From contig NZ_JAUSWJ010000001.1 in NCBI RefSeq assembly GCF_030815145.1, positions 2,480,001 to 2,544,000 of the forward strand: 64,000 nucleotides of DNA. Reading direction: 5' to 3'. Under the pieces are notes generated by a model. The model had not been told where the DNA came from, did not search any database, and saw only the letters and a list, made by a program, of their open reading frames with translations. The translations under genes were made by a program, and so were the position numbers. Positions 1 through 64,000 of the stretch are shown piece by piece. The DNA is from Kaistia geumhonensis (GTDB lineage: Bacteria > Pseudomonadota > Alphaproteobacteria > Rhizobiales > Kaistiaceae). Each line of letters starts with the position of its first letter. Positions within the stretch are counted from its first letter, which is position 1.

Positions 1-202
1 TGACGTCGATCCCGTCGATCAGGATCTGTCCGCCCGTGGTCTCCTCCAGGCCCGCGATGAGGCGCAGCAGGGTCGACTTGCCACTGCCGGATGGGCCGAC
101 AAAGATGACGAACTCCCCGTCGCCGATGGTCAGATCGACGCCTTTGATGATCGAGACCGACCCGAAGGATTTGGTGACGCCGGTAAGCGTGATGACAGCC
201 AT
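1..202 (-). CDS. Carbohydrate ABC transporter ATP-binding protein (partial, N-terminus)
   Basis: Only the first 67 codons are in the window; the gene runs off the left edge. The start at 202 reads [11 protein letters not shown] and is followed by a complete Walker A motif (GPSGSGKST) at about residues 36-44. This is the nucleotide-binding subunit that would power the adjacent permeases at the cytoplasmic face; the MalK/UgpC class is inferred from context. It lies 10 bp downstream of the second permease gene, so it is probably the last gene seen of the leftward binding-protein, binding-protein, permease, permease, ATPase operon. Confidence 0.9.
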
Positions 203-212
203 GGAAAACCCC

Positions 213-1094
213 TCACGCCTTGACCGAGCCGGCGCTGAGACCGCCCTGCCAGAAGCGCTGCATGATCAGGAATGCGAGAATGACCGGCAGGATCGAGACC
301 AGTGACCCGGCCATCACGACGGTAAAGAGCAGATTGCCGCCGCTGCCGGTCGTCGCCGAGGCGTACCAGATGGCGAGGCCCACCGTGACCGGGAAGTGAT
401 CCGAGGTCGACATGACCACCAGCGGCAGGAAGTAATTGTTCCAGGCAGCGACGAAGGCGAGAATGAAGACGGTCGCGAATCCCGGCATCAGCAGCTTGAA
501 GGTCAGTCCCGAGAGAATATGAAGCTCGCCCGCGCCGTCGACGCGGCCGGCATCGATGATCTCGTCCGAGACGGCCTCCTCCACATAGACGCGCATCAGG
601 AACACGCCGGGCGGGAACACGAGGGAAGGCAGAATGAATGCGAGCGGCGTATTCAGGAGCCCCACCTTCGAGAACAGCAGATAGAGCGGAATGACGAGCG
701 CCGTCTGCGGGATCATGACGGCGCCGAGCACCAGCGCGAACAGCAGCCGCTTGCCCGCAAAATTGTATTTGGCGAAGGCATAGCCGGCGAGCAGCGCAAA
801 GAAGGCAGCCCCCACCGCAGAGGTCAGGGAGTAGAAGAACGTATTTCCAAGCCAGCGCAGGAAGATTCCGTCCTGGATACTGAAAAGGTCGACGAGGTTC
901 TCCCGGAGATGGAAATCATCCGAAAACCAGAGACCGAAGGTCCCGAACAGATCGGCATTGGTCTTGGTTGAGGCGGTGACGACATAGAAGATCGGGATCA
1001 GCGTGTAGACGAGGTAGATGCAGAGGATGGCGGTGAGCACCCATCGACTGCGCCGGAATCTCGCGGACCGGACGGTGTTGCCCACGATGCCCAT
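213..1094 (-). CDS. Carbohydrate ABC transporter permease (MalG/UgpE-like)
   Basis: Inner-membrane permease of 293 residues, the usual length for the second permease of CUT1-type sugar importers. The start at 1094 ([10 protein letters not shown]) overlaps the stop of the preceding permease as TGATG, which indicates translational coupling. An N-terminal hydrophobic helix ([20 protein letters not shown]) is followed by a periplasmic stretch and further membrane segments. The ATPase-contacting EAA-type loop lies around residues 186-206 ([19 protein letters not shown]). Substrate is not readable from sequence; neighbours suggest a sugar or polyol. Confidence 0.9.
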
Positions 1095-1996
1095 CAGCGC
1101 GCCCCGCGATTGCTGGCGAGCATGAAGGCATAGGAGAACACGGCAACGACAGCGCCGAGCATGAAGGATATCGCCGCCGAATAATTGTATTGCTGAGCCG
1201 TGAAAGCGAGCGTGTACGCATAGTAATTCGGCGTGAAGTGGCTGTTTATGACGCTCCGAGCGAGATTGGTGATGAGATAAGGCTCGCTGAATAGCTGAAG
1301 CGTCCCGATGATCGAGAATATGACGGTGACGACGATCATAGGGACGATCATTGGCAGCTTGATGCGCACCGCATAGGTGAACGCATTGGCGCCGTCCATC
1401 TTCGAGGCCTCCTCGAGATCGGTCGGGATCGCCTGCAGCGCCGCGAAATAGATGATCATGTTGTAGCCGGTGTATTCCCAGATCGTGATATTGGCGATCG
1501 AGCCCAGAATCGAACCTTCCGAGAAGAAGTCCGGCTTCGGCAGCGACAGGAAGGTGGCGATCTGGGAGAGCGGGCCGTAGGCGGGGCCGTAGAGATAGCC
1601 CCACATCAGCGTCGCGATGACGGCCGGCACGGCGTAGGGCAGGAAGAACGCCACGCGGAAGAGCCCCCGTGCATAGACGAGGCCGCTGTCGAGGATCAGC
1701 GCAAAGGCGAGCGCCAGCGACAGCATGATCGGCATCTGGATGAAGCCGAAGCGCACCAGCAGCCAGACCCCCGACCAGAACTTCGGATCGACGAAGGCGC
1801 GGGCGTAGTTGTCGAAACCGACAAAGCGCGTGCCGCCGACCATCGCCGTCTTGTAGAGGCTGAGATTGAAGGCATAGATCATCGGCACGATCAGGAAGGC
1901 GACGAACACCAGCATGAACGGCAGAAGCAGGACATAAGGCGCCATCTTCTTGCCGATGATGACCCGCGGCCGATGCCCGGCGAGGGAACGTGTCAC
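1094..1996 (-). CDS. Carbohydrate ABC transporter permease (MalF/UgpA-like)
   Basis: First permease of the importer, with several transmembrane helices beginning at APYVLLLPFMLVFVAFLIV. The EAA loop with LEEASKMDGANAF is clear in the C-terminal half. The frame stays open up to 2047, but a GTG at 1996 (VTRSLAGHRPR) has a GGGAG Shine-Dalgarno at good spacing and gives about 300 residues, the usual family length, so I prefer it. The C-terminus is coupled to the next permease by a TGATG overlap. It follows two binding-protein genes in the same operon. Confidence 0.87.
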   Translation of the reverse strand: MTRSLAGHRPRVIIGKKMAPYVLLLPFMLVFVAFLIVPMIYAFNLSLYKTAMVGGTRFVGFDNYARAFVDPKFWSGVWLLVRFGFIQMPIMLSLALAFALILDSGLVYARGLFRVAFFLPYAVPAVIATLMWGYLYGPAYGPLSQIATFLSLPKPDFFSEGSILGSIANITIWEYTGYNMIIYFAALQAIPTDLEEASKMDGANAFTYAVRIKLPMIVPMIVVTVIFSIIGTLQLFSEPYLITNLARSVINSHFTPNYYAYTLAFTAQQYNYSAAISFMLGAVVAVFSYAFMLASNRGAR

Positions 1997-2063
1997 TCTT
2001 GGTTCTCCCGTGACCCTGAGTGTCAGGCCCGGGACAAGCGATCGCATGCCCCGGGGGCCGACC

Positions 2064-3389
2064 TCATTTCACCGTGTAGCCCTGGTCGCCGGCATAGGCG
2101 ACGACGGCATCCTGGATGCGGTCGAAGGCATCGGCGAGCGTGCCGCGACCGGCGATCGCCTGCGCGAAATTGTCTTCGATCTGCAGGTTCACGTAATCCT
2201 GGAACGGGGCGAACTCGAAACTCGGATCCACCTGACTGAGGGCTTCGGCGAAGACTTCGTTGACCGGCTGGCCACCATAGAAGTCGTATTTGTGCCCCAT
2301 CAGAACCTTGTCATCGACGAGTTCGGTCAGCACCGGGAACAGGAAGACGTCGGTCAACCAGAAGCGGGCCACCTCCGGATCGGCCGACATGAAGGCGGCG
2401 AAATCGGTCGCGGCCTTGAGGTTGGGTGTGGTCGTGAACGCGGAGAAGACGGTGCCGCCCCAGTTGGACGCCACCTTGCCGCCCTTCTGCCATTGCGGCA
2501 TCGGCGCGGCGCGCCATTTCCCGAAGCTCTTCTTCATCGCCTGTTCCATCAGGACCGGCGCCCAGGCGGCCGTCACCCAGGAGGCGTAGGTGCCGTTGTC
2601 GAGTGCTGCAAACCACTCGGTCGTCCAGGCAGGCTTGGTGTCGACCGCCTTGGCGTCGATCAGCGCCTGCCAGTAGTTGGCCCAGTTCTTCGCGATGTCG
2701 TCGTTGATGCGGATTTCGATTTCCGTTCCGTTGGTCCGGAACGGCCGCCAGCCGGCCTGCCAGAGCACCGCCGCCGTCCAGCCGGGATCGACACCGAAAT
2801 TGGCGAGATAGGTCCCCGGCGCCGCCTTGGCCAGCTTCTTCGCCTGCTCGGCGAAGTCCTCCCAGGTCTCGGGCACGGCAATTCCGTACCGGTCGAGCAC
2901 ATCGGCATGATAGAGCAGCGCCATCGGCCCACTGTTCCACGGCAAGCCGAAGACCTTGCCGCCGTCGCTCACGGCCGCCCAAGTCCAGTCCATGTATTGA
3001 TCGCCGAAGCCCGCCGGCAGGTTCGGCGACAGGTCGGCGAGCGAATTCAGCGCGCGAAAGCTCGGGATCGAGTTGAACTCGATCAGCGCCACATCCGGCA
3101 GGCCGGTTCCTGCTGTGATGGCGTTGCGCAACTTCACGTAATGTGGTGCACCCTGACCGACATTCTCGACGACGACTTCCACATTCGGATTCTTCTTCAT
3201 GTAGAGGTCGGCCATTTCCTGCGTCCTGGGCGTCCAGGCCCAGACCGTCAGCTTGACCTTTTCTTCGGCGCGCGCGGGCGACGCCACGCCACCCGCCGCA
3301 GCGGCAACTCCGAGCGCAGCGCTGCCTTGCAGCAGCTGGCGGCGGTTCAAGCGGGAAAACCCAGGACCATTCGACTTTTGGTTCGTCAA
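2064..3389 (-). CDS. Extracellular sugar-binding protein, copy 1 (Tat-type signal)
   Basis: Periplasmic solute-binding protein (family 1) of an ABC sugar importer, about 441 residues. I place the start at TTG 3389 because GGAG lies just upstream and the product then begins with a twin-arginine-like leader (NRRQLLQ, then an Ala/Gly-rich hydrophobic core ending near ARAEE). The longer ATG frame from 3479 adds an unlikely Pro/Gly-rich extension. The mature protein shares long runs with the next gene upstream (for example NPNVEVVVENVGQGAPHY), so the two are tandem paralogues. It feeds the permeases downstream. Confidence 0.88.
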   Translation of the reverse strand: MTNQKSNGPGFSRLNRRQLLQGSAALGVAAAAGGVASPARAEEKVKLTVWAWTPRTQEMADLYMKKNPNVEVVVENVGQGAPHYVKLRNAITAGTGLPDVALIEFNSIPSFRALNSLADLSPNLPAGFGDQYMDWTWAAVSDGGKVFGLPWNSGPMALLYHADVLDRYGIAVPETWEDFAEQAKKLAKAAPGTYLANFGVDPGWTAAVLWQAGWRPFRTNGTEIEIRINDDIAKNWANYWQALIDAKAVDTKPAWTTEWFAALDNGTYASWVTAAWAPVLMEQAMKKSFGKWRAAPMPQWQKGGKVASNWGGTVFSAFTTTPNLKAATDFAAFMSADPEVARFWLTDVFLFPVLTELVDDKVLMGHKYDFYGGQPVNEVFAEALSQVDPSFEFAPFQDYVNLQIEDNFAQAIAGRGTLADAFDRIQDAVVAYAGDQGYTVK

Positions 3390-3540
3390 GGGACAGCTCC
3401 AGAACAGGGGGAAGCGAACCCCGCCGCCCCCCGGGGAGGAGCGTCGGGGCGGCGGGGCGAGCCGATCCGGGCCATGCATGCCCGGGTGCCGTCATGTCAT
3501 CACCCGCGCCCGATGGGCGGCGAGGCCATGCGGCGGCGGC

Positions 3541-4866
3541 TCAGGTCACCTCGAATCCCTGGTCCTGGGCATAGGTGACGACGGTGTCCTGGATCCGGTC
3601 GAAGGCCTCTGCCAGCGTGCCTTTGCCGCTGACCGCCGCAGCGAAGTTGTCCTCGATCTGCGAGTTCACATAGTCCTGGAACGGAGAGAACTCGAAGCTT
3701 GGATCAACCTCGGCCTCGGACGCGGCGAAGATCTCGTTGACGGCCTGTCCACCATAGAAGTCGTATTTGTGACCCATGAGATCCTTGTCGGAGAGGAGCG
3801 ATTTCAACACCGGGAACAGATAGGCCTCGGTGTTCCACTTCCGGGACACCTCAGGATCGGTGGTCAGGAAGACCGCCAGATCGGCCGCTTCCTTGGGATG
3901 GGGCGTCGTCGTGAAGGCTGCGAAGGTCGAGCCGCCCCAGTTTGACGTCACCTTGCCGCCCTTTTCCCACTGCGGCATCGGCGCGGCGCGCCACTTGCCG
4001 AAGCTCTTCTTCATCGCCTGCTGCATCAGCACCGGCGCCCATCCGGCCGTGACCCAGGCCGCATAGGTGCCGTCGTCGAACGCGGCGAACCATTCGCTCG
4101 TCCAGCCGGGCTTGGTGTCGACCGCCTTGGCGTCGATCAGCTTCTGCCAGTAGTTCGCCCACTTCTTGGCGACGTCGTCGTTGATCCGGATCTGGATCTT
4201 GCTGCCGTCGGTCTTGAACGGCCGCCAGCCGGCTTGCCAGAGCACGGCCGCCGTCCAGCCGGAGTCATTCGCGAAGTCGGTCAGGTAGGTGCCGGGCGCG
4301 TCCTTGGCGAGCTTCATTGCCTGCTCGGAGAACTCGTCCCACGTCTCAGCGGGCTTGAGGCCGTGCTTCTCGTACACGTCGGCACGATAGAGCGTGGCCA
4401 TCGGGCCGGAATCCCATGGCAAGCCGTAGACGGCATCGCCATTGCTGACGGCGCTCCAGGTCCAGTCGACGAACTCGCCCTTGACCGCATTGGCGCCGTC
4501 TTTGCCGATATCGGCGAGCGCATTCAGCGCGCGGAAACTCGGGATCGAGTTGAACTCGATCTGGCCGAGATCGGGCAGACCCGTCCCCGCCGTGATGGCG
4601 TTGCGAAGCTTCACATAGTGCGGTGCGCCCTGGCCGACATTCTCGACCACCACCTCGACGTTCGGATTCTTCCTGGAATAGAGATTTGCAAGCTCCTGCG
4701 TCTTGGGCGTCCAGGCCCAGATGGTGAGCTTGATCTTCTCCTGGGCAAGAGCCTGCGGCGCCAGTCCGCCCATCGCAGCAGCTGCCCCGAGCGCCGCGCC
4801 ACCCTGCAACACCTGACGGCGGCTCGGGCCCGGTCGGCGATGCGCCTCGATAATGTCTTTCGCCAT
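3541..4866 (-). CDS. Extracellular sugar-binding protein, copy 2 (Tat signal)
   Basis: Second solute-binding protein, 441 residues, first gene of the leftward operon. The start at 4866 (MAKDIIEAHR) has a strong AGGAG Shine-Dalgarno. A twin-arginine motif SRRQVLQ precedes an Ala-rich hydrophobic core ending at ALAQE, so export is probably by Tat. Length and most of the sequence match copy 1. Differences are scattered, including the region after residue 110 (DLGQIEF versus DVALIEF), so the two may bind related but different ligands with shared permeases, or be a recent redundant duplication. Confidence 0.9.
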   Translation of the reverse strand: MAKDIIEAHRRPGPSRRQVLQGGAALGAAAAMGGLAPQALAQEKIKLTIWAWTPKTQELANLYSRKNPNVEVVVENVGQGAPHYVKLRNAITAGTGLPDLGQIEFNSIPSFRALNALADIGKDGANAVKGEFVDWTWSAVSNGDAVYGLPWDSGPMATLYRADVYEKHGLKPAETWDEFSEQAMKLAKDAPGTYLTDFANDSGWTAAVLWQAGWRPFKTDGSKIQIRINDDVAKKWANYWQKLIDAKAVDTKPGWTSEWFAAFDDGTYAAWVTAGWAPVLMQQAMKKSFGKWRAAPMPQWEKGGKVTSNWGGSTFAAFTTTPHPKEAADLAVFLTTDPEVSRKWNTEAYLFPVLKSLLSDKDLMGHKYDFYGGQAVNEIFAASEAEVDPSFEFSPFQDYVNSQIEDNFAAAVSGKGTLAEAFDRIQDTVVTYAQDQGFEVT

Positions 4867-5166
4867 AGTGTCTCCTCCTGAGCACATCGGCCTGGCCGGC
4901 GAAGTCACTCCCGCCTTGCGCCGTGGGCCGCGCTGTCTATGGCATCAGGAGAGCGCGCAAGGTCAAAGCCCCCGGGGCCGCATCTTGATGGCCCTGATCC
5001 ACATTCTGGATTTCGACGCAGGATTGTCCGGCGAGCGGCCGGCGCGGCTGGCAAAGCGTGTTCGGCCACTCGGTCGGGAGCCTGCCGCCGCCAGGCGTCG
5101 GGAGCGTCGCGCAGTCAATGGCGAACGGCGCGGCAGCGATCGGCGGCAACGGATGAGGAAACGGAA
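4867..5166. other. Divergent intergenic region, sugar operon / oxidoreductase
   Basis: About 300 bp between the leftward binding-protein operon and the rightward oxidoreductase. It must hold promoters for both directions. I see the ribosome-binding sites at both ends but no clear operator palindrome or consensus -35/-10 pair. Open frames here are GC-rich artefacts. Confidence 0.5.
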
Positions 5167-6339
5167 ATGACAAGACGGTTCAAGGTCGGCATCATCGGCT
5201 GCGGCCACATCTTCGACGCCTATGCGCGCCTCTCACGGGTGTTCGCACCCATCGACATCGTCGCCTGCGCCGATATCGACCAGCTGGCCGCCAATCGCCG
5301 GGCCAGCCAGTATGGGCTGACGTCGCTCGGCGTCAGCGAGCTGCTCGCCGAGAGCGGCATCGACGCCGTGATCAACCTGACCAATCCGGCGAGCCATGCC
5401 ACGATCACCGACGCCGCTCTTTCGGCCGGCAAGCATACCTACAGCGAGAAGCCGCTCGCACTTGCCATGGCCGATGCGCATCATCTGATCGATCTCGCGA
5501 TGCGGAACGGTCTTGGTCTCGCGGCGGCGCCGGACACGTTCCTCGGCGGCGCTCACCAGGCGGCACGCGGTCTGATCGATGCGGGCCGGCTCGGCACGAT
5601 CAAGGCCGGCAGCGCCCACTTCATGAACCATGGCATGGAGGCCTGGCACCCGAATCCTTTCCCCTATTATCAGGCAGGCGCCGGTCCCGTTCTCGACATG
5701 GGCCCATACTACGTGACCGTGCTGGTCAGTCTGCTCGGCCCGGTCAAACGGGTGGCATCGCTGGCGACGACCTTCTTCGACGAACGCGAGGTGACGGCGG
5801 AAGGGCCGAACCAGGGCACGATCGTCGCCGTTGCCACGCCGACAAACAGCCAGTCGCTGATCGACTTCCACTCCGGCGCGCAGGTGCATTTCTCGACCAG
5901 CTACGACGTCTGGGGCCATGGCCACGTCAACCCGATCGAATTGCACGGCACCGAGGCCTCGCTGATGCTGCCCGATCCCAACTATTTCGCCGGCGGTCTC
6001 GAGATCATCGACGCGAACGGTCGCAGCCCCATCGACACGCAGGATGCACCGTTCGGCATCCCGAACTGGCGCGAGCCGCGCGGCGCGCTGATCGGCAATT
6101 ATCGCGGCCTTGGGCTCGCCGACATGCTGGACGGCATCGCCAATGGACGGGCCGCGCGCGCCTCGGGCGACCTGGCGCTGCATGTGCTCGAAGTGCTGCT
6201 CGCCATCATCCGCTCCGCCGAGCGGGGCCAGTTCATCGAGATCGAGAGCACGATCGAACGGCCCGAGCCGCTCGACATCGAAACGGCGCGCCGCCTGAAG
6301 GCCGTCGATGCCCCCGCCGAATTCCTCTCGGTGCAATAG
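5167..6339 (+). CDS. Gfo/Idh/MocA family NAD(P)-dependent oxidoreductase
   Basis: Predicted cytoplasmic sugar or cyclitol dehydrogenase, 390 residues. The Rossmann nucleotide-binding motif is at the N-terminus (VGIIGCGHIF, residues 7-16), and the conserved EKPLA lysine motif follows around residues 94-98. The C-terminal half is the mixed alpha/beta substrate domain. The start at 5167 follows GAGGAAACGGAA and fits the family N-terminus; the longer frame from 4939 is Arg/Pro-rich and not credible. It is 14 bp upstream of an epimerase/isomerase gene and divergent from the sugar importer, implying a shared pathway. Confidence 0.92.
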   Translation: MTRRFKVGIIGCGHIFDAYARLSRVFAPIDIVACADIDQLAANRRASQYGLTSLGVSELLAESGIDAVINLTNPASHATITDAALSAGKHTYSEKPLALAMADAHHLIDLAMRNGLGLAAAPDTFLGGAHQAARGLIDAGRLGTIKAGSAHFMNHGMEAWHPNPFPYYQAGAGPVLDMGPYYVTVLVSLLGPVKRVASLATTFFDEREVTAEGPNQGTIVAVATPTNSQSLIDFHSGAQVHFSTSYDVWGHGHVNPIELHGTEASLMLPDPNYFAGGLEIIDANGRSPIDTQDAPFGIPNWREPRGALIGNYRGLGLADMLDGIANGRAARASGDLALHVLEVLLAIIRSAERGQFIEIESTIERPEPLDIETARRLKAVDAPAEFLSVQ

Positions 6340-6353
6340 TCCCGGAAAACGTC

Positions 6354-7115
6354 ATGTCGCGCTATTCTGTCTCGTTCCAGCTCTATTCTTCGCGCCTGTT
6401 CCCGCCCGTCCCCCCGCAGCTCAATTATCTGAAGTCGGTCGGCTACGACTCCGTCGAGCTCTGGCCACAGACCTATGAGAGCGATCCGGCCGGCTTTCGC
6501 CGGGCGCTCGACGATTCCGGTCTCACATGCTCGGGCATGCATATGCCGCTCGCCGGCCTAGTCTCCGAGCCGCGCCGATGGTTCGACCTCGCTCACATGG
6601 TCGGCACCGACACGCTGATCCCACCCTATGTTCCGCAGGCCGAGCGACGGCCGACCGCCGACTTCTGGCGCAGTGTCGGCGAGCGCCTCCGCACCGGGGC
6701 CGAACTCGCCCGGCCCGAGGGACTGAAGGTCGCCTGGCACAATCACGATTTCGAGTATGTCCGCCTCGAAGACAGCAGCCGGCCGATCGATCACCTGCTC
6801 GACGCGGCCGGCGCGAATGTCGACTTCGAGATCGACATCGGCTGGGTGGTGCGCGGCTGGGCCGACCCGGCCACGGAACTGCGCCGATATGCCGACCGCA
6901 TCACGATGATCCAGCTCAAGGATACGGCGACGGCCGGAACGGAACTGGACGAAGGCTGGACGCCGACCGGCGACGGCATCATCGACTGGCCGTCGCTCTA
7001 TCCGCTCTTCGACGCGACAAGGGCGAAGCTCCTTGTCGTCGAGCACGACAACCCGACCGATTGGAAAGTGCTCGCGAAGCGCTCAATCGACTACATCCGC
7101 CTCCTCGTGGGCTGA
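6354..7115 (+). CDS. Sugar phosphate isomerase/epimerase (AP endonuclease 2-like TIM barrel)
   Basis: TIM-barrel enzyme of 253 residues related to xylose isomerase-like and IolE/Hyi-type proteins. Visible barrel motifs with likely metal ligands are WHNHDFEY, FEIDIGWV, IQLKDT and VVEHDNP. It probably interconverts or dehydrates the product of the preceding oxidoreductase; the two genes are 14 bp apart and co-oriented. The exact substrate cannot be read. It is the last intact host gene before the island. Confidence 0.9.
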   Translation: MSRYSVSFQLYSSRLFPPVPPQLNYLKSVGYDSVELWPQTYESDPAGFRRALDDSGLTCSGMHMPLAGLVSEPRRWFDLAHMVGTDTLIPPYVPQAERRPTADFWRSVGERLRTGAELARPEGLKVAWHNHDFEYVRLEDSSRPIDHLLDAAGANVDFEIDIGWVVRGWADPATELRRYADRITMIQLKDTATAGTELDEGWTPTGDGIIDWPSLYPLFDATRAKLLVVEHDNPTDWKVLAKRSIDYIRLLVG

Positions 7116-7432
7116 TCACGCGCGAAACGGCACCCCTATCGCGGCGCCGCCGGCGTTGGCGGCGCTGGCGGCATGGAGCGGCTCATCAGCAGCCGGGCGC
7201 GGACCATGCAACGCTGAGGCGTCAGGACGTCTTTCCTGCCATCGCGGCCGAAGCGTCCGGTGATCTCAGCCAGATCGGTGATTCGAGGTGTTCGTCGGCA
7301 AATCCGCGCGGAAATCGACCGCGTTTGCGTAGACGTAGCGAAGAATATCGCGCCATGGCGCAGAATCGGCGATGACTGGCGGAGGGAATGGGCCTGCCGT
7401 CGAACCTTCTCCATCTCCGTTCGACAATCGGT
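7116..7432. other. Intergenic region at the left island boundary
   Basis: About 317 bp with no gene I can support. An open minus-strand frame (7136-7414) is Arg/Pro-rich and unconvincing. Another minus-strand frame around 7270-7385 reads WRDILRYVYANAVDFRADL and then stops at about 7275; it could be the end of a broken host gene but I do not recognise it. The region contains the putative attachment-site repeat at 7377. Confidence 0.45.
7377..7387 (+). repeat. Putative attL: direct copy of tRNA-Ser 3' end
   Basis: TGGCGGAGGGA here is identical and in the same orientation to the 3' terminus (with CCA) of tRNA-Ser at 54722-54732. Beyond the 11 bp the two copies still agree at 3 of the next 5 positions (AATGGG versus GCGGG-type continuation). 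It sits 46 bp outside the leftmost island gene, exactly where a left attachment site would be for an element inserted at the tRNA 3' end. The assignment is inference from a short repeat. Confidence 0.45.
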
Positions 7433-10400
7433 CTAAGATCGGTAAGTTACCCGAGCGCCCTCATCGATGATAACGAAACGATCCTGGTGCGCCGGATCGT
7501 AGGGGTTCGGCAGCAGTGTGAACGCGGGCTCGAGCGTGAGTACACGATCCACCTTAAGGACGAAGAACTCCTCGCGCTGTCGCTTCCGACTCTTGCGGGC
7601 GATCTCTCTGGCGTGGCGGATCTCGGAGGTGCCGAGCGTGAAGCCGGTGCTGTCCTCTTCGCTGGACTTTACTTCGATATTGTAGGTGCAGCCGTCCAGC
7701 ATGAACCAGATATCGCAGCCTTTGCCCTCATCCACGTAGGAGGCATTGTCCGGAAAGGCTTTGGCACTGTAGGCGGAGACCCAGTTTGCAGGCGTGATGA
7801 TATCGGGCCCGTATTTGATCTGCAGCCATCTGAAGGCATGGATCTCGCCCGCTGCGCCGATCAGATCCTCCATGTTTCGGCGCGTCTTCGGAGGCACTCG
7901 GGAGCGCTTGGTTCTTTCTTTTGCATCGCCCGGCTTCGGCTTCTTTGCCTTTTGCGGAAGCGTGACCGCCGTCAAATCGAACCCCGCAAACGCGCGCACG
8001 CTTGCGTCGGAAACATGCGCCGAAATATGCGCGAAGAGTTGCGCTAGGCCTATATCAGAGTTTTCGATGTCACCACCACAGACCTGAACAGTGCGCTTTT
8101 TTCGCTCGGCCGCCGCCTGAAGGGCCGACAGGCGGTCTAGTGCGTCATCCATCTCGTCAGAATTGACCTGCAAAGCTATCATCAGCCCGTCGAGCGACCT
8201 GGTATCCCTAATAGCGTCGAGGATTTTCTGCGGCGTAGTCGGGGGCAGGTCCGCGCAGATGAAATCCAGCGCGCGCGCTTCGTCCCAGCGCTGAGTGAAG
8301 ACGTCGCGATCCTCGGGTCGGGGGGACAAGGTCGGCTCGCTAAGTTTCGCCTCGCGCCAGGCAGAATTCTCGTTGATGCCTGCTGCGGCATGCCATGCTG
8401 TTGCAATCAGCATGAGGCGGCTGTGCAGCCCCTCCACCAAGCGGCGGTTTACGGCTGCAACTTCCACAGGATCAGTCAGTGGAACCTGGATCGGAAAGCA
8501 AGCGATGGCGCTTCCGGGTTCGGTCGAGGTCAGGAGGTCGCTCAACGCTATACTATCAAATGCAAAACCTGCTTGTGCCAGTTCCGCGGCGATGGCGCTC
8601 GCCACTTCCGATGCAGGAAGCTCCCAATAGACCTCGGCGGTGGCCGAAGGGCACGTCATATCATCGAGGCGCTTCATCATCGTGCCGTAGGGCGGCGCTT
8701 CCGGCGTCCGGGCGGCAAGCGTGGCAATGATGCGCCTAAGAACAGGTAGCATCCGGTCGCGATGTTGCCGGAATTGCCTTTCGTGCAATGGGTTAGAAAT
8801 TGCGACTTCGCCGTGTCGAGCGCCTTCGCGGTTCCAATGAGTAAGCTCGACCTGCGGACCCAGCAGGTCGCGGACAAGGATACCAAACTGCAGCAGTTCC
8901 CTTGATGTAACGGCAGCATTCAATACTTCTTGTGCAAGCCCCTGGGATGGGAATGCCTCCTCAAGAACAGAGATAAGTTGGTCGCGCTGTTCCGATACCT
9001 CGACACGAAGTGCTAGATCTTCCCGTGAAAGAACACGCAGAAGCCTCGCCACTCGAGAAATCACCGGTCCAAGGTCGCCGCGCCAGAGCTCAAGTACCTC
9101 GTGGAAGTGATCCGGCGAAAGATCAAGAAGCCTCAGGGTACGTTCGGGTATCACATCCTCATCGTTGGGCCAGATTTCATCGAGACCGGTGCGGATCTGC
9201 ACCCGCAAGTCGGACCGACCAATCAGTTGCGACAACGCGTCAGCGACAGACTGAATGTCGGATTTCCATTCCGTATCAAGTACAAGCGTTCTCTTGCGGG
9301 CGAGCCATGCGGCCATCTGCGGCATCGGATCAGCGATCGGCTGGTCGGTTATCATTGGCACGACGGAGAGTTGGGGCACGACGGCCACTCTCGCCTCGCG
9401 GAAGGCCGCGACAAGGTCGTTGAACCCCCCCGACATTGTGCCTTGGGCGTTCTGCCCGTGAAAGGCGGCGATCGTCAGCACGAGGGGAATGACTCCATCG
9501 AGATCCCGGAACGACGGAATCTCAACCGCCTCGGCCTCTGCGAATGGCCGATTGCCAGAAAGAGCTGCCAGTTCGAAGCGCTCAGAATTCTTGACCGCAC
9601 CCCCGAAACGCGCAGAAAAGCCCTCGGCAAGACGTTGTGCGGTTTTGGGTTCGATCGCGATCACCGAGAGACCAAGTTCACGTAGGTCCGAAGCGGAGGA
9701 GCGACTACTTGGCAGATAAACCGTCCTGTCCGCTGAGGGTTTTACCAACGCCAGAACTCCATCGGGCTGCTGCACCACAACATGTGCGGGGAAACCAGCT
9801 GGTGAGGCGGGTTCAAATGCCTCCCAAGCCGCGCGCAATTGGCCGATCAAAGTGCTCGCGTTGCGGAATGCGCGGTTGTCCACGGCTTTGCCTAGGCTAT
9901 CCAGCAGCCGCACATCGTCTGATCGCGTTTCTGGATCGTATTGGGCGACCCCGAGGCGTGAGAACAATGATTTAAGCACTTCGTCCTGCTCAATCCGAAC
10001 TGCAACCTGTGCGGGTAGCGGGGAAAGGTGCTCAAAGGTCCAAATTCTGCCGTTTGTTGTGTAGCGGCTCGGGATCAACCAGCGTCCTGTGGGCTTAGTC
10101 CAGCTTCGTGTACCCTCGTGATCCCCCTCGGGGATCCACTCAAACATTGCCAAGGCCAAGAATAGAGGCGAGCCTAAAGTGATGCGCTCGTAGGTTCCTG
10201 TGTCCCGCATGAGGTCCACGCTTGGCCACCCGCTGCCCCAACGACGCGCGCTGCCCATTACGACTTCAAGGAGGGCCTGTTTCGTATCCTTGTCGAACGA
10301 TGCGCGGTTTTCGAGCCCTGGTAACCAGCGGAACGTGTCGATCTTGGATCGCCCGGATTTGTACGAACTAATCCGACCGCGCAGGTTCTGACCAAAAACG

Positions 10401-13009
10401 CTCCAAGTCTCGGCGTCGATGGGTGTTAGGGCGATTTGGTGGACCTGAAAGTGATGGTTACTAACCTGACATGTGAGGGCAGGCTCCTTTCCGCCGATCT
10501 GAATGAGTGGTAGCCCATCAGAAACGCCTGCCTTTTCAAGCACATGACGGGCGGCTTCACCGAGATCACCCCAGTCAGGGTCATCTGGGCTGCAAAGCAG
10601 CCGGGCACGCGCGGTTTGGGCGCTTCCAGTGCCGGCAAGCCGCAGGTATCGGTCCACTGCAACACCGTGTGTTTCAGGCCAACCCTTGCCAAATATGGCT
10701 TGGGATATGGGATACCATCCGCCACGGCATGGAACGGGGATCCTTGCCATGGCCTTGGTGACGCTCTCGCCATCGCCGCGCGCCTCCAACGAGGTTGCGA
10801 GGCGGAGCGCGTAGGAAAGGGCATCGCGACATAGTCCGGCATCGCTAGTCCCGCGGGCAACAGGCATGGCGGGCAGGTTCGGCGCCAAGATATCCGCAAG
10901 CACGTCTTCGCGTCGAAAGACGTTAACCAGCTTGGCATCCAGTAGGCGCTTGTGAAGGTCGGTGTTCTGTCTGCGGCCGTCGCGGACTTCGCTGACGGGT
11001 ATCTTCGAGTCGAGGATTGCTATGAATGATTGTAGCCCAGTGGGGATCTCGTCGATGCCCAACTCGTCCTGGTTGTCATCTTCCAGACTGGACTGGCGCG
11101 GTCGAAAGTAGATCGCCCGTCCAGCAACACCTCCGGAATGCAGAGCCCCGTCCGTACAGAGAAGGATATCCCTACCGCTAAGGTGAGACAGATCACCATC
11201 GAAAATGTCGCAGACATCCTGCCAGAATTGCCCCCAATCAATATCCGCCGTGCCCGCCAGCACTTTTGCAGCGGCTTCAATCGTCGTTGCCTGGTCTTCC
11301 TTTGCAGGCAAAACTCCGATATCAAAATGCTCGGAAAGGCGCTCAACGGACCGCATGCGCAGATCCAATTCCGCTACATAGGCCGGAAAGGTCGCAAGTT
11401 GGCGCATGAGGTCCGCACCCAACACCTTTGGGTTGCTCGGCAACGGCAGTGCGGACGTTTCTGATAGCGTGCGCCATCCGTGATCGCTGAGCATCCACGG
11501 CGCTTCCTTGATACTGATCCCCATATCCGCCGCTGCGCTAGACAAATGCGCTTGCCACCGTGCCTCCGACGCACGGTCGGAGGCAAGCGGCGCAAGTATG
11601 TCCAAGATGTTTGCCGCCTCCGCGACTGAACGTCCGGCCAAGTCTTCGGCAATCGCCTCTAGAGCAAGAAAGGCCACCTGTTGCAGCAGGAATTCGTTGT
11701 AGTTCCCCCCTGCCTGTGAGCCCTCTACCTCTGAATCAAAGCTGATTGTCGTGCGACTCATGTCGCCGAAGAACGGTGCGTTGATGTGAAGAGCGGCTCC
11801 AGTCTCCAACGCGGTCGGAAGGAAGATACTGAGTCTTCCGGGTGTTGGTTCACGCTCATCGCTAACGGCGAGAGAAATCTCGGCCCGTTCCAGTTTCGGC
11901 CAGTGGCCGGGCAAAGTACGAATAGATTCCTGAACCGCCTCCGGCATGTCGAATACCGGAAGCGTGCGCCGCCAGACGGAGTAACGCTGTGAAGTTTCGC
12001 CCGAACTGATCGAAATTTTGCCAAATCCCCTTGGCCCACTCGCTTTCCTAAGAACGCTTCGAAAGAACGATCTGGAGCTACTGGGAGTGGTGATTGTCAG
12101 CGACTTCAGGTTATCGAGAAACAACATGGAATCGGTTTCAATCTCTGTGAGCTTGTGTTCCGCGAGGATGGCAGCCGTAGAGGAAAGCAGCGGCAAGGCT
12201 AGGACGGATGCAAATCCGCGGGCTTCAAGGTCCTCGACCACGGGGTTGCGCGCCGATTGCGGCCAAGGCAAGAGATAGGGCGAAAGGTAATCGATCTCGT
12301 CACGCAACCAGTCCGATGTCGGATTTTTGCCTTGCGCCTGTCGGCGTCGTGCGCCGGTACGCAAACGCTCACAAAGGCTGGGATCTTCATCGACGACCTC
12401 GGCAAACCATTCCTGTTCGACCGAAAATGGTCGATCCTCAAGGATAGCAATTATGGGGTCGTAGATTGACTTGGTGAATTTCGGCGAGAAGCCGAAGCAA
12501 TAGCCATCGAATTCTGGACTGTCTTCCCGTCGCCGAGACCAGATGCGGGGCGCTTGGCTAATCTCAAGTACGCTGCGAAAGCCAATGCCCTTGTTGCCGA
12601 CAGCGGTAGCGGGATCCTTGTCGCTCTGGCCAAGGCGGGAAACGCTTTCAAAATTACTATGCGAGAATGGTGCACCGTCATTGGCGACGTATAGAGTTCC
12701 AAACCCGCTATCCATTTCCAGTCGCATCTCGATCCGGCATTGCGAGGCTTTGCGGTCTTCGGCTCGACTGACGGCGTCATAGGCGTTCTGGATCAATTCG
12801 ATGGCAAAACGGCCGTGGTACTGATGCCTAACTTGCTCGGTCAGGCTATGGATGGAACGGTAGTCCGTAACCCCTTCTGCGAGTTGGTAGAGGAAGCTGC
12901 GTATCTTACCGCCAGTCTCAGAGCGGATCACCGCCTCGAACGAGTTGGGGCTCGTGGGTATACGGTTGTCGAGCTGCGGATGTTCGTGGAGCATTAGAGA
13001 ACTCTGCAT
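7433..13009 (-). CDS. Giant NO VEIN-like protein: sacsin-type GHKL ATPase plus DUF3883 nuclease-like domain
   Basis: 1858 residues. The N-terminus is a sacsin/Hsp90-like GHKL ATPase: N-box ELIQNAYDA (71-79), DGAPF (111-115) and glycine lid GNKGIGF (138-144). A very long middle region has no motif I recognise. The C-terminus (about 1720-1858) is a DUF3883-type domain with CDIWF and NIEVKSS; D1766, E1779 and K1781 make an apparently intact PD-(D/E)XK-like D...E-x-K set. Plant NO VEIN has the same two-domain plan. The ATG at 13009 directly follows the helicase stop (TGAATG), so the two are coupled. I infer an ATP-gated nuclease acting with the helicase, probably in defence. The sequence is more A/T-rich than the host genes. 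Confidence 0.85.
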   Translation of the reverse strand: MQSSLMLHEHPQLDNRIPTSPNSFEAVIRSETGGKIRSFLYQLAEGVTDYRSIHSLTEQVRHQYHGRFAIELIQNAYDAVSRAEDRKASQCRIEMRLEMDSGFGTLYVANDGAPFSHSNFESVSRLGQSDKDPATAVGNKGIGFRSVLEISQAPRIWSRRREDSPEFDGYCFGFSPKFTKSIYDPIIAILEDRPFSVEQEWFAEVVDEDPSLCERLRTGARRRQAQGKNPTSDWLRDEIDYLSPYLLPWPQSARNPVVEDLEARGFASVLALPLLSSTAAILAEHKLTEIETDSMLFLDNLKSLTITTPSSSRSFFRSVLRKASGPRGFGKISISSGETSQRYSVWRRTLPVFDMPEAVQESIRTLPGHWPKLERAEISLAVSDEREPTPGRLSIFLPTALETGAALHINAPFFGDMSRTTISFDSEVEGSQAGGNYNEFLLQQVAFLALEAIAEDLAGRSVAEAANILDILAPLASDRASEARWQAHLSSAAADMGISIKEAPWMLSDHGWRTLSETSALPLPSNPKVLGADLMRQLATFPAYVAELDLRMRSVERLSEHFDIGVLPAKEDQATTIEAAAKVLAGTADIDWGQFWQDVCDIFDGDLSHLSGRDILLCTDGALHSGGVAGRAIYFRPRQSSLEDDNQDELGIDEIPTGLQSFIAILDSKIPVSEVRDGRRQNTDLHKRLLDAKLVNVFRREDVLADILAPNLPAMPVARGTSDAGLCRDALSYALRLATSLEARGDGESVTKAMARIPVPCRGGWYPISQAIFGKGWPETHGVAVDRYLRLAGTGSAQTARARLLCSPDDPDWGDLGEAARHVLEKAGVSDGLPLIQIGGKEPALTCQVSNHHFQVHQIALTPIDAETWSVFGQNLRGRISSYKSGRSKIDTFRWLPGLENRASFDKDTKQALLEVVMGSARRWGSGWPSVDLMRDTGTYERITLGSPLFLALAMFEWIPEGDHEGTRSWTKPTGRWLIPSRYTTNGRIWTFEHLSPLPAQVAVRIEQDEVLKSLFSRLGVAQYDPETRSDDVRLLDSLGKAVDNRAFRNASTLIGQLRAAWEAFEPASPAGFPAHVVVQQPDGVLALVKPSADRTVYLPSSRSSASDLRELGLSVIAIEPKTAQRLAEGFSARFGGAVKNSERFELAALSGNRPFAEAEAVEIPSFRDLDGVIPLVLTIAAFHGQNAQGTMSGGFNDLVAAFREARVAVVPQLSVVPMITDQPIADPMPQMAAWLARKRTLVLDTEWKSDIQSVADALSQLIGRSDLRVQIRTGLDEIWPNDEDVIPERTLRLLDLSPDHFHEVLELWRGDLGPVISRVARLLRVLSREDLALRVEVSEQRDQLISVLEEAFPSQGLAQEVLNAAVTSRELLQFGILVRDLLGPQVELTHWNREGARHGEVAISNPLHERQFRQHRDRMLPVLRRIIATLAARTPEAPPYGTMMKRLDDMTCPSATAEVYWELPASEVASAIAAELAQAGFAFDSIALSDLLTSTEPGSAIACFPIQVPLTDPVEVAAVNRRLVEGLHSRLMLIATAWHAAAGINENSAWREAKLSEPTLSPRPEDRDVFTQRWDEARALDFICADLPPTTPQKILDAIRDTRSLDGLMIALQVNSDEMDDALDRLSALQAAAERKKRTVQVCGGDIENSDIGLAQLFAHISAHVSDASVRAFAGFDLTAVTLPQKAKKPKPGDAKERTKRSRVPPKTRRNMEDLIGAAGEIHAFRWLQIKYGPDIITPANWVSAYSAKAFPDNASYVDEGKGCDIWFMLDGCTYNIEVKSSEEDSTGFTLGTSEIRHAREIARKSRKRQREEFFVLKVDRVLTLEPAFTLLPNPYDPAHQDRFVIIDEGARVTYRS

Positions 13010-15352
13010 TCAGGACGTCGGCGTTTCCAAGGTGGCAGGTCGCGTGGAAGATGTGGCGCCGATGGTTCCTGTGGGGGGCATGCAAGATTTATTCAACGCA
13101 CAGAGCGTGTTCACAAGCCGCATCTGCTCGACTGTCTCGCACTTCGCCTCGCGCAGACGCGGCGCGCCGAAGACCAGTGCAAGACCCTTGGCGCGCGAGA
13201 CCGCCACGTTGATGCGGTTGAGCGAGAACAGGAACTCCATCCCGCGCGGTGTTTCCTCGGCCGAGGACGCGGTCATCGAGACAAGGCAGACGGGCGCCTC
13301 CTGTCCCTGGAACTTGTCCACCGTGCCCACACGAATGGCCTCCGGCAGCGCCTCGCGCAGGGCGTTGACCTGTGCGTTGTAGGGGGCGACCACGATGATG
13401 TCGCTGGCCCGCATCGGGCGGGTCGCGCCGTCCCTGTCAGTCCATGTGCCTTTCAGCAGGTCGGCTACGGCTGCGCGGATCACTTCGACCTCTTCGGCCG
13501 CGACCTGCGCGTTGCCCTCGTGCGGCACGGGCACCCAGAAGGCCCCCACCTCGGGGAAGCGCGTGCCACGGACAGCCTGATGCGCGGTGTCGGGATGGCT
13601 GGTCAGCCGCCCTTCATAGACTTGGTCCGAGATGAAACGGCAGATCTCGGGGTGCATCCGCCGCGAGACGGGCAGGAAGATGCCCCGGTCCGGGGGCACG
13701 GTCGCATGGTCGCCCAGCATCCAATCGAGGCACGACAGGTTCGCAGGCTCCGGATGCGCGCCCTGGATCACCTGCGGCAACTGGCGCGGGTCGCCGACAG
13801 GCACGATGTTGCGTGCGGCCCGGCCCATGGCCACCATGTTGGCCAGTCCGACTTGCCCTGCCTCATCGACGAAGAGCCAGTCGAAGGCCTGCACATTCTC
13901 GTCGCGAGAGAAGAACCATGCCGTCGCGCCGACAACATGTTGCCCACCCGCCGCTTCGTCATTGTTGGTGGTGCGGCGCACCGGGCAATCGTCGGGGTAG
14001 CCGTCATCATCGCCGCTGGTCTTGTGAACCAGATCCAGCGTGATCGGCAGATCCGCGTCCTCCAGTGCATAAAGACAGCCCATAAGCACATTGCGGATCG
14101 CTTCGTGGCTGTTCGATGTCACGCCGACCCGCGCGCCCTTGCGCACCAGCGACAAGATCGCGCGGGCGGTGACAAAGGTCTTGCCGGTGCCGGGCGGTTC
14201 CTGAATGGGCAGCACGGTTTCGTCCATCGCATCCACAGCCGCGATCGTGCCTGACACTGCGTCAGCCGTTGGCAATAGCGGTCCGGTCGTCAGGCGGGGC
14301 GCCGCGCGTGCCAGCAGATCATCAACCGCCCGATAGGCGCGCGGCCCACATTGGTCAGCGATGACGTCACGCAAAGCGCCAGGGATAGGTTTGGGATCAA
14401 TCGGCCAATCGGGATGCAGGTTGATCCGGTCGCCGAGAAGGCGGTCCTTGCTCGGTCCGGCTTTCACTGTAACCTCCCGCGCCTTGCGATCCAGCCTTCC
14501 AAGGTTGCCGATCAGTCCGTCGATAGCAGAGCGCAGGATGCCACCGTCTGACGCGAGGGCGACGAAGGCATTGGCAAGGGCCTCGATGGTCGGGGCTACG
14601 GCGACCGCAATCCGGTTGCGCAGGCCGTCGAAGACCAGAGACACCGTGCCGAGCGCCAACTGCGTGCGGCGCAAGGCTTCCAGCGCATCGCTGTCCAGAA
14701 CCGCTCCGAGGTCGGATGCCTGATCACCCAGACGGGCCATCTCTGCTCCGCCGTTGCGCAGGAGTGGCAGGAGGCGGGTCGCGTCCGAGGCCATGGCCTC
14801 GAGATAGAAGGTCATCTCCTGCTGGCTGAGCCCAGCGCGTTCAAGCGTGTCGACGTAAAGCTGCAAAGCCTCGGGGCCGGAAAGGCGCGCGAACTGGTCG
14901 GCAGTGACTCCGACCCGGGGCGCGACGTTCTCGAAGAAATCCGCCATCGGCCCGCCGCCGGTCTGCAGGAAATCCCCGACCCGGTCGTTCACGTCCTTCA
15001 GGATGTCGGCCAGCTTCTCCTGTTCGATGCCGACCGTCCGCGCCCCGGCCGACCAGCGTTGCAGGGCTTGCGGAGCGGCATTGGCGACCTGCGCGAACTG
15101 CCGGATCTGCGCGGCACTCTCGGCGGTGGAACGCACAATCAGCCCGAGGGACGCTGTGGCCGCCGCAGCTGCCGCCCCGAGGGCAATGCCCGCCCGGCGC
15201 GCAAAGGCCGCTAGCCGGGTGTTCGCCAGTTCAATCTCGCGCGACAGGCGGCCGAGGCCCTTCGCCCCGGCCTCGCCAACACCCTCCAGTTCGGCGCGCA
15301 CCTGGCGGCCGCCCACGGCGGCGAGCCGGACGGAGACGCGTTTCTCGGCCAT
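13010..15352 (-). CDS. Chimeric ORF: tape measure N-terminus fused in frame to an SF1 helicase
   Basis: One open frame of 780 codons with two unrelated halves. Residues 1 to about 286 are the start of a phage tail tape measure protein (Ala-rich helices, hydrophobic segment near 55-73), in the expected place after the tail chaperone. From about 290 it is an SF1 UPF1/DNA2-type helicase: Walker A EPPGTGKT (385-392), Walker B FVDEAG (494-499), motif III GDPRQLPQ (520-527), motif V VDKFQGQE, motif VI NVAVSRAK. The helicase matches the C-terminal half of TM0106-type RecB-nuclease/helicase proteins and lacks the nuclease half. An internal GTG at 14467 with GGGAGG five bases upstream could start a 485-residue helicase alone. 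It is coupled to the giant ATPase gene by TGAATG. Confidence 0.85.
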   Translation of the reverse strand: MAEKRVSVRLAAVGGRQVRAELEGVGEAGAKGLGRLSREIELANTRLAAFARRAGIALGAAAAAATASLGLIVRSTAESAAQIRQFAQVANAAPQALQRWSAGARTVGIEQEKLADILKDVNDRVGDFLQTGGGPMADFFENVAPRVGVTADQFARLSGPEALQLYVDTLERAGLSQQEMTFYLEAMASDATRLLPLLRNGGAEMARLGDQASDLGAVLDSDALEALRRTQLALGTVSLVFDGLRNRIAVAVAPTIEALANAFVALASDGGILRSAIDGLIGNLGRLDRKAREVTVKAGPSKDRLLGDRINLHPDWPIDPKPIPGALRDVIADQCGPRAYRAVDDLLARAAPRLTTGPLLPTADAVSGTIAAVDAMDETVLPIQEPPGTGKTFVTARAILSLVRKGARVGVTSNSHEAIRNVLMGCLYALEDADLPITLDLVHKTSGDDDGYPDDCPVRRTTNNDEAAGGQHVVGATAWFFSRDENVQAFDWLFVDEAGQVGLANMVAMGRAARNIVPVGDPRQLPQVIQGAHPEPANLSCLDWMLGDHATVPPDRGIFLPVSRRMHPEICRFISDQVYEGRLTSHPDTAHQAVRGTRFPEVGAFWVPVPHEGNAQVAAEEVEVIRAAVADLLKGTWTDRDGATRPMRASDIIVVAPYNAQVNALREALPEAIRVGTVDKFQGQEAPVCLVSMTASSAEETPRGMEFLFSLNRINVAVSRAKGLALVFGAPRLREAKCETVEQMRLVNTLCALNKSCMPPTGTIGATSSTRPATLETPTS
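14467..14500 (-). other. Tape measure/helicase junction with internal start
   Basis: Recombination junction in the chimeric ORF, placed by loss of tape measure-like sequence after IDGLIGNLGR and onset of helicase-like sequence. The minus strand here carries GGGAGG, then TTACA, then GTG AAA GCC, a good translation start in the helicase frame. The exact breakpoint cannot be fixed to better than a few tens of bases without homologues. Confidence 0.55.
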
Positions 15353-15379
15353 GGGATCGGGGCTCCGGTTGGAATGGGG

Positions 15380-16045
15380 TCAGTCGCGGTTCGCCGCGAT
15401 CTGTTCGTTGATGCGGCGGACCATCACCGCTTCGAGGGCGGGCAGCAGTTCGGCGATGGCGGGCGCGGAGATGCCGAGGGCCGCGCCCAAGGCCAGCGCT
15501 GCGCCCATGTCCCAGCCGATCACCGCGCCAGGGAGGACGCGCATCTGCCCCCCAAGACGCTGCGCCAGGTCCCAGACCTGCGCGCCTTCAAGGGTTTGAG
15601 GCCGGTTCAGCCGCGCGGGGCAGTCGGGACAGGGTCCTGCACAGGCCGTGCAGTAGCCTTCGCCCCCGCCGAAAGACCAGTCGGCAAGGGCGCAGAGGCG
15701 TTTTTTTTCCGCGTCCAGCAGCAGCGCCTTGGCGACGTAGTGGGTCTGGAACGCCTCGAAGGCAGGCCAGAGGTCGAGGAGCGCATCGATGGCCTCGGGG
15801 CTCGGCTCGATGGGACTGCCATCGGCATCGCCGATCCCCTCCCATGCGAGGATCGCGCGCCGCGCCAGCGCCTTGGCCATGAAAAGCGCGGCTTCCTCGG
15901 TCGCCGCGCTCTCGGGCAGGTCGGCAATCGCCGGATCGCTGCGCGCCGAGACCATCAACGCGGTGGTCAGCGGGCGGAGCCGGACACGCACGCCGGGGAT
16001 GAGATCGCACCATTGCGGCGCGTTGGTGAGGTCAAGGGTCAGCAT
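15380..16045 (-). CDS. Phage tail assembly chaperone-like protein
   Basis: 221 residues starting at 16045 (MLTLDLTNAP). The frame continues open upstream but that part is Arg/His-rich and out of family. It contains a small cysteine cluster, CTACAGPCPDC (about residues 132-142), possibly metal-binding. The assignment rests mainly on position between the tail tube and the tape measure, where siphophages encode the chaperone, and on an Ala/Leu-rich helical composition. I do not recognise the family by sequence alone. Confidence 0.65.
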   Translation of the reverse strand: MLTLDLTNAPQWCDLIPGVRVRLRPLTTALMVSARSDPAIADLPESAATEEAALFMAKALARRAILAWEGIGDADGSPIEPSPEAIDALLDLWPAFEAFQTHYVAKALLLDAEKKRLCALADWSFGGGEGYCTACAGPCPDCPARLNRPQTLEGAQVWDLAQRLGGQMRVLPGAVIGWDMGAALALGAALGISAPAIAELLPALEAVMVRRINEQIAANRD

Positions 16046-16056
16046 GGTGGGCCTTC

Positions 16057-16995
16057 TCAATAGGTGGCGACGGTGTTGACGAGGACGGCGGTGCACATCC
16101 GGGCGGGGCTCGTGGCCTTCGCCGCCTGCCAGTCGAAGGTGGCCTGGATGCCCTGCGGGCCCGGTATCTCGATGCGGGGCCGCGGAAGGTAGACGGCGTG
16201 CGCGGTGAAGGTAAAGCTGGCGTTGGCCCCGAGGCTCCACGCGAAGACTAGCTCGCAAGGCGTGCCGTCGATGGCCTGCGTGATCAGCGCTGTGTCCGCG
16301 AAACGGACCTCGACGCGGCCGGTCAGCGCGGCCATGCCGGGGTCGGCGCCCTCGATGCGCCCGTCCGAGCGGATGGTCTCGATCCGGTCGAGGCCGTTCG
16401 AATAGGTCACCTCGACCGAGATGACGTTGCCGAGGGGCGAGCCGTTGCGGGTGATCGCCCCGTTGAAATGCCCGAAGCGCTGCAATGCCAACGCGGTGGG
16501 CGTGCCAGCCGCCGTGGCGGCCGGGACGTTCTCCCCCTGCGCCACCAGCCGCGCCGTGGCGGTTAGCAGGCCTGACCGCGCCATCTGCCAGGAAAGCTGA
16601 TCGCAGACACAGCCGGTGTACATTGCATAGCGCGGCACCTCGGGCATTGCCGTCTCAATGGCCATCGACGGCAACGTCCAGTTGCCGGACTGGAAGGTGT
16701 GGGTCTTGGGCGTCGTTCCGGAGGTCGTCGGCTGACCGAAGGCGGCCTTCAGCCAGAGGCCGAAGTTCTCGACATCGATCGGCACGACGACGTCGCCATC
16801 GGCCGTGACCGCGTCCTTGATCGGGGCCAGCGGGTCGCGCCCCTGTCCCAGGAGTTCCGAGGCGATCAGCGGCTGCTCGGAGCCAAGCGTGGTCCTAGCG
16901 AAGGGCACCGTGCGGTAGCCCGAGGCGGGCGCGGTGCTATAGACGGACTCGAACGCAAGCGCCATCTGCGCCCGCGCCCCATGGGCTCGTGCCAT
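16057..16995 (-). CDS. Phage tail tube (major tail) protein
   Basis: 312 residues beginning MARAHGARAQ. The N-terminal part (ALAFESVYSTAP, then TLGSEQPLIASELLGQGRDP) and the later immunoglobulin-like beta-rich section resemble long siphophage tail tube proteins. It follows the tail terminator gene and precedes the tail chaperone, the normal order for tube subunits. It would polymerise into the non-contractile tail tube; here it is probably not productive because the tape measure is broken. Confidence 0.8.
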   Translation of the reverse strand: MARAHGARAQMALAFESVYSTAPASGYRTVPFARTTLGSEQPLIASELLGQGRDPLAPIKDAVTADGDVVVPIDVENFGLWLKAAFGQPTTSGTTPKTHTFQSGNWTLPSMAIETAMPEVPRYAMYTGCVCDQLSWQMARSGLLTATARLVAQGENVPAATAAGTPTALALQRFGHFNGAITRNGSPLGNVISVEVTYSNGLDRIETIRSDGRIEGADPGMAALTGRVEVRFADTALITQAIDGTPCELVFAWSLGANASFTFTAHAVYLPRPRIEIPGPQGIQATFDWQAAKATSPARMCTAVLVNTVATY

Positions 16996-17019
16996 CGTAG
17001 TCTCCTTTGGTGAAGGGGG

Positions 17020-17439
17020 TCAGGCCAGCGGATCGGCCGTGGAATAGTGCAGGATGACCGGGATCACCGCTGCCTTCAGGCTGGCGGCACCTTCGACGGC
17101 CAGATCGACCGGGCGCGGCGCTTCCGCCTCGACCCAGTCGCAGAGCCCGCCCAGAGTGCGGTCCGCTACAACCGCCGCGCCGATGCTGGCGCAGAGCGAG
17201 TCGAAGGCGGCGTCACGGGTGGCGCCCTGCACGACCGCCTCGATCTCGGACCGGTGCTGGTAGTGATAGCGCAGTGGCGACAGCGTCACTTCCGGATCGC
17301 CCGGCTCGCCATCGCGCAGGATCAGGAGACCTGCGGTTGGCACGCGTTCCGGCAGGACGTCACCGCGCAGAGCCGTGGCGGGCAACGCCGAGAGCCGCGC
17401 GTGCAGCGCGGTGAGGACGGTTTCGCGTGGGGTGGGCAT
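17020..17439 (-). CDS. Phage tail terminator / tail completion-like protein
   Basis: 139 residues, MPTPRETVLTALHARL. Length, a short N-terminal helix and a following beta-rich domain (RSEIEAVVQGATRDAAFDSLC) fit small tail terminator (gpU-like) proteins that cap the tail tube. Position directly before the tail tube gene supports this. Direct family recognition is moderate. Confidence 0.65.
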   Translation of the reverse strand: MPTPRETVLTALHARLSALPATALRGDVLPERVPTAGLLILRDGEPGDPEVTLSPLRYHYQHRSEIEAVVQGATRDAAFDSLCASIGAAVVADRTLGGLCDWVEAEAPRPVDLAVEGAASLKAAVIPVILHYSTADPLA

Positions 17440-17515
17440 GTTAAAACACCGTTTGTTACTTGCGATCGCGTCCCTCGGGTCTAGAGTTCAAACCAAGTAG
17501 CTTGTGGAGGCTAGG

Positions 17516-18094
17516 TTGAGCGATTCAAATTTCGTTGCACACTTCACAAAGGGTGCAAAAGACACGCCCTTTGACAATTTGGTCAGCATCCTGAATGCCA
17601 AATCAATAAGAGCTGGGGAACTTCCTTGGACCAAGAACCCGGCTGTCTGTTTCACCGAGTGCCCATGGTCTAGCTTGCTGAAACATACCGGACACTATTC
17701 CCCATATGGCATCGGTTTTACCAAGTCTCATGTTTTTGCCGCAGGCGGAGGTCCGGCATATTATGTGCGCGCCGATCATTGGTCGAAACAACAGTGGGAC
17801 AACCACGTTAAGACGTTCGTGACGCCGTTCTGGCCTGAATACCGGCCACAGACGGAGGAATTCAGAAAGCCACTCAGCGGAAAAACCATCGACTACTCTC
17901 ATGAGCGAGAGTGGCGGGTGCCCCACGATTTCCGTTTCGAACACCAGCAGGTCCAGTTTGTCGTACTGCCTGACTACGAAGCGATGGCGAAGTTCCCGAA
18001 GGACCTAAAGGATGCTATTGGCAGGGAGAAGTTCATCTTAGTCGAGGTGTATCGCCACATCGAGCGTCTGTGGCCAACGCATGTCGTTGATTGA
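17516..18094 (+). CDS. AbiGi-family abortive infection protein (cargo gene)
   Basis: About 192 residues. The N-terminal pattern (FVAHFTKGA, LVSILNAKSIRAGELP, VCFTECPW, GIGFTKSHVF) matches the AbiGi family, annotated as the antitoxin half of the AbiG abortive infection system. I choose TTG 17516 because GGAGG lies 5 bases upstream; a GTG at 17504 is the alternative and would contain that site. It is the only rightward gene in the leftward tail operon, more A/T-rich than its neighbours, with its own transcription unit implied: a typical prophage cargo (moron) gene. No AbiGii partner is adjacent. Confidence 0.75.
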   Translation: MSDSNFVAHFTKGAKDTPFDNLVSILNAKSIRAGELPWTKNPAVCFTECPWSSLLKHTGHYSPYGIGFTKSHVFAAGGGPAYYVRADHWSKQQWDNHVKTFVTPFWPEYRPQTEEFRKPLSGKTIDYSHEREWRVPHDFRFEHQQVQFVVLPDYEAMAKFPKDLKDAIGREKFILVEVYRHIERLWPTHVVD

Positions 18095-18102
18095 ACGCCC
18101 CG

Positions 18103-18741
18103 TTACGCCCGAAGTTCGAACCACTTCGCCACGATCAGCCCCGGCACGGCATCGTGTGCCCGCTCTGCATCCCGCGCCAAGTCCAGCCGTTTCGGCAGCC
18201 TGACCTGCGGCACCAGAAGGAAGATCGGCGCGGTCACGAGGCCACGGCCGGTCTTTGACCGTGACGCGACGGCGCGGCCCTTCGTGTTCAGCCGCCCCTC
18301 CGCCACCAGCAGGCTCGGACCTCGGCGGCGATAGATGAAGCGCAGGCGCAGGCCGGTGCGACGCTCCCATTCGCCCGGAGTGATCCGACCGCCACGCAGG
18401 GACTTGCCTGCAGCGGGCGTGGGGATCGCCAGCCAGAAGCCGTTCTTCGAGCGGATCAGCGGGCCGGTGTCGTGCGCGCCGACGATGACCGGGGCGTTGG
18501 ACCAGACCACGGTTGCCGCGTTCAGGCTGGGCGTGGCCTTGGGGAACTGCTCCGACCGGATGGTGCGGGCGAGCCGGAGCCCGAGGCCCGCGCCGGTGAT
18601 CTGCAGCCGCCACGCCGCCTTCAGCCCTGTCCCGGCCTCGCGGATCGCGGCCGAGACAGCCCTCTCGCCCGCCGCAACCTCGGCCGCCATCATCGCGACG
18701 ATGTCGGGATCGATGTCGAGCTTCAGCCGCATCGCGGTCAC
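18103..18741 (-). CDS. Phage DUF6441-type protein (neck/tail connector region)
   Basis: 212 residues, MTAMRLKLDID. The central segment (AWRLQITGAGLG, TPAAGKSLRGGRITPGEWERRTG, LRFIYRRRGPSLLVAEG) matches the DUF6441 family found in alphaproteobacterial prophages between head-tail joining and tail genes. Its likely role is as a neck or minor tail component comparable in position to HK97 gp10. Its stop is 8 bp from the AbiGi gene stop, so the cargo gene converges on it. Confidence 0.72.
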   Translation of the reverse strand: MTAMRLKLDIDPDIVAMMAAEVAAGERAVSAAIREAGTGLKAAWRLQITGAGLGLRLARTIRSEQFPKATPSLNAATVVWSNAPVIVGAHDTGPLIRSKNGFWLAIPTPAAGKSLRGGRITPGEWERRTGLRLRFIYRRRGPSLLVAEGRLNTKGRAVASRSKTGRGLVTAPIFLLVPQVRLPKRLDLARDAERAHDAVPGLIVAKWFELRA

Positions 18742-19049
18742 GCTGGGCGCAGGTCGACGGTCCAGACCAGCCGCTCGCTGTCGCGGACGGGCTCGCCCTG
18801 GATGAGGAAGGCGTCGCCGTCGATCTCGACGCGGTCGCCGGGGCGCGGGGCTGGCACCTCGGTGACACGTAGGTCGATCCGGGTGGATTCGGACCAGAGC
18901 CTCGCATCGCCGAAGTCGGTGATCGCATCGGCACGTCGTGCGACCACGCGCACGAGGACTGGCGCGCCGCCGTCGGCGATGTAGACCGCATCCCGCCCGA
19001 TGTTCGGATCGGCGAAGAGCGCGCCCATGGCGGCGGCGAAGGCGCTCAT
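18738..19049 (-). CDS. Phage head-tail joining protein
   Basis: 103 residues from 19049 (MSAFAAAMGALFADPNIG). Small beta-rich protein typical of head-tail joining (gpFII/HK97 gp9-like) subunits, with VEIDGDAFLIQGEPVRD near the C-terminus. The start overlaps the stop of the DUF2190 gene (TGATG) and its own stop overlaps the start of the DUF6441 gene. The open frame upstream of 19049 is out of family. Confidence 0.75.
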   Translation of the reverse strand: MSAFAAAMGALFADPNIGRDAVYIADGGAPVLVRVVARRADAITDFGDARLWSESTRIDLRVTEVPAPRPGDRVEIDGDAFLIQGEPVRDSERLVWTVDLRPA

Positions 19050-19384
19050 CAGAACGACCCGTTCAGCCGCACCCGGCCGACTACATCGCCCGCGCCGCCT
19101 GCAACCACCTCGGTCGCCACGCCGATCAGCGTGTTCGAGGTGGTGACCTTGGTGGTCTGGCGGGCGGTGTTGTCCCAGTAGATGCGGTCGCCGACGGCCC
19201 ACGCCTGGCTTCCGAGCTTCTTCAGCTCGTAGACGCCGACGAGGGCGGCTTCGACGGTTTCGCCGAGGGCAGCGGTGCCTGAGGCCACGCCGAAGATGGA
19301 GCCGACGAGCAGGCCATCGCCCGATGCGACGGCATAGGGCGCGGTCAAGGTGATGGTGTTGCCGGGCTGGACGTAGGTTTTCAT
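19049..19384 (-). CDS. DUF2190 family capsid decoration protein
   Basis: 111 residues. The sequence MKTYVQPGNTITLTAP, then SGDGLLVGSIFGVA, VYELKK and GDRIYWDN, follows the DUF2190 pattern of small trimeric-type capsid cement proteins. It lies immediately downstream of the capsid gene, as usual. TGATG overlap with the next gene. Confidence 0.87.
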   Translation of the reverse strand: MKTYVQPGNTITLTAPYAVASGDGLLVGSIFGVASGTAALGETVEAALVGVYELKKLGSQAWAVGDRIYWDNTARQTTKVTTSNTLIGVATEVVAGGAGDVVGRVRLNGSF

Positions 19385-19464
19385 GGGGAAGATCCTTGTG
19401 GAAAGACGAAGGGCGGCCCGTCAGGACCGCCCGCGTGTCTGGGTTCAGCATGTCGGGGTGCGGG

Positions 19465-21498
19465 TTACGCGCCCGGGTTCTTGTAGAGGCCGCGCCAGTC
19501 GATGGCCTTGGCGCCGAAGTCGAGGCGGCACTTGATCTCGACCCCGTCGACGTCGAAGCCGTTGCGGGTCTCGATGTAGGCGCCCTGCTGGCCCTCGAGA
19601 TAGGCGTACTCGATGGTGTCGATCTGGTTGGGGCTCGCTGCCAGATACCAGGAGGCGGCGCTTGCGGCATCGAGGCGCGGCTCGCTGATCGGGGACAGCG
19701 TCCGGATCGACTGCGGCACCACCTTGGCGCTGTCGGCGGGGACGAGGTTCTGGGCCACCAGCTGCTCGGCCTTCAGTTCGAGGGCCGCCGGGACGATCAG
19801 GAAGGCGGGGCGGATGTTCAGCACCGTCTTCTTGTCGAGCCCGGTCTGCAGCGCCATCGCCGCCCGTGCCGCACCGACGCTTGCCACGTCCAGCGCCGCA
19901 CCGGTGCCCGCGAGGTTCTTGTGCGTGGTGTGGAAGAGTGCGTTGCCGTCGGCCATCGCCGGGTTCGCGGTGATGATACCCCAGACCACGTCCGACTCCA
20001 GCTGGGCGATGGAGTTGCCGTACATCGCCGGGATCCGGGTGAAGGCGTCGAGGTCGTCGTTGATCAGCACCTGCCGGGTGATCGCGACGACCCGGCCATA
20101 GGTCTTCACGCGGTAGCTTTCCTTGCTCTCGCCGAGGGTGCCGCGTTTGAACTCGCCGCTTTCGCCCACCTCCAGAAGCTGGGGTGCCTCGCCCAGCTGG
20201 ACGCGGTGCATGGATTTGAAGTCGGTCGCCAGCACCTGGCGACAGAAGAGCGCGAAGGTGCGGGGATAGGCGTCATAGGCCTGCCGCAGGGTCTTGTTGG
20301 TGACAGCCGAGAGGATCTCGGGGAAGTCCGAGGTCGAGTGCAGCGCGCGGGTCGCCACCTCGTCGCGCGAGAGGCCACGCGTGTTGACCCCCGCATTGCC
20401 GAGGCTCTCGCGGGCCAGTTCCAGCAGCGTCATGCCGCGGTACTGGCGGGCGGCGTCTTCCAGCGGGAAGAGCGTCGGGCTGTAGCGGTGCAAGAGCGCG
20501 TTCGCCACGGCATCGCGGCGGGTGATGCGCTCGTCCCGGCCGCCGAGGGGCACGGAGACATGCGGGAAGGTCCGGGTCTCATCCGACTTCGCGGCGACCT
20601 GGTCGAGGATCAGGCGGCGGGACTCGTCGACGCTGATCCCGCGTTTCACCAGATCTTCGGCGAAGCTGCGCCCGAGGTTCAGACGGCCGGTCAGATCGTA
20701 GATCGTGGACACCCGGTCGCGCTCGGCGTCGCGGGCACGGGTGGCGATGGCCTCTGTGTCGGGTGCCGGAGTGGGGTCCGGCGTGCGCGCGGCGGCCTGT
20801 TCGGGCTGCGCCGGGGCCGCAACGGGCTGCTGGCGGGTCTCATGGCTGGCGGGAACATCCCCGGCCACGGTAGTGGTGCTCTCAGGCATGGATGCCTCCT
20901 TTTGCATGCGGGTGTCGACGATCTCGACGGGATAGCTGGCCTGATCCGAGGCGCGCACCTGCGCGCGGGGATCGGCGGGAACGGTCACGAAGCTGACCTC
21001 GAGTGGAGTCCAGCGTTCGACGATGCGTTGCTCGACCTCGCCCTTGGCGGCGGGCTCGACCACCTTCACCCGCTCGATGGAATAGCCGACCGAGACGTTG
21101 CGGATGATGCCGTCGCTGATCAGGCCGAACATGCGGTCGGCGGCCTGGTCCAGCCCCTCGCGGGGGAAACGGATGGTGGCCTTGCCTTCCTTGCCCTCGA
21201 TCCAGGCGCGTTCGACGACGCCCACTTGCGAATGCGAGGACCAGACCGAATGGCTGTCGAGCGCCGGAGCCCCCGCGTTGAGGCGCGTCAGGTCCACCGC
21301 CCTGTCGCTGACCTCGAGGATCTCGTCGAAGGGCACGGAGGTGTCCCAGCCGGTCCAGCGCCGCCGCCGAACGGCTGCGCCGGTGGTGAAGACGACGTCG
21401 ACCGAGCGCGCCTCGGTATTGACGGTCGCGGGCAGGATGGGCGCGCGCCGCAGCTGCATCGGCAGGGCGACCGGGGCCGCCATGATCGTGTCGGGCAT
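19465..21498 (-). CDS. Prohead protease / major capsid protein fusion
   Basis: 677 residues from 21498 (MPDTIMAAPVAL). Residues 1 to about 190 are a prohead protease domain (LDSHSVWSSHSQVG with a likely catalytic His, then SDGIIRNVSVGYSI with a likely catalytic Ser). A Pro/Ala/Thr-rich linker around 205-265 follows, then an HK97-type scaffold and major capsid domain ending near 677. Fused protease-capsid genes are a known variant in such prophages; here the protease must excise itself. It lies between portal and DUF2190 genes. The frame upstream of 21498 is not credible. Confidence 0.88.
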   Translation of the reverse strand: MPDTIMAAPVALPMQLRRAPILPATVNTEARSVDVVFTTGAAVRRRRWTGWDTSVPFDEILEVSDRAVDLTRLNAGAPALDSHSVWSSHSQVGVVERAWIEGKEGKATIRFPREGLDQAADRMFGLISDGIIRNVSVGYSIERVKVVEPAAKGEVEQRIVERWTPLEVSFVTVPADPRAQVRASDQASYPVEIVDTRMQKEASMPESTTTVAGDVPASHETRQQPVAAPAQPEQAAARTPDPTPAPDTEAIATRARDAERDRVSTIYDLTGRLNLGRSFAEDLVKRGISVDESRRLILDQVAAKSDETRTFPHVSVPLGGRDERITRRDAVANALLHRYSPTLFPLEDAARQYRGMTLLELARESLGNAGVNTRGLSRDEVATRALHSTSDFPEILSAVTNKTLRQAYDAYPRTFALFCRQVLATDFKSMHRVQLGEAPQLLEVGESGEFKRGTLGESKESYRVKTYGRVVAITRQVLINDDLDAFTRIPAMYGNSIAQLESDVVWGIITANPAMADGNALFHTTHKNLAGTGAALDVASVGAARAAMALQTGLDKKTVLNIRPAFLIVPAALELKAEQLVAQNLVPADSAKVVPQSIRTLSPISEPRLDAASAASWYLAASPNQIDTIEYAYLEGQQGAYIETRNGFDVDGVEIKCRLDFGAKAIDWRGLYKNPGA

Positions 21499-21502
21499 GG
21501 CC

Positions 21503-23014
21503 CTATTCCTTCTCTGGTTCAGATGCGGGAGCGGCCGGTTCGCTGGCCGGATCGCCCGCCTGCGCGCTGCCGGTTTTCGTGACGCGGCGCGGATCGCTGT
21601 CGAGCACGAGACCGAGGCCATCGAGCTTGGCGTTGGTTGCGGCGATTTCCGCGAGGACCGCGTCCGGGTTATGACCCTGCCGCGCAATGGCCTGCGCCAG
21701 CGTCATCGTGCCGGTCCGGATCGCCAGCAGGTCGGCCATCGCGTCCTTGTAGGGATCGACGGCGTCGAACTTCGGTGGCGACCATTCCACCGGCACGTCA
21801 GGGATCGGGATCTGGCCCGCTGCCCATGCGGCCTCGGTGAACCAGCGCCAGACCGGTGCACAGAGCATCGGGATGAAGAGCTGCCATTGCACGGCGTCGA
21901 TCATCCGGCGGAACTCGACCAGCCCCGCCCGGATCGAGGAATAGTTGACTTGGGACAAATCCCCGGTCAGCAGCTCGTAAGGCACCCGGAACCCGGCCGA
22001 GATCGTGTGCAGGCTCGCCCGCTTGTATTCGCCATAGCCGCCAGTGGCGGCGGGCTGGTTGAACCGAATGTCCTTGCCGCCGCGGGCATAGGCGATCAGG
22101 CCCGGCTCGAACTGCTCGACCCGGTTGCCGTCGGCGTCGACCACGGACGGCGCGATGCCCTGCTGCGCCTCATCGTCGCCGAAGACGATGGCGGTGACGC
22201 AGGCCTCGGTCTTCTTGCGGACCAGTTCCGCCACCTCGTAATCGTCGAGATCGCGCAAGCTGCGGATCACCGGCGCGCCCCAGGGAACGCCGCGCGCCTG
22301 CGTGCGCTGCTTCTCGTAGATGTGCGCGATCTCTGACGCGGGGACCGGGCGAGACCCAAGCCCGCCTTGCAGCGCGCCCCAGGCATCGCCGGGGTGTGCC
22401 GTGTGCAGCCAATAGGCCCGGCGCTTTCCGACAGCGTCGAATTCGATCCCCTGCACCAGCCGAGCACCGCCAAGGACGCCGGATTTGGTGGCATCGAGGA
22501 AGTCCGCCTCCAGCACTTGCAGTTGCAGCGGCACGGGCAGACCGTCGCTGGCGCGCCGCAGCCTGCGGCGTACCAGCACCTCGCCGGCTTCGATCATTTC
22601 GCGGCAGATCAGCGTCTGCAGGCCGTAGAAGTCGAGCTGGCCATCGGCATCGCAATCCGCCGTCCAGCGGGTGAACAGCGCATCGACCTTCCGGTCCAGC
22701 TTGTCGTCGCCGCTGGCGGCGCGCGGCATGATGCCCGCGCCGATGATGTTGTTCACCAGCACCGCCACGGCTTTCGCCGCATGCGGGTTGTTGCGCACCA
22801 GATCGCGCATGCGGTCGCGCAAGAGCGCCCCGGCCACGCCGATCTCGGTGTCGGCCGAGGATCCCGGCGCGCGCCAGCCGTCCGTCCGCCGCCCTTTGGA
22901 CGCACCATCATAGCCGCGCGTCAGGGTCTCGAAGGCTTGCCGCGCCAGGACGCGACGGGCGGCGGCCCGAGGGGCCACAGTCGCGATAGCGTGATCGAAC
23001 CAGTTCGCGGGCAT
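21503..23014 (-). CDS. Phage portal protein (lambda GpB family)
   Basis: 503 residues, MPANWFDHAIATVAPRAAAR. Typical portal features are VRNNPHAAKAVAVLVNNIIG near residue 75, FDAVGKRRAYWLH, and the conserved RAGLVEFRRMIDAVQWQLF segment in the C-terminal half. It forms the dodecameric DNA gate at the capsid vertex. It overlaps the head-tail connector gene stop by one base and is followed after 4 bp by the protease-capsid fusion. Confidence 0.92.
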   Translation of the reverse strand: MPANWFDHAIATVAPRAAARRVLARQAFETLTRGYDGASKGRRTDGWRAPGSSADTEIGVAGALLRDRMRDLVRNNPHAAKAVAVLVNNIIGAGIMPRAASGDDKLDRKVDALFTRWTADCDADGQLDFYGLQTLICREMIEAGEVLVRRRLRRASDGLPVPLQLQVLEADFLDATKSGVLGGARLVQGIEFDAVGKRRAYWLHTAHPGDAWGALQGGLGSRPVPASEIAHIYEKQRTQARGVPWGAPVIRSLRDLDDYEVAELVRKKTEACVTAIVFGDDEAQQGIAPSVVDADGNRVEQFEPGLIAYARGGKDIRFNQPAATGGYGEYKRASLHTISAGFRVPYELLTGDLSQVNYSSIRAGLVEFRRMIDAVQWQLFIPMLCAPVWRWFTEAAWAAGQIPIPDVPVEWSPPKFDAVDPYKDAMADLLAIRTGTMTLAQAIARQGHNPDAVLAEIAATNAKLDGLGLVLDSDPRRVTKTGSAQAGDPASEPAAPASEPEKE

Positions 23015-23223
23015 CAGCGATCCCCACGGCTGAAGCCGGCCAACCCGGCGACCGGGAGCGACCGCGCGGTCCCAGCGATGGCCCGCTCGATGGTGCGGAT
23101 GCGCGTCAGCAGATCCTCGGCCGAGCCGTAGTCGACCGATTTTCCATCATAGCTGACCCGCGTCGTGCCGCTGGCATAGGCCCGGCGCAGGGCTGCAAGT
23201 TCGGTTTCCGTCCAGTCGGTCAT
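23014..23223 (-). CDS. gpW-like phage head-tail joining protein
   Basis: 69 residues, MTDWTETELAALRRAYASG. Short helix-turn-strand protein with VSYDGKSVDYGSAEDLLTRI, the gpW-family pattern. The start at 23223 overlaps the terminase stop as TGATG; an in-frame ATG nine bases further up is possible. Lies between terminase and portal, as gpW does in lambda-like phages. Confidence 0.85.
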   Translation of the reverse strand: MTDWTETELAALRRAYASGTTRVSYDGKSVDYGSAEDLLTRIRTIERAIAGTARSLPVAGLAGFSRGDR

Positions 23224-25223
23224 CAGAACCATCCTCCGCGTCGGCCAAGCCAGTCCGACTGCCGCTTTCCCTGGGGTGCGGATTGCGGTCGGTGGACCCG
23301 CCCCGCGCCATCCGTTTCCGTTGGCGCCGCCCCGAGCTGATCCTCGAGGTCGCGCCATTTCTCCTCAGACCAGCGGTCCGCGCCCGCGATCCATGCGGCG
23401 GCACGGGCGTAGACCCGGCAATCAAGCGCCTCGTTGCGCTCGCGGAGCTTCTGCCATTCGAGCTTGGCGAAGCCGCGCTTCGTGCGGACCGTCACCAGCT
23501 GCTCAGCCACAAACTGCTTCAGCCATTCGTTCTCGACCCAATGCGGCAGATGTACCGATCCCGGTGGAAACGCGGCCCCTTCGGCCATGTCTTCCTCGGT
23601 CGGCCTCTCCAGCCGCAGGAAGCGATAGGTTTCGGCCTTGAAGGTGGACACCGCCACGGTCCAGAGCCGCGCGCCGCGCCGGAGGCGCTTGCCGCCCTCA
23701 GTCGCGTCGACGAAGGTCGGCCCCGACACCGGGCTCGAGCGGTTGAACCCCTCGACACCCTTGACCGGCGACACCTGCGCGAACCCCTGCGCCCGCGACC
23801 ACGAATAGACCGCCGGGGCCTCATAGCCCGTGTCGATGGCAAGCCGCGCGATGCGCAGATGCGCGCCGCGTTCGTGGGGCCAGCTTTTGTCCAGCAGCGC
23901 GGTCAGTTCCGACCAGGCGTCGTGCCGGTCCGGCCCACCCTCGATCACGACATGATCGACCAGCCAGCTCTCCAACCCGCGACCCCAGGCCCAGACATCG
24001 ACCTCGATCCGGTCCTTCTGGACATCGGCCCCGGCGGTCAGGAACAACCCACCCGCTGGCACCGTGCCCGGCTTCCATGCCTCACGCCGGTCGTAGAGTC
24101 GCTGCCAGTCCGGCGCTTCTCCGGTCTCGACCCAGGTCTCGCCGAGGATCGTGTTGCGGAAGGCCTTGATCGCCTCGTCCGATCCTTGGGCCGCTTCCCA
24201 TGACCGCACGATCCGCTCCCAACTTAGCCAGCCGATCGGCGAGTAAAGGGCCGAGAGGTGATACCCGACCGTGGTCGGATCGGCCGCAACGGCGGTTGCC
24301 CGCCATTCACCCGCCTCTAGCATCGCCGTCTTGTGGTGTTCACCAATGGGCTGGTCACAGCCCTCGCAATGATATTCCGCCGTTTCCGGCTTGCCCTTCT
24401 GCCAGCGCAGCCGGTCGAACTTCAGCCACTGCATCGCGCCGCAGTGCGGGCACGGCACGAAGAACCGCCGCTGGTCGCTGGCCTCGAACTCCCGCTCGAT
24501 GCGGGAGAGCCCCCGGATCGTCGGCGTCGAGACCAGCAGCACCTTGCGCCGATGGGCAAACGTCAGCGATCGCGCCTCGGCCAGCGTGACCGGGTCGCCT
24601 TCCTCGTCGGCCGAGGCCGGATAGGCATCGACCTCGTCGAGAAAGATATATCGCGCCGGGGTCGAGCGCAGCCCCACCGCCGAGTTCGCGCCGGTCATGA
24701 TCAGGATGCCGCCCGCGAATTCCTTGGACAGCATCGTGTTGCCCGCGTCGCGCGACCGGGCGGGCTTCACCCGCTCCCGCAGCTCGGGGCTCTCGTCGAT
24801 CAGCGGGTCGATCCGCTGCCGCGAGTTGCGCTTGGCCAGTTCCACGGTCGGCTGGACCGCCAGCATCGGGCCCGGCGCCTGGTGGATGGCAAAGCCGATC
24901 CAGTTGTTCCCGGCCTCGGTCGCCCCGACCTGCGCCGCTTTCATGAACACGATCCGCTGCGTGGGATCGCCGGGCGACAACCGGTCCATGATCTCGCGCA
25001 TGTAGGGCGTGCGACCTGTGCGATACCGCCCGGGTTCGGCCGACGCGCGGACCGAGAGCATGCGGTGCCGGTCGGCCCATTGCGACACTGCCAGGTCGGG
25101 GTCTGGCGTCAGCCCTGCACCCCAGGTGCGCAGGATTTCTGCCGCGCCGTCGAAATCGGTCAGATCGTCGTCAACGGAAATCGGGCCGGACCTCGGCGAG
25201 TTCGTCGAGGTGGGCACGGACAT
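23223..25223 (-). CDS. Phage terminase large subunit (GpA family)
   Basis: About 666 residues. ATPase motor motifs are visible (FMKAAQVGATEA as Walker A variant, YIFLDEVDAYP as Walker B). A zinc-ribbon-like CPHCG...CEGC pair sits mid-protein, and a C-terminal nuclease domain follows (GADVQKDRIEVDVWAWG). It packages DNA into proheads together with the small subunit. I prefer MSVPTSTNSP at 25223, an in-frame ATG upstream at 25232 being equally possible; either way the start overlaps the small subunit gene by about 50 bp. Confidence 0.93.
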   Translation of the reverse strand: MSVPTSTNSPRSGPISVDDDLTDFDGAAEILRTWGAGLTPDPDLAVSQWADRHRMLSVRASAEPGRYRTGRTPYMREIMDRLSPGDPTQRIVFMKAAQVGATEAGNNWIGFAIHQAPGPMLAVQPTVELAKRNSRQRIDPLIDESPELRERVKPARSRDAGNTMLSKEFAGGILIMTGANSAVGLRSTPARYIFLDEVDAYPASADEEGDPVTLAEARSLTFAHRRKVLLVSTPTIRGLSRIEREFEASDQRRFFVPCPHCGAMQWLKFDRLRWQKGKPETAEYHCEGCDQPIGEHHKTAMLEAGEWRATAVAADPTTVGYHLSALYSPIGWLSWERIVRSWEAAQGSDEAIKAFRNTILGETWVETGEAPDWQRLYDRREAWKPGTVPAGGLFLTAGADVQKDRIEVDVWAWGRGLESWLVDHVVIEGGPDRHDAWSELTALLDKSWPHERGAHLRIARLAIDTGYEAPAVYSWSRAQGFAQVSPVKGVEGFNRSSPVSGPTFVDATEGGKRLRRGARLWTVAVSTFKAETYRFLRLERPTEEDMAEGAAFPPGSVHLPHWVENEWLKQFVAEQLVTVRTKRGFAKLEWQKLRERNEALDCRVYARAAAWIAGADRWSEEKWRDLEDQLGAAPTETDGAGRVHRPQSAPQGKRQSDWLGRRGGWF

Positions 25224-25722
25224 GTTTCTCAAGGACCTTCTGCATCGCGGCCGGTTCCACGCCCAGTTCCGCCGCCATCAATGCCGACGACCGCGCGGGC
25301 CAGTTCACCCACGCGTCCCGCACCTCCCGCGCCAGCCGGAACACCAGCGACAGCGCCCGGGCCCGCTCGATCAACTCCCCCTTCAGCTTCTGGAGCCGGA
25401 TGCGGCGTTCCTGCGCCCTCAGCACCTCGTTGGCGGTTTTCGCCTGGAGGTAGGTCGTGCCGCCACCGACCGCCGGGACCGCCAGCCCCTGTTCGCGGAG
25501 CGTGTCGCCGACAGCTGTGACTGCAGCTTCTGGCACCGGCTTCAGCTTCGGTTCGGGGGGCTTGCGCGTCTTCGAGGGGTCTGTCGTTTCGGCACGCCGC
25601 GAGTCGCTGGCGACGGCGTTGATGCTGCCGTCGGGATAGAGGACCAGCCGTTCGGCGGTCTTCGCCTTCTGGATCGCGCCCCGCGACAGCCCGACATGCG
25701 AGGCGTACTGGCGCTCGCTCAT
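25171..25722 (-). CDS. Terminase small subunit-like protein
   Basis: 183 residues from 25722 (MSERQYASHVGLSRGAI). The N-terminus is a winged-helix/HTH like Nu1 (SHVGLSRGAIQKAK), the middle is Pro/Lys-rich and the C-terminus is a long helix (LRAQERRIRLQKLKGELI). It would bind the packaging site and recruit the large subunit encoded next. First gene of the leftward packaging/head operon, diverging from 25845. Confidence 0.8.
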   Translation of the reverse strand: MSERQYASHVGLSRGAIQKAKTAERLVLYPDGSINAVASDSRRAETTDPSKTRKPPEPKLKPVPEAAVTAVGDTLREQGLAVPAVGGGTTYLQAKTANEVLRAQERRIRLQKLKGELIERARALSLVFRLAREVRDAWVNWPARSSALMAAELGVEPAAMQKVLEKHVRAHLDELAEVRPDFR

Positions 25723-25844
25723 GCCCTGCATCGACAGCTCCGATTATCATTCAAGATCATGCGCTTATCTCGTTGATAAGCATCGCGGGCAGAGCGAACG
25801 TCCTTTCAGAAGAACGATGCAACTCGACCCAAGGAGCCACCACG

Positions 25845-26069
25845 ATGACCCGCCGCGCGACCGACAACACGAAAGCCCTCGACGCCTTCATCGCCGCGAA
25901 GACCGAGATCGACGCGATGCTGGAGCGGCTCGCCGCCCTGAGCGCGGACCATTTCGAGGCCAGCCCCGACGAGATCAACTGGGGCCATGTCGGCACCCTG
26001 AACCACTACCGCGCCAAGCTGCGCGAGATCACCGACATGGCCTTCCACGAAGGCGAACACGCCGAGTGA
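25845..26069 (+). CDS. Small conserved hypothetical protein
   Basis: 74 residues, MTRRATDNTKALDAFIAAK. AAGGAG ten bases before 25845 fixes the start. Highly charged and helical, no membrane segment. It is rightward, diverging from the terminase genes, and precedes a DUF3489 gene by about 90 bp; similar pairs of small accessory genes occur in alphaproteobacterial mobile DNA. Function unknown. Confidence 0.7.
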   Translation: MTRRATDNTKALDAFIAAKTEIDAMLERLAALSADHFEASPDEINWGHVGTLNHYRAKLREITDMAFHEGEHAE

Positions 26070-26159
26070 GACGATCCGCTTCTGGTCTCGCCCGCCGACT
26101 GGCGGGCTCGACCTCGTAGAAGGGCCCGCATTCCGCGCGCCCCGATACGGGAGACGACG

Positions 26160-26906
26160 ATGACCATACTTTCCGACACCCAAGCCCTGATCCTGAGCGC
26201 CGCCGCACAGCGGCCCGAGCACATCGCCCTGCCGCTGCCCGACAGCCTGCGCGGCGGGGCCGCCGCCAAGGTGGTCGGCGCGATGCTCTCCAAGGGGCTC
26301 CTGCAGGAGGTCGACGCAGACCTGCGCAAGGGCGAACCGATGTGGCGCGAAACCGGCGACGGCCACGGCGTCACGCTGGTCGCCACGGATGCAGGCCTCG
26401 CTGCCATCGGCATCGAGCCCGAATACGCGAACAGCGCGCCCACGGGCGCGACGGACGCGCCGAGCGACGCGCCCGCGATGGACACGCCCACCGCGCCTGA
26501 AGCCGCCCTCAAGGCGCGCACGCCGCGCGAGGGAACCAAGCAGGCCACGCTGATCGCCATGCTGCGCGCGCCGGATGGCGCGACCATCGAGGAGATCATG
26601 GCCGCCACGGGCTGGCAGTCGCACACGGTGCGCGGCGCGATGGCCGGGGCGCTGAAGAAGAAGCTCGGGCTCGAGGTGACCTCCGAGAAGGTCGAGGGGC
26701 GCGGCCCGGGTCTACCGCATCGATTGATTGGACGCAGCTTCACAAGAGCACACCATGTCAAGAGGTATGAATCATGCCTCTTGACGAATCCCATCGCCGG
26801 CCCGCAAGATGCGTGCATCAACCCTCTTGAAAGGTGGCGCGTATGGTCGACTCAATCACGGTTCGACTGGATCCCAATCTTGCATCCCGTCTCGGCGAAT
26901 TCCTAG
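26160..26906 (+). CDS. DUF3489 domain protein, frameshifted near its end
   Basis: The first 183 or so residues are convincing: a helical N-terminus, a Pro/Ala/Thr-rich linker, and the DUF3489 domain (REGTKQATLIAMLRAPDGAT, then GWQSHTVRGAMAGALKKKLGL), a winged-helix-like fold. After VEGRG the frame runs on for about 60 unrelated residues into the next gene's promoter and start. Removing one C from the CCC at 26705-26707 gives GRGRVYRID and a TGA at 26725-26727, the family's usual end. So this is a one-base insertion: either real, with a harmless tail change, or a sequencing error. GGGAGA precedes the start. Confidence 0.8.
   Translation: MTILSDTQALILSAAAQRPEHIALPLPDSLRGGAAAKVVGAMLSKGLLQEVDADLRKGEPMWRETGDGHGVTLVATDAGLAAIGIEPEYANSAPTGATDAPSDAPAMDTPTAPEAALKARTPREGTKQATLIAMLRAPDGATIEEIMAATGWQSHTVRGAMAGALKKKLGLEVTSEKVEGRGPGLPHRLIGRSFTRAHHVKRYESCLLTNPIAGPQDACINPLERWRVWSTQSRFDWIPILHPVSANS
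26757..26785. promoter_or_regulatory. Palindrome with 9-bp arms, likely operator
   Basis: GTCAAGAGG at 26757-26765 and CCTCTTGAC at 26777-26785 are perfect inverted arms, with near-symmetric centre. Further half-sites are CAAGAG at 26743-26748 and CCTCTTGA at 26823-26830. All lie in the 110 bp before a gene whose product begins with a ribbon-helix-helix-like domain, which suggests autoregulation. The regulator identity is inferred. Confidence 0.6.
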
Positions 26907-27397
26907 CACAGAACCCCAGTCTATCAGCTGCATCCGTTGCCGCTCGTGCCTTGGACGATTTTCTACCGAAGGCTCCCAAGGTCGTATCGACAAAACCCGC
27001 CAAGCCAGGTGGCGGACAGGACGAGTTCACCGGCCGTGAGGGCTATGAGTTTGGCATCTCAGTTGGCCGGGCACTTGCGAGCAAAATCGGCGAACTTGTC
27101 AGCCCAGTGGCAACAGAGCTCACACTACCTGACGGTCGGCGAGCTACTCTGCGTACCGCGAAGGGACGCAACACGCAGTGGGGATGTCTCAACACTCTTC
27201 TCGAGCGTATCGACGTCGTTCTCTGTGCATTCACCCCGGACGGAACGAACTTCGATGTCTGGGAGGTTGACGCCAAGGTCTGGGCCCGCGAGGCCCGAAA
27301 CGCATCTCCCGGCCACAAGCTGCACAACAAGCTGACGTTGCTGGGCAAGTCAGGCGTCGAAAAGTTCGGAAAGCCCTTCGGCAGCTACTCCATCTAG
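26843..27397 (+). CDS. RHH-like domain protein of unknown function (cargo)
   Basis: 184 residues. The N-terminal 45 (SITVRLDPNLASRLGEFL, then SAASVAARALDDFL) look like a CopG-type ribbon-helix-helix DNA-binding domain. The C-terminal part (TLRTAKGRNTQWGCLNTLLERIDVV, VWEVDAKVWAREARNA, HKLHNKLTLLGKSG) is not a family I recognise; the WEVDAKVW strand is faintly nuclease-like, but I would not assign a function. It is rightward in a mostly leftward phage operon, more A/T-rich, and preceded by a palindromic operator. GTG 26834 is an alternative start. Confidence 0.65.
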   Translation: MVDSITVRLDPNLASRLGEFLAQNPSLSAASVAARALDDFLPKAPKVVSTKPAKPGGGQDEFTGREGYEFGISVGRALASKIGELVSPVATELTLPDGRRATLRTAKGRNTQWGCLNTLLERIDVVLCAFTPDGTNFDVWEVDAKVWAREARNASPGHKLHNKLTLLGKSGVEKFGKPFGSYSI

Positions 27398-27615
27398 TCG
27401 CCCCGCACCCGGATTGCCTCGAACACCCGCCGCAGGAGGTAGGACCGCGCGATGCTCACCACGGTGAAGACCGCCCCCAGCTTCAGGTTCTGCGCCAGCG
27501 TTGTATGCAGCCCGAAGACAGGGAAGATCAGGATCTGCGTGACCACCGCGACGCCATAGCCAATGATCACGTTGGCGACGGACTCGACCAGCGACATGAG
27601 GCGGGTCTGCTTCAT
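27394..27615 (-). CDS. DUF7220-type small membrane protein
   Basis: 73 residues, MKQTRLMSLVESVANVIIGY. Two hydrophobic helices (VANVIIGYGVAVVTQILIFP and AVFTVVSIARSYLLRRVF) mark an inner-membrane protein; this matches the small conserved phage family DUF7220. Its start overlaps the stop of the alternate-frame ORF at 27612 and its stop overlaps the stop of the RHH protein gene converging on it. Confidence 0.78.
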   Translation of the reverse strand: MKQTRLMSLVESVANVIIGYGVAVVTQILIFPVFGLHTTLAQNLKLGAVFTVVSIARSYLLRRVFEAIRVRGD

Positions 27616-28256
27616 GCCCCCACCTCATCCATCGGCCAGCAGTTCAGCCGCCAGAGTTCGCAGCGCATGCGCCGCAACCAGGGGGACCACGCCGTTGCCA
27701 CAGAGCCGAAGCCGGTCCACCCGGTGGGCCAGCCCATCAGCGCCTCGACGAACAGCGGGTTCAAGGTCCGGCGCGGCTCGGAGGTATTGCGCCCAGCCAT
27801 CGGCGTCACCAGGACATGGCGGCCAAGCAGGCCGTTCACCGGTGTGTTGGCAAGGCTCGTCGCTCCATCTTTGTGATCGCGCGCCGTCGGCGTCATCCAC
27901 ATCCCCGCTGCGTGGGTCAGGTCCGCCGTCCGGCGATTGCCCGCGCTCGGCTTGCAGCCATCGTTCGCCATCGGCGTCGGCCAGTCCCGCGCCATGCCGT
28001 CCAGACCCTTCTCGTGCTTCCGATCTCCGCCCCGGCTGCGGAAACTGTCGGTCTGCGGCGTCGGCCAGAGCGCAGCCGTCGTCGCGAGGTTCATCCCGTG
28101 CTGGCCCGCTTCCTGCGATGGCGTCGGCTTCGTCTGCCGGTTCTCGTTGGCGCTGGCCCTCGGCGTCGGCCAGAGCCGCAGCAGTTCCGTCCGGTTCCCG
28201 GCACTCGACCGGGTCCCAGAGCAGGCGCGCGGGGTCGGCCAGCTCGTCCCCTTCAC
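27612..28256 (-). CDS. WPTP-repeat protein, encoded inside the methyltransferase gene in another frame
   Basis: 214 codons from a GTG at 28256, entirely within the C-terminal part of the C5-methyltransferase gene but in a different frame. It has repeated WPTP motifs (SWPTPRA, LWPTPRA, LWPTPQT, DWPTPMA) and ends with LNPLFVEALMGWPTGWT, a sequence I know from the C-terminal parts of some phage methyltransferase-type proteins. The same bases read as ALADA-type repeats in the methyltransferase frame. Its stop overlaps the start of the DUF7220 gene by ATGA, which fits a translated gene. Either a genuine overlapping gene or a conserved by-product of the repeat. Confidence 0.45.
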   Translation of the reverse strand: MKGTSWPTPRACSGTRSSAGNRTELLRLWPTPRASANENRQTKPTPSQEAGQHGMNLATTAALWPTPQTDSFRSRGGDRKHEKGLDGMARDWPTPMANDGCKPSAGNRRTADLTHAAGMWMTPTARDHKDGATSLANTPVNGLLGRHVLVTPMAGRNTSEPRRTLNPLFVEALMGWPTGWTGFGSVATAWSPWLRRMRCELWRLNCWPMDEVGA

Positions 28257-28806
28257 GGACGGCGAGGATTAAGAGCCGCTCGCGCTTGTGCGGTGCGCCG
28301 ACTTCCGCCGCCGTGAAGAGGCCAGCCGCAAGGCGGTAGCCCATGCCGACCAGTCCTTCGGCGACTTCGGGGAAGCCGAGGCGGAGATGATGGGCGACAT
28401 TCTCGAGGAAGACGAAGGGCGGCTCGACCTCGCCGATGATGCGGGCGACATGCGGCCAGAGGTGGCGCGGGTCGTCGGCACCCCGGCGCTTGCCCGCGAC
28501 GGAGAACGGCTGGCACGGATAGCCCGCAGTGACGATGTCCACCGCACCGCGCCACGGGTGGCCGTCGAAGGTGGCAACGTCGTCCCAGACAGGCGCGCGA
28601 TCCAGGGACGCATCTTCCATCCGCGCCACGAGAGTGGCTGCGGCGAAGGTTTCCCGTTCGACATGGCCCACAGCACGATATCCGGGGAGTGCGACGGCGA
28701 GCCCGAGGTCGAGCCCGCCCGCGCCGGAGCATAGGGAGAGGCCGAACAGGCATGCGTCTCCGGCTCCGGAAGCGCGTCCGGAGGAAGGTAAAGCCAAGTC
28801 ATGCAT
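27625..28806 (-). CDS. Phage DNA (cytosine-5) methyltransferase
   Basis: 393 residues from 28806 (MHDLALPSSG), starting one base after the stop of the preceding methylase gene. C5-methyltransferase motifs are in order: motif I LCSGAGGLDLG (25-35), IV GYPCQPFS with catalytic C98, VI FLENV (133-137), VIII APHKRERLLIL (171-181) and X GNGVVP near 370. Between VIII and X the usual target-recognition region is replaced by low-complexity Ala-Asp-rich repeats (LADA types). It probably protects phage DNA from host restriction. The region 27625-28256 is also open in a second frame. Confidence 0.88.
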   Translation of the reverse strand: MHDLALPSSGRASGAGDACLFGLSLCSGAGGLDLGLAVALPGYRAVGHVERETFAAATLVARMEDASLDRAPVWDDVATFDGHPWRGAVDIVTAGYPCQPFSVAGKRRGADDPRHLWPHVARIIGEVEPPFVFLENVAHHLRLGFPEVAEGLVGMGYRLAAGLFTAAEVGAPHKRERLLILAVREGDELADPARLLWDPVECREPDGTAAALADAEGQRQREPADEADAIAGSGPARDEPRDDGCALADAADRQFPQPGRRSEAREGSGRHGAGLADADGERWLQAERGQSPDGGPDPRSGDVDDADGARSQRWSDEPCQHTGERPAWPPCPGDADGWAQYLRAAPDLEPAVRRGADGLAHRVDRLRLCGNGVVPLVAAHALRTLAAELLADG

Positions 28807-28807
28807 G

Positions 28808-30184
28808 TCACGCGGCGGTCTTGCGCTTTCGCGCGGGTTCGGGCGGGGCGTCCGTTTTCTGCGCATTCGCCGTGGGGGCGGCATCGTCGCCCAGCCGCTC
28901 GGCCCTCACCTGCGCGAAGGTCCGACCGTCACCATCAAGGATTGCGTCGCGGCCGGTCTCGGCCTGCCAGCGCTCGACCGCGACGTCGACATAGGCGGGG
29001 CTAATCTCCATCGCGAAGACTCGGCGGCCGTTGGCCTCGCCCGCCATGATCTGCGAACCCGACCCCGAGAACGGCTCGTAGCAGAGCCCGCCCCGCGCAA
29101 CGTGCTGGCGCATCGGGATGCCGAAAGCGTCGAGCGGCTTCGGCGTCGGGTGGTCGGGCCGCTCGTCCTTGGCGAAGCTGGGCAGCGCCCATGTCGAAGG
29201 CAGCGTTTCCTCGGCCACCTTGGGCGGACGGTTCGGGCGACGCCAGCCCATGAAGCAAGGTTCATGCTTCCAGAGGTAATGCGAGCGGGTGAGCACCCCG
29301 CGGTCCTTCACCCAGATGATCTGCTGATGGACGAAGGCACCGGCCTTCTCCCAGCAGGCTTCCAGCATCGCCTGGCGGCGCGAGGCATGCCAGCAATACC
29401 AGGCGGCATCGTCGGCGATGGCCTCGGCCACGGCGGCAGCGATGAAACCGTCGTAGAGTTCCGCGCCCTGCGAACTGTCGTCCCACGTGGTGCCGTAAGA
29501 CGCTGACCAGTCCTTGTTCCGGGTCGGATGGTTCGAGCCGTCGTAGTCCACCAGATACGGCGGGTCCGTCGCGAACAGGATCGCGCGCTCGCCATTCATC
29601 AGGCGGCGCACGTCGGCCGCGCTGGTGCTATCGCCGCAAAGCAGGCGGTGGTCGCCAAGGATCCACAGGTCACCAGTGCGCGAGGCCGGATTGCGCGGCG
29701 GTTCGGGGATGGTCACCGGCGGCACGGAGCCCCCGGCGCCACCTTCTTCACCGTCGTCTTCCGCGACGTAGGCCAGCAGCTTGTCGAGTTCGCCGTCCGA
29801 GAAGCCGACCAGCGACAGGTCGAAATCCTCGGCCAGCAGGTCGTTCAGTTCCGCCGACAGCAGCGCCTCGTCCCAGGTGCCGAGTTCGGTCAGCTTGTTG
29901 TCCGCGATCCGGTAGGCCCGCCGCTGCGCCTCGGTCAGATGCCCGAGCACGATCACGGGCGCTTCCGTCAACCCCAGCTGCGTGGCGGCCAGTACGCGCC
30001 CGTGCCCCGCGATCAGCTCGCCGTCCTCGCCGACCAGACAGGGCACGGTCCAGCCGAACTCGGCCATGCTGGCGGCGATCTTCGCGACTTGGTCCGCGCC
30101 ATGCGCCTTCGCATTGCGGGCATAGGGCTGCAGCCTCGCCAGCGGCCACATCTCGATCCGATCCGGGGCAAAGCTCAGCGTCAT
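28808..30184 (-). CDS. ParB-domain DNA methyltransferase (N4/N6, beta class)
   Basis: 458 residues from 30184 (MTLSFAPDRIEMWPL). The N-terminus is a ParB/Srx-type nuclease-like domain (GELIAGHGR, 56-63; YRIADNKLTELG, 91-102). The C-terminus is an amino-methyltransferase with catalytic DPPY (207-210) and the SAM-binding FSGSGSQ near residue 384, in the DPPY-before-FxGxG order of the beta class. It modifies exocyclic amino groups of A or C in DNA. Such fused methylases are common in prophages. It lies directly upstream of the C5-methyltransferase gene, presumably in one operon. Confidence 0.9.
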   Translation of the reverse strand: MTLSFAPDRIEMWPLARLQPYARNAKAHGADQVAKIAASMAEFGWTVPCLVGEDGELIAGHGRVLAATQLGLTEAPVIVLGHLTEAQRRAYRIADNKLTELGTWDEALLSAELNDLLAEDFDLSLVGFSDGELDKLLAYVAEDDGEEGGAGGSVPPVTIPEPPRNPASRTGDLWILGDHRLLCGDSTSAADVRRLMNGERAILFATDPPYLVDYDGSNHPTRNKDWSASYGTTWDDSSQGAELYDGFIAAAVAEAIADDAAWYCWHASRRQAMLEACWEKAGAFVHQQIIWVKDRGVLTRSHYLWKHEPCFMGWRRPNRPPKVAEETLPSTWALPSFAKDERPDHPTPKPLDAFGIPMRQHVARGGLCYEPFSGSGSQIMAGEANGRRVFAMEISPAYVDVAVERWQAETGRDAILDGDGRTFAQVRAERLGDDAAPTANAQKTDAPPEPARKRKTAA

Positions 30185-30695
30185 CGGCGGGTCATTCCTC
30201 GGATCAGGGTGGATACCCCTGGCTTCCGGACTCCGGGGTCCAGACTGGACTCCACACGGGGTCCAGTGGCCACCAGAGGTGTCCAGCATCAAGGGTTTGA
30301 ATTTGCAGAGTTTAGGCGAATTCAGGCGGCGGTGGCCTCTTGGTGGCTTCCCAAAAATCCGGCCCTGTCGCTAGCGATGTGCCGCGCTTCGCCCGCCAGC
30401 ATACGAATATCGCCCGGAAGGAACCGCCAACTCGCCGGGGCTGGACCCCGGCCGGACTCCCGAAGCCAGCGGGGGTATCCACCTCGGATCAGCCCCTCTT
30501 CGCCCGAGCGCACGACCCCGAGCATATCGCCGTGGATAGCTTCAGAAAGGCGATCCGTCTCGTCTTGCGATGTCTCACGAAGAAATGCGTCAGATCACGA
30601 GAAGGTCTTGACATGCAGAGGCAAATTGGCGCTGCGGCGCACGCATTGGTCGGCTAGAACAGTCCAGACGATGTGCAATCTACAGGTTGAGAGCG
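30185..30695. other. Divergent intergenic region with GTCCAG repeats
   Basis: About 510 bp without a supportable gene, between the leftward methylase operon and the rightward 496-residue cargo gene. Near the methylase start are two direct copies of GGACTCC followed by GGGGTCCAG (30228-30243 and 30247-30266, spacers 0 and 4 bp), with another GTCCAG at 30281. CTGGAC at 30245-30250 with GTCCAG at 30238-30243 forms a small palindrome. These could be operator sites for the leftward operon. Remaining open frames look like noise. Confidence 0.45.
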
Positions 30696-32177
30696 ATGGG
30701 TGAAGCGAAGCGCCGTAGAGAGATCGAGGAGAGGGCGAGAGCATTTGCGCGTCCCATCAAGCGCGCGCGGTTCAACCTATACACCACGGGCACTCGGCTA
30801 TCGCGAACTGCATACATGTGCGAGGAGGTATCGTGGTGGTGCTCGCCCGAAGAGGATCTCCTCGGCATGGTAGCGCGAGACACGACAGACAATGACTACC
30901 TCTGGATGATCCTGGCGAGGGATCGGATTGGCCGATTCCGCTGCGCTTCCTTGAAGACTGATTTTCGAACGCAAGAGTATGCGGAACGGCAACTCTGGGT
31001 CGCGATGTCGGAGGTCATTGAAAGTGGAGAGATCGAGGAGTTCGGCCAGCAGGGTGATGAAACCAACAGTCCACTTGACCCGTTTGAGGTGCCAGCAGAC
31101 TTGCCGGAAGAAAAGCTCCATCCCTACTTCAAGCTTCTGAGGGACGAACCAGGCCGTGCGCCTGCTCGCAAGGTAATTTCAGAACTAGCCCTCTGGTTGG
31201 CTCCGAAAGACCCTCACTTCGTGCGAGAATTCCAGACAAACGGCTTTGACCAAAGGCTATGGGAGTTATTTCTTTGGGCGGCTTTCCGCGAGTTCTTTCT
31301 CGACGTCGAGCAACTTGACGCTCCCGACTTCCGGTGCCGAGCGCCAGGTGTGGATTTCACCGTCGAGGCAACAACGGTCGCTCCATCCCAGGGAGGCGTA
31401 CTCGAAGATCACCCGAACCCAAAGACGGACAAAGAGCGAGAGCAATTTCTTCGCGACTACATGCCCATGAAGTTCGGCGGTGCCCTGACCGGCAAACTCA
31501 ACAAGGCTAACGCTGCAGGCCAACGATACTGGGAGCGAGACGGCAGCAAAGACAAACCGTTCGTGATCGCCATCGCAGATTTTCACAAACCCGCCGATAA
31601 GGATGAACTGGGGCCAATGACCTATACGCAGTCAGCGCTCTGGCAATATTTGTACGGCTCACGGGTCACATGGCGCTTCGAAGGTGAGCAGCTTGTTATC
31701 GACACTCATTCGATCGAAGAGCACGAATACAAAGGGAAGCGAGTTCCTTCTGGTTTCTTCGACTTGCCAGATGCGGAGAACGTTTCAGCGGTTATTTTTT
31801 CGAATGCTGGCACCATCGCGAAATTTGATCGGATGGGCGTGACAGCAGATTTTGGCGCCGACGGTTATGGCTATTTCCGCGTTGGGCTGCGCTACAATCC
31901 TGATCCTAACGCGATGATGGGGGAAGCCTTTTCTGTCGATGTCAGGGACGAGGGTTATGAGGAATTCTGGACACAAGAGATTCAGGTTTTTCATAATCCG
32001 AACGCCAAGCACCCGTTGAAGGTTGAGGCCCTCCTTGGGGCCACTCATCACTTCTTCGAAGACGGACAACTCAAATCAATCACACCTCATGACGCTGTCC
32101 TGAGTTCGTTTACGATGTTGATGAAGTACGTCAAGGCGGAGGACTGGGATAGGGAGACCAAAGCGGCTCAAACCTAG
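30696..32177 (+). CDS. Cargo protein with a possible PD-(D/E)XK-like nuclease core
   Basis: 493 residues from MGEAKRRREIEER (an ATG 9 bases upstream is also possible). I do not recognise the family as named. Around residues 195-235, RLWELFLWAAFREFFLDVEQL leads to APDFRCRAPGVDFTVEATTV, a P-D-F strand followed by an E-A-T strand that could be a degenerate PD-(D/E)XK core with the lysine replaced by threonine. No membrane segments. It is rightward, clearly more A/T-rich, and stands alone between two leftward phage operons, like a transferred cargo gene. A role in phage defence is inference from context only. Confidence 0.7.
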   Translation: MGEAKRRREIEERARAFARPIKRARFNLYTTGTRLSRTAYMCEEVSWWCSPEEDLLGMVARDTTDNDYLWMILARDRIGRFRCASLKTDFRTQEYAERQLWVAMSEVIESGEIEEFGQQGDETNSPLDPFEVPADLPEEKLHPYFKLLRDEPGRAPARKVISELALWLAPKDPHFVREFQTNGFDQRLWELFLWAAFREFFLDVEQLDAPDFRCRAPGVDFTVEATTVAPSQGGVLEDHPNPKTDKEREQFLRDYMPMKFGGALTGKLNKANAAGQRYWERDGSKDKPFVIAIADFHKPADKDELGPMTYTQSALWQYLYGSRVTWRFEGEQLVIDTHSIEEHEYKGKRVPSGFFDLPDAENVSAVIFSNAGTIAKFDRMGVTADFGADGYGYFRVGLRYNPDPNAMMGEAFSVDVRDEGYEEFWTQEIQVFHNPNAKHPLKVEALLGATHHFFEDGQLKSITPHDAVLSSFTMLMKYVKAEDWDRETKAAQT

Positions 32178-32191
32178 AAGCATGAATCCCT

Positions 32192-32623
32192 TCACGTTCT
32201 GGCGGCCGCCTTCGCCACCACGAACTCCATCGACCGTTTCGACGGTGCTTGTCTCCCGTTCAGCCGCCAGACGATGACCGCGATCCCATATTGCCAGCGC
32301 CGGTTGGCGGTGGCGCGGCTGATGCCCAGCTCCCAGCAGATCGGCTTCCACGGCTTCCGGTTCGCCCGAAGCCAGAGCAGGCGCGCGTCGGCAGGGTCGA
32401 GCCAGCGCAGCCAGAGTAGAGCATCTTCAGCCTGGGTGATGTCGCGCGGACCGGGCTTCGGCCGTCGCATCCGGGGCTCTTGGCCGATCTGATCGGCGAA
32501 GCTGTGGAAATACTCGGGCCAGGCATTGAAATAGCCCTGCGGCTTCACATCAGGTAACGAGCGGAACACATCGGCCGCTTTCTCGAGCCGGTCCTCGACC
32601 ATGGCGGGCGTCCAGTCAGCCAT
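32192..32623 (-). CDS. DUF6362 family phage protein
   Basis: 143 residues, MADWTPAMVEDRLEKAADV. The pattern RSLPDVKPQGYFNAWPEYFHSFAD followed by a C-terminal HTH-like segment (LGISRATANRRWQYGI) matches DUF6362, a phage family with a sigma-region-4-like HTH. It may be a small DNA-binding regulator. The start overlaps the end of the next upstream gene. The longer open frame to 32794 reads against that gene and is not credible. Confidence 0.78.
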   Translation of the reverse strand: MADWTPAMVEDRLEKAADVFRSLPDVKPQGYFNAWPEYFHSFADQIGQEPRMRRPKPGPRDITQAEDALLWLRWLDPADARLLWLRANRKPWKPICWELGISRATANRRWQYGIAVIVWRLNGRQAPSKRSMEFVVAKAAART

Positions 32624-32816
32624 TCGCGCCCTCCCGTTCGACCACGCGCAGCCCATACAGCTTTTCGCCCAGCTGACGCACCAGTTCGCGTTCGGGCCAG
32701 GTGAGGCGCGGATCGTCCGCCGAAATCGCCAGCAGCCCCTGTTCCTGCCACCCCTCCCGCTTGACCTGCTCGGGATCCCGGCGTTGGCCGCCATAGCCCC
32801 TCGGATGCCACCTCAT
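32616..32816 (-). CDS. Small conserved phage protein
   Basis: 66 residues, MRWHPRGYGGQRRDPEQVK. Ends with a compact charged helix (WPERELVRQLGEKLYGLRVVE). Overlaps the resolvase gene upstream by 4 bp and the DUF6362 gene downstream by 8 bp, typical of a packed phage operon. No function recognised. Confidence 0.72.
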   Translation of the reverse strand: MRWHPRGYGGQRRDPEQVKREGWQEQGLLAISADDPRLTWPERELVRQLGEKLYGLRVVEREGANG

Positions 32817-33334
32817 GCGACACCCCCATTCGTCTCGATGGCCCAGTGCAGGATTGCGATGGCATCAGCCTCGTTATCATCGGCCGGACTGAAACCTCGG
32901 GCCCGCGCTGCGGCGACCATTGCATCTTTGTCGGCATTTCCCTTCCCGGTGGCATGACGCTTGATGGTGCCGACAGGAACGCCCTCATAGGGCACGCTGC
33001 GGAGTTCAGCCCATGACGTCAGGGTGGCTATCAGCCCGCCATAGACATGGGCAGCGTCGGTACCGACATGACGGCGGACTTCCTCGAACCAGATCGCGGC
33101 GATTGGCCCGGACAGTCGGTCGATCTCGGTCAGCCAGTTGGCAAAGTGGAGATACCGCATGCCGCCGCCATCGAAGCGGCCGGGGCGAAAGGAGGTCGTG
33201 CCGCTGGTGATCAGGCCGTCATGGTCGCGGATCGCCCAGCCTGTCGTCGTCCCGAGGTCGAGGGCAAGGATGCAGGACGCGGAAAGGCACCCCGGTTCGA
33301 GGTGCAGGTCGGCTGTCTCGGTGGTCGGCGTCAT
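32813..33334 (-). CDS. RuvC-like Holliday junction resolvase (phage)
   Basis: 173 residues. RNase H-fold motifs: LALDLGTTTGWA with the first catalytic Asp near residue 26, WFEEVRRH with Glu near 83, and the C-terminal DDNEADAIAI with paired acidic residues. These fit RuvC-type phage endonucleases that resolve branched DNA before packaging. It lies after the replication genes, across the GTGGGAC repeat region. Confidence 0.85.
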   Translation of the reverse strand: MTPTTETADLHLEPGCLSASCILALDLGTTTGWAIRDHDGLITSGTTSFRPGRFDGGGMRYLHFANWLTEIDRLSGPIAAIWFEEVRRHVGTDAAHVYGGLIATLTSWAELRSVPYEGVPVGTIKRHATGKGNADKDAMVAAARARGFSPADDNEADAIAILHWAIETNGGVA

Positions 33335-33770
33335 GTTGAAGGCTCACATCAATCGTGGGCCTTCGGCTTTGGTCATTGGCAGGGAATCATGCCATGCGCG
33401 CCCTTTCAAGAAAAATGCGCCTGACGATGCTTCTGTCCCACCTGCTCGTGGGGTGTCCCACTTATCGATCAAAGTGGGACGTCAGATTTTCCTTTTCAAA
33501 ACAAGGCGTGTCCCACCCGTCCCACTTGTCCCACCTTTTTCCCTACGTCGCATGAGGAAGAATGAGGTCGGCCGGGACATGTACGCTTCATATAAGAAAG
33601 AGAGAAGTTGGTGGTCCAAGTGGGACAGGTGGGACAGGATTGATTTCAAATGGCTTTTTCTGTCCCACCTTGGGCTTGAAGTGGGACACGCCGCGAAGTG
33701 GGACAGCGGCCAAACGACAAGGGGCACCCGGATGGATGCCCCCTGGATGCCTGAACTGGCCATCGCGATG
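33335..33770. other. Non-coding region of the replication module
   Basis: About 435 bp between the stop of the primase-helicase gene and the start of the resolvase gene. Apart from the GTGGGAC cluster it holds an A/T-richer stretch at 33541-33610 and a GGGGCA/TGCCCC hairpin at about 33721-33742, just beyond the primase-helicase stop, which may terminate or attenuate leftward transcription. Plus-strand open frames crossing it are antisense artefacts. Confidence 0.5.
33435..33704. repeat. Cluster of 11 GTGGGAC/GTCCCAC repeats, iteron-like
   Basis: The 7-mer occurs as GTCCCAC at 33435, 33455, 33510, 33519, 33528 and 33662, and as its complement GTGGGAC at 33474, 33620, 33629, 33681 and 33698. 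Three copies at 33510-33534 are tandem with a 9-bp period, and the pair at 33620 has the same period. The cluster fills most of the gap between the resolvase gene and the primase-helicase gene. It resembles replication iterons or a multi-site operator. Function is inferred. Confidence 0.7.
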
Positions 33771-36323
33771 TCAGCCGCTCTGCGGCCTGCGATAGCGCCA
33801 TTCGCGGGTCGCACCTGCGCCGCTGCGGTACCGCTCCCAGTCCCGCGACTTCAGCCAGGCCCCCACACGCATCTGATCGCCCTTCGTCCATTTCGCGGGC
33901 TCGATGCCGAGCGCACCTTCAAGGATCTCGCCTACAGACACGTCGCGGATAGCCTCGGGACGTTCGAACTCTTCATTCTGCCAATCCTCATAGCCCGCAT
34001 GGCCGCGATTGACGCTGCGGGTGTCGTGGGTCAGCCACCGATCGATACGGGCGTCCCAGGCATCCGCCTGATAGCGTGCTTCTTGTGCGGCGGTAGCTTC
34101 GGCAAGGATCGCCGGATCGTCGATCCACCAGATCGCGCCTTCGCGGAAGCGATGGACGGCTTCGGCCCAGATCTGATCCCGGTCGCGGGCCAGCGCCGCG
34201 ATGTCGATGGTCCCGCAGCGAAGCGGCCAGAAACGGCGATTGCCGGTCTCGTCGCGCAGGTAGGTGTCCGGGTTCACGGTTCCGGCGAAGACGCATTGGC
34301 GCGGGACCTCGACCGTGTAGCGACCGTAGGGCGGGCGGAAGCGGTCTGTAGTGCGGGTCAGGAAGGCCTTGATGCGCGAGACTTCGGCCCGGCCGATGGC
34401 GTCGAGTTCGGCGATTTCCACGATCCAGACGCCCTGCATGTGGATGGCGGCATCCTTGGACCCAAGCTCGGGCAACTCGTCGGTGAACCAGTCCTCGCCC
34501 GCCAGAACCTTGATGGCTGTCGATTTGCGCGCGCCTTGCGGGCCTTCGAGGATCAGCATGTGATCGGCCTTCACACCGGGGCGGAAGATGCGTGCCACGG
34601 CCGAGATGAGCCAGAGCGCGCCGACGGTATGATGGAACGGGGTCGGGGCAGCGCCGAGATAGGTACTGGTCCAGGTCTCGATCCGGGGCGTGCCGTCCCA
34701 GCGGAGGTGTTCCAGCCAGTCGCGGACAGGATGGATGCGGTGTTCGCGGGCGACGGCGCCGACGGCACGACCGACGACAAGCGGCGCGACATTGACCCCG
34801 CGCAGCTGCAGCCATTCAGCGGTCCGGACATCGTCGGCATCCTCCCACGGACGGGGAAACGGGCCGGTCGCGGTATCCCACGGAAGCGGTTGGCGGACAA
34901 CGATCTCCTGCGAGAAGTCGTCGAAGGCCAACACGCCCGCGAAAGCGACGTCGGACGTCAGTGCGATGATGACATTGGCCTCGTTGCGCTCGGGCGTCCC
35001 GACCAGATCCTGTCGCAGGCGGTTGAACCAGGCCGGTTTGGCGATCCGCGCATGGGGATCGCCGGAGACGTTCACGCGCTTCACCAGTTCGATCAGCTGC
35101 TTGTCGAGGATCGACATGGCGATGCCGGTCGTGGTCTTGATGCGGGCAAGGATCTGGCGCGCGGGCAGCGGGTCCAGCCGCGCGAGGGCAATACGGCCGA
35201 GAAGTTCGCCAAGGGCGGAGATATCGGGCGGGTTGGTCAGTGCATCTGCTGCGGCCACCAGATCAGCGATAGTGTCGCCAGCAGATGTCAAGCGATCCAT
35301 CGCGGCGGACGGGTCTTCGGTCGGCAGCCCCTGACGCGGGCCGTAGTCCTCGGCGCGCGCCCCGCGCAGCAGATCATCGTTGAAGTCGTCGCCATGGAGC
35401 GGGACCACGATTTCGTTCGGAATGTCGGCCCGGTTCAGCCGGTCCGAGAGCATGGCGGCCGCCTGACGACCGGCATCGCCAGCATCGGCATAGATCGTGA
35501 CCCGTGTCGTGCCCTCGGGCCAGCGAAAGCGCGCGAGGCCATCCGCGGACAGGGCCGCCCAGACGGCGGTCCCGAACAGGGCATGCGCTGCCAGGGCGGT
35601 CTCGATGCCCTCGGCAATGCCAACGTGGCCGTCCGTAGGCATGGCGAACAGGCGCACGGCCGCGTCGGCCACCGATCCCAGCATCTTCTTGCCAGCCGGG
35701 CCCTTGGCACTGCCATCGTCCAAAAGGAAGGTCCTGTGGATGCCCGGCGCACGGGTTCCGTCCGCTAGTCGAGGCAATGCGATCAGCCCCGGCCATCCAC
35801 GCCGCGTGTCGAAATCCGGCAGGTCGGGGTGGAAGAGAAGGTCCGGGCAGCCCGGGTTCGCAAGGCCGCGCGCATGCAGGTATGCCTCGCCCACGGTTCT
35901 GGAGAGTGGCTGCGCGCCATCGACCAGCCGGACAACCTCCGTTGAATGGTCGGGCTTCGGGCGCGGCAAGGATCGAGGTGCGGGGCGATCCATCCCGGCA
36001 ATCCGCGCCGCTTCGTCGAAGAGCGCGCCGTCGCTTAGCCCCGTCGCCTGCGCGATCAGATCGATGGGCCCGGCGCTTTCGCCGGTCGCATAGTCGAAGC
36101 CCCAGCCCGCATAGGGCCCGTCAAGGTGGATGGTGCACGACCCTTCCTTGCGCGGCGGGCGGCCGGACAGGTCGGCACAACGCAAGGAGCGACGGTCGCG
36201 CGCCAGCCGCGCCTCCGGAAAGATGCCGGGGAGCCAGTCGCCTGCGGTCGCGGCAAGCCGATCCTTCACGGCGGCCAGATCGTGGCGTGCCTTCGGCATG
36301 GCGATGTCGTTGAGATCGATCAT
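33771..36323 (-). CDS. Phage primase-helicase (Toprim / VapE-VirE family)
   Basis: 850 residues. The N-terminal third resembles DUF7146/Toprim primases (GWGFDYATGESAGPIDLIA, then VGIAEGIETALAA and TIYADAGDAGRQ, the Toprim acidic motifs). The C-terminal half is a VapE/VirE-type P-loop NTPase (Walker A LEGPQGARKST; then WIVEIAELDAIGR and FAGTVNPDTYLRDETGNRRFWP). It would prime and unwind phage DNA. The start MIDLNDIAMPK shares its first residues with two neighbouring genes (MIDLN), perhaps a conserved translation-start context. Followed by the iteron-like repeats. Confidence 0.87.
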   Translation of the reverse strand: MIDLNDIAMPKARHDLAAVKDRLAATAGDWLPGIFPEARLARDRRSLRCADLSGRPPRKEGSCTIHLDGPYAGWGFDYATGESAGPIDLIAQATGLSDGALFDEAARIAGMDRPAPRSLPRPKPDHSTEVVRLVDGAQPLSRTVGEAYLHARGLANPGCPDLLFHPDLPDFDTRRGWPGLIALPRLADGTRAPGIHRTFLLDDGSAKGPAGKKMLGSVADAAVRLFAMPTDGHVGIAEGIETALAAHALFGTAVWAALSADGLARFRWPEGTTRVTIYADAGDAGRQAAAMLSDRLNRADIPNEIVVPLHGDDFNDDLLRGARAEDYGPRQGLPTEDPSAAMDRLTSAGDTIADLVAAADALTNPPDISALGELLGRIALARLDPLPARQILARIKTTTGIAMSILDKQLIELVKRVNVSGDPHARIAKPAWFNRLRQDLVGTPERNEANVIIALTSDVAFAGVLAFDDFSQEIVVRQPLPWDTATGPFPRPWEDADDVRTAEWLQLRGVNVAPLVVGRAVGAVAREHRIHPVRDWLEHLRWDGTPRIETWTSTYLGAAPTPFHHTVGALWLISAVARIFRPGVKADHMLILEGPQGARKSTAIKVLAGEDWFTDELPELGSKDAAIHMQGVWIVEIAELDAIGRAEVSRIKAFLTRTTDRFRPPYGRYTVEVPRQCVFAGTVNPDTYLRDETGNRRFWPLRCGTIDIAALARDRDQIWAEAVHRFREGAIWWIDDPAILAEATAAQEARYQADAWDARIDRWLTHDTRSVNRGHAGYEDWQNEEFERPEAIRDVSVGEILEGALGIEPAKWTKGDQMRVGAWLKSRDWERYRSGAGATREWRYRRPQSG

Positions 36324-36332
36324 CGCGCCCCC

Positions 36333-37652
36333 TCACGCCAGGAGGACGAGCCCGCGTTCGGCGCGGGTGATGGCGGTATAGAGCCAGCGGCGGCGGTCGA
36401 TCTCGCTGCGACCAAGCCCGTCGTCCCAGACGATCACGTTCTCCCACTGTGACCCTTGCGCCTTGTGGGCGGTGATCGCCCAGCCGAAGGTCGCCTCGGT
36501 CAGCTTGCGCTTTTCTCGCCAGTCGCGGTCATGGCGCTTGGCATCATAGGCGACGTGATCCTCGAAATGCCCCTTGTAGATGTGCAACCGGCCTGGACGG
36601 CCGTCGCTGTCGAACGGCGTGACACGTCGTCCGTCTTCGTCATGCACCACGGCCGAGAAGTAGAGGCTACCCTCGTCGACGATATCCTCAAGGGTCAGGA
36701 ACATGCCGTTGATCAGACCGAGCGAGTTGTCGTTCTTCAGGCAAATGATCTTTTCCGCCCCGCCGGTGGGAAGATATGTCCCGCCCAGCCCGGCCGCCGC
36801 GCGCATCGCGTTGTTCAGCTGGAAGCGCGTCGCGTTCAGGCCGCAGATCAGCTGCCCGCCGCGCAGCGCCTGGTCCGGCGTGATGTCGCCCTTGCGCAGC
36901 TTGGCGACATGGGCGTCGTAAACCCCGAAGCCGATGGGTTCCCCCATACGCGCCATCGTGGCGAGACGGATGATGGCGCTCTCGGCCGCCTGGCGGTGGA
37001 TCTCGGTCAGCATCACGTCGGGGGCGTCCCGGGTGAAGGCCCCTTCGCCCTTGATCGGCGGCAACTGTCCGGGATCGCCCAGCACGAGGATCGGCTTGCC
37101 GAAACTCATCAGGTCGCGGGCCATCTCCTCGCCCACCATCGACACTTCGTCCAGCACGATCAGCCGCGCATCCGCGGCATCGCTTTGCGGGTTCAGGGCG
37201 AAGCGGGGATGCTTCATCGCGGACAGCGCCTGACGCATCGCCTCGATCCCGGCTTCGGCCGCGGTCCGGTCGAAACCGGTCAGCCTGCGTGCGGCGCTCT
37301 CGGCCTCCTGAACCTTGGCGGCAGCGGCGGCGATTTCTTCCTCGGTCGCTTCGATCACCGAATAGATCAGGCTGTGGATGGTGCGCGCGGGCGTGCCCTT
37401 GCGAGTCAGCACGAGCGCAGCCTTGCCGGTGAGGGTGGCGGTCACGACGCCCGGGACGCAACGGCCGTCCTTGGCGCTGCGATGGGGTGACAGTCCAAGG
37501 TCGTCGAGGGCGAACTTCAGGACCGTGCTCTTGCCCGACCCGGCATAGCCGAAGAGCCGGAACACCTGGCTCGATCCGGTGCGGTTTTCGAACCAGTCGC
37601 GGACTTCGGCGATGGCGGCGGCCTGCGCGGCCGAGGGGACGAAGTCAGACAC
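36333..37652 (-). CDS. RecD/Dda-like ATP-dependent DNA helicase
   Basis: 439 residues from GTG 37652 (VSDFVPSAAQ), preceded by GGAGGGGC. SF1B helicase motifs: Walker A LFGYAGSGKST (about 31-41), LIVLDEVSMVGEE (Walker B), LVLGDPGQLPP (motif III), and WAITAHKAQGSQWENVI with YTAITRAERGLVLL (motifs V and VI). It probably assists phage replication or recombination. Overlaps the nuclease gene upstream by 8 bp. The frame upstream of 37652 is out of family. Confidence 0.9.
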   Translation of the reverse strand: MSDFVPSAAQAAAIAEVRDWFENRTGSSQVFRLFGYAGSGKSTVLKFALDDLGLSPHRSAKDGRCVPGVVTATLTGKAALVLTRKGTPARTIHSLIYSVIEATEEEIAAAAAKVQEAESAARRLTGFDRTAAEAGIEAMRQALSAMKHPRFALNPQSDAADARLIVLDEVSMVGEEMARDLMSFGKPILVLGDPGQLPPIKGEGAFTRDAPDVMLTEIHRQAAESAIIRLATMARMGEPIGFGVYDAHVAKLRKGDITPDQALRGGQLICGLNATRFQLNNAMRAAAGLGGTYLPTGGAEKIICLKNDNSLGLINGMFLTLEDIVDEGSLYFSAVVHDEDGRRVTPFDSDGRPGRLHIYKGHFEDHVAYDAKRHDRDWREKRKLTEATFGWAITAHKAQGSQWENVIVWDDGLGRSEIDRRRWLYTAITRAERGLVLLA

Positions 37653-38445
37653 CGCCGCCCCTCCAGCACCGCCCCGCCCATGCGCAGGGCGCGTGCCACT
37701 TGCCGCCGGCCATGCCGCCCCGGCAGACGACCGCCGTGGGCTCGGTCGCCATCCGGGGCAACCATTCGCCTGCCGCCGAGGCCTGCACGACCGTGACGGC
37801 CCGATCCGACATCTCCTGCGCGAGGCGGGCATCGAACGGGACGAGTTCCGCGTGCAATTCCATCGTGTCGCGGTTCAGCGCGGTGAACAGCGCCGGGTTG
37901 GGCAGATCCATGTAGGCCTGATAGAGCGCGATCTGCGCGGCATAGACGGGACGCGCGATGCTGACGCCGCGCTTGACCACATCCTTCCAACTGGAAGCGC
38001 CGAGCGCCTTGTTCTCCCAAAGGGCGGGGTACTCCATCGCGACGGGGCCCGAGACGAAGCAACCGTCGATATGGCCCTTGAACCGGCCCGCCATGGCCTC
38101 GAAGCCGAACTGGCGACCATCGGGGCGTTCCGTGCGCAGGTCGAACCCTGCGATCCGGAACCAGCCCGCGACGATGTCCTCGGCCCGGTGGCCAGCCTCG
38201 AAGATCCGCAGGATGCGCGGCTCGAACTCCTGGCCCTTGTCCTTGGGCTCCGCGAGAAAGTCATACTGGATCTGTCGCAGGCAGTCGCGCCCCAGCCCCG
38301 AGGAACTGACATAGGTGCGGGGGCGCTCAGCGCGATTGCGCGCCGTCAGGGCCGCATCGATGGCGGATGAGACGGCCGTGGCGATCGGTGGACGCGGCGC
38401 ATCCTGACCGTAGATGCAGCCCGAGCCGTGGTTCAGGTCGATCAT
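37645..38445 (-). CDS. PD-(D/E)XK nuclease family protein (Cas4/RecB-like)
   Basis: 266 residues. Nuclease core: GHRAEDIVAGWF helix, FKGHIDGCF with the catalytic Asp, and LWENKALG giving E-x-K. Late phage recombination nucleases of this kind trim DNA ends for the adjacent helicase and AAA proteins. A C-terminal cysteine (VVCRGG) may be part of a metal site but no full Cys cluster is visible. Begins MIDLN like its neighbours and overlaps the small gene upstream by ATGA. Confidence 0.85.
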   Translation of the reverse strand: MIDLNHGSGCIYGQDAPRPPIATAVSSAIDAALTARNRAERPRTYVSSSGLGRDCLRQIQYDFLAEPKDKGQEFEPRILRIFEAGHRAEDIVAGWFRIAGFDLRTERPDGRQFGFEAMAGRFKGHIDGCFVSGPVAMEYPALWENKALGASSWKDVVKRGVSIARPVYAAQIALYQAYMDLPNPALFTALNRDTMELHAELVPFDARLAQEMSDRAVTVVQASAAGEWLPRMATEPTAVVCRGGMAGGKWHAPCAWAGRCWRGGGV

Positions 38446-38651
38446 TGGTCGCGCTCCCAGAACCCGCCAGCCTGCGCGATGCAGGTCAGCTTGTGATGCT
38501 GGGCCTCTGTCAGCCGGGCACGCGCGCCGAATGTCGCCAGCTTCTGGCGCAGGCTCTCGCAGAACTCGACCTCGAAGTCGGTGATGGCATTAGCTGTCGC
38601 GGCGGCGAGGAGGTCGGTCCAGGGGGTGGTCTCGTCGTTCAGATCGATCAT
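38442..38651 (-). CDS. Small phage protein, replication module
   Basis: 69 residues from 38651, MIDLNDETTPWTDLLAAA. Helical, with CIAQAGGFWERDQ at the C-terminus, a pattern seen in small phage proteins next to nuclease genes. The stop overlaps the start of the nuclease gene. Function unknown. Confidence 0.7.
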   Translation of the reverse strand: MIDLNDETTPWTDLLAAATANAITDFEVEFCESLRQKLATFGARARLTEAQHHKLTCIAQAGGFWERDQ

Positions 38652-38661
38652 GACGGCCCTC

Positions 38662-39033
38662 TCAGAACGGAATCGGATCGTCATGGGCCGTGCCGGTCCG
38701 CTCCTTGCGCGCGCCTTGTGCCAGCATGCTGTCCACGTAGCCGGTCACGGCCGCTTCGATCAGACGGTCGATGTCGGCGGCGGTGCGGTTGAAGAAGGGC
38801 GCCATCAGGCCGAGGTCGGTCAGCGCTTCGGCGAACAGCACCCGGGCGTCGCGGATGGCCTGTGCCTCGCGGGCGGTCTTGTCGATCATGCCATTGTTCC
38901 TTTGGGCGATTGCGCTGCCCACGTCCTGACAGCGGAGCCAGCAGAAGCGGTGATAGGGGTAGCGGTCGTGCTGGAGCCGGTGGAGGTAACCGAAGCCGCG
39001 GGCCTCCCGGGCGCAGACGGCGCAGATCGTCAC
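38662..39033 (-). CDS. DUF6511-type zinc-finger phage protein
   Basis: 123 residues from GTG 39033 (TICAVCAREARGFGY). The CAVC pair and later FCWLRCQD form a likely four-cysteine zinc site; the rest is helical (DVGSAIAQRNNGMIDKTAREAQ). This matches DUF6511. GTGA overlap with the stop of the preceding gene (39030-39032) supports the GTG start over the longer frame. Confidence 0.75.
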   Translation of the reverse strand: MTICAVCAREARGFGYLHRLQHDRYPYHRFCWLRCQDVGSAIAQRNNGMIDKTAREAQAIRDARVLFAEALTDLGLMAPFFNRTAADIDRLIEAAVTGYVDSMLAQGARKERTGTAHDDPIPF

Positions 39034-39350
39034 CCGAGCAAGAGCGTCGCGATCGGGTCGTCCTTTGGCCAGTCCTGCCGGTGAAGCCGTTCCGACTGCA
39101 TCACGATCCAGCGCGAGATGGCGTTCACCGCCATGGCCTCGAGGTCGCCGAGGGTAAGGCTTGCGATGGGTTGGTGCAGTTTTCCTCGGGCCTCGAGCCA
39201 TGTTCCGATCTCCAGCGCGGCGGCGCGCGTCACATGCGCCTGCCATTCGTCGGGGGTCATGGGCCGGTCGCCCGGCCCAGCCCCATCGGGCTCGGCGGTG
39301 GTGGATCGCACCGACCCACCCGACCGCCGCTTCCTCCGCTCCTCAGCCAT
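39030..39350 (-). CDS. Hypothetical phage protein
   Basis: 106 residues, MAEERRKRRSGGSVRSTT. Basic, disordered N-terminus, then a helical domain (TPDEWQAHVTRAAALEIGTWLEARG, LGDLEAMAVNAISRWI). Its start overlaps the stop of the preceding gene by 8 bp. No family recognised. Confidence 0.7.
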   Translation of the reverse strand: MAEERRKRRSGGSVRSTTAEPDGAGPGDRPMTPDEWQAHVTRAAALEIGTWLEARGKLHQPIASLTLGDLEAMAVNAISRWIVMQSERLHRQDWPKDDPIATLLLG

Positions 39351-40128
39351 TGAGCCACGCGGGCATGGCGGGGGTACCCGGCGCAGCGGGTGCGGGGGCC
39401 TGCGGCGTGGGCGGAGCGGCCGGGGCGTTCTGCGACCCCCAGGCGGGCGCCGGTGCCGACGCGGGCTGCGGTGTCGCGCCCCAGTTCGGCGCCGCAGGCG
39501 ACGGTTGCGCCGCGCCCCAGGCCTGTGCCGGGGCCTGCCAGCCCGGCGCCGCGACGCTCGCGGCCTTGCGCGGCGGGGCGTTGACCGGGTCGGGCGGGAC
39601 GGTTTCGCCGCGCATGATGGCGGCATGGTGCAGCTCGTCGGGCAGAACGACGTTGGCGATGCGGTTCTGGTCGCGGTACTGCGGGTTGGAGGCGGGCTCC
39701 ACCATGATGCGGGCGGCGAAGACGATGCCCTCCAGATGCCGCAGACCGGGCAGAACCCGCTTGGCCTTGGCGGCGGGGCTTTCGTCCCTGGGATCAAGGC
39801 CAAGGGCGCTGTCCACGATGGCGCGAAAGGTGGATTTCGAAATCTTCCAGCCGATGGACTGGCCTTTCTCGTCCAGCTTGCCGCCCGCCACGGTGAAGCT
39901 CTGCCAGAACTTGCGGCGGGCATGGGGGCCGTCGACGACGGTGAACTCGCAGTCGAGCATGCGGGCGTCGCTGGACTGCGAAGCCTTCAGAAGCCCCGCA
40001 TCCGCCGGGGTCGCGCCGTTCACGCCACCGGGGCGAATGGTCAGCCGCACCTTGGCGAAGGTGCCGTCGGGGATCAGTTCGCCAATGGGGGCCATCTGCG
40101 GCTGGGCGTCGTTCAGATCGTAGCTCAT
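39343..40128 (-). CDS. Conserved phage protein, possibly ssDNA-binding
   Basis: 261 residues. The N-terminal 150 or so form a beta-rich domain (FAKVRLTIRPGG, MLDCEFTVVDGPHARRKFW, IVFAARIMVEP) and the last 90 are a flexible Pro/Ala/Trp-rich tail ending AMPAWLNG. A compact beta domain with a disordered tail, located between the AAA protein and the other replication genes, resembles single-strand-binding proteins in layout. I would not assign that function firmly. Confidence 0.72.
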   Translation of the reverse strand: MSYDLNDAQPQMAPIGELIPDGTFAKVRLTIRPGGVNGATPADAGLLKASQSSDARMLDCEFTVVDGPHARRKFWQSFTVAGGKLDEKGQSIGWKISKSTFRAIVDSALGLDPRDESPAAKAKRVLPGLRHLEGIVFAARIMVEPASNPQYRDQNRIANVVLPDELHHAAIMRGETVPPDPVNAPPRKAASVAAPGWQAPAQAWGAAQPSPAAPNWGATPQPASAPAPAWGSQNAPAAPPTPQAPAPAAPGTPAMPAWLNG

Positions 40129-40149
40129 GGGATCATGTCCTTTCAGGGA

Positions 40150-41007
40150 TCAGGAGGCGAAAGCGGGGTGATGGGGCGCGCGACCGTCGGTCCGGGCGAG
40201 CAGCGCGCCAAGGTCGGGCGGTTCGGTCAGGTCTAGGCGGCCAGACCGGTCCTTGGCGGGAAGGCCCCAGGGGTTGCCGGACTTGCAGACAAGGCGGCGG
40301 TCGGTGGCGGTCTCGTCCAGCACCCAGCCGCCTTCGGCGTCGCGGGCGAATAGGTGCATCGAGACGACCTGGTCTACGATGCCCGGCAACTCACGCCCGG
40401 CCTTGCTGCCTTCCATCTGCGGCTGCCAGGTGACGGTGCCGAAGTCGTCGGTCACCTTTTCCAGCACGCCGACGAAGATCACGGTCTTGCCGCGCGCATG
40501 CTGGAGGTGCTTGAGCGCCTGAATGACCTCACGCCCCAGAAGACCGTAAGCGCCTCGGACATCAGGCTTGCCGGTCCGATCCGAGAAGGCTTCGGGCTGC
40601 TGGCGGGCATAGGCCATCGCCTGCCGCGTCAGATCGGTGATCGAGTCGACGAAGACGATGCGGCGCGCGGCAAGGAAGGCCTCGATGCCGCTGTCGCGGT
40701 GCTGGGCCTGCAGCCACACATGCCGTTCGGTCCCGTACCAGGACTGCGGATGCTGCGCGGGGTCCGGCCCACCGATCAGCACGGCAAGATCGCGGAAATC
40801 GGTGAAGCTGCGCACCGGGATCGACGCGCCGCGCCAGTCCTGCACCGACTTCATCCCGGCCTCGAGGTCGAGGCAGACGGTTTCCTCGGCAGGCAGGGAC
40901 TTCAGAAGCGTGGTCTTGCCCACGCCGGGCGGGCCGAAGATGGCGAGCGAGGTCTTGTTCTCGGCGGCCGAGAGGCGTTCGTCGGCGGTGATGATGCGGA
41001 AGGCCAT
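40150..41007 (-). CDS. AAA/RecA-fold ATP-binding phage protein
   Basis: 285 residues from 41007 (MAFRIITADERL). Walker A FGPPGVGKTTL (24-34) and Walker B RIVFVDSITD identify the AAA_24-type RecA-fold ATPases common in phage recombination modules, Sak4-like in layout. It probably works with the beta-rich protein encoded next. The upstream frame extension is Pro/Arg-rich and rejected. Confidence 0.85.
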   Translation of the reverse strand: MAFRIITADERLSAAENKTSLAIFGPPGVGKTTLLKSLPAEETVCLDLEAGMKSVQDWRGASIPVRSFTDFRDLAVLIGGPDPAQHPQSWYGTERHVWLQAQHRDSGIEAFLAARRIVFVDSITDLTRQAMAYARQQPEAFSDRTGKPDVRGAYGLLGREVIQALKHLQHARGKTVIFVGVLEKVTDDFGTVTWQPQMEGSKAGRELPGIVDQVVSMHLFARDAEGGWVLDETATDRRLVCKSGNPWGLPAKDRSGRLDLTEPPDLGALLARTDGRAPHHPAFAS

Positions 41008-41107
41008 GGGGTTCTCCGAAGGATTGAAAGGGCGCGGCGGCGGGGGTGACCGGGTGCCGAAGGGGAACCTGCCCGGCGTTGCCGCTCGGGCGTCCCGCCG
41101 CCGCGCG

Positions 41108-41626
41108 TCACCGGTCTCGGGTCTCGAGCCGGAACACGGGTTTGCCGGTGGTCTCGGACCGGGCGGCGGCGAAGCCCTCGCGCATGGCGTCGGGCCAGGC
41201 CCCAAACCGGCGTTCCGGCACGCGATAGGCGATCTCGAGGTACTGGGTCGGGTCGTCGCCCGACTCGCGGATCCGGGTCGCCATCGCGGCCAGCCGGTCC
41301 TGATCCCACGTGACCTTCTTCGGCAGATCGGCGATCACCACCACGCCCGCATCCTCGATCCGGACGGTGCCGGAGGTCTTGCCTTGAGCGGAACGCTCGG
41401 CCTCGGTCGCCGCGCCATAGCGCTGCGCAAGTGCCGCCTCGAAACGGTCCCTCAGGCGCTTGACCCGGGCGGTCTCGGCCGCTGCTTCGTCCTGCAACGC
41501 GAGAAGCAGCGCAGGCGGCATGTCGGCGATCTCGCCGATGGACAGCCGGTCGAGGTCATCGAACGTCGGCATGTTGCCGGCCCGCCCCTCGCTCGGCGCA
41601 TCGGTGCTTGGGAACGGCATGGCCAT
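41108..41626 (-). CDS. Conserved hypothetical phage protein
   Basis: 172 residues. A long N-terminal helix with coiled-coil character (LQDEAAAETARVKRLRDRFEAAL) is followed by a small alpha/beta domain (VRIEDAGVVVIADLPKKVTWDQDRLAAMATRI). Conserved in similar replication clusters; role unknown. Overlaps the next upstream gene by one base. Confidence 0.7.
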   Translation of the reverse strand: MAMPFPSTDAPSEGRAGNMPTFDDLDRLSIGEIADMPPALLLALQDEAAAETARVKRLRDRFEAALAQRYGAATEAERSAQGKTSGTVRIEDAGVVVIADLPKKVTWDQDRLAAMATRIRESGDDPTQYLEIAYRVPERRFGAWPDAMREGFAAARSETTGKPVFRLETRDR

Positions 41627-42018
41627 CAGCGCCCCTCCCGCTTCAGGGCCGCGTCAACGGCGCGGTCCGTGCCGAGAGCCCCGGCCTCGCGGGCCAGGCG
41701 GTGGAGCCGTTCGAGCGCCGAGGAGCGGCGGATTGCGGCCGACACGTCGGCATTCGCCGCCACGACGGCGAAGGCGATGTCGTCGATGGTCGCCATCTCG
41801 ATCAGCAACGGCTCGGTCTCGTTCCCCTCGCGCCAGGGCGCAGGGATCGCATCCGGCAGGTCGTCCAGGCTGTGGAAGGCACGGCGCAACCGGGTCATCA
41901 GGTTCGGCAGCCGGGCGGGCTGAGGCTCCGTTTTCGCGGTCTCGGCCGATTTCCCGGCGATGGCGAAGTAGAGGGACGGCGGGAGCCAATCCCCGATCCA
42001 GGCAAGCACGGCGCGCAT
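41626..42018 (-). CDS. Hypothetical phage protein
   Basis: 130 residues, MRAVLAWIGDWLPPSLYFAI. Begins with a short hydrophobic stretch, then is helical and acidic. The start overlaps the previous stop by one base. No family recognised. Confidence 0.68.
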   Translation of the reverse strand: MRAVLAWIGDWLPPSLYFAIAGKSAETAKTEPQPARLPNLMTRLRRAFHSLDDLPDAIPAPWREGNETEPLLIEMATIDDIAFAVVAANADVSAAIRRSSALERLHRLAREAGALGTDRAVDAALKREGR

Positions 42019-42374
42019 CAGGCGGCCTCCTCTGTCGCGATGAGTTGGGAAAGCGGGATCGGCGCATGGCGCGGTTTGGTCCGCGCGATGGCCAGATAGG
42101 CAAAGCGGTCTGGGCCGACCCGGACCTGTACCAGATGCACCAGCGCGGCCTCGAAGGCGCGGCGGGCGGCACTGGCCAGCGCCCCGAGCCTGCGGCGATC
42201 CGGCTCCGGAAGGGTCGAGATCACCGCCGTGGCATCGATGCCGAGGAACCCGCGATGATACTCGAGGCGGTCCCCCGGCATGGCCTGACCGATCCAGGCA
42301 CAGAACTCGATATCGGTGAGCGGCCGGGGCTTGGCCGGGATGAAGGCGGTGGGGTGCATGACGAACATCTCCAT
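42018..42374 (-). CDS. Hypothetical phage protein
   Basis: 118 residues, MEMFVMHPTAFIPAKPRPL, with a second in-frame ATG at codon 6. Compact alpha/beta composition (LTDIEFCAWIGQAMPGDRLEY). Packed between neighbours. No family recognised. Confidence 0.68.
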   Translation of the reverse strand: MEMFVMHPTAFIPAKPRPLTDIEFCAWIGQAMPGDRLEYHRGFLGIDATAVISTLPEPDRRRLGALASAARRAFEAALVHLVQVRVGPDRFAYLAIARTKPRHAPIPLSQLIATEEAA

Positions 42375-42387
42375 GTCGGTCCTCTAC

Positions 42388-42981
42388 TCACGCCGCCTTG
42401 GAACCGTCCCACTCCGCCCCGAACCCGCGCATCGCGAGGTCGAGCCGAAGGCGGGCGATGTGGCGGTAAAGAGCAGAGCGGGAGATGCCGGTGCGGCTGA
42501 CGATTTCGGGCACGGGGCAGGTGCCGAGTGCCGCGCAGAGGCCATGCGTGTCCTCAGACAGACCGCCCAGGGCCAGGGCGAGATCGTGATGGGTCTCGGC
42601 GTCGTCCACGGCGGAGCGGTCCTGACCATGCCAGGCGGCCAGACCGTCGGCCTCCGCCAGCACGCAACCCAGCGGCTCGGTGCCGGCGGAGACGGGAGCG
42701 TCCAGCGAAATCACGGTGCCACCCTGTGCGCGGCGCTGGCGGTGATGACGGATGGCGATGCGCGAGGACTGGTTGCGCAAGACGATGTTGGCGAAAGCGC
42801 CGATGCCGCCGCGGCGTGCGTCGAAACCCGGCAACCGGCAGATCAGGTCGACCAGCAAGTCTTGGCGGAGATCGTCGAGATCGGCGGCGGGCAGCTTGAG
42901 CTTGCGATGCAGACGGCGCGCGGCGATGGCCCCTTCGTCGATCAGTGTGGCAAGGTCGTCGGGGGAAATGGGTGGGTGCAT
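42388..42981 (-). CDS. Sigma-70-like phage regulator
   Basis: 197 residues. The N-terminal half resembles sigma region 2 (LDDLRQDLLVDLICRLPGFDARRGGIGAFANIVLRNQS) and the C-terminal half region 4 with an HTH (PVPEIVSRTGISRSALYRHIARL). It is the first gene of the long leftward operon, so it may control phage expression. Upstream (43061-43081) are two tandem AAAACCTCCC copies that could be its operator. Confidence 0.78.
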   Translation of the reverse strand: MHPPISPDDLATLIDEGAIAARRLHRKLKLPAADLDDLRQDLLVDLICRLPGFDARRGGIGAFANIVLRNQSSRIAIRHHRQRRAQGGTVISLDAPVSAGTEPLGCVLAEADGLAAWHGQDRSAVDDAETHHDLALALGGLSEDTHGLCAALGTCPVPEIVSRTGISRSALYRHIARLRLDLAMRGFGAEWDGSKAA

Positions 42982-43060
42982 GTCGTTCGATCCTGGTCGT
43001 TTGCGTTCACGACCCGACCGTGCAACATGCTGAAATTGTTTATCTCTCGGACTGCTCCGG

Positions 43061-43081
43061 AAAACCTCCCAAAAACCTCCC
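43061..43081. promoter_or_regulatory. Tandem AAAACCTCCC repeats upstream of the sigma-like gene
   Basis: AAAACCTCCC occurs at 43061-43070 and 43072-43081, an 11-bp period, in the short gap between the sigma-like gene (start 42981) and the winged-helix gene (stop 43099). An A/T-rich stretch (AAATTGTTTA, about 43033) between the repeats and the start could be a -10 region. Operator function is a guess. Confidence 0.4.
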
Positions 43082-43098
43082 GGTACCGGCGAACGGAT

Positions 43099-44094
43099 CT
43101 AGGCGATGAAGGCGATTTCGGAGGATACGAAGGTCAGGCGGTAGCCGACCTTCGGCTTCGTCTCAATGAACGCCTTCGTCGGCGCGTCTGTCGAGACGGC
43201 CTGCCTCTTGAATGCAGTGCGCAGCCGGTTGATGCATCGATCAACCTGCTCGAGGTTGCTATCTTTTCTGGTGCTGGACTGAAGTGCTGCTGCGATGCTG
43301 TCTCGCAATACCCAACCGCCAGCAGCCATGGCCTCCTCCGCGAGCAGAACCAACGCATAGAAGTCCCGCGGTTCGACGGTAATCTCGACTCCATCGCAGA
43401 TTGCGCGCCGACCGATACGGTCGACCTGAAGCCGCGCATCTGGTGCATGCTTTCCGGCGGCCAAGCGAACCCGGCCAAAATCAAGTGCAAACGGACGAAC
43501 TGGATCGTCGCGCAGCAAGTCTTCTGCGCAGGACACTGTCATGCGAAGGCGATCCAGTTGACGCGCGACCACAGTCGGCACCTCGCTGCTCCCAAGACTG
43601 ACGAGAGCGACCGAAGTCTCGGTGTCGATCGCGCCTCGCACATGGTCCAGAATTTCTTGCGCTGTTTCCTCTCGCAATCGCCGCACGAGGCAGATTTCAG
43701 CAACACGACCGTGCTGTTGATAGCGACCCAGCCTCCATATCCTGGAGGAGATTGCCGTCGGGCCCGGCCCGGTCAGCCCGGACTGCTCGCGGATCGCTCG
43801 ACAAAGGGCGGCGACGTCGATGTCGAAAGTCTGGATGTCCAGCGCATCGTCGTGCCGTTCGCACTCGCCAGTCTCTGGATCGACGACAATCAGGGATCCT
43901 TCGATGACCCCAAACACCGAGCCGCCATCGTCGGGCAGGTCTATTCGCGGCACCAGAACTCCCAAGTTCCGCAGCGACCGGTGGAAGCGAGGATCATAGG
44001 GTTCCAGCTCCGCCGCGCCGATGGCACGGACCGGATGGCGATCACTCTGCCGCAGCAGCAGCCTGATCAGATCTGCGGCGTTTGCGAATGTCAT
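43099..44094 (-). CDS. Winged-helix (Trans_reg_C-like) protein of unknown role
   Basis: 331 residues from 44094 (MTFANAADLIRLLL). The C-terminal 110 look like an OmpR/CadC-type winged helix (VEPRDFYALVLLAEEAM, LEQVDRCINRLRTAF, IETKPKVGYRLTF). The N-terminal 200 have no motif I recognise and no receiver or kinase signature. The gene overlaps its upstream partner by 53 bp, so both are translated from one message. Probably the DNA-binding half of a two-gene cargo module. Confidence 0.75.
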   Translation of the reverse strand: MTFANAADLIRLLLRQSDRHPVRAIGAAELEPYDPRFHRSLRNLGVLVPRIDLPDDGGSVFGVIEGSLIVVDPETGECERHDDALDIQTFDIDVAALCRAIREQSGLTGPGPTAISSRIWRLGRYQQHGRVAEICLVRRLREETAQEILDHVRGAIDTETSVALVSLGSSEVPTVVARQLDRLRMTVSCAEDLLRDDPVRPFALDFGRVRLAAGKHAPDARLQVDRIGRRAICDGVEITVEPRDFYALVLLAEEAMAAGGWVLRDSIAAALQSSTRKDSNLEQVDRCINRLRTAFKRQAVSTDAPTKAFIETKPKVGYRLTFVSSEIAFIA

Positions 44095-45280
44095 TGTCTT
44101 CGAGCATTTCAAGGATGAGCCGTTCGTGCGAATGGTCGCGCATGCTGACGGTGCGCGGCGGCCGGATCGTGACCGGAACCACAGTCTCTGTGCCTTCAAC
44201 CTCGATCGTCACGTCGATCTTGGCATGCACAATCCGGACGTCATCGATCTCGATCTCCGGCGCGACGACCTTCAAGCGTTTCAGCGCGTTATCCGTGTCG
44301 CCGAGCGTCAGGAACCATGGTGAACGCTTCAGCCTCCCGGTCTTTGTGACCTGCGCCTCATCGACGCGAACCTCGCGCAAGGCGACGTGGGTGATGTCTC
44401 CGCTTTCGTCGAGGTGAAACTTGAACGATGCGCCCTGCCGCTGAAGCGGCTCGAGCGTGTAAAGCTGTTCCTTCGCAGACGCCTCGAAGATTTCCTTGTC
44501 CCCGAGGATATGCTCTCCAAAGAGCTTCACCAGCGTCTTGGCATCGGTTGCCGACTTCGAGCCGACGGCGATAGAACCCTGCCTCGGATCGAATTCGATC
44601 GTCGACTGGACGATTTCCCGAAACTTCAGGGTGTCTTCTGCGCCCCCCTGGTCGACGTTCTTCGTTTCAGGTTTGGAGCCATGCAGGATCAGAACGCGAA
44701 GCAGATCCTCATCCTCGAACCACCGAACATCGCAGTAACGACCATTGTAACGTCCCAAGAAATGCGTCCGAACGGCTTCGGCAAAGGCGTCTTGCACCCC
44801 CTGTTCATGGTGCCTCGGTTCGACATCTTCTCGGTCAGCGTCGCGCTCGAGTTTGGTTGTATGCGTGAGGAATGCAGCCGCGCTCAGCGCCTTGTCAAAA
44901 ACAACCCGATGATCCAGCCATGTGGCCAGGGCCATGAATCGCGGGGTAAAGCGCAGGTCGTCAGGCGCACCGTCGATGCGGTGGGCAGCCAGAACGTCTA
45001 CCCCCATTTCAGTCGCGATCTCCTGGATGAACCGGGCGCCCGCATCCGTGGACAGCGTGGAAATGTTATAGAGGGCGAACTGAAGCGGTGCCGGAAACCT
45101 CAAGTCGGCCTTGGCAAACAGATTGAAAATCGCCTCGCGCCGTTTGGGATCGCCAGTGGGCAACGTAGCCCAATCCAGTCCGATCTGTTCGAGATAGGGG
45201 CTGAGAAGGCGATGCAGCATTTTAAGATCGACGGTCCGCGAAAACGCCCGATCGATGAAGTTGCGGATCCTTTTCGCCAT
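44042..45280 (-). CDS. Uncharacterised protein, partner of the winged-helix gene
   Basis: 412 residues from 45280 (MAKRIRNFIDRAF), with AGGAGAG just upstream. The N-terminal half is helical (LHRLLSPYLEQIGLDWATL, ALYNISTLSTDAGARFIQEI); the C-terminal half is beta-rich with an Ig-like repeat feel (VRIVHAKIDVTIEVEGTETVVPVTIRPPRT). No catalytic motif is evident. More A/T-rich than the phage genes. The pair sits between the phage operon and the recombinase module and may be cargo. Function unknown. Confidence 0.72.
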   Translation of the reverse strand: MAKRIRNFIDRAFSRTVDLKMLHRLLSPYLEQIGLDWATLPTGDPKRREAIFNLFAKADLRFPAPLQFALYNISTLSTDAGARFIQEIATEMGVDVLAAHRIDGAPDDLRFTPRFMALATWLDHRVVFDKALSAAAFLTHTTKLERDADREDVEPRHHEQGVQDAFAEAVRTHFLGRYNGRYCDVRWFEDEDLLRVLILHGSKPETKNVDQGGAEDTLKFREIVQSTIEFDPRQGSIAVGSKSATDAKTLVKLFGEHILGDKEIFEASAKEQLYTLEPLQRQGASFKFHLDESGDITHVALREVRVDEAQVTKTGRLKRSPWFLTLGDTDNALKRLKVVAPEIEIDDVRIVHAKIDVTIEVEGTETVVPVTIRPPRTVSMRDHSHERLILEMLEDNDIRKRRRSDQAAAAAE

Positions 45281-45553
45281 ATGCTCTCCTCTTGACACCA
45301 ACTGTTCCGATCGCGGGCTCACTCAGCCACCCGCAGGCCGCATTGGCCGCACTACAAGCACAAGCGCCCTAATTGGCACTTCGAATGCTCGTATCTGGGC
45401 GGCAGGGATTGCTTGAAGTTCTGATTATGTTCAACCCGATCAGGCAACCTCGAGTCGAGTCCGAGCCGCTGACTTCGCGCGATCTTGACGGCCGTGGGAC
45501 GGTTACTCCGCCAGATGAGTAGAGGCAGTGCAAGCCATCATGGACTTGCCAGC

Positions 45554-45757
45554 ATGAAACGCCCCAATCCATTGCCACCCGACCAGATGACCGCTGCCGA
45601 ACGCCGCACCGAACTGTGCGCCTTGCTCGCTATCGGGCTGGTCCGGCTTACGCAGCGCGGCCGGGGCGAACCTTCTGACAGAAACGGAGAAATTCGCCTA
45701 CACTATCGAGCCGACCGATGCCGTCATGCACCCCCGAACCCAACGGAGACCGCATGA
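45554..45757 (+). CDS. Small protein of the DUF2924/recombinase module
   Basis: 67 residues from 45554 (MKRPNPLPPDQMTAAERRTEL). The LCALLAIGLVRL helix and the C-terminal LHYRADRCRHA recur in short genes preceding DUF2924-recombinase pairs in Alphaproteobacteria. The stop overlaps the DUF2924 start as ATGA. Function unknown. Confidence 0.72.
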   Translation: MKRPNPLPPDQMTAAERRTELCALLAIGLVRLTQRGRGEPSDRNGEIRLHYRADRCRHAPPNPTETA

Positions 45758-46209
45758 CGACGCACGACCCCATCCCCGCGCGCTTGGCCGCGCTGAAGAC
45801 CACGCCAACACCAGATCTGAAGAAGCAGTGGCGCGACCTGTTCGACAGCGAGCCGCCGCTGTTCAACCGCCGTTACCTTGAATCCCGCCTTGCCTACCGC
45901 ATCCAGGAACTCGCCTATGGCGGGCTGAAACCCGAGACCGTCCGGCGGCTGGAACGGCTGGGCGAGGAACTGGACGGCGGCGACAAGAAGAAGCGCGGCA
46001 TCCGCCTCGACCGCGACCGTCCCATCACCGGCACCCGGCTACTGCGCGAATGGCAGGGCGTCGAGTATATCGTGACCGTCACCGCCGAAGGCTTTGAGTG
46101 GCAGGGGCGGCCATACAAGTCGCTGTCTGCCATCGCGTGCGCCATCACCGGCACCCGCTGGAACGGCTGGGTGTTCTTCGGCCTCAAGAACCACAGGGGG
46201 CGGACATGA
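45754..46209 (+). CDS. DUF2924 domain protein
   Basis: 151 residues. The family pattern is clear: LKKQWRDLFDSEPPLFNRRYLESRLAYRIQELAYGGL, then GTRLLREWQGVEYIVTV, FEWQGRPYKSLSAIA and ITGTRWNGWVFFGL. DUF2924 proteins nearly always accompany a serine recombinase gene, as here (ATGA overlap), and may be accessory DNA-binding or directionality factors; their activity is not established to my knowledge. Confidence 0.9.
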   Translation: MTTHDPIPARLAALKTTPTPDLKKQWRDLFDSEPPLFNRRYLESRLAYRIQELAYGGLKPETVRRLERLGEELDGGDKKKRGIRLDRDRPITGTRLLREWQGVEYIVTVTAEGFEWQGRPYKSLSAIACAITGTRWNGWVFFGLKNHRGRT

Positions 46210-47516
46210 CGAAGTCCGTCGTCCGCAAGCTCCGCTGCGCGGTCTACACCCGGAAATCCTCCGAGGAAGGTCTCGAACAGGAGTTCAACAGCCTCCACGC
46301 CCAACGCGAGGCCTGCGAAGCATTCATCGCCAGCCAGCGGTCCGAGGGCTGGGTGCTCGTCCGCGATCAGTACGACGACGGCGGCATCTCGGGCGGCACG
46401 TTGGAACGCCCCGGCCTGAAGCGGTTGATGGCCGACATCGAGGACGGGCTGGTCGATGTGGTGGTGGTCTACAAGATCGACCGCCTCAGCCGCTCGCTGG
46501 CCGACTTCGCCAAACTGGTCGAGGTGTTCGACCGGAACGGCGTGACCTTCGTCTCGGTCACACAGTCGTTCAACACCACCACGTCCATGGGGCGGTTGAC
46601 GCTGAACATTTTGCTCTCGTTCGCCCAATTCGAACGGGAGGTGACGGCCGAGCGAATCCGCGACAAGGTCGCCGCCAGTCGGAAGAAGGGGATGTGGATG
46701 GGCGGTGTGCCGCCCTTCGGCTACCGAGTGGAAAACCGGAAGCTGCTTGTTGACGAGACCACCGCTGCGCATGTGCGCTGGATCTTCGACCGCTTCATCG
46801 AGATCGGATCCTGCACGCTGCTGGCCCGCGAGGTCGGCACGCGAGGCCTCGGAACGCCGCGCGGCAACCAGATCGACAAGAAGTACCTCTACCGGATGCT
46901 TTCGAACCGCGCCTACCTCGGCGAGGCGGTGCACAAGGGCGACAGCTACCCCGGCGAACACGAAGCCATCATCGACCGCGAGACATGGGACCGCGTCCAC
47001 GCCATCCTGCAGGAAAGCCCGCGCAAGCGCGCCGCGCGCACCCGCGCCGAAACACCCGCGCTGCTGAAGGGGCTGCTGTTTGGGCCCGATGGCGCAGCCT
47101 TCTCGCCGACCCACACCCGCAAGGGCGGGCGTTTGTACCGCTACTATGTCAGCCAGACGGTGCTGAAGCATGGAGCTGGGGCGTGTCCGGTTGGTCGCGT
47201 GCCCGCAGGCGAGATTGAGGTCGCCGTCATCGACCAGCTGCGCGCCGTGTTCCGCCAGCCGGAAATCGTCGCGGGGACATGGAAGGCGGCGCGCGTCCAC
47301 GCCGACGGCATCACCGAGGCCGACGCCAGTGCGGCCCTCCAGAAGCTCGATCCGCTGTGGGACGAACTGTTCCCCGCTGAGCAGGCGCGCATTGTGGCGC
47401 TGCTGGTCGAGCGTGTGGACATTGGCCCGGAAGGGCTCAGCTTCCGGCTCCGGATGGACGGCCTTGGAGGGCTCGCACGCGAGATGCTGGCCGGCGATAT
47501 CGAGGCCGCAGCATGA
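46206..47516 (+). CDS. Large serine recombinase (recombinase family protein)
   Basis: 436 residues. Resolvase N-terminal domain with YTRKSS (probable nucleophile S18), VVYKIDRLSRSLADF and FAQFEREVTAERIRDK; then the recombinase domain (GVPPFGYRV, LLSNRAYLGEAVHKG-like segment) and a zinc-ribbon-like part (KGLLFGPDGAAF, YRYYVSQ) whose cysteines are largely missing (only ACPVGR). It would catalyse integration, excision or inversion. It is the only recombinase visible in the island. Rightward operon with DUF2924 and a HTH protein. Confidence 0.92.
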   Translation: MTKSVVRKLRCAVYTRKSSEEGLEQEFNSLHAQREACEAFIASQRSEGWVLVRDQYDDGGISGGTLERPGLKRLMADIEDGLVDVVVVYKIDRLSRSLADFAKLVEVFDRNGVTFVSVTQSFNTTTSMGRLTLNILLSFAQFEREVTAERIRDKVAASRKKGMWMGGVPPFGYRVENRKLLVDETTAAHVRWIFDRFIEIGSCTLLAREVGTRGLGTPRGNQIDKKYLYRMLSNRAYLGEAVHKGDSYPGEHEAIIDRETWDRVHAILQESPRKRAARTRAETPALLKGLLFGPDGAAFSPTHTRKGGRLYRYYVSQTVLKHGAGACPVGRVPAGEIEVAVIDQLRAVFRQPEIVAGTWKAARVHADGITEADASAALQKLDPLWDELFPAEQARIVALLVERVDIGPEGLSFRLRMDGLGGLAREMLAGDIEAAA

Positions 47517-47896
47517 CACGCGGCGCGCCCATCCCCGACATCGTGACGCTCCACGTGCCGTTCCGGATCGTTAAGCGTGGCGGGCGGAAGGAGATGCAGA
47601 TGCCGGAAGGCGCCACGCAACCGCGGCGGGCAGACGGCACGCTCGTCAAAGCTCTGGCCCGCGCGTTCCGCTGGAAGAAGATGCTGGAATCGGGCGAGTT
47701 CGCCACCATCGCTGAGCTGGCCGAGCGAGAGGGGATCGCGACGTCCTATATGACCCGCATCCTGCGCCTGACACTGCTCTCGCCCGACATCGTGGAAGCG
47801 ATAGTTTGCGGCACGCAGGGGCGGGATGTGTCGCTGGAACGGGCGCTGAAGCCTTTCCCCTTGGAATGGCGGGAACAGCAGGATCAACTAGGATGA
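47513..47896 (+). CDS. HTH protein of the recombinase module
   Basis: 127 residues, MTRGAPIPDIVTLHVPFRI. A basic N-terminus is followed by a helix-turn-helix (FATIAELAEREGIATSYMTRIL) and VEAIVCGTQGRDVSLERAL. Overlaps the recombinase stop by 4 bp. A conserved member of the recombinase-DUF2924 cluster; a recombination directionality role is possible but not shown. Confidence 0.8.
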   Translation: MTRGAPIPDIVTLHVPFRIVKRGGRKEMQMPEGATQPRRADGTLVKALARAFRWKKMLESGEFATIAELAEREGIATSYMTRILRLTLLSPDIVEAIVCGTQGRDVSLERALKPFPLEWREQQDQLG

Positions 47897-48002
47897 GGAG
47901 TTGGCTTCGTATGGCTGATGAACGATGCCTTCGTTCGAAGGCATGTTGCACTCAGGGTTTGATCATGGGAGGGCAATCAAGGATCGACAAGATGGACATG
48001 TT

Positions 48003-48036
48003 GGTGCAATCTGGTGCAAACAGGTGCGGTGTGGTC
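48003..48036 (+). promoter_or_regulatory. 10-bp-period GGTGC direct repeats, likely operator
   Basis: GGTGC occurs at 48003, 48013 and 48023, with a partial copy (GGTC) at 48033. The exact 10-bp period, one helical turn and not a multiple of three, points to a protein-binding array rather than coding constraint. It lies at the start of a ribbon-helix-helix gene and just before the restriction-modification operon. RHH proteins commonly bind such tandem repeats cooperatively. Confidence 0.5.
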
Positions 48037-48216
48037 ATGTCCAGTACAAAGAAGCGTTTGACCATCTCGCTCGAGTTGGAAGACTACGATGCCCTGCGCG
48101 CCTTGGCTGAGGGCCACCGTCCGCCTCTATCTTTGCAGTACATATTGAGTGTCGCGGTTAAGGACTTGCTGGAGAAGCACGCTGCGCGCCAACTCGCTCT
48201 TCCCTTGGATAAATGA
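48037..48216 (+). CDS. Small RHH-like protein, possible controller of the R-M operon
   Basis: 59 residues from 48037 (MSSTKKRLTISLELEDYDAL). The TISLELEDYDALRALAEG strand-helix and following LSLQYILSVAVKDLLEKH helix fit a CopG-type ribbon-helix-helix. In-frame ATGs at 47965, 47992 and 47998 are possible; 47992 has a better upstream AGGA, in which case the repeats are inside the gene. It ends 3 bp before the methyltransferase gene. By position it could be the controller protein of the R-M system. Confidence 0.65.
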   Translation: MSSTKKRLTISLELEDYDALRALAEGHRPPLSLQYILSVAVKDLLEKHAARQLALPLDK

Positions 48217-48219
48217 GCC

Positions 48220-49575
48220 ATGGGAAACTTGAAATTTGTCGATCTCTTCGCGGGCTTGGGTGGTTTCCATCAAGCGCTTGAGCGTCTTGGACACACCTGT
48301 GTATTTGCCTCAGAACTCAATAGCGGGCTAGCCGACCTCTACGAAAAGAACTTTGGCATTCGTCCGCACGGCGATATCCGTGAAGCGATTGGTGATGTGC
48401 CGCCCCACGACATCCTATGTGCTGGGTTCCCGTGTCAGCCGTTTTCCAAAGCTGGTGAGCAACTTGGTTTTGATTGCCCGCAGTGGGGTGATTTGTTCAA
48501 TTACGTTCTTGAAATATTAGACAAGCACAAGCCTTCCTATCTGCTCATTGAAAATGTGCCTAATCTTTTGCGGCATGACAGCGGGAAGACATGGCAAAAA
48601 ATCAAGGTGAGGCTCGAAGAGCTAGGATATGAAGTCGACAAAAAAAAGCTCTCACCGTTCATGTTTGGCGTGCCTCAAGTAAGAGAGCGAGCAATCATCG
48701 TTGGATCCAGGACAGGACTCAGGCATTTTTCATGGCCTGAGCCGACCCACCAACTTGACCAAGTCTCGATTAAGAGCGTTCTCGACGAGAATCCAAAAGA
48801 TGCTCGACCGCTTGGCCCTCGCTTCATTCAATATCTTGAAACGTGGCAATCGCTCATTGATGCTCTACCGAGCGATGAACAACTGCCATCATTCCCGATA
48901 TGGGCAATGGAGTTCGGCGCAACATACCCTTATCTCGATAGAACGCCTCATGCTGTCGGGCTCGCCCGACTTGGCGAATTAACGGGGGCGCTCGGTCACT
49001 CGCTTAAAGGCTTGAAAAACGAGACTGTGAAGGCGGCACTCCCCTCCTATGCACGAGATCAGGTTCTCAATTTTCCGGACTGGAAGAAGAACTTCATCCG
49101 GCAGAACAGGGACTTCTACGTCCGCCACAAAGCCATTATTGACCCCTGGCTTCCGAGGATCATGGACTTCGCACCTAGCTTTCAAAAGCTAGAGTGGAAC
49201 TGGAAAGGCGGACCGCGCGACCTTTGGCAGTCGGTCATCCAGTTTAGGGCGTCGGGTATTCGAGCAAAGCGACCCACAGCTGCACCTTCCCTTGTTGCCC
49301 TAACGACAAGTCAGGTTCCCGTGATTCCTTGGGAGCGCCGGTACATGACGATGCGCGAATGCGCTCGGCTTCAGAGCATGGGGCAGCTAAAGCATCTCCC
49401 TGAAAACCAGGCTGCCGCGCACAAGGCACTTGGCAACGCCGTGAATGTCGATGTCATTGCTGCGGTTGCAAAGGCTTTGCTTCCTGGGCCAAGCCTCCAA
49501 AGTTCACAGGAGCCGCCTCTTGGCGGAAAAGTCCAAGACGAGAAGACTGCTAGGGAACTAGTGTCGGCGGCCTAG
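48220..49575 (+). CDS. DNA (cytosine-5) methyltransferase of the MutL-Z1 R-M operon
   Basis: 451 residues. Motif I FVDLFAGLGGF (6-16), motif IV GFPCQPFSKAG with catalytic C72, motif VI LIENV (109-113), motif VIII QVRERAIIVG (153-162), a target-recognition region of about 200 residues, and motif X ALGNAVNVDV near 405. It should methylate the host at the recognition site to block the linked nuclease. Much more A/T-rich than the phage and host genes, so transferred separately. First of four consecutive co-oriented genes. Confidence 0.93.
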   Translation: MGNLKFVDLFAGLGGFHQALERLGHTCVFASELNSGLADLYEKNFGIRPHGDIREAIGDVPPHDILCAGFPCQPFSKAGEQLGFDCPQWGDLFNYVLEILDKHKPSYLLIENVPNLLRHDSGKTWQKIKVRLEELGYEVDKKKLSPFMFGVPQVRERAIIVGSRTGLRHFSWPEPTHQLDQVSIKSVLDENPKDARPLGPRFIQYLETWQSLIDALPSDEQLPSFPIWAMEFGATYPYLDRTPHAVGLARLGELTGALGHSLKGLKNETVKAALPSYARDQVLNFPDWKKNFIRQNRDFYVRHKAIIDPWLPRIMDFAPSFQKLEWNWKGGPRDLWQSVIQFRASGIRAKRPTAAPSLVALTTSQVPVIPWERRYMTMRECARLQSMGQLKHLPENQAAAHKALGNAVNVDVIAAVAKALLPGPSLQSSQEPPLGGKVQDEKTARELVSAA

Positions 49576-49607
49576 GCGCCTGCGTTAGGTTAAGAGGAGG
49601 CCGCCAT

Positions 49608-51140
49608 TTGTCGGTGACTACAGTCGATATTCGGCCCGGCGTGAGTGTTCTCGCGGTTCTCCGCTACTTGAACTACAAGCCATGGTTTGCGTTGGCCGAA
49701 TTCGTAGACAATGCAATCCAAAGCTACCTCTCTAACCGTGAGCGACTGGAACTGGCTGACGGCGGCTCCAAGCGATTGCGGGTTTCCATCGAGATCGATT
49801 CCGCGCCACCTGGCCGGATCACGATACGAGACAACGCGGCGGGCATCGCCGGATCGGAGTTTCCGCGGGCATTTCGTCCCGCCGTCGTGCCGCTGGATGC
49901 ATCGGGCCTGAGCGAGTTCGGCATGGGCATGAAGAGTGCGGCATGCTGGTTCTCTAGCCATTGGCGCGTACGGACGAAGGCCGTCGGTGAAACCGTAGAG
50001 CGCACTGTCAAGTTCGATATTGCCCGGATCGTCAATGACGACATCGAGGAACTCGACATCCATGAAGCGCCTGCAGCGCCGGACGCCCACTACACCGAGA
50101 TCGTGCTGGAGGGCCTTCACCATATTCCGGTGAAAAGGACCATCGGAAAGATCAGAGAACACCTTACCGATATCTACCGCGTATTCGTCAGAAACGGCAC
50201 TCTCGAGCTGCGCTTCAACGGCGACCCGTGCGTCTATGAACCGCCTAACATCCTTGTTGCTCCCTACGCTCGAGAAGAAGGCGGCAAGCCCAGAATGTGG
50301 ACGAAGGAAATTTCGTTCGACCTCGGACAGGGGCAGACAGTGAAGGGATTTGCGGCCCTTCGCGACCCTGGAAGTCACGCTCGTTCGGGTTTCGCCCTTT
50401 TCCGTCGTGGTAGGCTTATCCAAGGAAGTGGCGAGGATGGCTACCGCCCCCACCACATCTTCCAGCTCCCAGGAAGCTTCCGCCATCTGCGCCTATTCGG
50501 GGAATTGGAACTCGATGGGTTCGAGGTGAGCCATACAAAGGACGGGTTTCGTTGGAATGACGACGACGAGCAGCCTTTTCTCGATCTGCTCCGAGAGCAC
50601 CTAGACAGCGCTGATCTGCCTCTTCTTAAGCAGGCCGACAGCTATCAGGCACGGGCGGCAAAAGCTGACCGCGCAGCCGCCGCTAGCAAAGCGCTGGATC
50701 GGACCACAAAGGTTATCGAAGAGTCCATTCCGGATGTGCTCCAACGGGTCTCAGATGCCATACCGGTCGAAACCCGAAAGGAACCGTTGGAGCCGCAGCC
50801 GACGCTAGCTACGCGCGAGTTAACAGTGAAATTCCGAGGGCAAGTCTGGGTCATTCACATCGAGCTTTCCGATGATCCTGCCGAAGGTGATTGGCTTACC
50901 GTGAGTGATCAGCAGTCCTCCGAAGGTGGTGCGGAGAAGCTCGAGATCCGTCTCGCGATGGCTCACCCATTCATGGTTCTATTTGCACAAACGGACCCCA
51001 GTAACATCGAGGCTCTAGTCCGAGTCGGCTCTGCGATCGCCGTTTCGGAAAAACTGGCCCGTCGAGCTGGCGTAAAATTGGCAGGCACCATCCGGCGTAA
51101 CGTAAACGAAATCCTGCGAGAGGCTTTGTCACGAGCATGA
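49608..51140 (+). CDS. MutL/MORC-like GHKL ATPase of the R-M operon
   Basis: 510 residues. GHKL motifs: LAEFVDNAIQS (N-box, E31 and N35), IRDNAAGI (73-80) and SEFGMGMKSAA (102-112). The downstream region is the MutL-type transducer and a C-terminal extension. The start is TTG 49608 after AAGAGGAGG; GTG 49614 is also possible. Prokaryotic MutL homologues linked to R-M genes were described by Iyer, Abhiman and Aravind (2008) as relatives of eukaryotic MORC; this gene has the same neighbours. It probably acts as an ATP-driven clamp or switch for restriction. Confidence 0.9.
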   Translation: MSVTTVDIRPGVSVLAVLRYLNYKPWFALAEFVDNAIQSYLSNRERLELADGGSKRLRVSIEIDSAPPGRITIRDNAAGIAGSEFPRAFRPAVVPLDASGLSEFGMGMKSAACWFSSHWRVRTKAVGETVERTVKFDIARIVNDDIEELDIHEAPAAPDAHYTEIVLEGLHHIPVKRTIGKIREHLTDIYRVFVRNGTLELRFNGDPCVYEPPNILVAPYAREEGGKPRMWTKEISFDLGQGQTVKGFAALRDPGSHARSGFALFRRGRLIQGSGEDGYRPHHIFQLPGSFRHLRLFGELELDGFEVSHTKDGFRWNDDDEQPFLDLLREHLDSADLPLLKQADSYQARAAKADRAAAASKALDRTTKVIEESIPDVLQRVSDAIPVETRKEPLEPQPTLATRELTVKFRGQVWVIHIELSDDPAEGDWLTVSDQQSSEGGAEKLEIRLAMAHPFMVLFAQTDPSNIEALVRVGSAIAVSEKLARRAGVKLAGTIRRNVNEILREALSRA

Positions 51141-53383
51141 CCCAAGACAGTGACGCGACGGCCGCGCACCCGGCACAAGCAATCCCACTTTCCGCATCCC
51201 CGCCAAATCCACAGATGAAGTGGGTGCCCGTCCAGGGAGAGGAGGCAACCAGTGTAGTCCGACGAAGCGGTGTCGACGCGGCATCACAGGCAAGGCTCAT
51301 TGCGGATGCGGCCGAAATTCTTGGTCGTGGTGTGAATCCTCGTGACCCGAACGGTTCAGCAACTGGGCTGGTGGTTGGAAACGTACAGAGCGGCAAGACC
51401 ATGTCGTTCACTACTGTTATCGGGCTTGCGCGTGACAACGGGTTCCCGTTGGTCATCGTTATCGCTGGGACGAAAGTGAATCTTCTCAACCAGTCGCACG
51501 AGCGGCTCGAGAAGGATCTGAACGTCAACGCTGGTGAAGGGCTTCCTTCGTGGAAGATTCAGAAGAACGTCCAGGCCAACGACGCTCACGACGAGCAATC
51601 CATCCGGCAGGCCATCGAAGCATGGCAGAACGATGAACTCGAGGATGATGAACGTCCAACGCTCATCGTGACCGTGCTGAAGCAGCGGCAGCGGCTCGAA
51701 AGCCTTACCAAGCTACTACGTAAGCTGGACCTCAGGCGCGTGCCAGTCCTTGTTGTTGACGACGAGGCCGACCAAGCCAGCCTCAACACGCGTGTCCAGC
51801 AGGGTGGCGAGAGTTCCACCTACACTAGGCTCCGCGAACTTCGTGATGCACTGCCCTGCCACACCTATCTTCAATACACCGCCACGCCGCAGGCGCCTCT
51901 GCTGATTAACATCGCGGACGTCTTGTCCCCTGATTTCCCCAAAGTTCTTGAGCCCGGGGCAGATTACGTCGGTGGCCAAGAGTTTTTCGCTCCTGGTTCT
52001 CCGTACATCAGAGACATCCCGCCGCAGGACATTGCGCCAGGCAACGATCCTCCAGAAAGCATGCTGGAAGCAGTGCGTGTTTTCTTTGTGGGCCTCGCAG
52101 CCAGCCTGATCCGCGATCGGCGACGTCGCTCAATGCTTATCCATCCGTCGCGCTTACGCGCAGACCACAGGCAGGTCGTGCAGTGGGTGTCCGCAGCCAA
52201 GGCCACGTGGCTCGACGCGCTCCGTCAGCCTGAAGCGGACCCCGACAGGATCGAATTGGTCGAGGATTTCCGAGCGGCCTACGACCATCTCGCGACCACG
52301 GACGCGGAACTGCCTTCGTTCGAGGATGTGGTCACAAAGCTGCCACGGGCCCTCCGGCAGACCACAATCATCGAATTCAACACGAATGGTCGTCCGCGAA
52401 CGCCGGAGATCAACTGGCGTGACGCTGAGGGCTGGATTCTGGTCGGTGGGCAAGCTGTCGACAGGGGTTTCACGGTGGACCTTCTGACGGTTACCTACAT
52501 GCCCCGTGGCGTCGGTGTAGGAAACGCTGACACGCTTCAGCAGCGGGCGCGCTTCTTCGGATATAAGCGAAAGTATCTAGGCATCTGCCGTATCTGGCTC
52601 GAAGCAATCACACGGTCGGCATTCGAAGGCTATGTAGAACACGAAAACCTAATGCGGCACGAACTGAAAGTCTTGGAAACGAAGACGGGCGGCCTCAACA
52701 AGTGGCGACGCCGATTCATTCTCGACAACAGCCTCCAACCCTGCCGGCGGAATGTTGTGTCGGACAACTTTTTCAGAGCAACCCGTGCGGGCGGTTGGGC
52801 TCAGCAGAAGGGCGCGCTCATTTCCAAGGACCTGCGCACTTCAAATGCAGAACTCCTCGAAGCCTTTGCTCAGGCGTTCAATTTCGCCGAGGATACCGTG
52901 ACACACCAGTCGATTGAGGACAGCCAAAGGCACTTCGTCGCGCGGGAGGTGCCAATTTCTGCAGTCATCGACATGCTTGCGGAGTACAAATTAGAAGATC
53001 CTCGAGATACCGCTCAGTTTACTGGAATGCTTGTGACGCTGGGAGAAGCTCTACGCCAGGCCCCGGAGACGATGGTTGCAGTCTATCGGATGCGACCCAA
53101 CGCAAGCGGCTCTCGGCGAACTGTCTCCACGTCGGGTACTCTCGAGAAGGGCTTCCAGCAGGGTCCAACCCGTCTTGCAGGCGGCGGCCGAAACTATCCG
53201 GGCGACTCTGCCTTTGCCATGGATGACCGGCCGACCATCCAACTCCATCGGTTCGACCTGTCTTACACAGATCGAGGGCCGATTGAGGCTGCTGCAGTTC
53301 CACTTCTGGCGATCCACATTCCCCCACATCTTGCGAAGGAATGGCTAGTGCAACTGCAAGCCGGTCAGGAAGTCGAAGATTGA
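51137..53383 (+). CDS. Z1-domain SF2-like helicase/ATPase of the R-M operon
   Basis: 748 residues. Walker A GNVQSGKT (81-88) and Walker B LVVDDEADQ (205-213) with the DEAD-like DDEAD box; the Z1 domain follows (EINWRDAEGWILVGGQAVDRGFTVD, then TLQQRARFFGYKRKY, typical motif V/VI-like segments). Z1 proteins occur with MutL-like ATPases, C5-methyltransferases and a PD-(D/E)XK protein, and are thought to move or unwind DNA during restriction. Overlaps the MutL gene by 4 bp. Confidence 0.9.
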   Translation: MTQDSDATAAHPAQAIPLSASPPNPQMKWVPVQGEEATSVVRRSGVDAASQARLIADAAEILGRGVNPRDPNGSATGLVVGNVQSGKTMSFTTVIGLARDNGFPLVIVIAGTKVNLLNQSHERLEKDLNVNAGEGLPSWKIQKNVQANDAHDEQSIRQAIEAWQNDELEDDERPTLIVTVLKQRQRLESLTKLLRKLDLRRVPVLVVDDEADQASLNTRVQQGGESSTYTRLRELRDALPCHTYLQYTATPQAPLLINIADVLSPDFPKVLEPGADYVGGQEFFAPGSPYIRDIPPQDIAPGNDPPESMLEAVRVFFVGLAASLIRDRRRRSMLIHPSRLRADHRQVVQWVSAAKATWLDALRQPEADPDRIELVEDFRAAYDHLATTDAELPSFEDVVTKLPRALRQTTIIEFNTNGRPRTPEINWRDAEGWILVGGQAVDRGFTVDLLTVTYMPRGVGVGNADTLQQRARFFGYKRKYLGICRIWLEAITRSAFEGYVEHENLMRHELKVLETKTGGLNKWRRRFILDNSLQPCRRNVVSDNFFRATRAGGWAQQKGALISKDLRTSNAELLEAFAQAFNFAEDTVTHQSIEDSQRHFVAREVPISAVIDMLAEYKLEDPRDTAQFTGMLVTLGEALRQAPETMVAVYRMRPNASGSRRTVSTSGTLEKGFQQGPTRLAGGGRNYPGDSAFAMDDRPTIQLHRFDLSYTDRGPIEAAAVPLLAIHIPPHLAKEWLVQLQAGQEVED

Positions 53384-54360
53384 TTAGCCAATTGCCTGCT
53401 CTGCTTGAACGGCTTCCTAGGCCAGAACAGGCTGGTACGTTCAGCGTAGTCGCGGCGCCAAAGGAAGCAGCCTACTACGTGGGGCGGGACAACTCCGGCT
53501 ACGCAGCGCTGCTGATCCGGACCATTGGGGCCTCAAGTCGGGTGCCGCTGGTCCTTGCGGGTATCGAGGCGCGCTTCGGCGTCGCCTGTCGCATTGAAGA
53601 GCGCGACCGCGAAGTTCGGACTGAGAATCTGACGGTCATCTCTTGCAGGTCTCAGGAACGTGCCGCCGAGCGCTACTTCCTCACCACGATGGAGTTCCTC
53701 GCTTCGACACTCGGCCCCAACCCCACGGCGGCCGCAGTTGCTGAGGTTGTCGACCGCCTGGTGGACCTTTTTCAGCGTCTCGCCAAAACGCCAAGGAAGA
53801 ACATGGTCGGATTGGCTGGCGAGTTGCTCGTCATCCGGGCCGCCACTGACCCTGCATCAGCTGTCCGCGCCTGGCGCGTAGATCAAGACGAGCGCTATGA
53901 CTTCGCCGCAGGCTCCCTTCGCTTGGACGCAAAGGCTACCACCACGGACCGTCGGGCACATGAGGTCTCTTTTGAGCAGGCAAATCCACCGCCGCATACT
54001 ACAGGGCTTCTATCCTCTTTCGTCGTCCAGCCGGCCGCAGGTGGTTTCTCACTCGCAAAGCTTGTTTCCGATATTGAAGCACGTATCGATCTCCACGACC
54101 TCATACTTAAGCTTCGCACCGTGGTGGCTGACACACTCGGGCGCGATGTACAGTCGGCACTGGGCTGGTCGTTCGACCTAGAACGTGCGACCTCTTCTCT
54201 GCGGATGTACGATATGAGCGTGATCCCAGCCATCAGGCCGCCTCTGCCAGCAGGCGTGTCAGGGGTGCGGTTTCTTGCTGATCTTGCCGGTTGTCGACAA
54301 CTCGGCAAGGCGCGGATCGATGCCCTCGAACCAGCAGAACGGGCGCTGTTGCCGCCATAG
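53341..54360 (+). CDS. PD-(D/E)XK motif protein (DUF4420), probable restriction nuclease
   Basis: 339 residues. Conserved GLAGELLVI (E161), ERYDF (D187) and LRLDAKAT (D196-x-K198) form the E...D...DxK nuclease core of the DUF4420 family. This is the likely cutting subunit of the methyltransferase-MutL-Z1 system. The ATG at 53341 lies 43 bp inside the Z1 gene; a TTG at 53380 overlapping the Z1 stop is an alternative and would remove a Ser/Arg-rich leader. It is the last gene of the operon before the tRNA. Confidence 0.88.
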   Translation: MASATASRSGSRRLISQLPALLERLPRPEQAGTFSVVAAPKEAAYYVGRDNSGYAALLIRTIGASSRVPLVLAGIEARFGVACRIEERDREVRTENLTVISCRSQERAAERYFLTTMEFLASTLGPNPTAAAVAEVVDRLVDLFQRLAKTPRKNMVGLAGELLVIRAATDPASAVRAWRVDQDERYDFAAGSLRLDAKATTTDRRAHEVSFEQANPPPHTTGLLSSFVVQPAAGGFSLAKLVSDIEARIDLHDLILKLRTVVADTLGRDVQSALGWSFDLERATSSLRMYDMSVIPAIRPPLPAGVSGVRFLADLAGCRQLGKARIDALEPAERALLPP

Positions 54361-54721
54361 GACCCTAGCTGGCGACCGGGCTGATGCGCAACCCGTCGAA
54401 GGCCGACGGCTGACGGCGTCACAATTCTTAGACATCAACGGACAGGTGTGCGCCAGATATGTTCGATTTCTGTTCCAACTCGCGAATGGCACAGAAAGCG
54501 AAGTGTTCAGGGCGATCTCAGGAAGTCCAAATGAAATCAATTAGATAAGAGCTAAGTACTGGAACTTGGCAGTCATGAGGTCCGGAGAATACTGACCGAG
54601 AGAGACCGCTTCCTGGCCACCCAACTGCGTGAGCAGTGCTCAGCCCCTCCTGCATAACCCTCGAAAACAACGGAAAAATCCGGCCGCAGTCGGATGGGGA
54701 GAACGCTTTCGCGGGGAAAAG
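54361..54721. other. Right end of the island, no gene supported
   Basis: About 360 bp. A plus-strand frame at about 54405-54544 reads ASQFLDINGQVCARYVRFL and RAISGSPNEIN before stopping; it looks protein-like but lacks a start in its own region and I do not recognise it, so it may be the tail of a lost gene. The rest, up to the tRNA 3' end, shows nothing recognisable. Confidence 0.4.
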
Positions 54722-54732
54722 TGGCGGAGGGA
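54722..54732 (+). repeat. Putative attR within tRNA-Ser 3' end
   Basis: TGGCGGAGGGA on the plus strand, identical to 7377-7387 in direct orientation. It includes the tRNA CCA and acceptor strand, so integration leaves the tRNA intact, as with many tRNA-targeting islands. Short, hence moderate confidence. Confidence 0.45.
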
Positions 54733-54811
54733 GCGGGATTCGAACCCGCGATACGGTTTCCCGTATACACACTTTCCAGGCGTGCGCCTTCAACCACTCG
54801 GCCACCCCTCC
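54722..54811 (-). tRNA. tRNA-Ser (GGA)
   Basis: Complete 90-nt class II tRNA with encoded CCA. The acceptor strands GGAGGGG and TCCCTCC pair, discriminator G; the anticodon loop is CTGGAAA with GGA between a 5-bp stem (CACGC/GTGTG); a long variable arm (TACGG/CCGTA) and a T-loop TTCGAAT follow. The 3' end faces the island, and its last 11 bases recur at 7377, so it is the likely integration target. Confidence 0.95.
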
Positions 54812-55920
54812 GTCGCAGGCCTCAGGGGCCGCAGTCCGAGCGCGCAGAACGCGGCCTTGTGGCGCGGGCGGCTGGTGCCAGCCCGTCGGACGTGCCGTGC
54901 GGTATCACGAAGCGCTGCGCCGGCGCAAGGGTCGGGAAGGGCCTGGGTCGGGCGCCATCCCCAAGCGGTGCTCGACACCCGCACGGACCGTGGGTTCGAG
55001 GCGGTTCCGCGCGGGCATTCCCCCGGACGCCACGGTGCGGCCCCTCTCGGGAAAGGTTCGCCTTTCCGAGCCCACAGGCGTCGTCCGCCGAGCCCGGCGG
55101 TCTGCGGAACGCGGAACGCGATGGAAGCGCGGTTCCAGGCATTGAGGGTCATGACCGCGATGGTGAGCTCCAAAAGCTCCTGCCAGGAGAACTGCGCCCG
55201 GGCTTCGGCAAAGACCTTCTCGGAGACGCCCTCGGGCGACAGCTTCGTCAGCGCTTCGGTCCACGCCAGCGCCGCCCGTTGGCGCATCGGAAAGACGGGA
55301 CTCGGGCCACACCGCCACGTGATGGACGCGCAGCTCGCGCTCGCCCTCAATCGTCGCTTCCATGACATGCATGTCGGGGCAGAAGGCGCAGCCGTCCATC
55401 TGCGGCGCATGAATGTCCACCAGCGTGCGCAGCGGCGTGCAACCCCGGGGAAGTCATGAGGTCAGGCCGCCGCTATGGCAGCGGAGCCGGATTCCTCGCG
55501 CGCCGCTTTGTCCTGCCCTCCCGATGCGAGACGGCACCTCGTGGACCGAACGCACGAGCGGGGGGCCCCCGTGATCGGCGATCCCGGCGATGCCAATCAG
55601 CGCGACATGCAGCCCGGGCGCAGCGAGGAGGCTCGTGACAAGGCCCTTCAATGCGAGCGCCACAGCCGGGACGGGCCGCGCGGCGGCGAGATGACTCCCC
55701 TGTCGCATCGCTGCGCGCGCGGGGGCAGGACATCCGCCGAGTCGTCGACGCCCGTCGACGTTGCCTCGTCCAGCCCTTCGGCCGCCGGGGCCGCGCAATG
55801 CCTGACGATGCCCATGGTCTCGCGCTCCCGTGTGCGGTGCGGCGCCCTTTCGCGAGAGCGCCGCCCGAAGGCGATGGTGGAAGCCGACATCCGCGTCCCG
55901 GTTCCTGCTCGCGTCGTTCG
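54812..55920. other. Degenerate host region next to tRNA-Ser
   Basis: About 1.1 kb with no intact gene. Part (about 55090-55458, minus strand) is a frameshifted carboxymuconolactone decarboxylase remnant. A minus-strand open frame around 55454-55798 (ALALKGLVTSLLAAPGLHVAL) is protein-like in part but unrecognised; other frames are Arg/Pro-rich noise. It looks like decaying DNA. Confidence 0.5.
55090..55458 (-). pseudogene. Carboxymuconolactone decarboxylase/AhpD-like pseudogene
   Basis: One frame reads LRTLVDIHAPQMDGCAFCPDMH, with the CxxC...H redox motif of AhpD-like proteins, up to VAVWPESR at about 55290. A different frame then continues with FPMRQRAALAWTEALTKL and [25 protein letters not shown], the family's C-terminal half. 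A single-base frameshift at about 55285-55300 joins them. The upstream frame also hits a stop near 55458, so the N-terminus is missing. Would be inactive. Confidence 0.65.
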
Positions 55921-56199
55921 TCAGTTGATGTCGACGTTGTCGCGGATGGCAGGATGCGGGTCGTAGACGTTCACGCGCTGGCTGCCATGGTGCGAAACGC
56001 CGATCCGGTCGCCCGGCGCGATGCGATTAAGACGGACGGGGTCGTCGAAGCTGAAGGATTCGACGAACTGGAGCATCAGCGAGCCTGTCCAGGAATTGAC
56101 CGAGCTCACGATGCCGGTCGTCCGGTCGGCCTCGGCCGGAACGGCGGTTGCAAGAAGAAGCGCCGCGGCGACTGTCGAAATGATCTTGATCATCTTCAT
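55921..56199 (-). CDS. Small secreted protein (DUF1344-like)
   Basis: 92 residues from 56199 (MKMIKIIS). A Sec signal peptide (IISTVAAALLLATAVPAEA, cleavage near AEA) precedes about 70 residues of beta-rich mature protein (GIVSSVNSWTGSLMLQF, LNRIAPGDRIGVSHHG). Length and layout resemble the small periplasmic DUF1344-type family of rhizobia. Function unknown. Ribosome site AAGGA lies just upstream. Confidence 0.7.
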   Translation of the reverse strand: MKMIKIISTVAAALLLATAVPAEADRTTGIVSSVNSWTGSLMLQFVESFSFDDPVRLNRIAPGDRIGVSHHGSQRVNVYDPHPAIRDNVDIN

Positions 56200-56425
56200 G
56201 TCCTTCAGGGGTTGGGGTCGACATCGGGACGATGCTGAACAGACGGCCTCGATGCACCCGGAACCATTCTCGCCAAGGACCCGCTGATGCCGGGCGATCA
56301 CCCGCGCTTCGGGGCTACCCGCTTCGAGGACTGGCTGCTGCGCCTGCCGGTCGCCCAGAAGCTCGCGCCGGCCTTCTGACAAACCGGGCAGGGAATGGTC
56401 CCCCCTGCCCGCGTCGTCGCGGCGC

Positions 56426-57172
56426 TCAGAGCCGCCAGTTGGCCGCCGGAAGGCGGAGCATGATCGTGGTGCCGGCCCCGACGATACTTTCCATCGCGAT
56501 GCTGCCGCCGTGGAGTTCGACGAAGTCGCGGACCATGGGCAGCCCGACTCCGCCAAGGCCGCGCGACTTGGTCGTGAAGAACGGCTCGAAGGCCCGGCCA
56601 GCCGTTTCCTTCGTCATGCCGATCCCCTCGTCCGTGACGGTGACGACGATCCATGATCCGGCGCCGCTCGTGGTGGCCGAAGCGCCGACGCTGATCCTTC
56701 CGCCGCCGGGCATCGCCTCGCGTGCATTGATCAGGAGGTTGAGCAGCGCGCTTCTGAGACCGGTCCGGTCGCAGCGCGCCGGCGGCAATTCGCCGTCGAT
56801 GCTGAGATCGACATGGATCGCCTCCTCGGACGTGGCGGCAACGAGCCCCGCGACCTCGACGAGACAGGCATCGACATCGGCCAGTGCCGCCCGGCCCCGC
56901 CCCCCGGCGGTGCCCTCCGCCATGCTGCGCACGAGCGTCGCGACATGGGCGAGGGCGTCTCGCGCCGCGCTCACCAGCGGCTCGATATTGGGCGCCGCCG
57001 CCATGTCCAGAGCGCCGGCGGCACGATTGAGCGCGGAGGACGCCACCTGCACGAGATTGCCAAGGTCGTGCAGCGCGCCGGCGGATCGCCAGCGCTCCAT
57101 GCCGTCGCCCGGCCGCGCCGTGGTCCCGGCTGCCTCGGTTTCCCCGGCAAGACTGGAATAGTCGCGATACAT
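56426..57172 (-). CDS. Soluble sensor histidine kinase
   Basis: 248 residues from 57172 (MYRDYSSLAGE). H-box GALHDLGNLVQVASSAL with the likely phospho-His near residue 34, then N-box LINAREAMPGGG, G1 DEGIGM, F-box FEPFFTTKS and G2 GGVGLPMV. No transmembrane segment or PAS domain; the input is unknown. No response regulator gene is adjacent. The frame upstream of 57172 is Arg-rich and rejected. Confidence 0.85.
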   Translation of the reverse strand: MYRDYSSLAGETEAAGTTARPGDGMERWRSAGALHDLGNLVQVASSALNRAAGALDMAAAPNIEPLVSAARDALAHVATLVRSMAEGTAGGRGRAALADVDACLVEVAGLVAATSEEAIHVDLSIDGELPPARCDRTGLRSALLNLLINAREAMPGGGRISVGASATTSGAGSWIVVTVTDEGIGMTKETAGRAFEPFFTTKSRGLGGVGLPMVRDFVELHGGSIAMESIVGAGTTIMLRLPAANWRL

Positions 57173-57536
57173 GTCCGATCTCCTCGATCTTCTTCCGTTG
57201 ACCGGGAGTCTATTGGCGGGACGCTGCGGATATCGATCCATCCAAAGATAAGGCCGGACCATACCTGCGTATGAGTCAGCGCGACTCCCCGCGCGGCTGC
57301 CGGCGCGCAACGACCGTGCCGCGCGCGGCGAGCGAAAGGCCCGCACGCGCATGCGCTCGCCTTCCACTTCTACCTTTCGCCGGCCGAAAACGTGGCCGGC
57401 GCGAGGCGGTGCGAGAATGGAGCGATGGCCGTGCCGGCTCTACCAGGCTTGGGGCCAGGGCGGACTGAACGCCGGGCGAACGCCGTGCTGCGAGCGCGCG
57501 GCAGCGCTCTCCCGGACGTGCGGCTGGAAGGGCGTT
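57173..57536. other. Intergenic region, no gene seen
   Basis: About 364 bp between the histidine kinase start and the IclR stop. Open frames on both strands are Arg-rich noise. It should contain the kinase promoter near 57180-57260; no operator is evident. Confidence 0.4.
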
Positions 57537-58319
57537 TCAGCCCTGCAGCGCGTCGCTGATCGCCTTGGCGGTGCGCACGACGGCGGTGCGGATCGTCTCC
57601 ATCCGCGCCTCGCTGGCACCGGCGAGGAAGGGGACGCTGAGCGCCGCGACGATGGCGCCGTCGCGAGCGAGGACCGGCGCGGCGAAGGCCTGGATGCTGG
57701 GACCCGTCTCGCCGCGGTCATAGGCCCAGCCGAGCTTGCGGATGCGCGCGAGCTCGGCCTTCAGCTTCTGCGGATCGGTGATCGTCTTGTCGGTATAGGC
57801 GGCGAGAGGCTGGCGCAGCCAGGCGGCGATATAGTCGTCGCCCTGATGGGCGAGCATGACCTTGCCGGATGCGCCGGAATGCAGCGTCATGCGCTGACCG
57901 GCGCTGACGGTGAGCGCATAGTCCCGCCGGCCCTGCGCTGCGGCCAGCACGAGCAGCTCGTCGTGGTCGATGACGTTCAGCTTGACGCCTTCGCCGAGTT
58001 CGCTCGCCAGGCGGTCGAGATGCGGCTGGCAGATCGGCACGAGATTGGCGCGGCCGAAGCGCGCCGTCGTATGGGCGGCGAGCTTCAGCAGCCGCTCTCC
58101 GAGATGATAGGTCCCGTCGTCGCCGCGCCGCACCACGTCATGCGCCTGCAGCGTGTTCAGGACGCGGTAGATGGTCGTGCGCGGGATGGCGAGGATCTCG
58201 GTCAGGTCGCGGATGGTCAGACCGGCGCCGTGACGCTCGAGCTCGCCGAGAATGTCCATCATCCGGTCGATGACCGGGATCGTGTGCTTGTTCTCGCGCG
58301 CCTCCGCCTTGGCATCCAT
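57537..58319 (-). CDS. IclR family transcriptional regulator
   Basis: 260 residues, MDAKAEARENKHTIPVIDRM. N-terminal winged helix (LTIRDLTEILAIPRTTIYRVLNTL), C-terminal IclR effector domain (LVPICQPHLDRLASEL, VHLNVIDHDEL-type strand, MTLHSGASGKVMLAHQ). It diverges from an RraA-like gene with palindromes between them, so it probably controls that gene and itself in response to an aromatic or sugar acid. C-terminus ends KAISDALQG. Confidence 0.92.
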   Translation of the reverse strand: MDAKAEARENKHTIPVIDRMMDILGELERHGAGLTIRDLTEILAIPRTTIYRVLNTLQAHDVVRRGDDGTYHLGERLLKLAAHTTARFGRANLVPICQPHLDRLASELGEGVKLNVIDHDELLVLAAAQGRRDYALTVSAGQRMTLHSGASGKVMLAHQGDDYIAAWLRQPLAAYTDKTITDPQKLKAELARIRKLGWAYDRGETGPSIQAFAAPVLARDGAIVAALSVPFLAGASEARMETIRTAVVRTAKAISDALQG

Positions 58320-58402
58320 CGCCGTCGACGCCTCTCGTTCCGCATTCGGCCGGCGACCGACCGCCGGCTCCGATGCCCCGGGGATGACCTACCATGCAGA
58401 TA

Positions 58403-58419
58403 TGAACTGTCCAAGTTCA
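58403..58419. promoter_or_regulatory. Palindromic site TGAACT-N5-AGTTCA, probable IclR operator
   Basis: Perfect 6-bp arms (58403-58408 and 58414-58419) about 85 bp upstream of the iclR-type gene start. The same half-sites form the second palindrome at 58568. Operator role inferred from the divergent IclR arrangement. Confidence 0.55.
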
Positions 58420-58567
58420 CATCTGGACGCAGCTTGCCAACCTCGCGGCAGGCCCGCACGCGGCGGTGCGGGCCGGTTGTGAGCCGTCCGAGATTGCCCG
58501 AGCTTCCGCCCGCCGACAATTGACAAGCGCCACTGTCGGACCGCATAGTTATCATTAGAATAGCATA

Positions 58568-58583
58568 AGTTCAAATGTGAACT
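58568..58583. promoter_or_regulatory. Palindromic site AGTTCA-N4-TGAACT, probable IclR operator
   Basis: AGTTCA (58568-58573) and TGAACT (58578-58583) are perfect inverted arms, 55 bp upstream of the RraA-like gene and inside an A/T-rich promoter-like stretch (TAGTTATCATTAGAATAGCA). Matches the half-sites at 58403. Confidence 0.55.
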
Positions 58584-58637
58584 CATGGCACAACAGAACG
58601 ACAGCCGGACAGGCCGTCGCGGCTGAAGCCGTTCGCC

Positions 58638-59411
58638 ATGCAAAAATCGGAGGAGGCGGCGTTGCAGGATCCGGCTGACATCAAGGACATCGTGCGGCCC
58701 CCGCGGGCGCTTTGCGAGGCGCTGGCGAAGATCGGCACCGCGACGCTGTCGAGCGAACTGGCGCAGAAGCTCGGCATCCGCGACGCGCAGATCCGCGGGC
58801 CGCGCCCGCTGAAGAAGGGCCACACCGCCGCCGGGCCGGCGCTGACGCTGCAATGCATGCCGAAGCGCGAGGACCTCTACGGCGCCGCCGAATACGAGGA
58901 CCCGGAGAAGCAGCTGCACCGCCATGTCATGTATCCGGCGCAGGAAGGCGACATGATCGTCGTCGACGCGCGCGGCGACATGGGCTCGGGCATCTTCGGA
59001 GAGATGATGCTGACCTTCTTCGCCGGCCGGGGCGGCGCGGGCGTCGTCATCGACGGCTGCATCCGCGATTCCTCCGAGGCCGAGAAGCTCGATCTCGGCA
59101 TCTGGGTGAAGGGTGTGACGCCGAACTACCACGCGCAGACCAACATCATCCCCTTCGCCGTCAACGTGCCGGTCGCCTGCGGCGGCTGCCTCGTAATGCC
59201 GGGCGATATCATCGTCGCCGACGACGACGGCGTCGTCCTCGTGCCGGTCGCGCTGGCCGAGCAGCTGGTCGAGCATGCGGGCTCGCATGTCGAATGGGAG
59301 GAGTTCGCCCGCATCCGCCTGTCGGAGGGCGGCGATCTGCGCCGCTACTATCCGCTGAGCCCCGAAGCCGAGGCCGAATACCAGGCCTGGAAGGCGGCGC
59401 GGGGCCGCTGA
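58638..59411 (+). CDS. RraA-like protein (HMG/CHA aldolase-type fold)
   Basis: 257 residues, MQKSEEAALQDPADIKDIVRP. The RraA-family core is visible: GDMIVVDARGD, then GEMMLTFFAGRGGAGVVIDGCIRD (substrate and metal site) and VNVPVACGGCLVMPGDIIVADDDGVVLVP. Members are 4-hydroxy-4-methyl-2-oxoglutarate-type aldolases, oxaloacetate decarboxylases or dehydratase-like enzymes; which activity applies is open. Regulated by the divergent IclR protein, by context. It is followed by a strong terminator. Confidence 0.88.
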   Translation: MQKSEEAALQDPADIKDIVRPPRALCEALAKIGTATLSSELAQKLGIRDAQIRGPRPLKKGHTAAGPALTLQCMPKREDLYGAAEYEDPEKQLHRHVMYPAQEGDMIVVDARGDMGSGIFGEMMLTFFAGRGGAGVVIDGCIRDSSEAEKLDLGIWVKGVTPNYHAQTNIIPFAVNVPVACGGCLVMPGDIIVADDDGVVLVPVALAEQLVEHAGSHVEWEEFARIRLSEGGDLRRYYPLSPEAEAEYQAWKAARGR

Positions 59412-59434
59412 TCCGGTCTCGGGCGACTTGACGG

Positions 59435-59470
59435 AAAAAGGCCCCGGAGCGCACGCTCCGGGGCCTTTTT
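59435..59470. terminator. Bidirectional rho-independent terminator
   Basis: A perfect 12-bp stem (GGCCCCGGAGCG at 59440-59451, CGCTCCGGGGCC at 59454-59465) with a 2-nt spacer, flanked by AAAAA on the left and TTTTT on the right, so it works for both strands. It lies between the convergent RraA-like and VOC genes. Confidence 0.9.
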
Positions 59471-59488
59471 CGTTTCCTGCGCCGACGC

Positions 59489-59935
59489 TCAGCCGGCTTT
59501 CTTCTTCATCCGCGCGATGGCTTCGAGCTGCATGCAGTCGGGCATCAGCTGCATGATCTCGATGCGGTTGCCGTCCGGATCCTCGACCCAGCATTGCCAG
59601 TTGCGGTCGGCGGCCATCTTCTTCTGGACGATGAGCGGCACGCCGACCTTGTCGAGATCGGCGATGACCGCGTCGATGTCATCGACCGACAGGCAGACAT
59701 GGTTGATGGCGACGTCGTTCCAGCCGGGCGCGCGGTCGCCTTCCCCTTCCGGGAACAGCTCCAGATACTGGTCGTCGGTGATGCGCAGATAGACGAGCCA
59801 GACACCGCCGCTGCCGTCCGGCTTGTCGAGACGCATCATCTCCTCGAAGCCGAGCTTGTTGACGTAGAAATCGAGCGAGCGGTCGAGATCCTTCACCTTG
59901 AGCGCCACATGGGCGATCGACGTAAAGCCGTGCAT
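59489..59935 (-). CDS. VOC family (glyoxalase-like) protein, copy 1
   Basis: 148 residues from 59935 (MHGFTSIAHVALKV). Paired beta-alpha-beta-beta-beta modules: HVALKVKDLDRSLDFYVNKLGFEE and HVCLSVDDIDAVIADL, with metal-ligand-type His residues and ELFPEGEG and DPDGNRIEIMQL. A cytoplasmic metalloenzyme of the glyoxalase/dioxygenase/epimerase superfamily; substrate not readable. Paralogous to the next gene, 35 bp away. Confidence 0.87.
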   Translation of the reverse strand: MHGFTSIAHVALKVKDLDRSLDFYVNKLGFEEMMRLDKPDGSGGVWLVYLRITDDQYLELFPEGEGDRAPGWNDVAINHVCLSVDDIDAVIADLDKVGVPLIVQKKMAADRNWQCWVEDPDGNRIEIMQLMPDCMQLEAIARMKKKAG

Positions 59936-59970
59936 GGCGGGTTCCAGTGCTTGCTTGAGAGGCCGGTTGG

Positions 59971-60432
59971 TCAGGACAGCGAGAGGACGTGCGGCTTGCC
60001 GCCGGAAAGCACGGCGCGCTCGGCCTCGTACTGGATGCAGTTCGGCGCCATCTCCATGATCTCGATCTGGTTGCCGTCCGGATCGGCGATCCACATGCCG
60101 CGATTGCCGTCGATGCCGCGGCCGGGGCTGCGCGGGCGCATGAGCGGGATGCCGGCTTCCGCGAGCTTCGCCTCGGCGAGGTCGATGTCGGCGACGGTCA
60201 GGCAGAGATGCATGAGCCCCGTCTTCTCGGGCGGGGAAGCCGGGCCGTCACCGCCGGGGAACAGCTCGACATAGAGATCGTCGGAGACCCGATGATAGAC
60301 GATCCAGGGCTTGCCCTCCTTGTTGAGGAGGCGAAGCACCTCGGGAAAGCCGATCGCGTTGTAGAAGGCGACCGAGCGATCGAGATCGTTGACGCGCAGG
60401 GCGACATGCCCGAGCGACTTGAAGATGGACAT
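59971..60432 (-). CDS. VOC family (glyoxalase-like) protein, copy 2
   Basis: 153 residues, MSIFKSLGHVALRVNDLDRS. Same layout as copy 1 (HVALRV, VELFPGGDG, HLCLTVADID, DPDGNQIEIMEM), so the two arose by tandem duplication. Together with the sugar importer upstream and the RraA-like gene they may form a catabolic set. The C-terminus (AVLSGGKPHVLSLS) differs from copy 1. Confidence 0.87.
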   Translation of the reverse strand: MSIFKSLGHVALRVNDLDRSVAFYNAIGFPEVLRLLNKEGKPWIVYHRVSDDLYVELFPGGDGPASPPEKTGLMHLCLTVADIDLAEAKLAEAGIPLMRPRSPGRGIDGNRGMWIADPDGNQIEIMEMAPNCIQYEAERAVLSGGKPHVLSLS

Positions 60433-60540
60433 GGCTTTGTTCCGTCGGTCGTTGGGGGAGGAAGGCGCTTCGCGAGAGCGCGGGTCTGCGGCGCCGCCCG
60501 GTGGGGCGGCGCCGCGCTCTTGGCTTAGGCTGGACGGCGA

Positions 60541-61815
60541 TTAATTGAAGATCGCGTCGTATTCCGACTTCAGCATCTTGATCGCGTCGTCGGTCGTCAT
60601 GTTCTGGTCGCCCTGGAGCGTGAACATCGTGTTCCAGACCGAATTGATCCAGTCGCCGTCAGCGATGTAGAACGGGTTCTGCACGCTGAAGCCGGGCTTC
60701 TTCAGATCGTCGAGCACGAGCGTGTTGCAGGCGTCGAGCTTGTCGGTCGGCACGTCGAGACGGACGGGGCTCGAGCCCTTGTAGAACGCGAACTCGGCGT
60801 TGATCTTGGGATCGACCGCCACCGCGGCGAACTCCTCCTCCGCCTTGGCCGTCGCCTCGTCGACGCCGCCGAGAAGGCCGAAGCTGTCGACCGTCACCGA
60901 CACCGCCTTGGTGCCGGGGATGTTGATGCAGCCGAAATCGGTGCCGACGGTCTTGTTGTTGCCGCGCCACTGCCCCTTCATCCAGTCGCCGTGGATCTGC
61001 ATCAGCGCCTTGCCGGCGATCACGGTGTTGGTGGTGTCGTTCCAGGAGCGGTTGACCCAGCCCGGATCGGCCTGCTTGGTGATCCGGCGGAAGGTCTCGA
61101 TGGTTTCGCGCAGGGCCGGGTCGTCGAACACGGTCTTGTCCGGCGTGCCGGCATAGAAGCGGTTGTAGACCTCGGGTCCGGCGACGGCGGCGAGCAGCGC
61201 GTGGAAAGTGTAGCCCGCCTGGAAGGTGTTGCCGCCGATGGCGATGAAGGTGAAGCCGGCGTCCTCGACCTTCTTCTCGTCCGCCCACATGTCCTCGAGC
61301 GAGGTCCACTTGGTCGGGTCGACGCCGGCCTTCTTGGCGACTTCCTGGCTGAAATAGACCATGCCGTCGAGATGCACGGCGATCGGGATCTTCAGCACTT
61401 TGCCATCGATGGTGATCGCCTGCAGCACCGTCTCCGGGAAGGCCTGGGTGGCGCCGATCTTGTCGAACAGCGCCTTGACGTCGAAGGCCTGGCCCTTGGA
61501 ATCGAGATCCTTGAAGAAGCCGGCATCGGCCGCGATGAAGAGGTTCGGCGGCGTGCCCGCGACGAACAGGCTGACCAGCGGGCTCTCGCCGGCGGTCTCG
61601 TGCGGCACGGAGGCCGCCGTGACCTTGTTGCCGGTGTCGGCCTGATACTTGTCGATGATCGTGTTGAGCGCCTTCATCTCGCTCTCGTTCGACCATGTGT
61701 GGAACAGCGTCAGATCGGTCGCCTGCGCGGCGCCGAGCGAGACGGTCAGCGCGGCGGCGGCCGCGAAGCCTGTCATGAGGCGGGCCCTGAGACCGGCCTT
61801 CCTTGGACGAAACAT
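60541..61815 (-). CDS. Extracellular sugar-binding protein (second ABC operon)
   Basis: 424 residues from 61815 (MFRPRKAGLRARLMTGF), with GGAGGAGA upstream. Sec signal peptide with AAAALTVSLGAAQA, cleavage near AQA. Family-1 solute-binding fold (LTLFHTWSNESEMKALNTII, IHGDWMKGQWRG). Not closely similar to the two binding proteins at 2-5 kb. It is downstream of the cognate ATPase and permease genes, about 45 bp after the ATPase stop. Confidence 0.9.
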   Translation of the reverse strand: MFRPRKAGLRARLMTGFAAAAALTVSLGAAQATDLTLFHTWSNESEMKALNTIIDKYQADTGNKVTAASVPHETAGESPLVSLFVAGTPPNLFIAADAGFFKDLDSKGQAFDVKALFDKIGATQAFPETVLQAITIDGKVLKIPIAVHLDGMVYFSQEVAKKAGVDPTKWTSLEDMWADEKKVEDAGFTFIAIGGNTFQAGYTFHALLAAVAGPEVYNRFYAGTPDKTVFDDPALRETIETFRRITKQADPGWVNRSWNDTTNTVIAGKALMQIHGDWMKGQWRGNNKTVGTDFGCINIPGTKAVSVTVDSFGLLGGVDEATAKAEEEFAAVAVDPKINAEFAFYKGSSPVRLDVPTDKLDACNTLVLDDLKKPGFSVQNPFYIADGDWINSVWNTMFTLQGDQNMTTDDAIKMLKSEYDAIFN

Positions 61816-61859
61816 TGTCTCTCCTCCTCCGGTGGTGGTTGGCAGTTTCTTGTCTTTCT

Positions 61860-62963
<1,104 letters not shown>

Positions 62964-62966
62964 CGT

Positions 62967-63881
62967 CTATCCCTTGATTGCGCCCGAGGTGATGCCCTGG
63001 ACGAAGAAGCGGCCGAGAGCGAAGTAGACGACGAGCGGGGGAACCGCCGTGAGCAGCGCGGCGGCCATGTTGACGTTGTAGATCGCCTCGCCGCGCGAGG
63101 TGATCACCGAGTTGGCGAGGATGACGGTCATCGGCTTCGCCGAAATGCCGCCGAAGGTCAGGCCGACGAGATAGTCGTTCCACACCGTCGTGATCATCAG
63201 GATCAGCACGACGACCATGATGTTGCCGGACATCGGCAGGACGATCTCGCGGAAGATCCGCCAGAAGCTTCCCGAATCCATGATCGCGGCATTGATCAGT
63301 TCGCGCGGGATGTCCTTGTAGAAATTGCGGAATATCAGCGTCAGCAGCGGCATCGACAGCACCGCGTGCACCAGCGCGATCGCCCAGACCGTGCCGAAGA
63401 TGCCGAGGCTCGCCACGATGATGATGAGCGGGATCATGATGATCTGGAACGGCACGAAGGCGCAGATGAAGAGGACGAACAGGAAGCCGTTCGCCCAGCG
63501 CACGTTCCAGAGCGCGAGCGCGTAGCCGGTGACCGCGGAAATGGCGATCGAGAACACGAGGCTCGGGAACAGGATCGCGACCGAGTTGAAGAAGCCCTGC
63601 TTGATGCCGTCGCAGGCGAGCCCGGTGCAGAGTTCGTTCCACGCCTTCATCCAGGGCTGGATCGTCCAGCGCACCGGCAGGTTGAAGATCTCGCCGAGCG
63701 TGATCTCCTCGATCGGCTTGAACGAGGTGACGACGACGACATAGAGCGGGATCGCCACGAACAGCGCCACCATCGTCAGGAAGACGAAGACGGCGATCGA
63801 CGAGCCGCGGATGCGGCGCCGGCGCCTCGGGATGGCGATCGGCGGCAGCGCGGCGGCCGGGGTTCCTGCGTGCGCGCTCAT
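62967..63881 (-). CDS. Carbohydrate ABC transporter permease (MalG-like)
   Basis: 304 residues. Cytoplasmic N-terminus with IPRRRRRIR, first helix IAVFVFLTMVALFVAIPLYVVVV, about six helices in all, and an EAA loop (YKDIPRELINAAIMDSGSFWRIF). The start overlaps the previous permease stop as ATGA. Second permease of the importer. Confidence 0.92.
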   Translation of the reverse strand: MSAHAGTPAAALPPIAIPRRRRRIRGSSIAVFVFLTMVALFVAIPLYVVVVTSFKPIEEITLGEIFNLPVRWTIQPWMKAWNELCTGLACDGIKQGFFNSVAILFPSLVFSIAISAVTGYALALWNVRWANGFLFVLFICAFVPFQIIMIPLIIIVASLGIFGTVWAIALVHAVLSMPLLTLIFRNFYKDIPRELINAAIMDSGSFWRIFREIVLPMSGNIMVVVLILMITTVWNDYLVGLTFGGISAKPMTVILANSVITSRGEAIYNVNMAAALLTAVPPLVVYFALGRFFVQGITSGAIKG

Positions 63882-64000
63882 CCGCGGACCGCCTCGCTGC
63901 GACGCGCCTGCCAGGCGGTGATGACGACGAGCGGCAGGAAGATCGCGAGCGTGATCAGCAGCATGATGACGGCGGCCGCCGAGGCGAAGCCGATATTGCT
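63878..64000 (-). CDS. Carbohydrate ABC transporter permease (MalF-like, partial C-terminus)
   Basis: The last 40 codons of the first permease; the gene begins beyond the window. It ends with a hydrophobic helix (VIMLLITLAIFLPLVVITAW) and a basic tail QARRSEAVRG, then TGA at 63880-63878 overlapping the next start. Identity rests on the operon order. Confidence 0.85.
   Translation of the reverse strand, partial: SNIGFASAAAVIMLLITLAIFLPLVVITAWQARRSEAVRG

What the first reader, a model, noticed from the sequence alone, without database searches (positions are those of the whole stretch)
7433..14467. Candidate defence system: SF1 helicase coupled to a giant NO VEIN-like ATPase with an intact nuclease motif
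Seen: a coupled pair (TGAATG) of an SF1 helicase and an 1858-residue protein. The latter has a sacsin-type GHKL ATPase at one end (N-box 71-79, lid 138-144) and a DUF3883 domain with D1766, E1779 and K1781 at the other. Known: sacsin-like ATPase plus DUF3883 is the architecture of plant NO VEIN, and DUF3883 occurs near defence helicases. Inference: an ATP-gated nuclease-helicase anti-phage system carried by a mobile island. I do not know a named defence system with exactly this pair.
Basis: partly seen in the sequence, partly recalled or inferred. Interest (0 to 1): 0.78.

Follow-up and report, generated by a model that had tools for sequence, protein, structure and literature searches.

The report
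Tiamat defence gene, broken helicase partner
The giant protein is an intact member of an already named bacterial anti-phage family (Tiamat), and the "helicase" next to it is the cut-off tail of a larger DNA-degrading enzyme fused by a deletion to a viral tail gene; intact relatives show that this enzyme is a shared core onto which different defence proteins are swapped.

Summary
The 1858-aa protein (7433-13009, minus) is real, intact and already named: PADLOC TmtA (Tiamat), E 4.9e-244 over its full length. D1766, E1779 and K1781 are invariant in an alignment of 11 relatives, and the predicted C-terminal fold matches PD-(D/E)XK nucleases. The "SF1 helicase" is not an intact gene. ORF 13010-15352 is a chimera: residues 1-~285 are the N-terminus of a phage tail tape-measure protein, and the rest is residues ~619-1090 of a ~1090-aa TM0106-family (COG2251) Dna2-like nuclease-helicase. 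It has lost the Fe-S RecB-type nuclease, the DnaQ-like exonuclease, the stalk and most of domain 1B, and Walker A carries G->E. The pairing is nevertheless old: an 88%-identical TmtA in another genome also follows a TM0106 start and a WYL gene. In intact relatives a WYL-TM0106 core sits upstream of swappable ATPase-nuclease modules (TmtA/sacsin, McrBC, SbcCD-like). DNA homology stops 13-40 bp before the helicase stop codon even between cores 84-92% identical with different partners. Best reading: a Tiamat effector that can act alone, stranded by deletion from a modular defence operon.

The parts
7433..13009 (-). TmtA (Tiamat) homologue, 1858 aa, intact
   Evidence: PADLOC TmtA PDLC03971 E 4.9e-244, residues 19-1857 of the 1782-position profile; Pfam SACS
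12533..12823 (-). sacsin-type GHKL ATPase match (residues 63-159), including N-box 71-79 (12773-12799) and lid 138-144 (12578-12598)
   Evidence: Pfam PF25794 63-159; P_loop_sacsin 67-157; motifs read in the sequence
7436..7891 (-). C-terminal DUF3883/NOV_C-like PD-(D/E)XK nuclease domain (residues 1707-1858); D1766 (7712-7714), E1779 (7673-7675), K1781 (7667-7669)
   Evidence: three of four invariant columns among 11 homologues; AF2 model pTM 0.72; Foldseek and VIA-align matches to Hjc, RecU, HincII, SPARDA nuclease, DpnI
13010..14493 (-). remnant of a TM0106/COG2251-family Dna2-like nuclease-helicase: C-terminal SF1 motor only, equivalent to residues ~619-1090 of the Haematobacter protein; Walker A G->E at ORF residue 385 (14198-14200)
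   Evidence: 91% aa to NZ_CP035515 TM0106 protein; start of homology 14493; G717E, otherwise invariant in 29 homologues
14493..14498 (-). fusion junction, in frame, between tape-measure gene and helicase gene
   Evidence: DNA homology to P. aminovorans tape-measure gene ends at 14498; homology to the helicase gene begins at 14493
14499..15352 (-). 5' part of a phage tail tape-measure gene; the 3' part is missing
   Evidence: 91% aa to P. aminovorans, 53-54% to Paracoccus phages; the rest of the gene not found in the genome except one 33% match
16057..25731 (-). prophage structural genes: tail tube 16057-16995, tail terminator 17020-17439, head-tail attachment 18738-19670, head/protease 19465-21687, portal 21503-23014, large terminase 23223-25232, small terminase 25171-25731
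   Evidence: Pfam and PHROGs
7125..7433 (.). left boundary of the insertion: host synteny with same-genus genome G013 ends at 7125; similarity to the 88%-identical TmtA locus L002 ends at 7377

Best explanation
The feature is the surviving effector gene of a modular defence operon. The ancestral order was WYL regulator (divergent) - TM0106 nuclease-helicase - TmtA. A deletion joined the operon in frame to a prophage tape-measure gene and removed WYL and the first ~618 codons of the nuclease-helicase. TmtA is left intact. Most likely mechanism: TmtA is an ATP-gated endonuclease. A GHKL (Hsp90/MutL-like) clamp senses a phage product or phage DNA state, and ATP-driven closure licenses the C-terminal PD-(D/E)XK domain (D1766, E1779, K1781) to cut nucleic acid. 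In intact relatives, a Dna2-like enzyme (Fe-S RecB-type nuclease plus DnaQ-like exonuclease plus 1B/1A/2A helicase) would unwind and degrade the cut DNA; in this genome that step is lost. Shown: TmtA identity, motifs, nuclease fold, chimera junction, loss of domains, Walker A change, ancestral linkage, partner exchange. Inferred: ATP gating, target, DNA cleavage, that TmtA here is still active, that the fusion protein is inactive.
For: TmtA full-length match. D/E/K invariant in 11 sequences; PD-(D/E)XK fold. Chimera: tblastn splits the ORF at residues 287-291 between tape-measure and TM0106 proteins, and DNA homology switches within 14493-14498. Full-length relatives carry an invariant D112, D132xK134, QxxxY set, a four-Cys set (28 of 29 sequences) and DnaQ-like D315xE317, D398, D473, all upstream of the cut; Pfam RNase_H_2. 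A full-length relative (L079) folds like Dna2 (5ean, Foldseek E 5e-26) with the helicase core from residue ~529, while the cut maps to ~623. Walker A G717E and L850P. Ancestral pair: L002 carries a WYL C-terminus, the first ~57 codons of a TM0106 gene and then TmtA 1121-1857 at 88%. Pair or module swaps in relatives; >=7 partner changes on the helicase tree; homology past the helicase stop in 1 of 86 different-partner pairs against 27 of 34 same-partner pairs. TmtA without TM0106 elsewhere (L035, L037, L038).
Against: No activity data. Pfam NOV_C does not score the window protein itself. The fusion ORF is open and in frame, the helicase remnant has dN/dS 0.09 against L071 and no clearly longer branch in the tree (0.083 against 0.063), so the truncation is either recent or the fusion is still used. 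L002 is from a MAG and its deletion could be an assembly error.
Confidence: 0.72

Rival explanations
1. One reading: a working two-gene nuclease-helicase defence system in this genome, with the helicase translated from an internal start (GTG 14467) or as the fusion protein.
For: TGA|ATG coupling and open frames; SF1 domains 1A/2A with most motifs kept; dN/dS 0.09 against L071.
Against: Nuclease, exonuclease, stalk and most of 1B are missing; the first Walker A glycine, invariant in 29 relatives, is E; WYL and the operon promoter region are gone; expression would depend on a phage late gene.
Confidence: 0.13
2. Tiamat proper: TmtA is a stand-alone system and the helicase neighbour is incidental in this family.
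For: PADLOC and the literature treat Tiamat as its own system; relatives L035, L037 and L038 have no TM0106 neighbour; TmtA is intact here although its neighbour is broken.
Against: TmtA/sacsin-type genes follow the TM0106 gene directly in L071, L072, L080, L081, L082, L103 and ancestrally in L002, which is not expected by chance for a gene found full-length in about 1 in 130 genomes of the class sample (3 of 385).
Confidence: 0.35
3. The fusion is selected: the prophage uses a tape-measure-helicase protein, or the prophage carries the defence gene as cargo expressed with its late genes.
For: In-frame fusion at 14493-14498; prophage head genes upstream are open.
Against: The rest of the tape-measure gene is absent from the genome apart from one 33% match, so the tail cannot be built; no second example of the junction was found.
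Confidence: 0.05
4. The junction is an assembly artefact.
For: A sharp junction between two unrelated genes; a similar deletion in L002.
Against: The genome is one closed 4.59-Mb contig; neither missing half is elsewhere in it.
Confidence: 0.05

Closest known systems
Tiamat (TmtA)
   Same: Full-length profile match, GHKL/sacsin ATPase N-terminus, nuclease-like C-terminus
   Different: Here and in relatives it sits behind a TM0106 nuclease-helicase and a WYL regulator, which are not part of the PADLOC Tiamat proteins; here that partner is broken
TM0106 / COG2251 predicted RecB-family nuclease
   Same: The helicase remnant is 91% identical to the C-terminal half of an annotated TM0106 protein; PMC3985635 describes COG2251 as DUF83 nuclease plus RNase-H-like plus AAA domains
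   Different: Both nuclease domains are deleted in the window
Plant NO VEIN
   Same: Sacsin-like ATPase plus C-terminal NOV_C/DUF3883. PMC12409356 reports that Tiamat models hit plant genome contigs in plant metagenomes, which this homology would explain (inference)
   Different: Bacterial, beside a nuclease-helicase
Mokosh (MkoA, MkoC)
   Same: SF1 UPF1/Dna2-like helicase core, E 4.6e-44
   Different: Match limited to the helicase core; no kinase or PLD partner next to it in this window
CoCoNuT type II/III (McrBC plus UPF1-like CnuH, PMC11090510)
   Same: An SF1 helicase paired with an McrBC-type partner, as in some TM0106 relatives
   Different: No TmtA there; the main text does not mention RecB or RNase H domains
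MORC/paraMORC R-M systems (PMC2292703)
   Same: GHKL ATPase plus nuclease plus helicase
   Different: SFII helicases there; SF1 Dna2-like here
Hma (PADLOC HmaA, HmaB)
   Same: A TmtA-like GHKL protein lies between HmaA and HmaB, behind a WYL gene, elsewhere in this same genome (L040)
   Different: SNF2 helicase and methylase instead of TM0106

Membership tests
Tiamat (TmtA) | full-length match to a TmtA profile | tested here: met
   E 4.9e-244, residues 19-1857
Tiamat (TmtA) | GHKL ATPase motifs intact | tested here: met
   SACS 63-159; N-box 71-79, lid 138-144 (sequence)
Tiamat (TmtA) | anti-phage activity | not testable with these tools
   needs phage challenge
DUF3883 / NOV_C | Pfam NOV_C match | tested here: inconclusive
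   no hit at E<=0.1 in the window protein; aligned homologues hit (L072 E 1.4e-5 above cut-off; L071 E 0.0054 below it)
PD-(D/E)XK nuclease | D...E-x-K in a PD-(D/E)XK fold | tested here: met
   D1766, E1779, K1781 invariant; best matches are Hjc, RecU, HincII, SPARDA nuclease and DpnI (Foldseek prob up to 1.00, best E 4.5e-3; VIA Z up to 8.2)
TM0106/COG2251 nuclease-helicase | N-terminal Fe-S RecB-type nuclease | tested here: not met
   deleted; the homology starts at residue ~619 of 1090; absent elsewhere in the genome
TM0106/COG2251 nuclease-helicase | RNase_H_2/DnaQ-like exonuclease | tested here: not met
   deleted (PF13482 at 312-485 of L071)
TM0106/COG2251 nuclease-helicase | complete SF1 core with intact Walker A | tested here: not met
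   stalk and most of 1B missing; G->E in Walker A
Mokosh | MkoA with kinase partner, or MkoC with PLD domain | tested here: not met
   helicase core only; neighbours are TmtA and phage genes
McrBC / type IV restriction | McrB plus McrC | tested here: not met
   present in relatives, not adjacent to the window helicase

The most novel reading that the evidence does not exclude
WYL plus a TM0106 Dna2-like nuclease-helicase is the shared core of one alphaproteobacterial defence family whose downstream ATPase-nuclease module (TmtA/sacsin-NOV, McrBC, SbcCD-like) is exchanged as a cassette exactly at the gene boundary, so that Tiamat, type IV restriction and SbcCD-like systems are alternative front ends of one degradation machine.
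Probability: 0.5. Interest if true: 0.68.

Novelty: new variant of a known kind. Interest (0 to 1): 0.5.

Why it matters
It turns 'an unnamed giant ATPase with a helicase' into something testable. A named but mechanistically unexplained system (Tiamat) carries a PD-(D/E)XK nuclease and recurrently uses a Dna2-like nuclease-helicase that other defence modules use as well. If the core really serves several front ends, knocking out one gene in operons with different front ends asks directly whether the core is a common degradation step. It also gives a caution: defence 'pairs' read from raw sequence can include broken genes.

Tried and rejected
Genome-contig scan with TmtA gave only one relative, L002. 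Viral contigs gave none; phages gave one short ATPase-only match. 150 close relatives: no other TmtA of this type, only one 33% N-terminal match. A search for the missing helicase half and tape-measure half in the same genome, to test an inversion rather than a deletion: helicase half absent, tape-measure half only a 33% match elsewhere. Mokosh considered and rejected (helicase core only). Empty-site reconstruction: G013 matches the left flank to 7125 on one contig, and the tRNA-Ser and the right flank from 57.5 kb on another, so the two flanks are not adjacent there and no clean empty site was obtained; no att sites defined. The 72-bp match of 7321-7392 in G005 and G002 was not explained. Literature searches for TM0106 and for RecB-like nuclease with McrBC and WYL found no description of the modular core; the library is incomplete. 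DefenseFinder models were not available.

Full report
1. What is there. The minus-strand ORF 7433-13009 encodes 1858 residues. PADLOC scores it as TmtA (Tiamat) with E 4.9e-244 from residue 19 to 1857. In an alignment of C-termini from 11 related proteins the four invariant columns include D1766, E1779 and K1781. The AlphaFold2 model of residues 1640-1858 is moderate overall (pLDDT 70, pTM 0.72) but good over 1707-1858. Its best structural matches are PD-(D/E)XK nucleases: Hjc, RecU and HincII by Foldseek (prob up to 1.00, E 4.5e-3), and the SPARDA nuclease, Hjc and DpnI by VIA-align (Z up to 8.2). These scores are in a range where single matches are weak, but the consistency across the list and the invariant D/E/K make the assignment firm. 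An earlier paper already calls DUF3883 a 'novel REase domain' (PMC3710099).

2. The helicase is a chimera. The upstream ORF is not 14467-13010 but 15352-13010. tblastn splits it cleanly: residues 1-291 are 91% identical to a Paracoccus aminovorans protein and similar to Paracoccus phage tape-measure proteins, and residues 287-754 are 91% identical to the C-terminal half of a 1090-residue 'TM0106 family RecB-like putative nuclease' of Haematobacter massiliensis. At DNA level tape-measure homology ends at 14498 and helicase homology begins at 14493. Upstream lie tail tube, tail terminator, head, portal and terminase genes of a prophage. The missing helicase half is nowhere else in the closed genome, and of the missing tape-measure half only a 33% match remains.

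3. What was lost. In 29 full-length relatives the first ~618 residues carry an invariant RecB-type set (D112, D132-x-K134, Q146xxxY150), four cysteines in 28 of 29 sequences (C21, C211, C214, C220), as in Dna2/AddB-type Fe-S nucleases (my reading), and an exonuclease set (D315-x-E317, D398, D473) under Pfam RNase_H_2. The AF2 model of the relative in a same-genus genome (pLDDT 85) aligns with Dna2 (5ean, Foldseek E 5e-26) and, from residue ~529 on, with the Ighmbp2 and UPF1 helicase cores. The window fusion starts at the equivalent of residue ~623, inside the 1B barrel, so the stalk and most of 1B are missing too. The first Walker A glycine, invariant in all 29 relatives, is glutamate (PIQEPPGTGKT), and a near-invariant leucine (L850 in L071, motif III region) is proline. 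The remnant still shows the dN/dS of a once-functional gene (0.09 against L071), so the damage is probably recent (inference).

4. The pair is nevertheless ancestral. A Rhodobacteraceae MAG contig (L002) has an 88%-identical TmtA C-terminal part. Directly before it lie the first ~57 codons of a TM0106 gene, preceded by a 334-aa ORF and a WYL/WCX regulator; a deletion from TM0106 codon ~57 to TmtA codon ~1121 removed the middle. So this TmtA lineage sat behind a TM0106 gene with a WYL regulator, and both copies found have since been broken, in different ways. The MAG deletion might be an assembly error; the adjacency of the two ends would still be informative.

5. A modular core. In the >=70%-identity clade of TM0106 proteins the gene downstream is a TmtA/sacsin protein in L071, L072, L081, L082 and the window, a 2455-aa double-sacsin protein in L080, McrB plus McrC in L073, L076, L079, L083, L096, L098 and L099, an exonuclease plus SMC-like ATPase (SbcCD-like) in L077, L100, L101 and L102, and none recognised in L074, L075 and L097. 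A WYL gene stands divergently upstream in most. On a tree of the helicase parts the partner type changes at least seven times. L096 (McrBC) and L082 (TmtA) are sisters: their DNA is 92% identical through WYL and helicase and stops 13-28 bp before the helicase stop codon. Over all pairs, DNA homology continues past the helicase stop in 1 of 86 pairs with different partners and in 27 of 34 pairs with the same partner. The window and L071 have helicases 91% identical but TmtA proteins only ~26% identical over ~300 residues, so exchange also occurs within the TmtA type. Whether the parts work together is not shown.

6. Mechanism. For TmtA I favour an ATP-gated nuclease by analogy with other GHKL proteins (established knowledge of MutL and Hsp90, not tested here). 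In intact operons the TM0106 protein would unwind and degrade the ends TmtA makes; McrBC and SbcCD-like partners are also ATPase-nuclease modules, so the same division of labour would hold (inference). TmtA relatives without TM0106 neighbours (L035, L037, L038) argue that TmtA can act alone, so the window copy may still protect.

7. Known or new. The large protein is a member of a named family. The pair in this window is a degraded instance. The modular WYL-TM0106 core is not in PADLOC as a system and was not found in the papers searched, but the library lacks most subscription papers. Related precedents are MORC and paraMORC R-M systems with SFII helicases (PMC2292703), CoCoNuTs with UPF1-like CnuH (PMC11090510), and WYL regulators beside type IV enzymes (PMC9122601). 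PMC12629846 reports Tiamat and type IV restriction as the two most frequent systems in one Pseudomonas hotspot, which may be a parallel. PMC12409356 reports that Tiamat hits in plant metagenomes were on plant genomes, which NO VEIN homology would explain (inference).

Noticed in passing
window 48220-54360 (+): A likely MORC/Z1-type restriction system: C5 methylase (48220-49575), HATPase_c_3 protein (49608-51140), Z1-domain protein (51137-53383), DUF4420 PD-(D/E)XK protein (53341-54360), just left of tRNA-Ser (54722-54811); matches the layout described in PMC2292703.
   Followed up: partly
L040 3114-15277 (same genome, C1:163-175 kb): WYL, HmaA helicase, a TmtA-like sacsin ATPase (1417 aa) and HmaB methylase in a row: a second GHKL protein of TmtA type beside another helicase.
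   Followed up: partly
window 46098-47516 (+): Large serine recombinase between the prophage genes and the MORC/Z1 genes.
   Followed up: no
L036 12005-12179 (Pseudosulfitobacter plasmid): An isolated ~175-bp remnant of the 3' end of a TmtA gene (78% DNA identity to window 7404-7578), without the rest of the gene, near the T4SS genes of a conjugative plasmid; in L073 an McrBC-type version of the operon also lies next to the T4SS genes.
   Followed up: partly
L071 14962-19404: Behind TmtA in Haematobacter pOT1-5 lies a second giant sacsin-type protein (33% to the double-sacsin protein of L080).
   Followed up: no
window 7321-7392: 72 bp, 79% identical to sequences in two same-genus genomes (G005, G002), outside annotated genes; nature unknown.
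   Followed up: no
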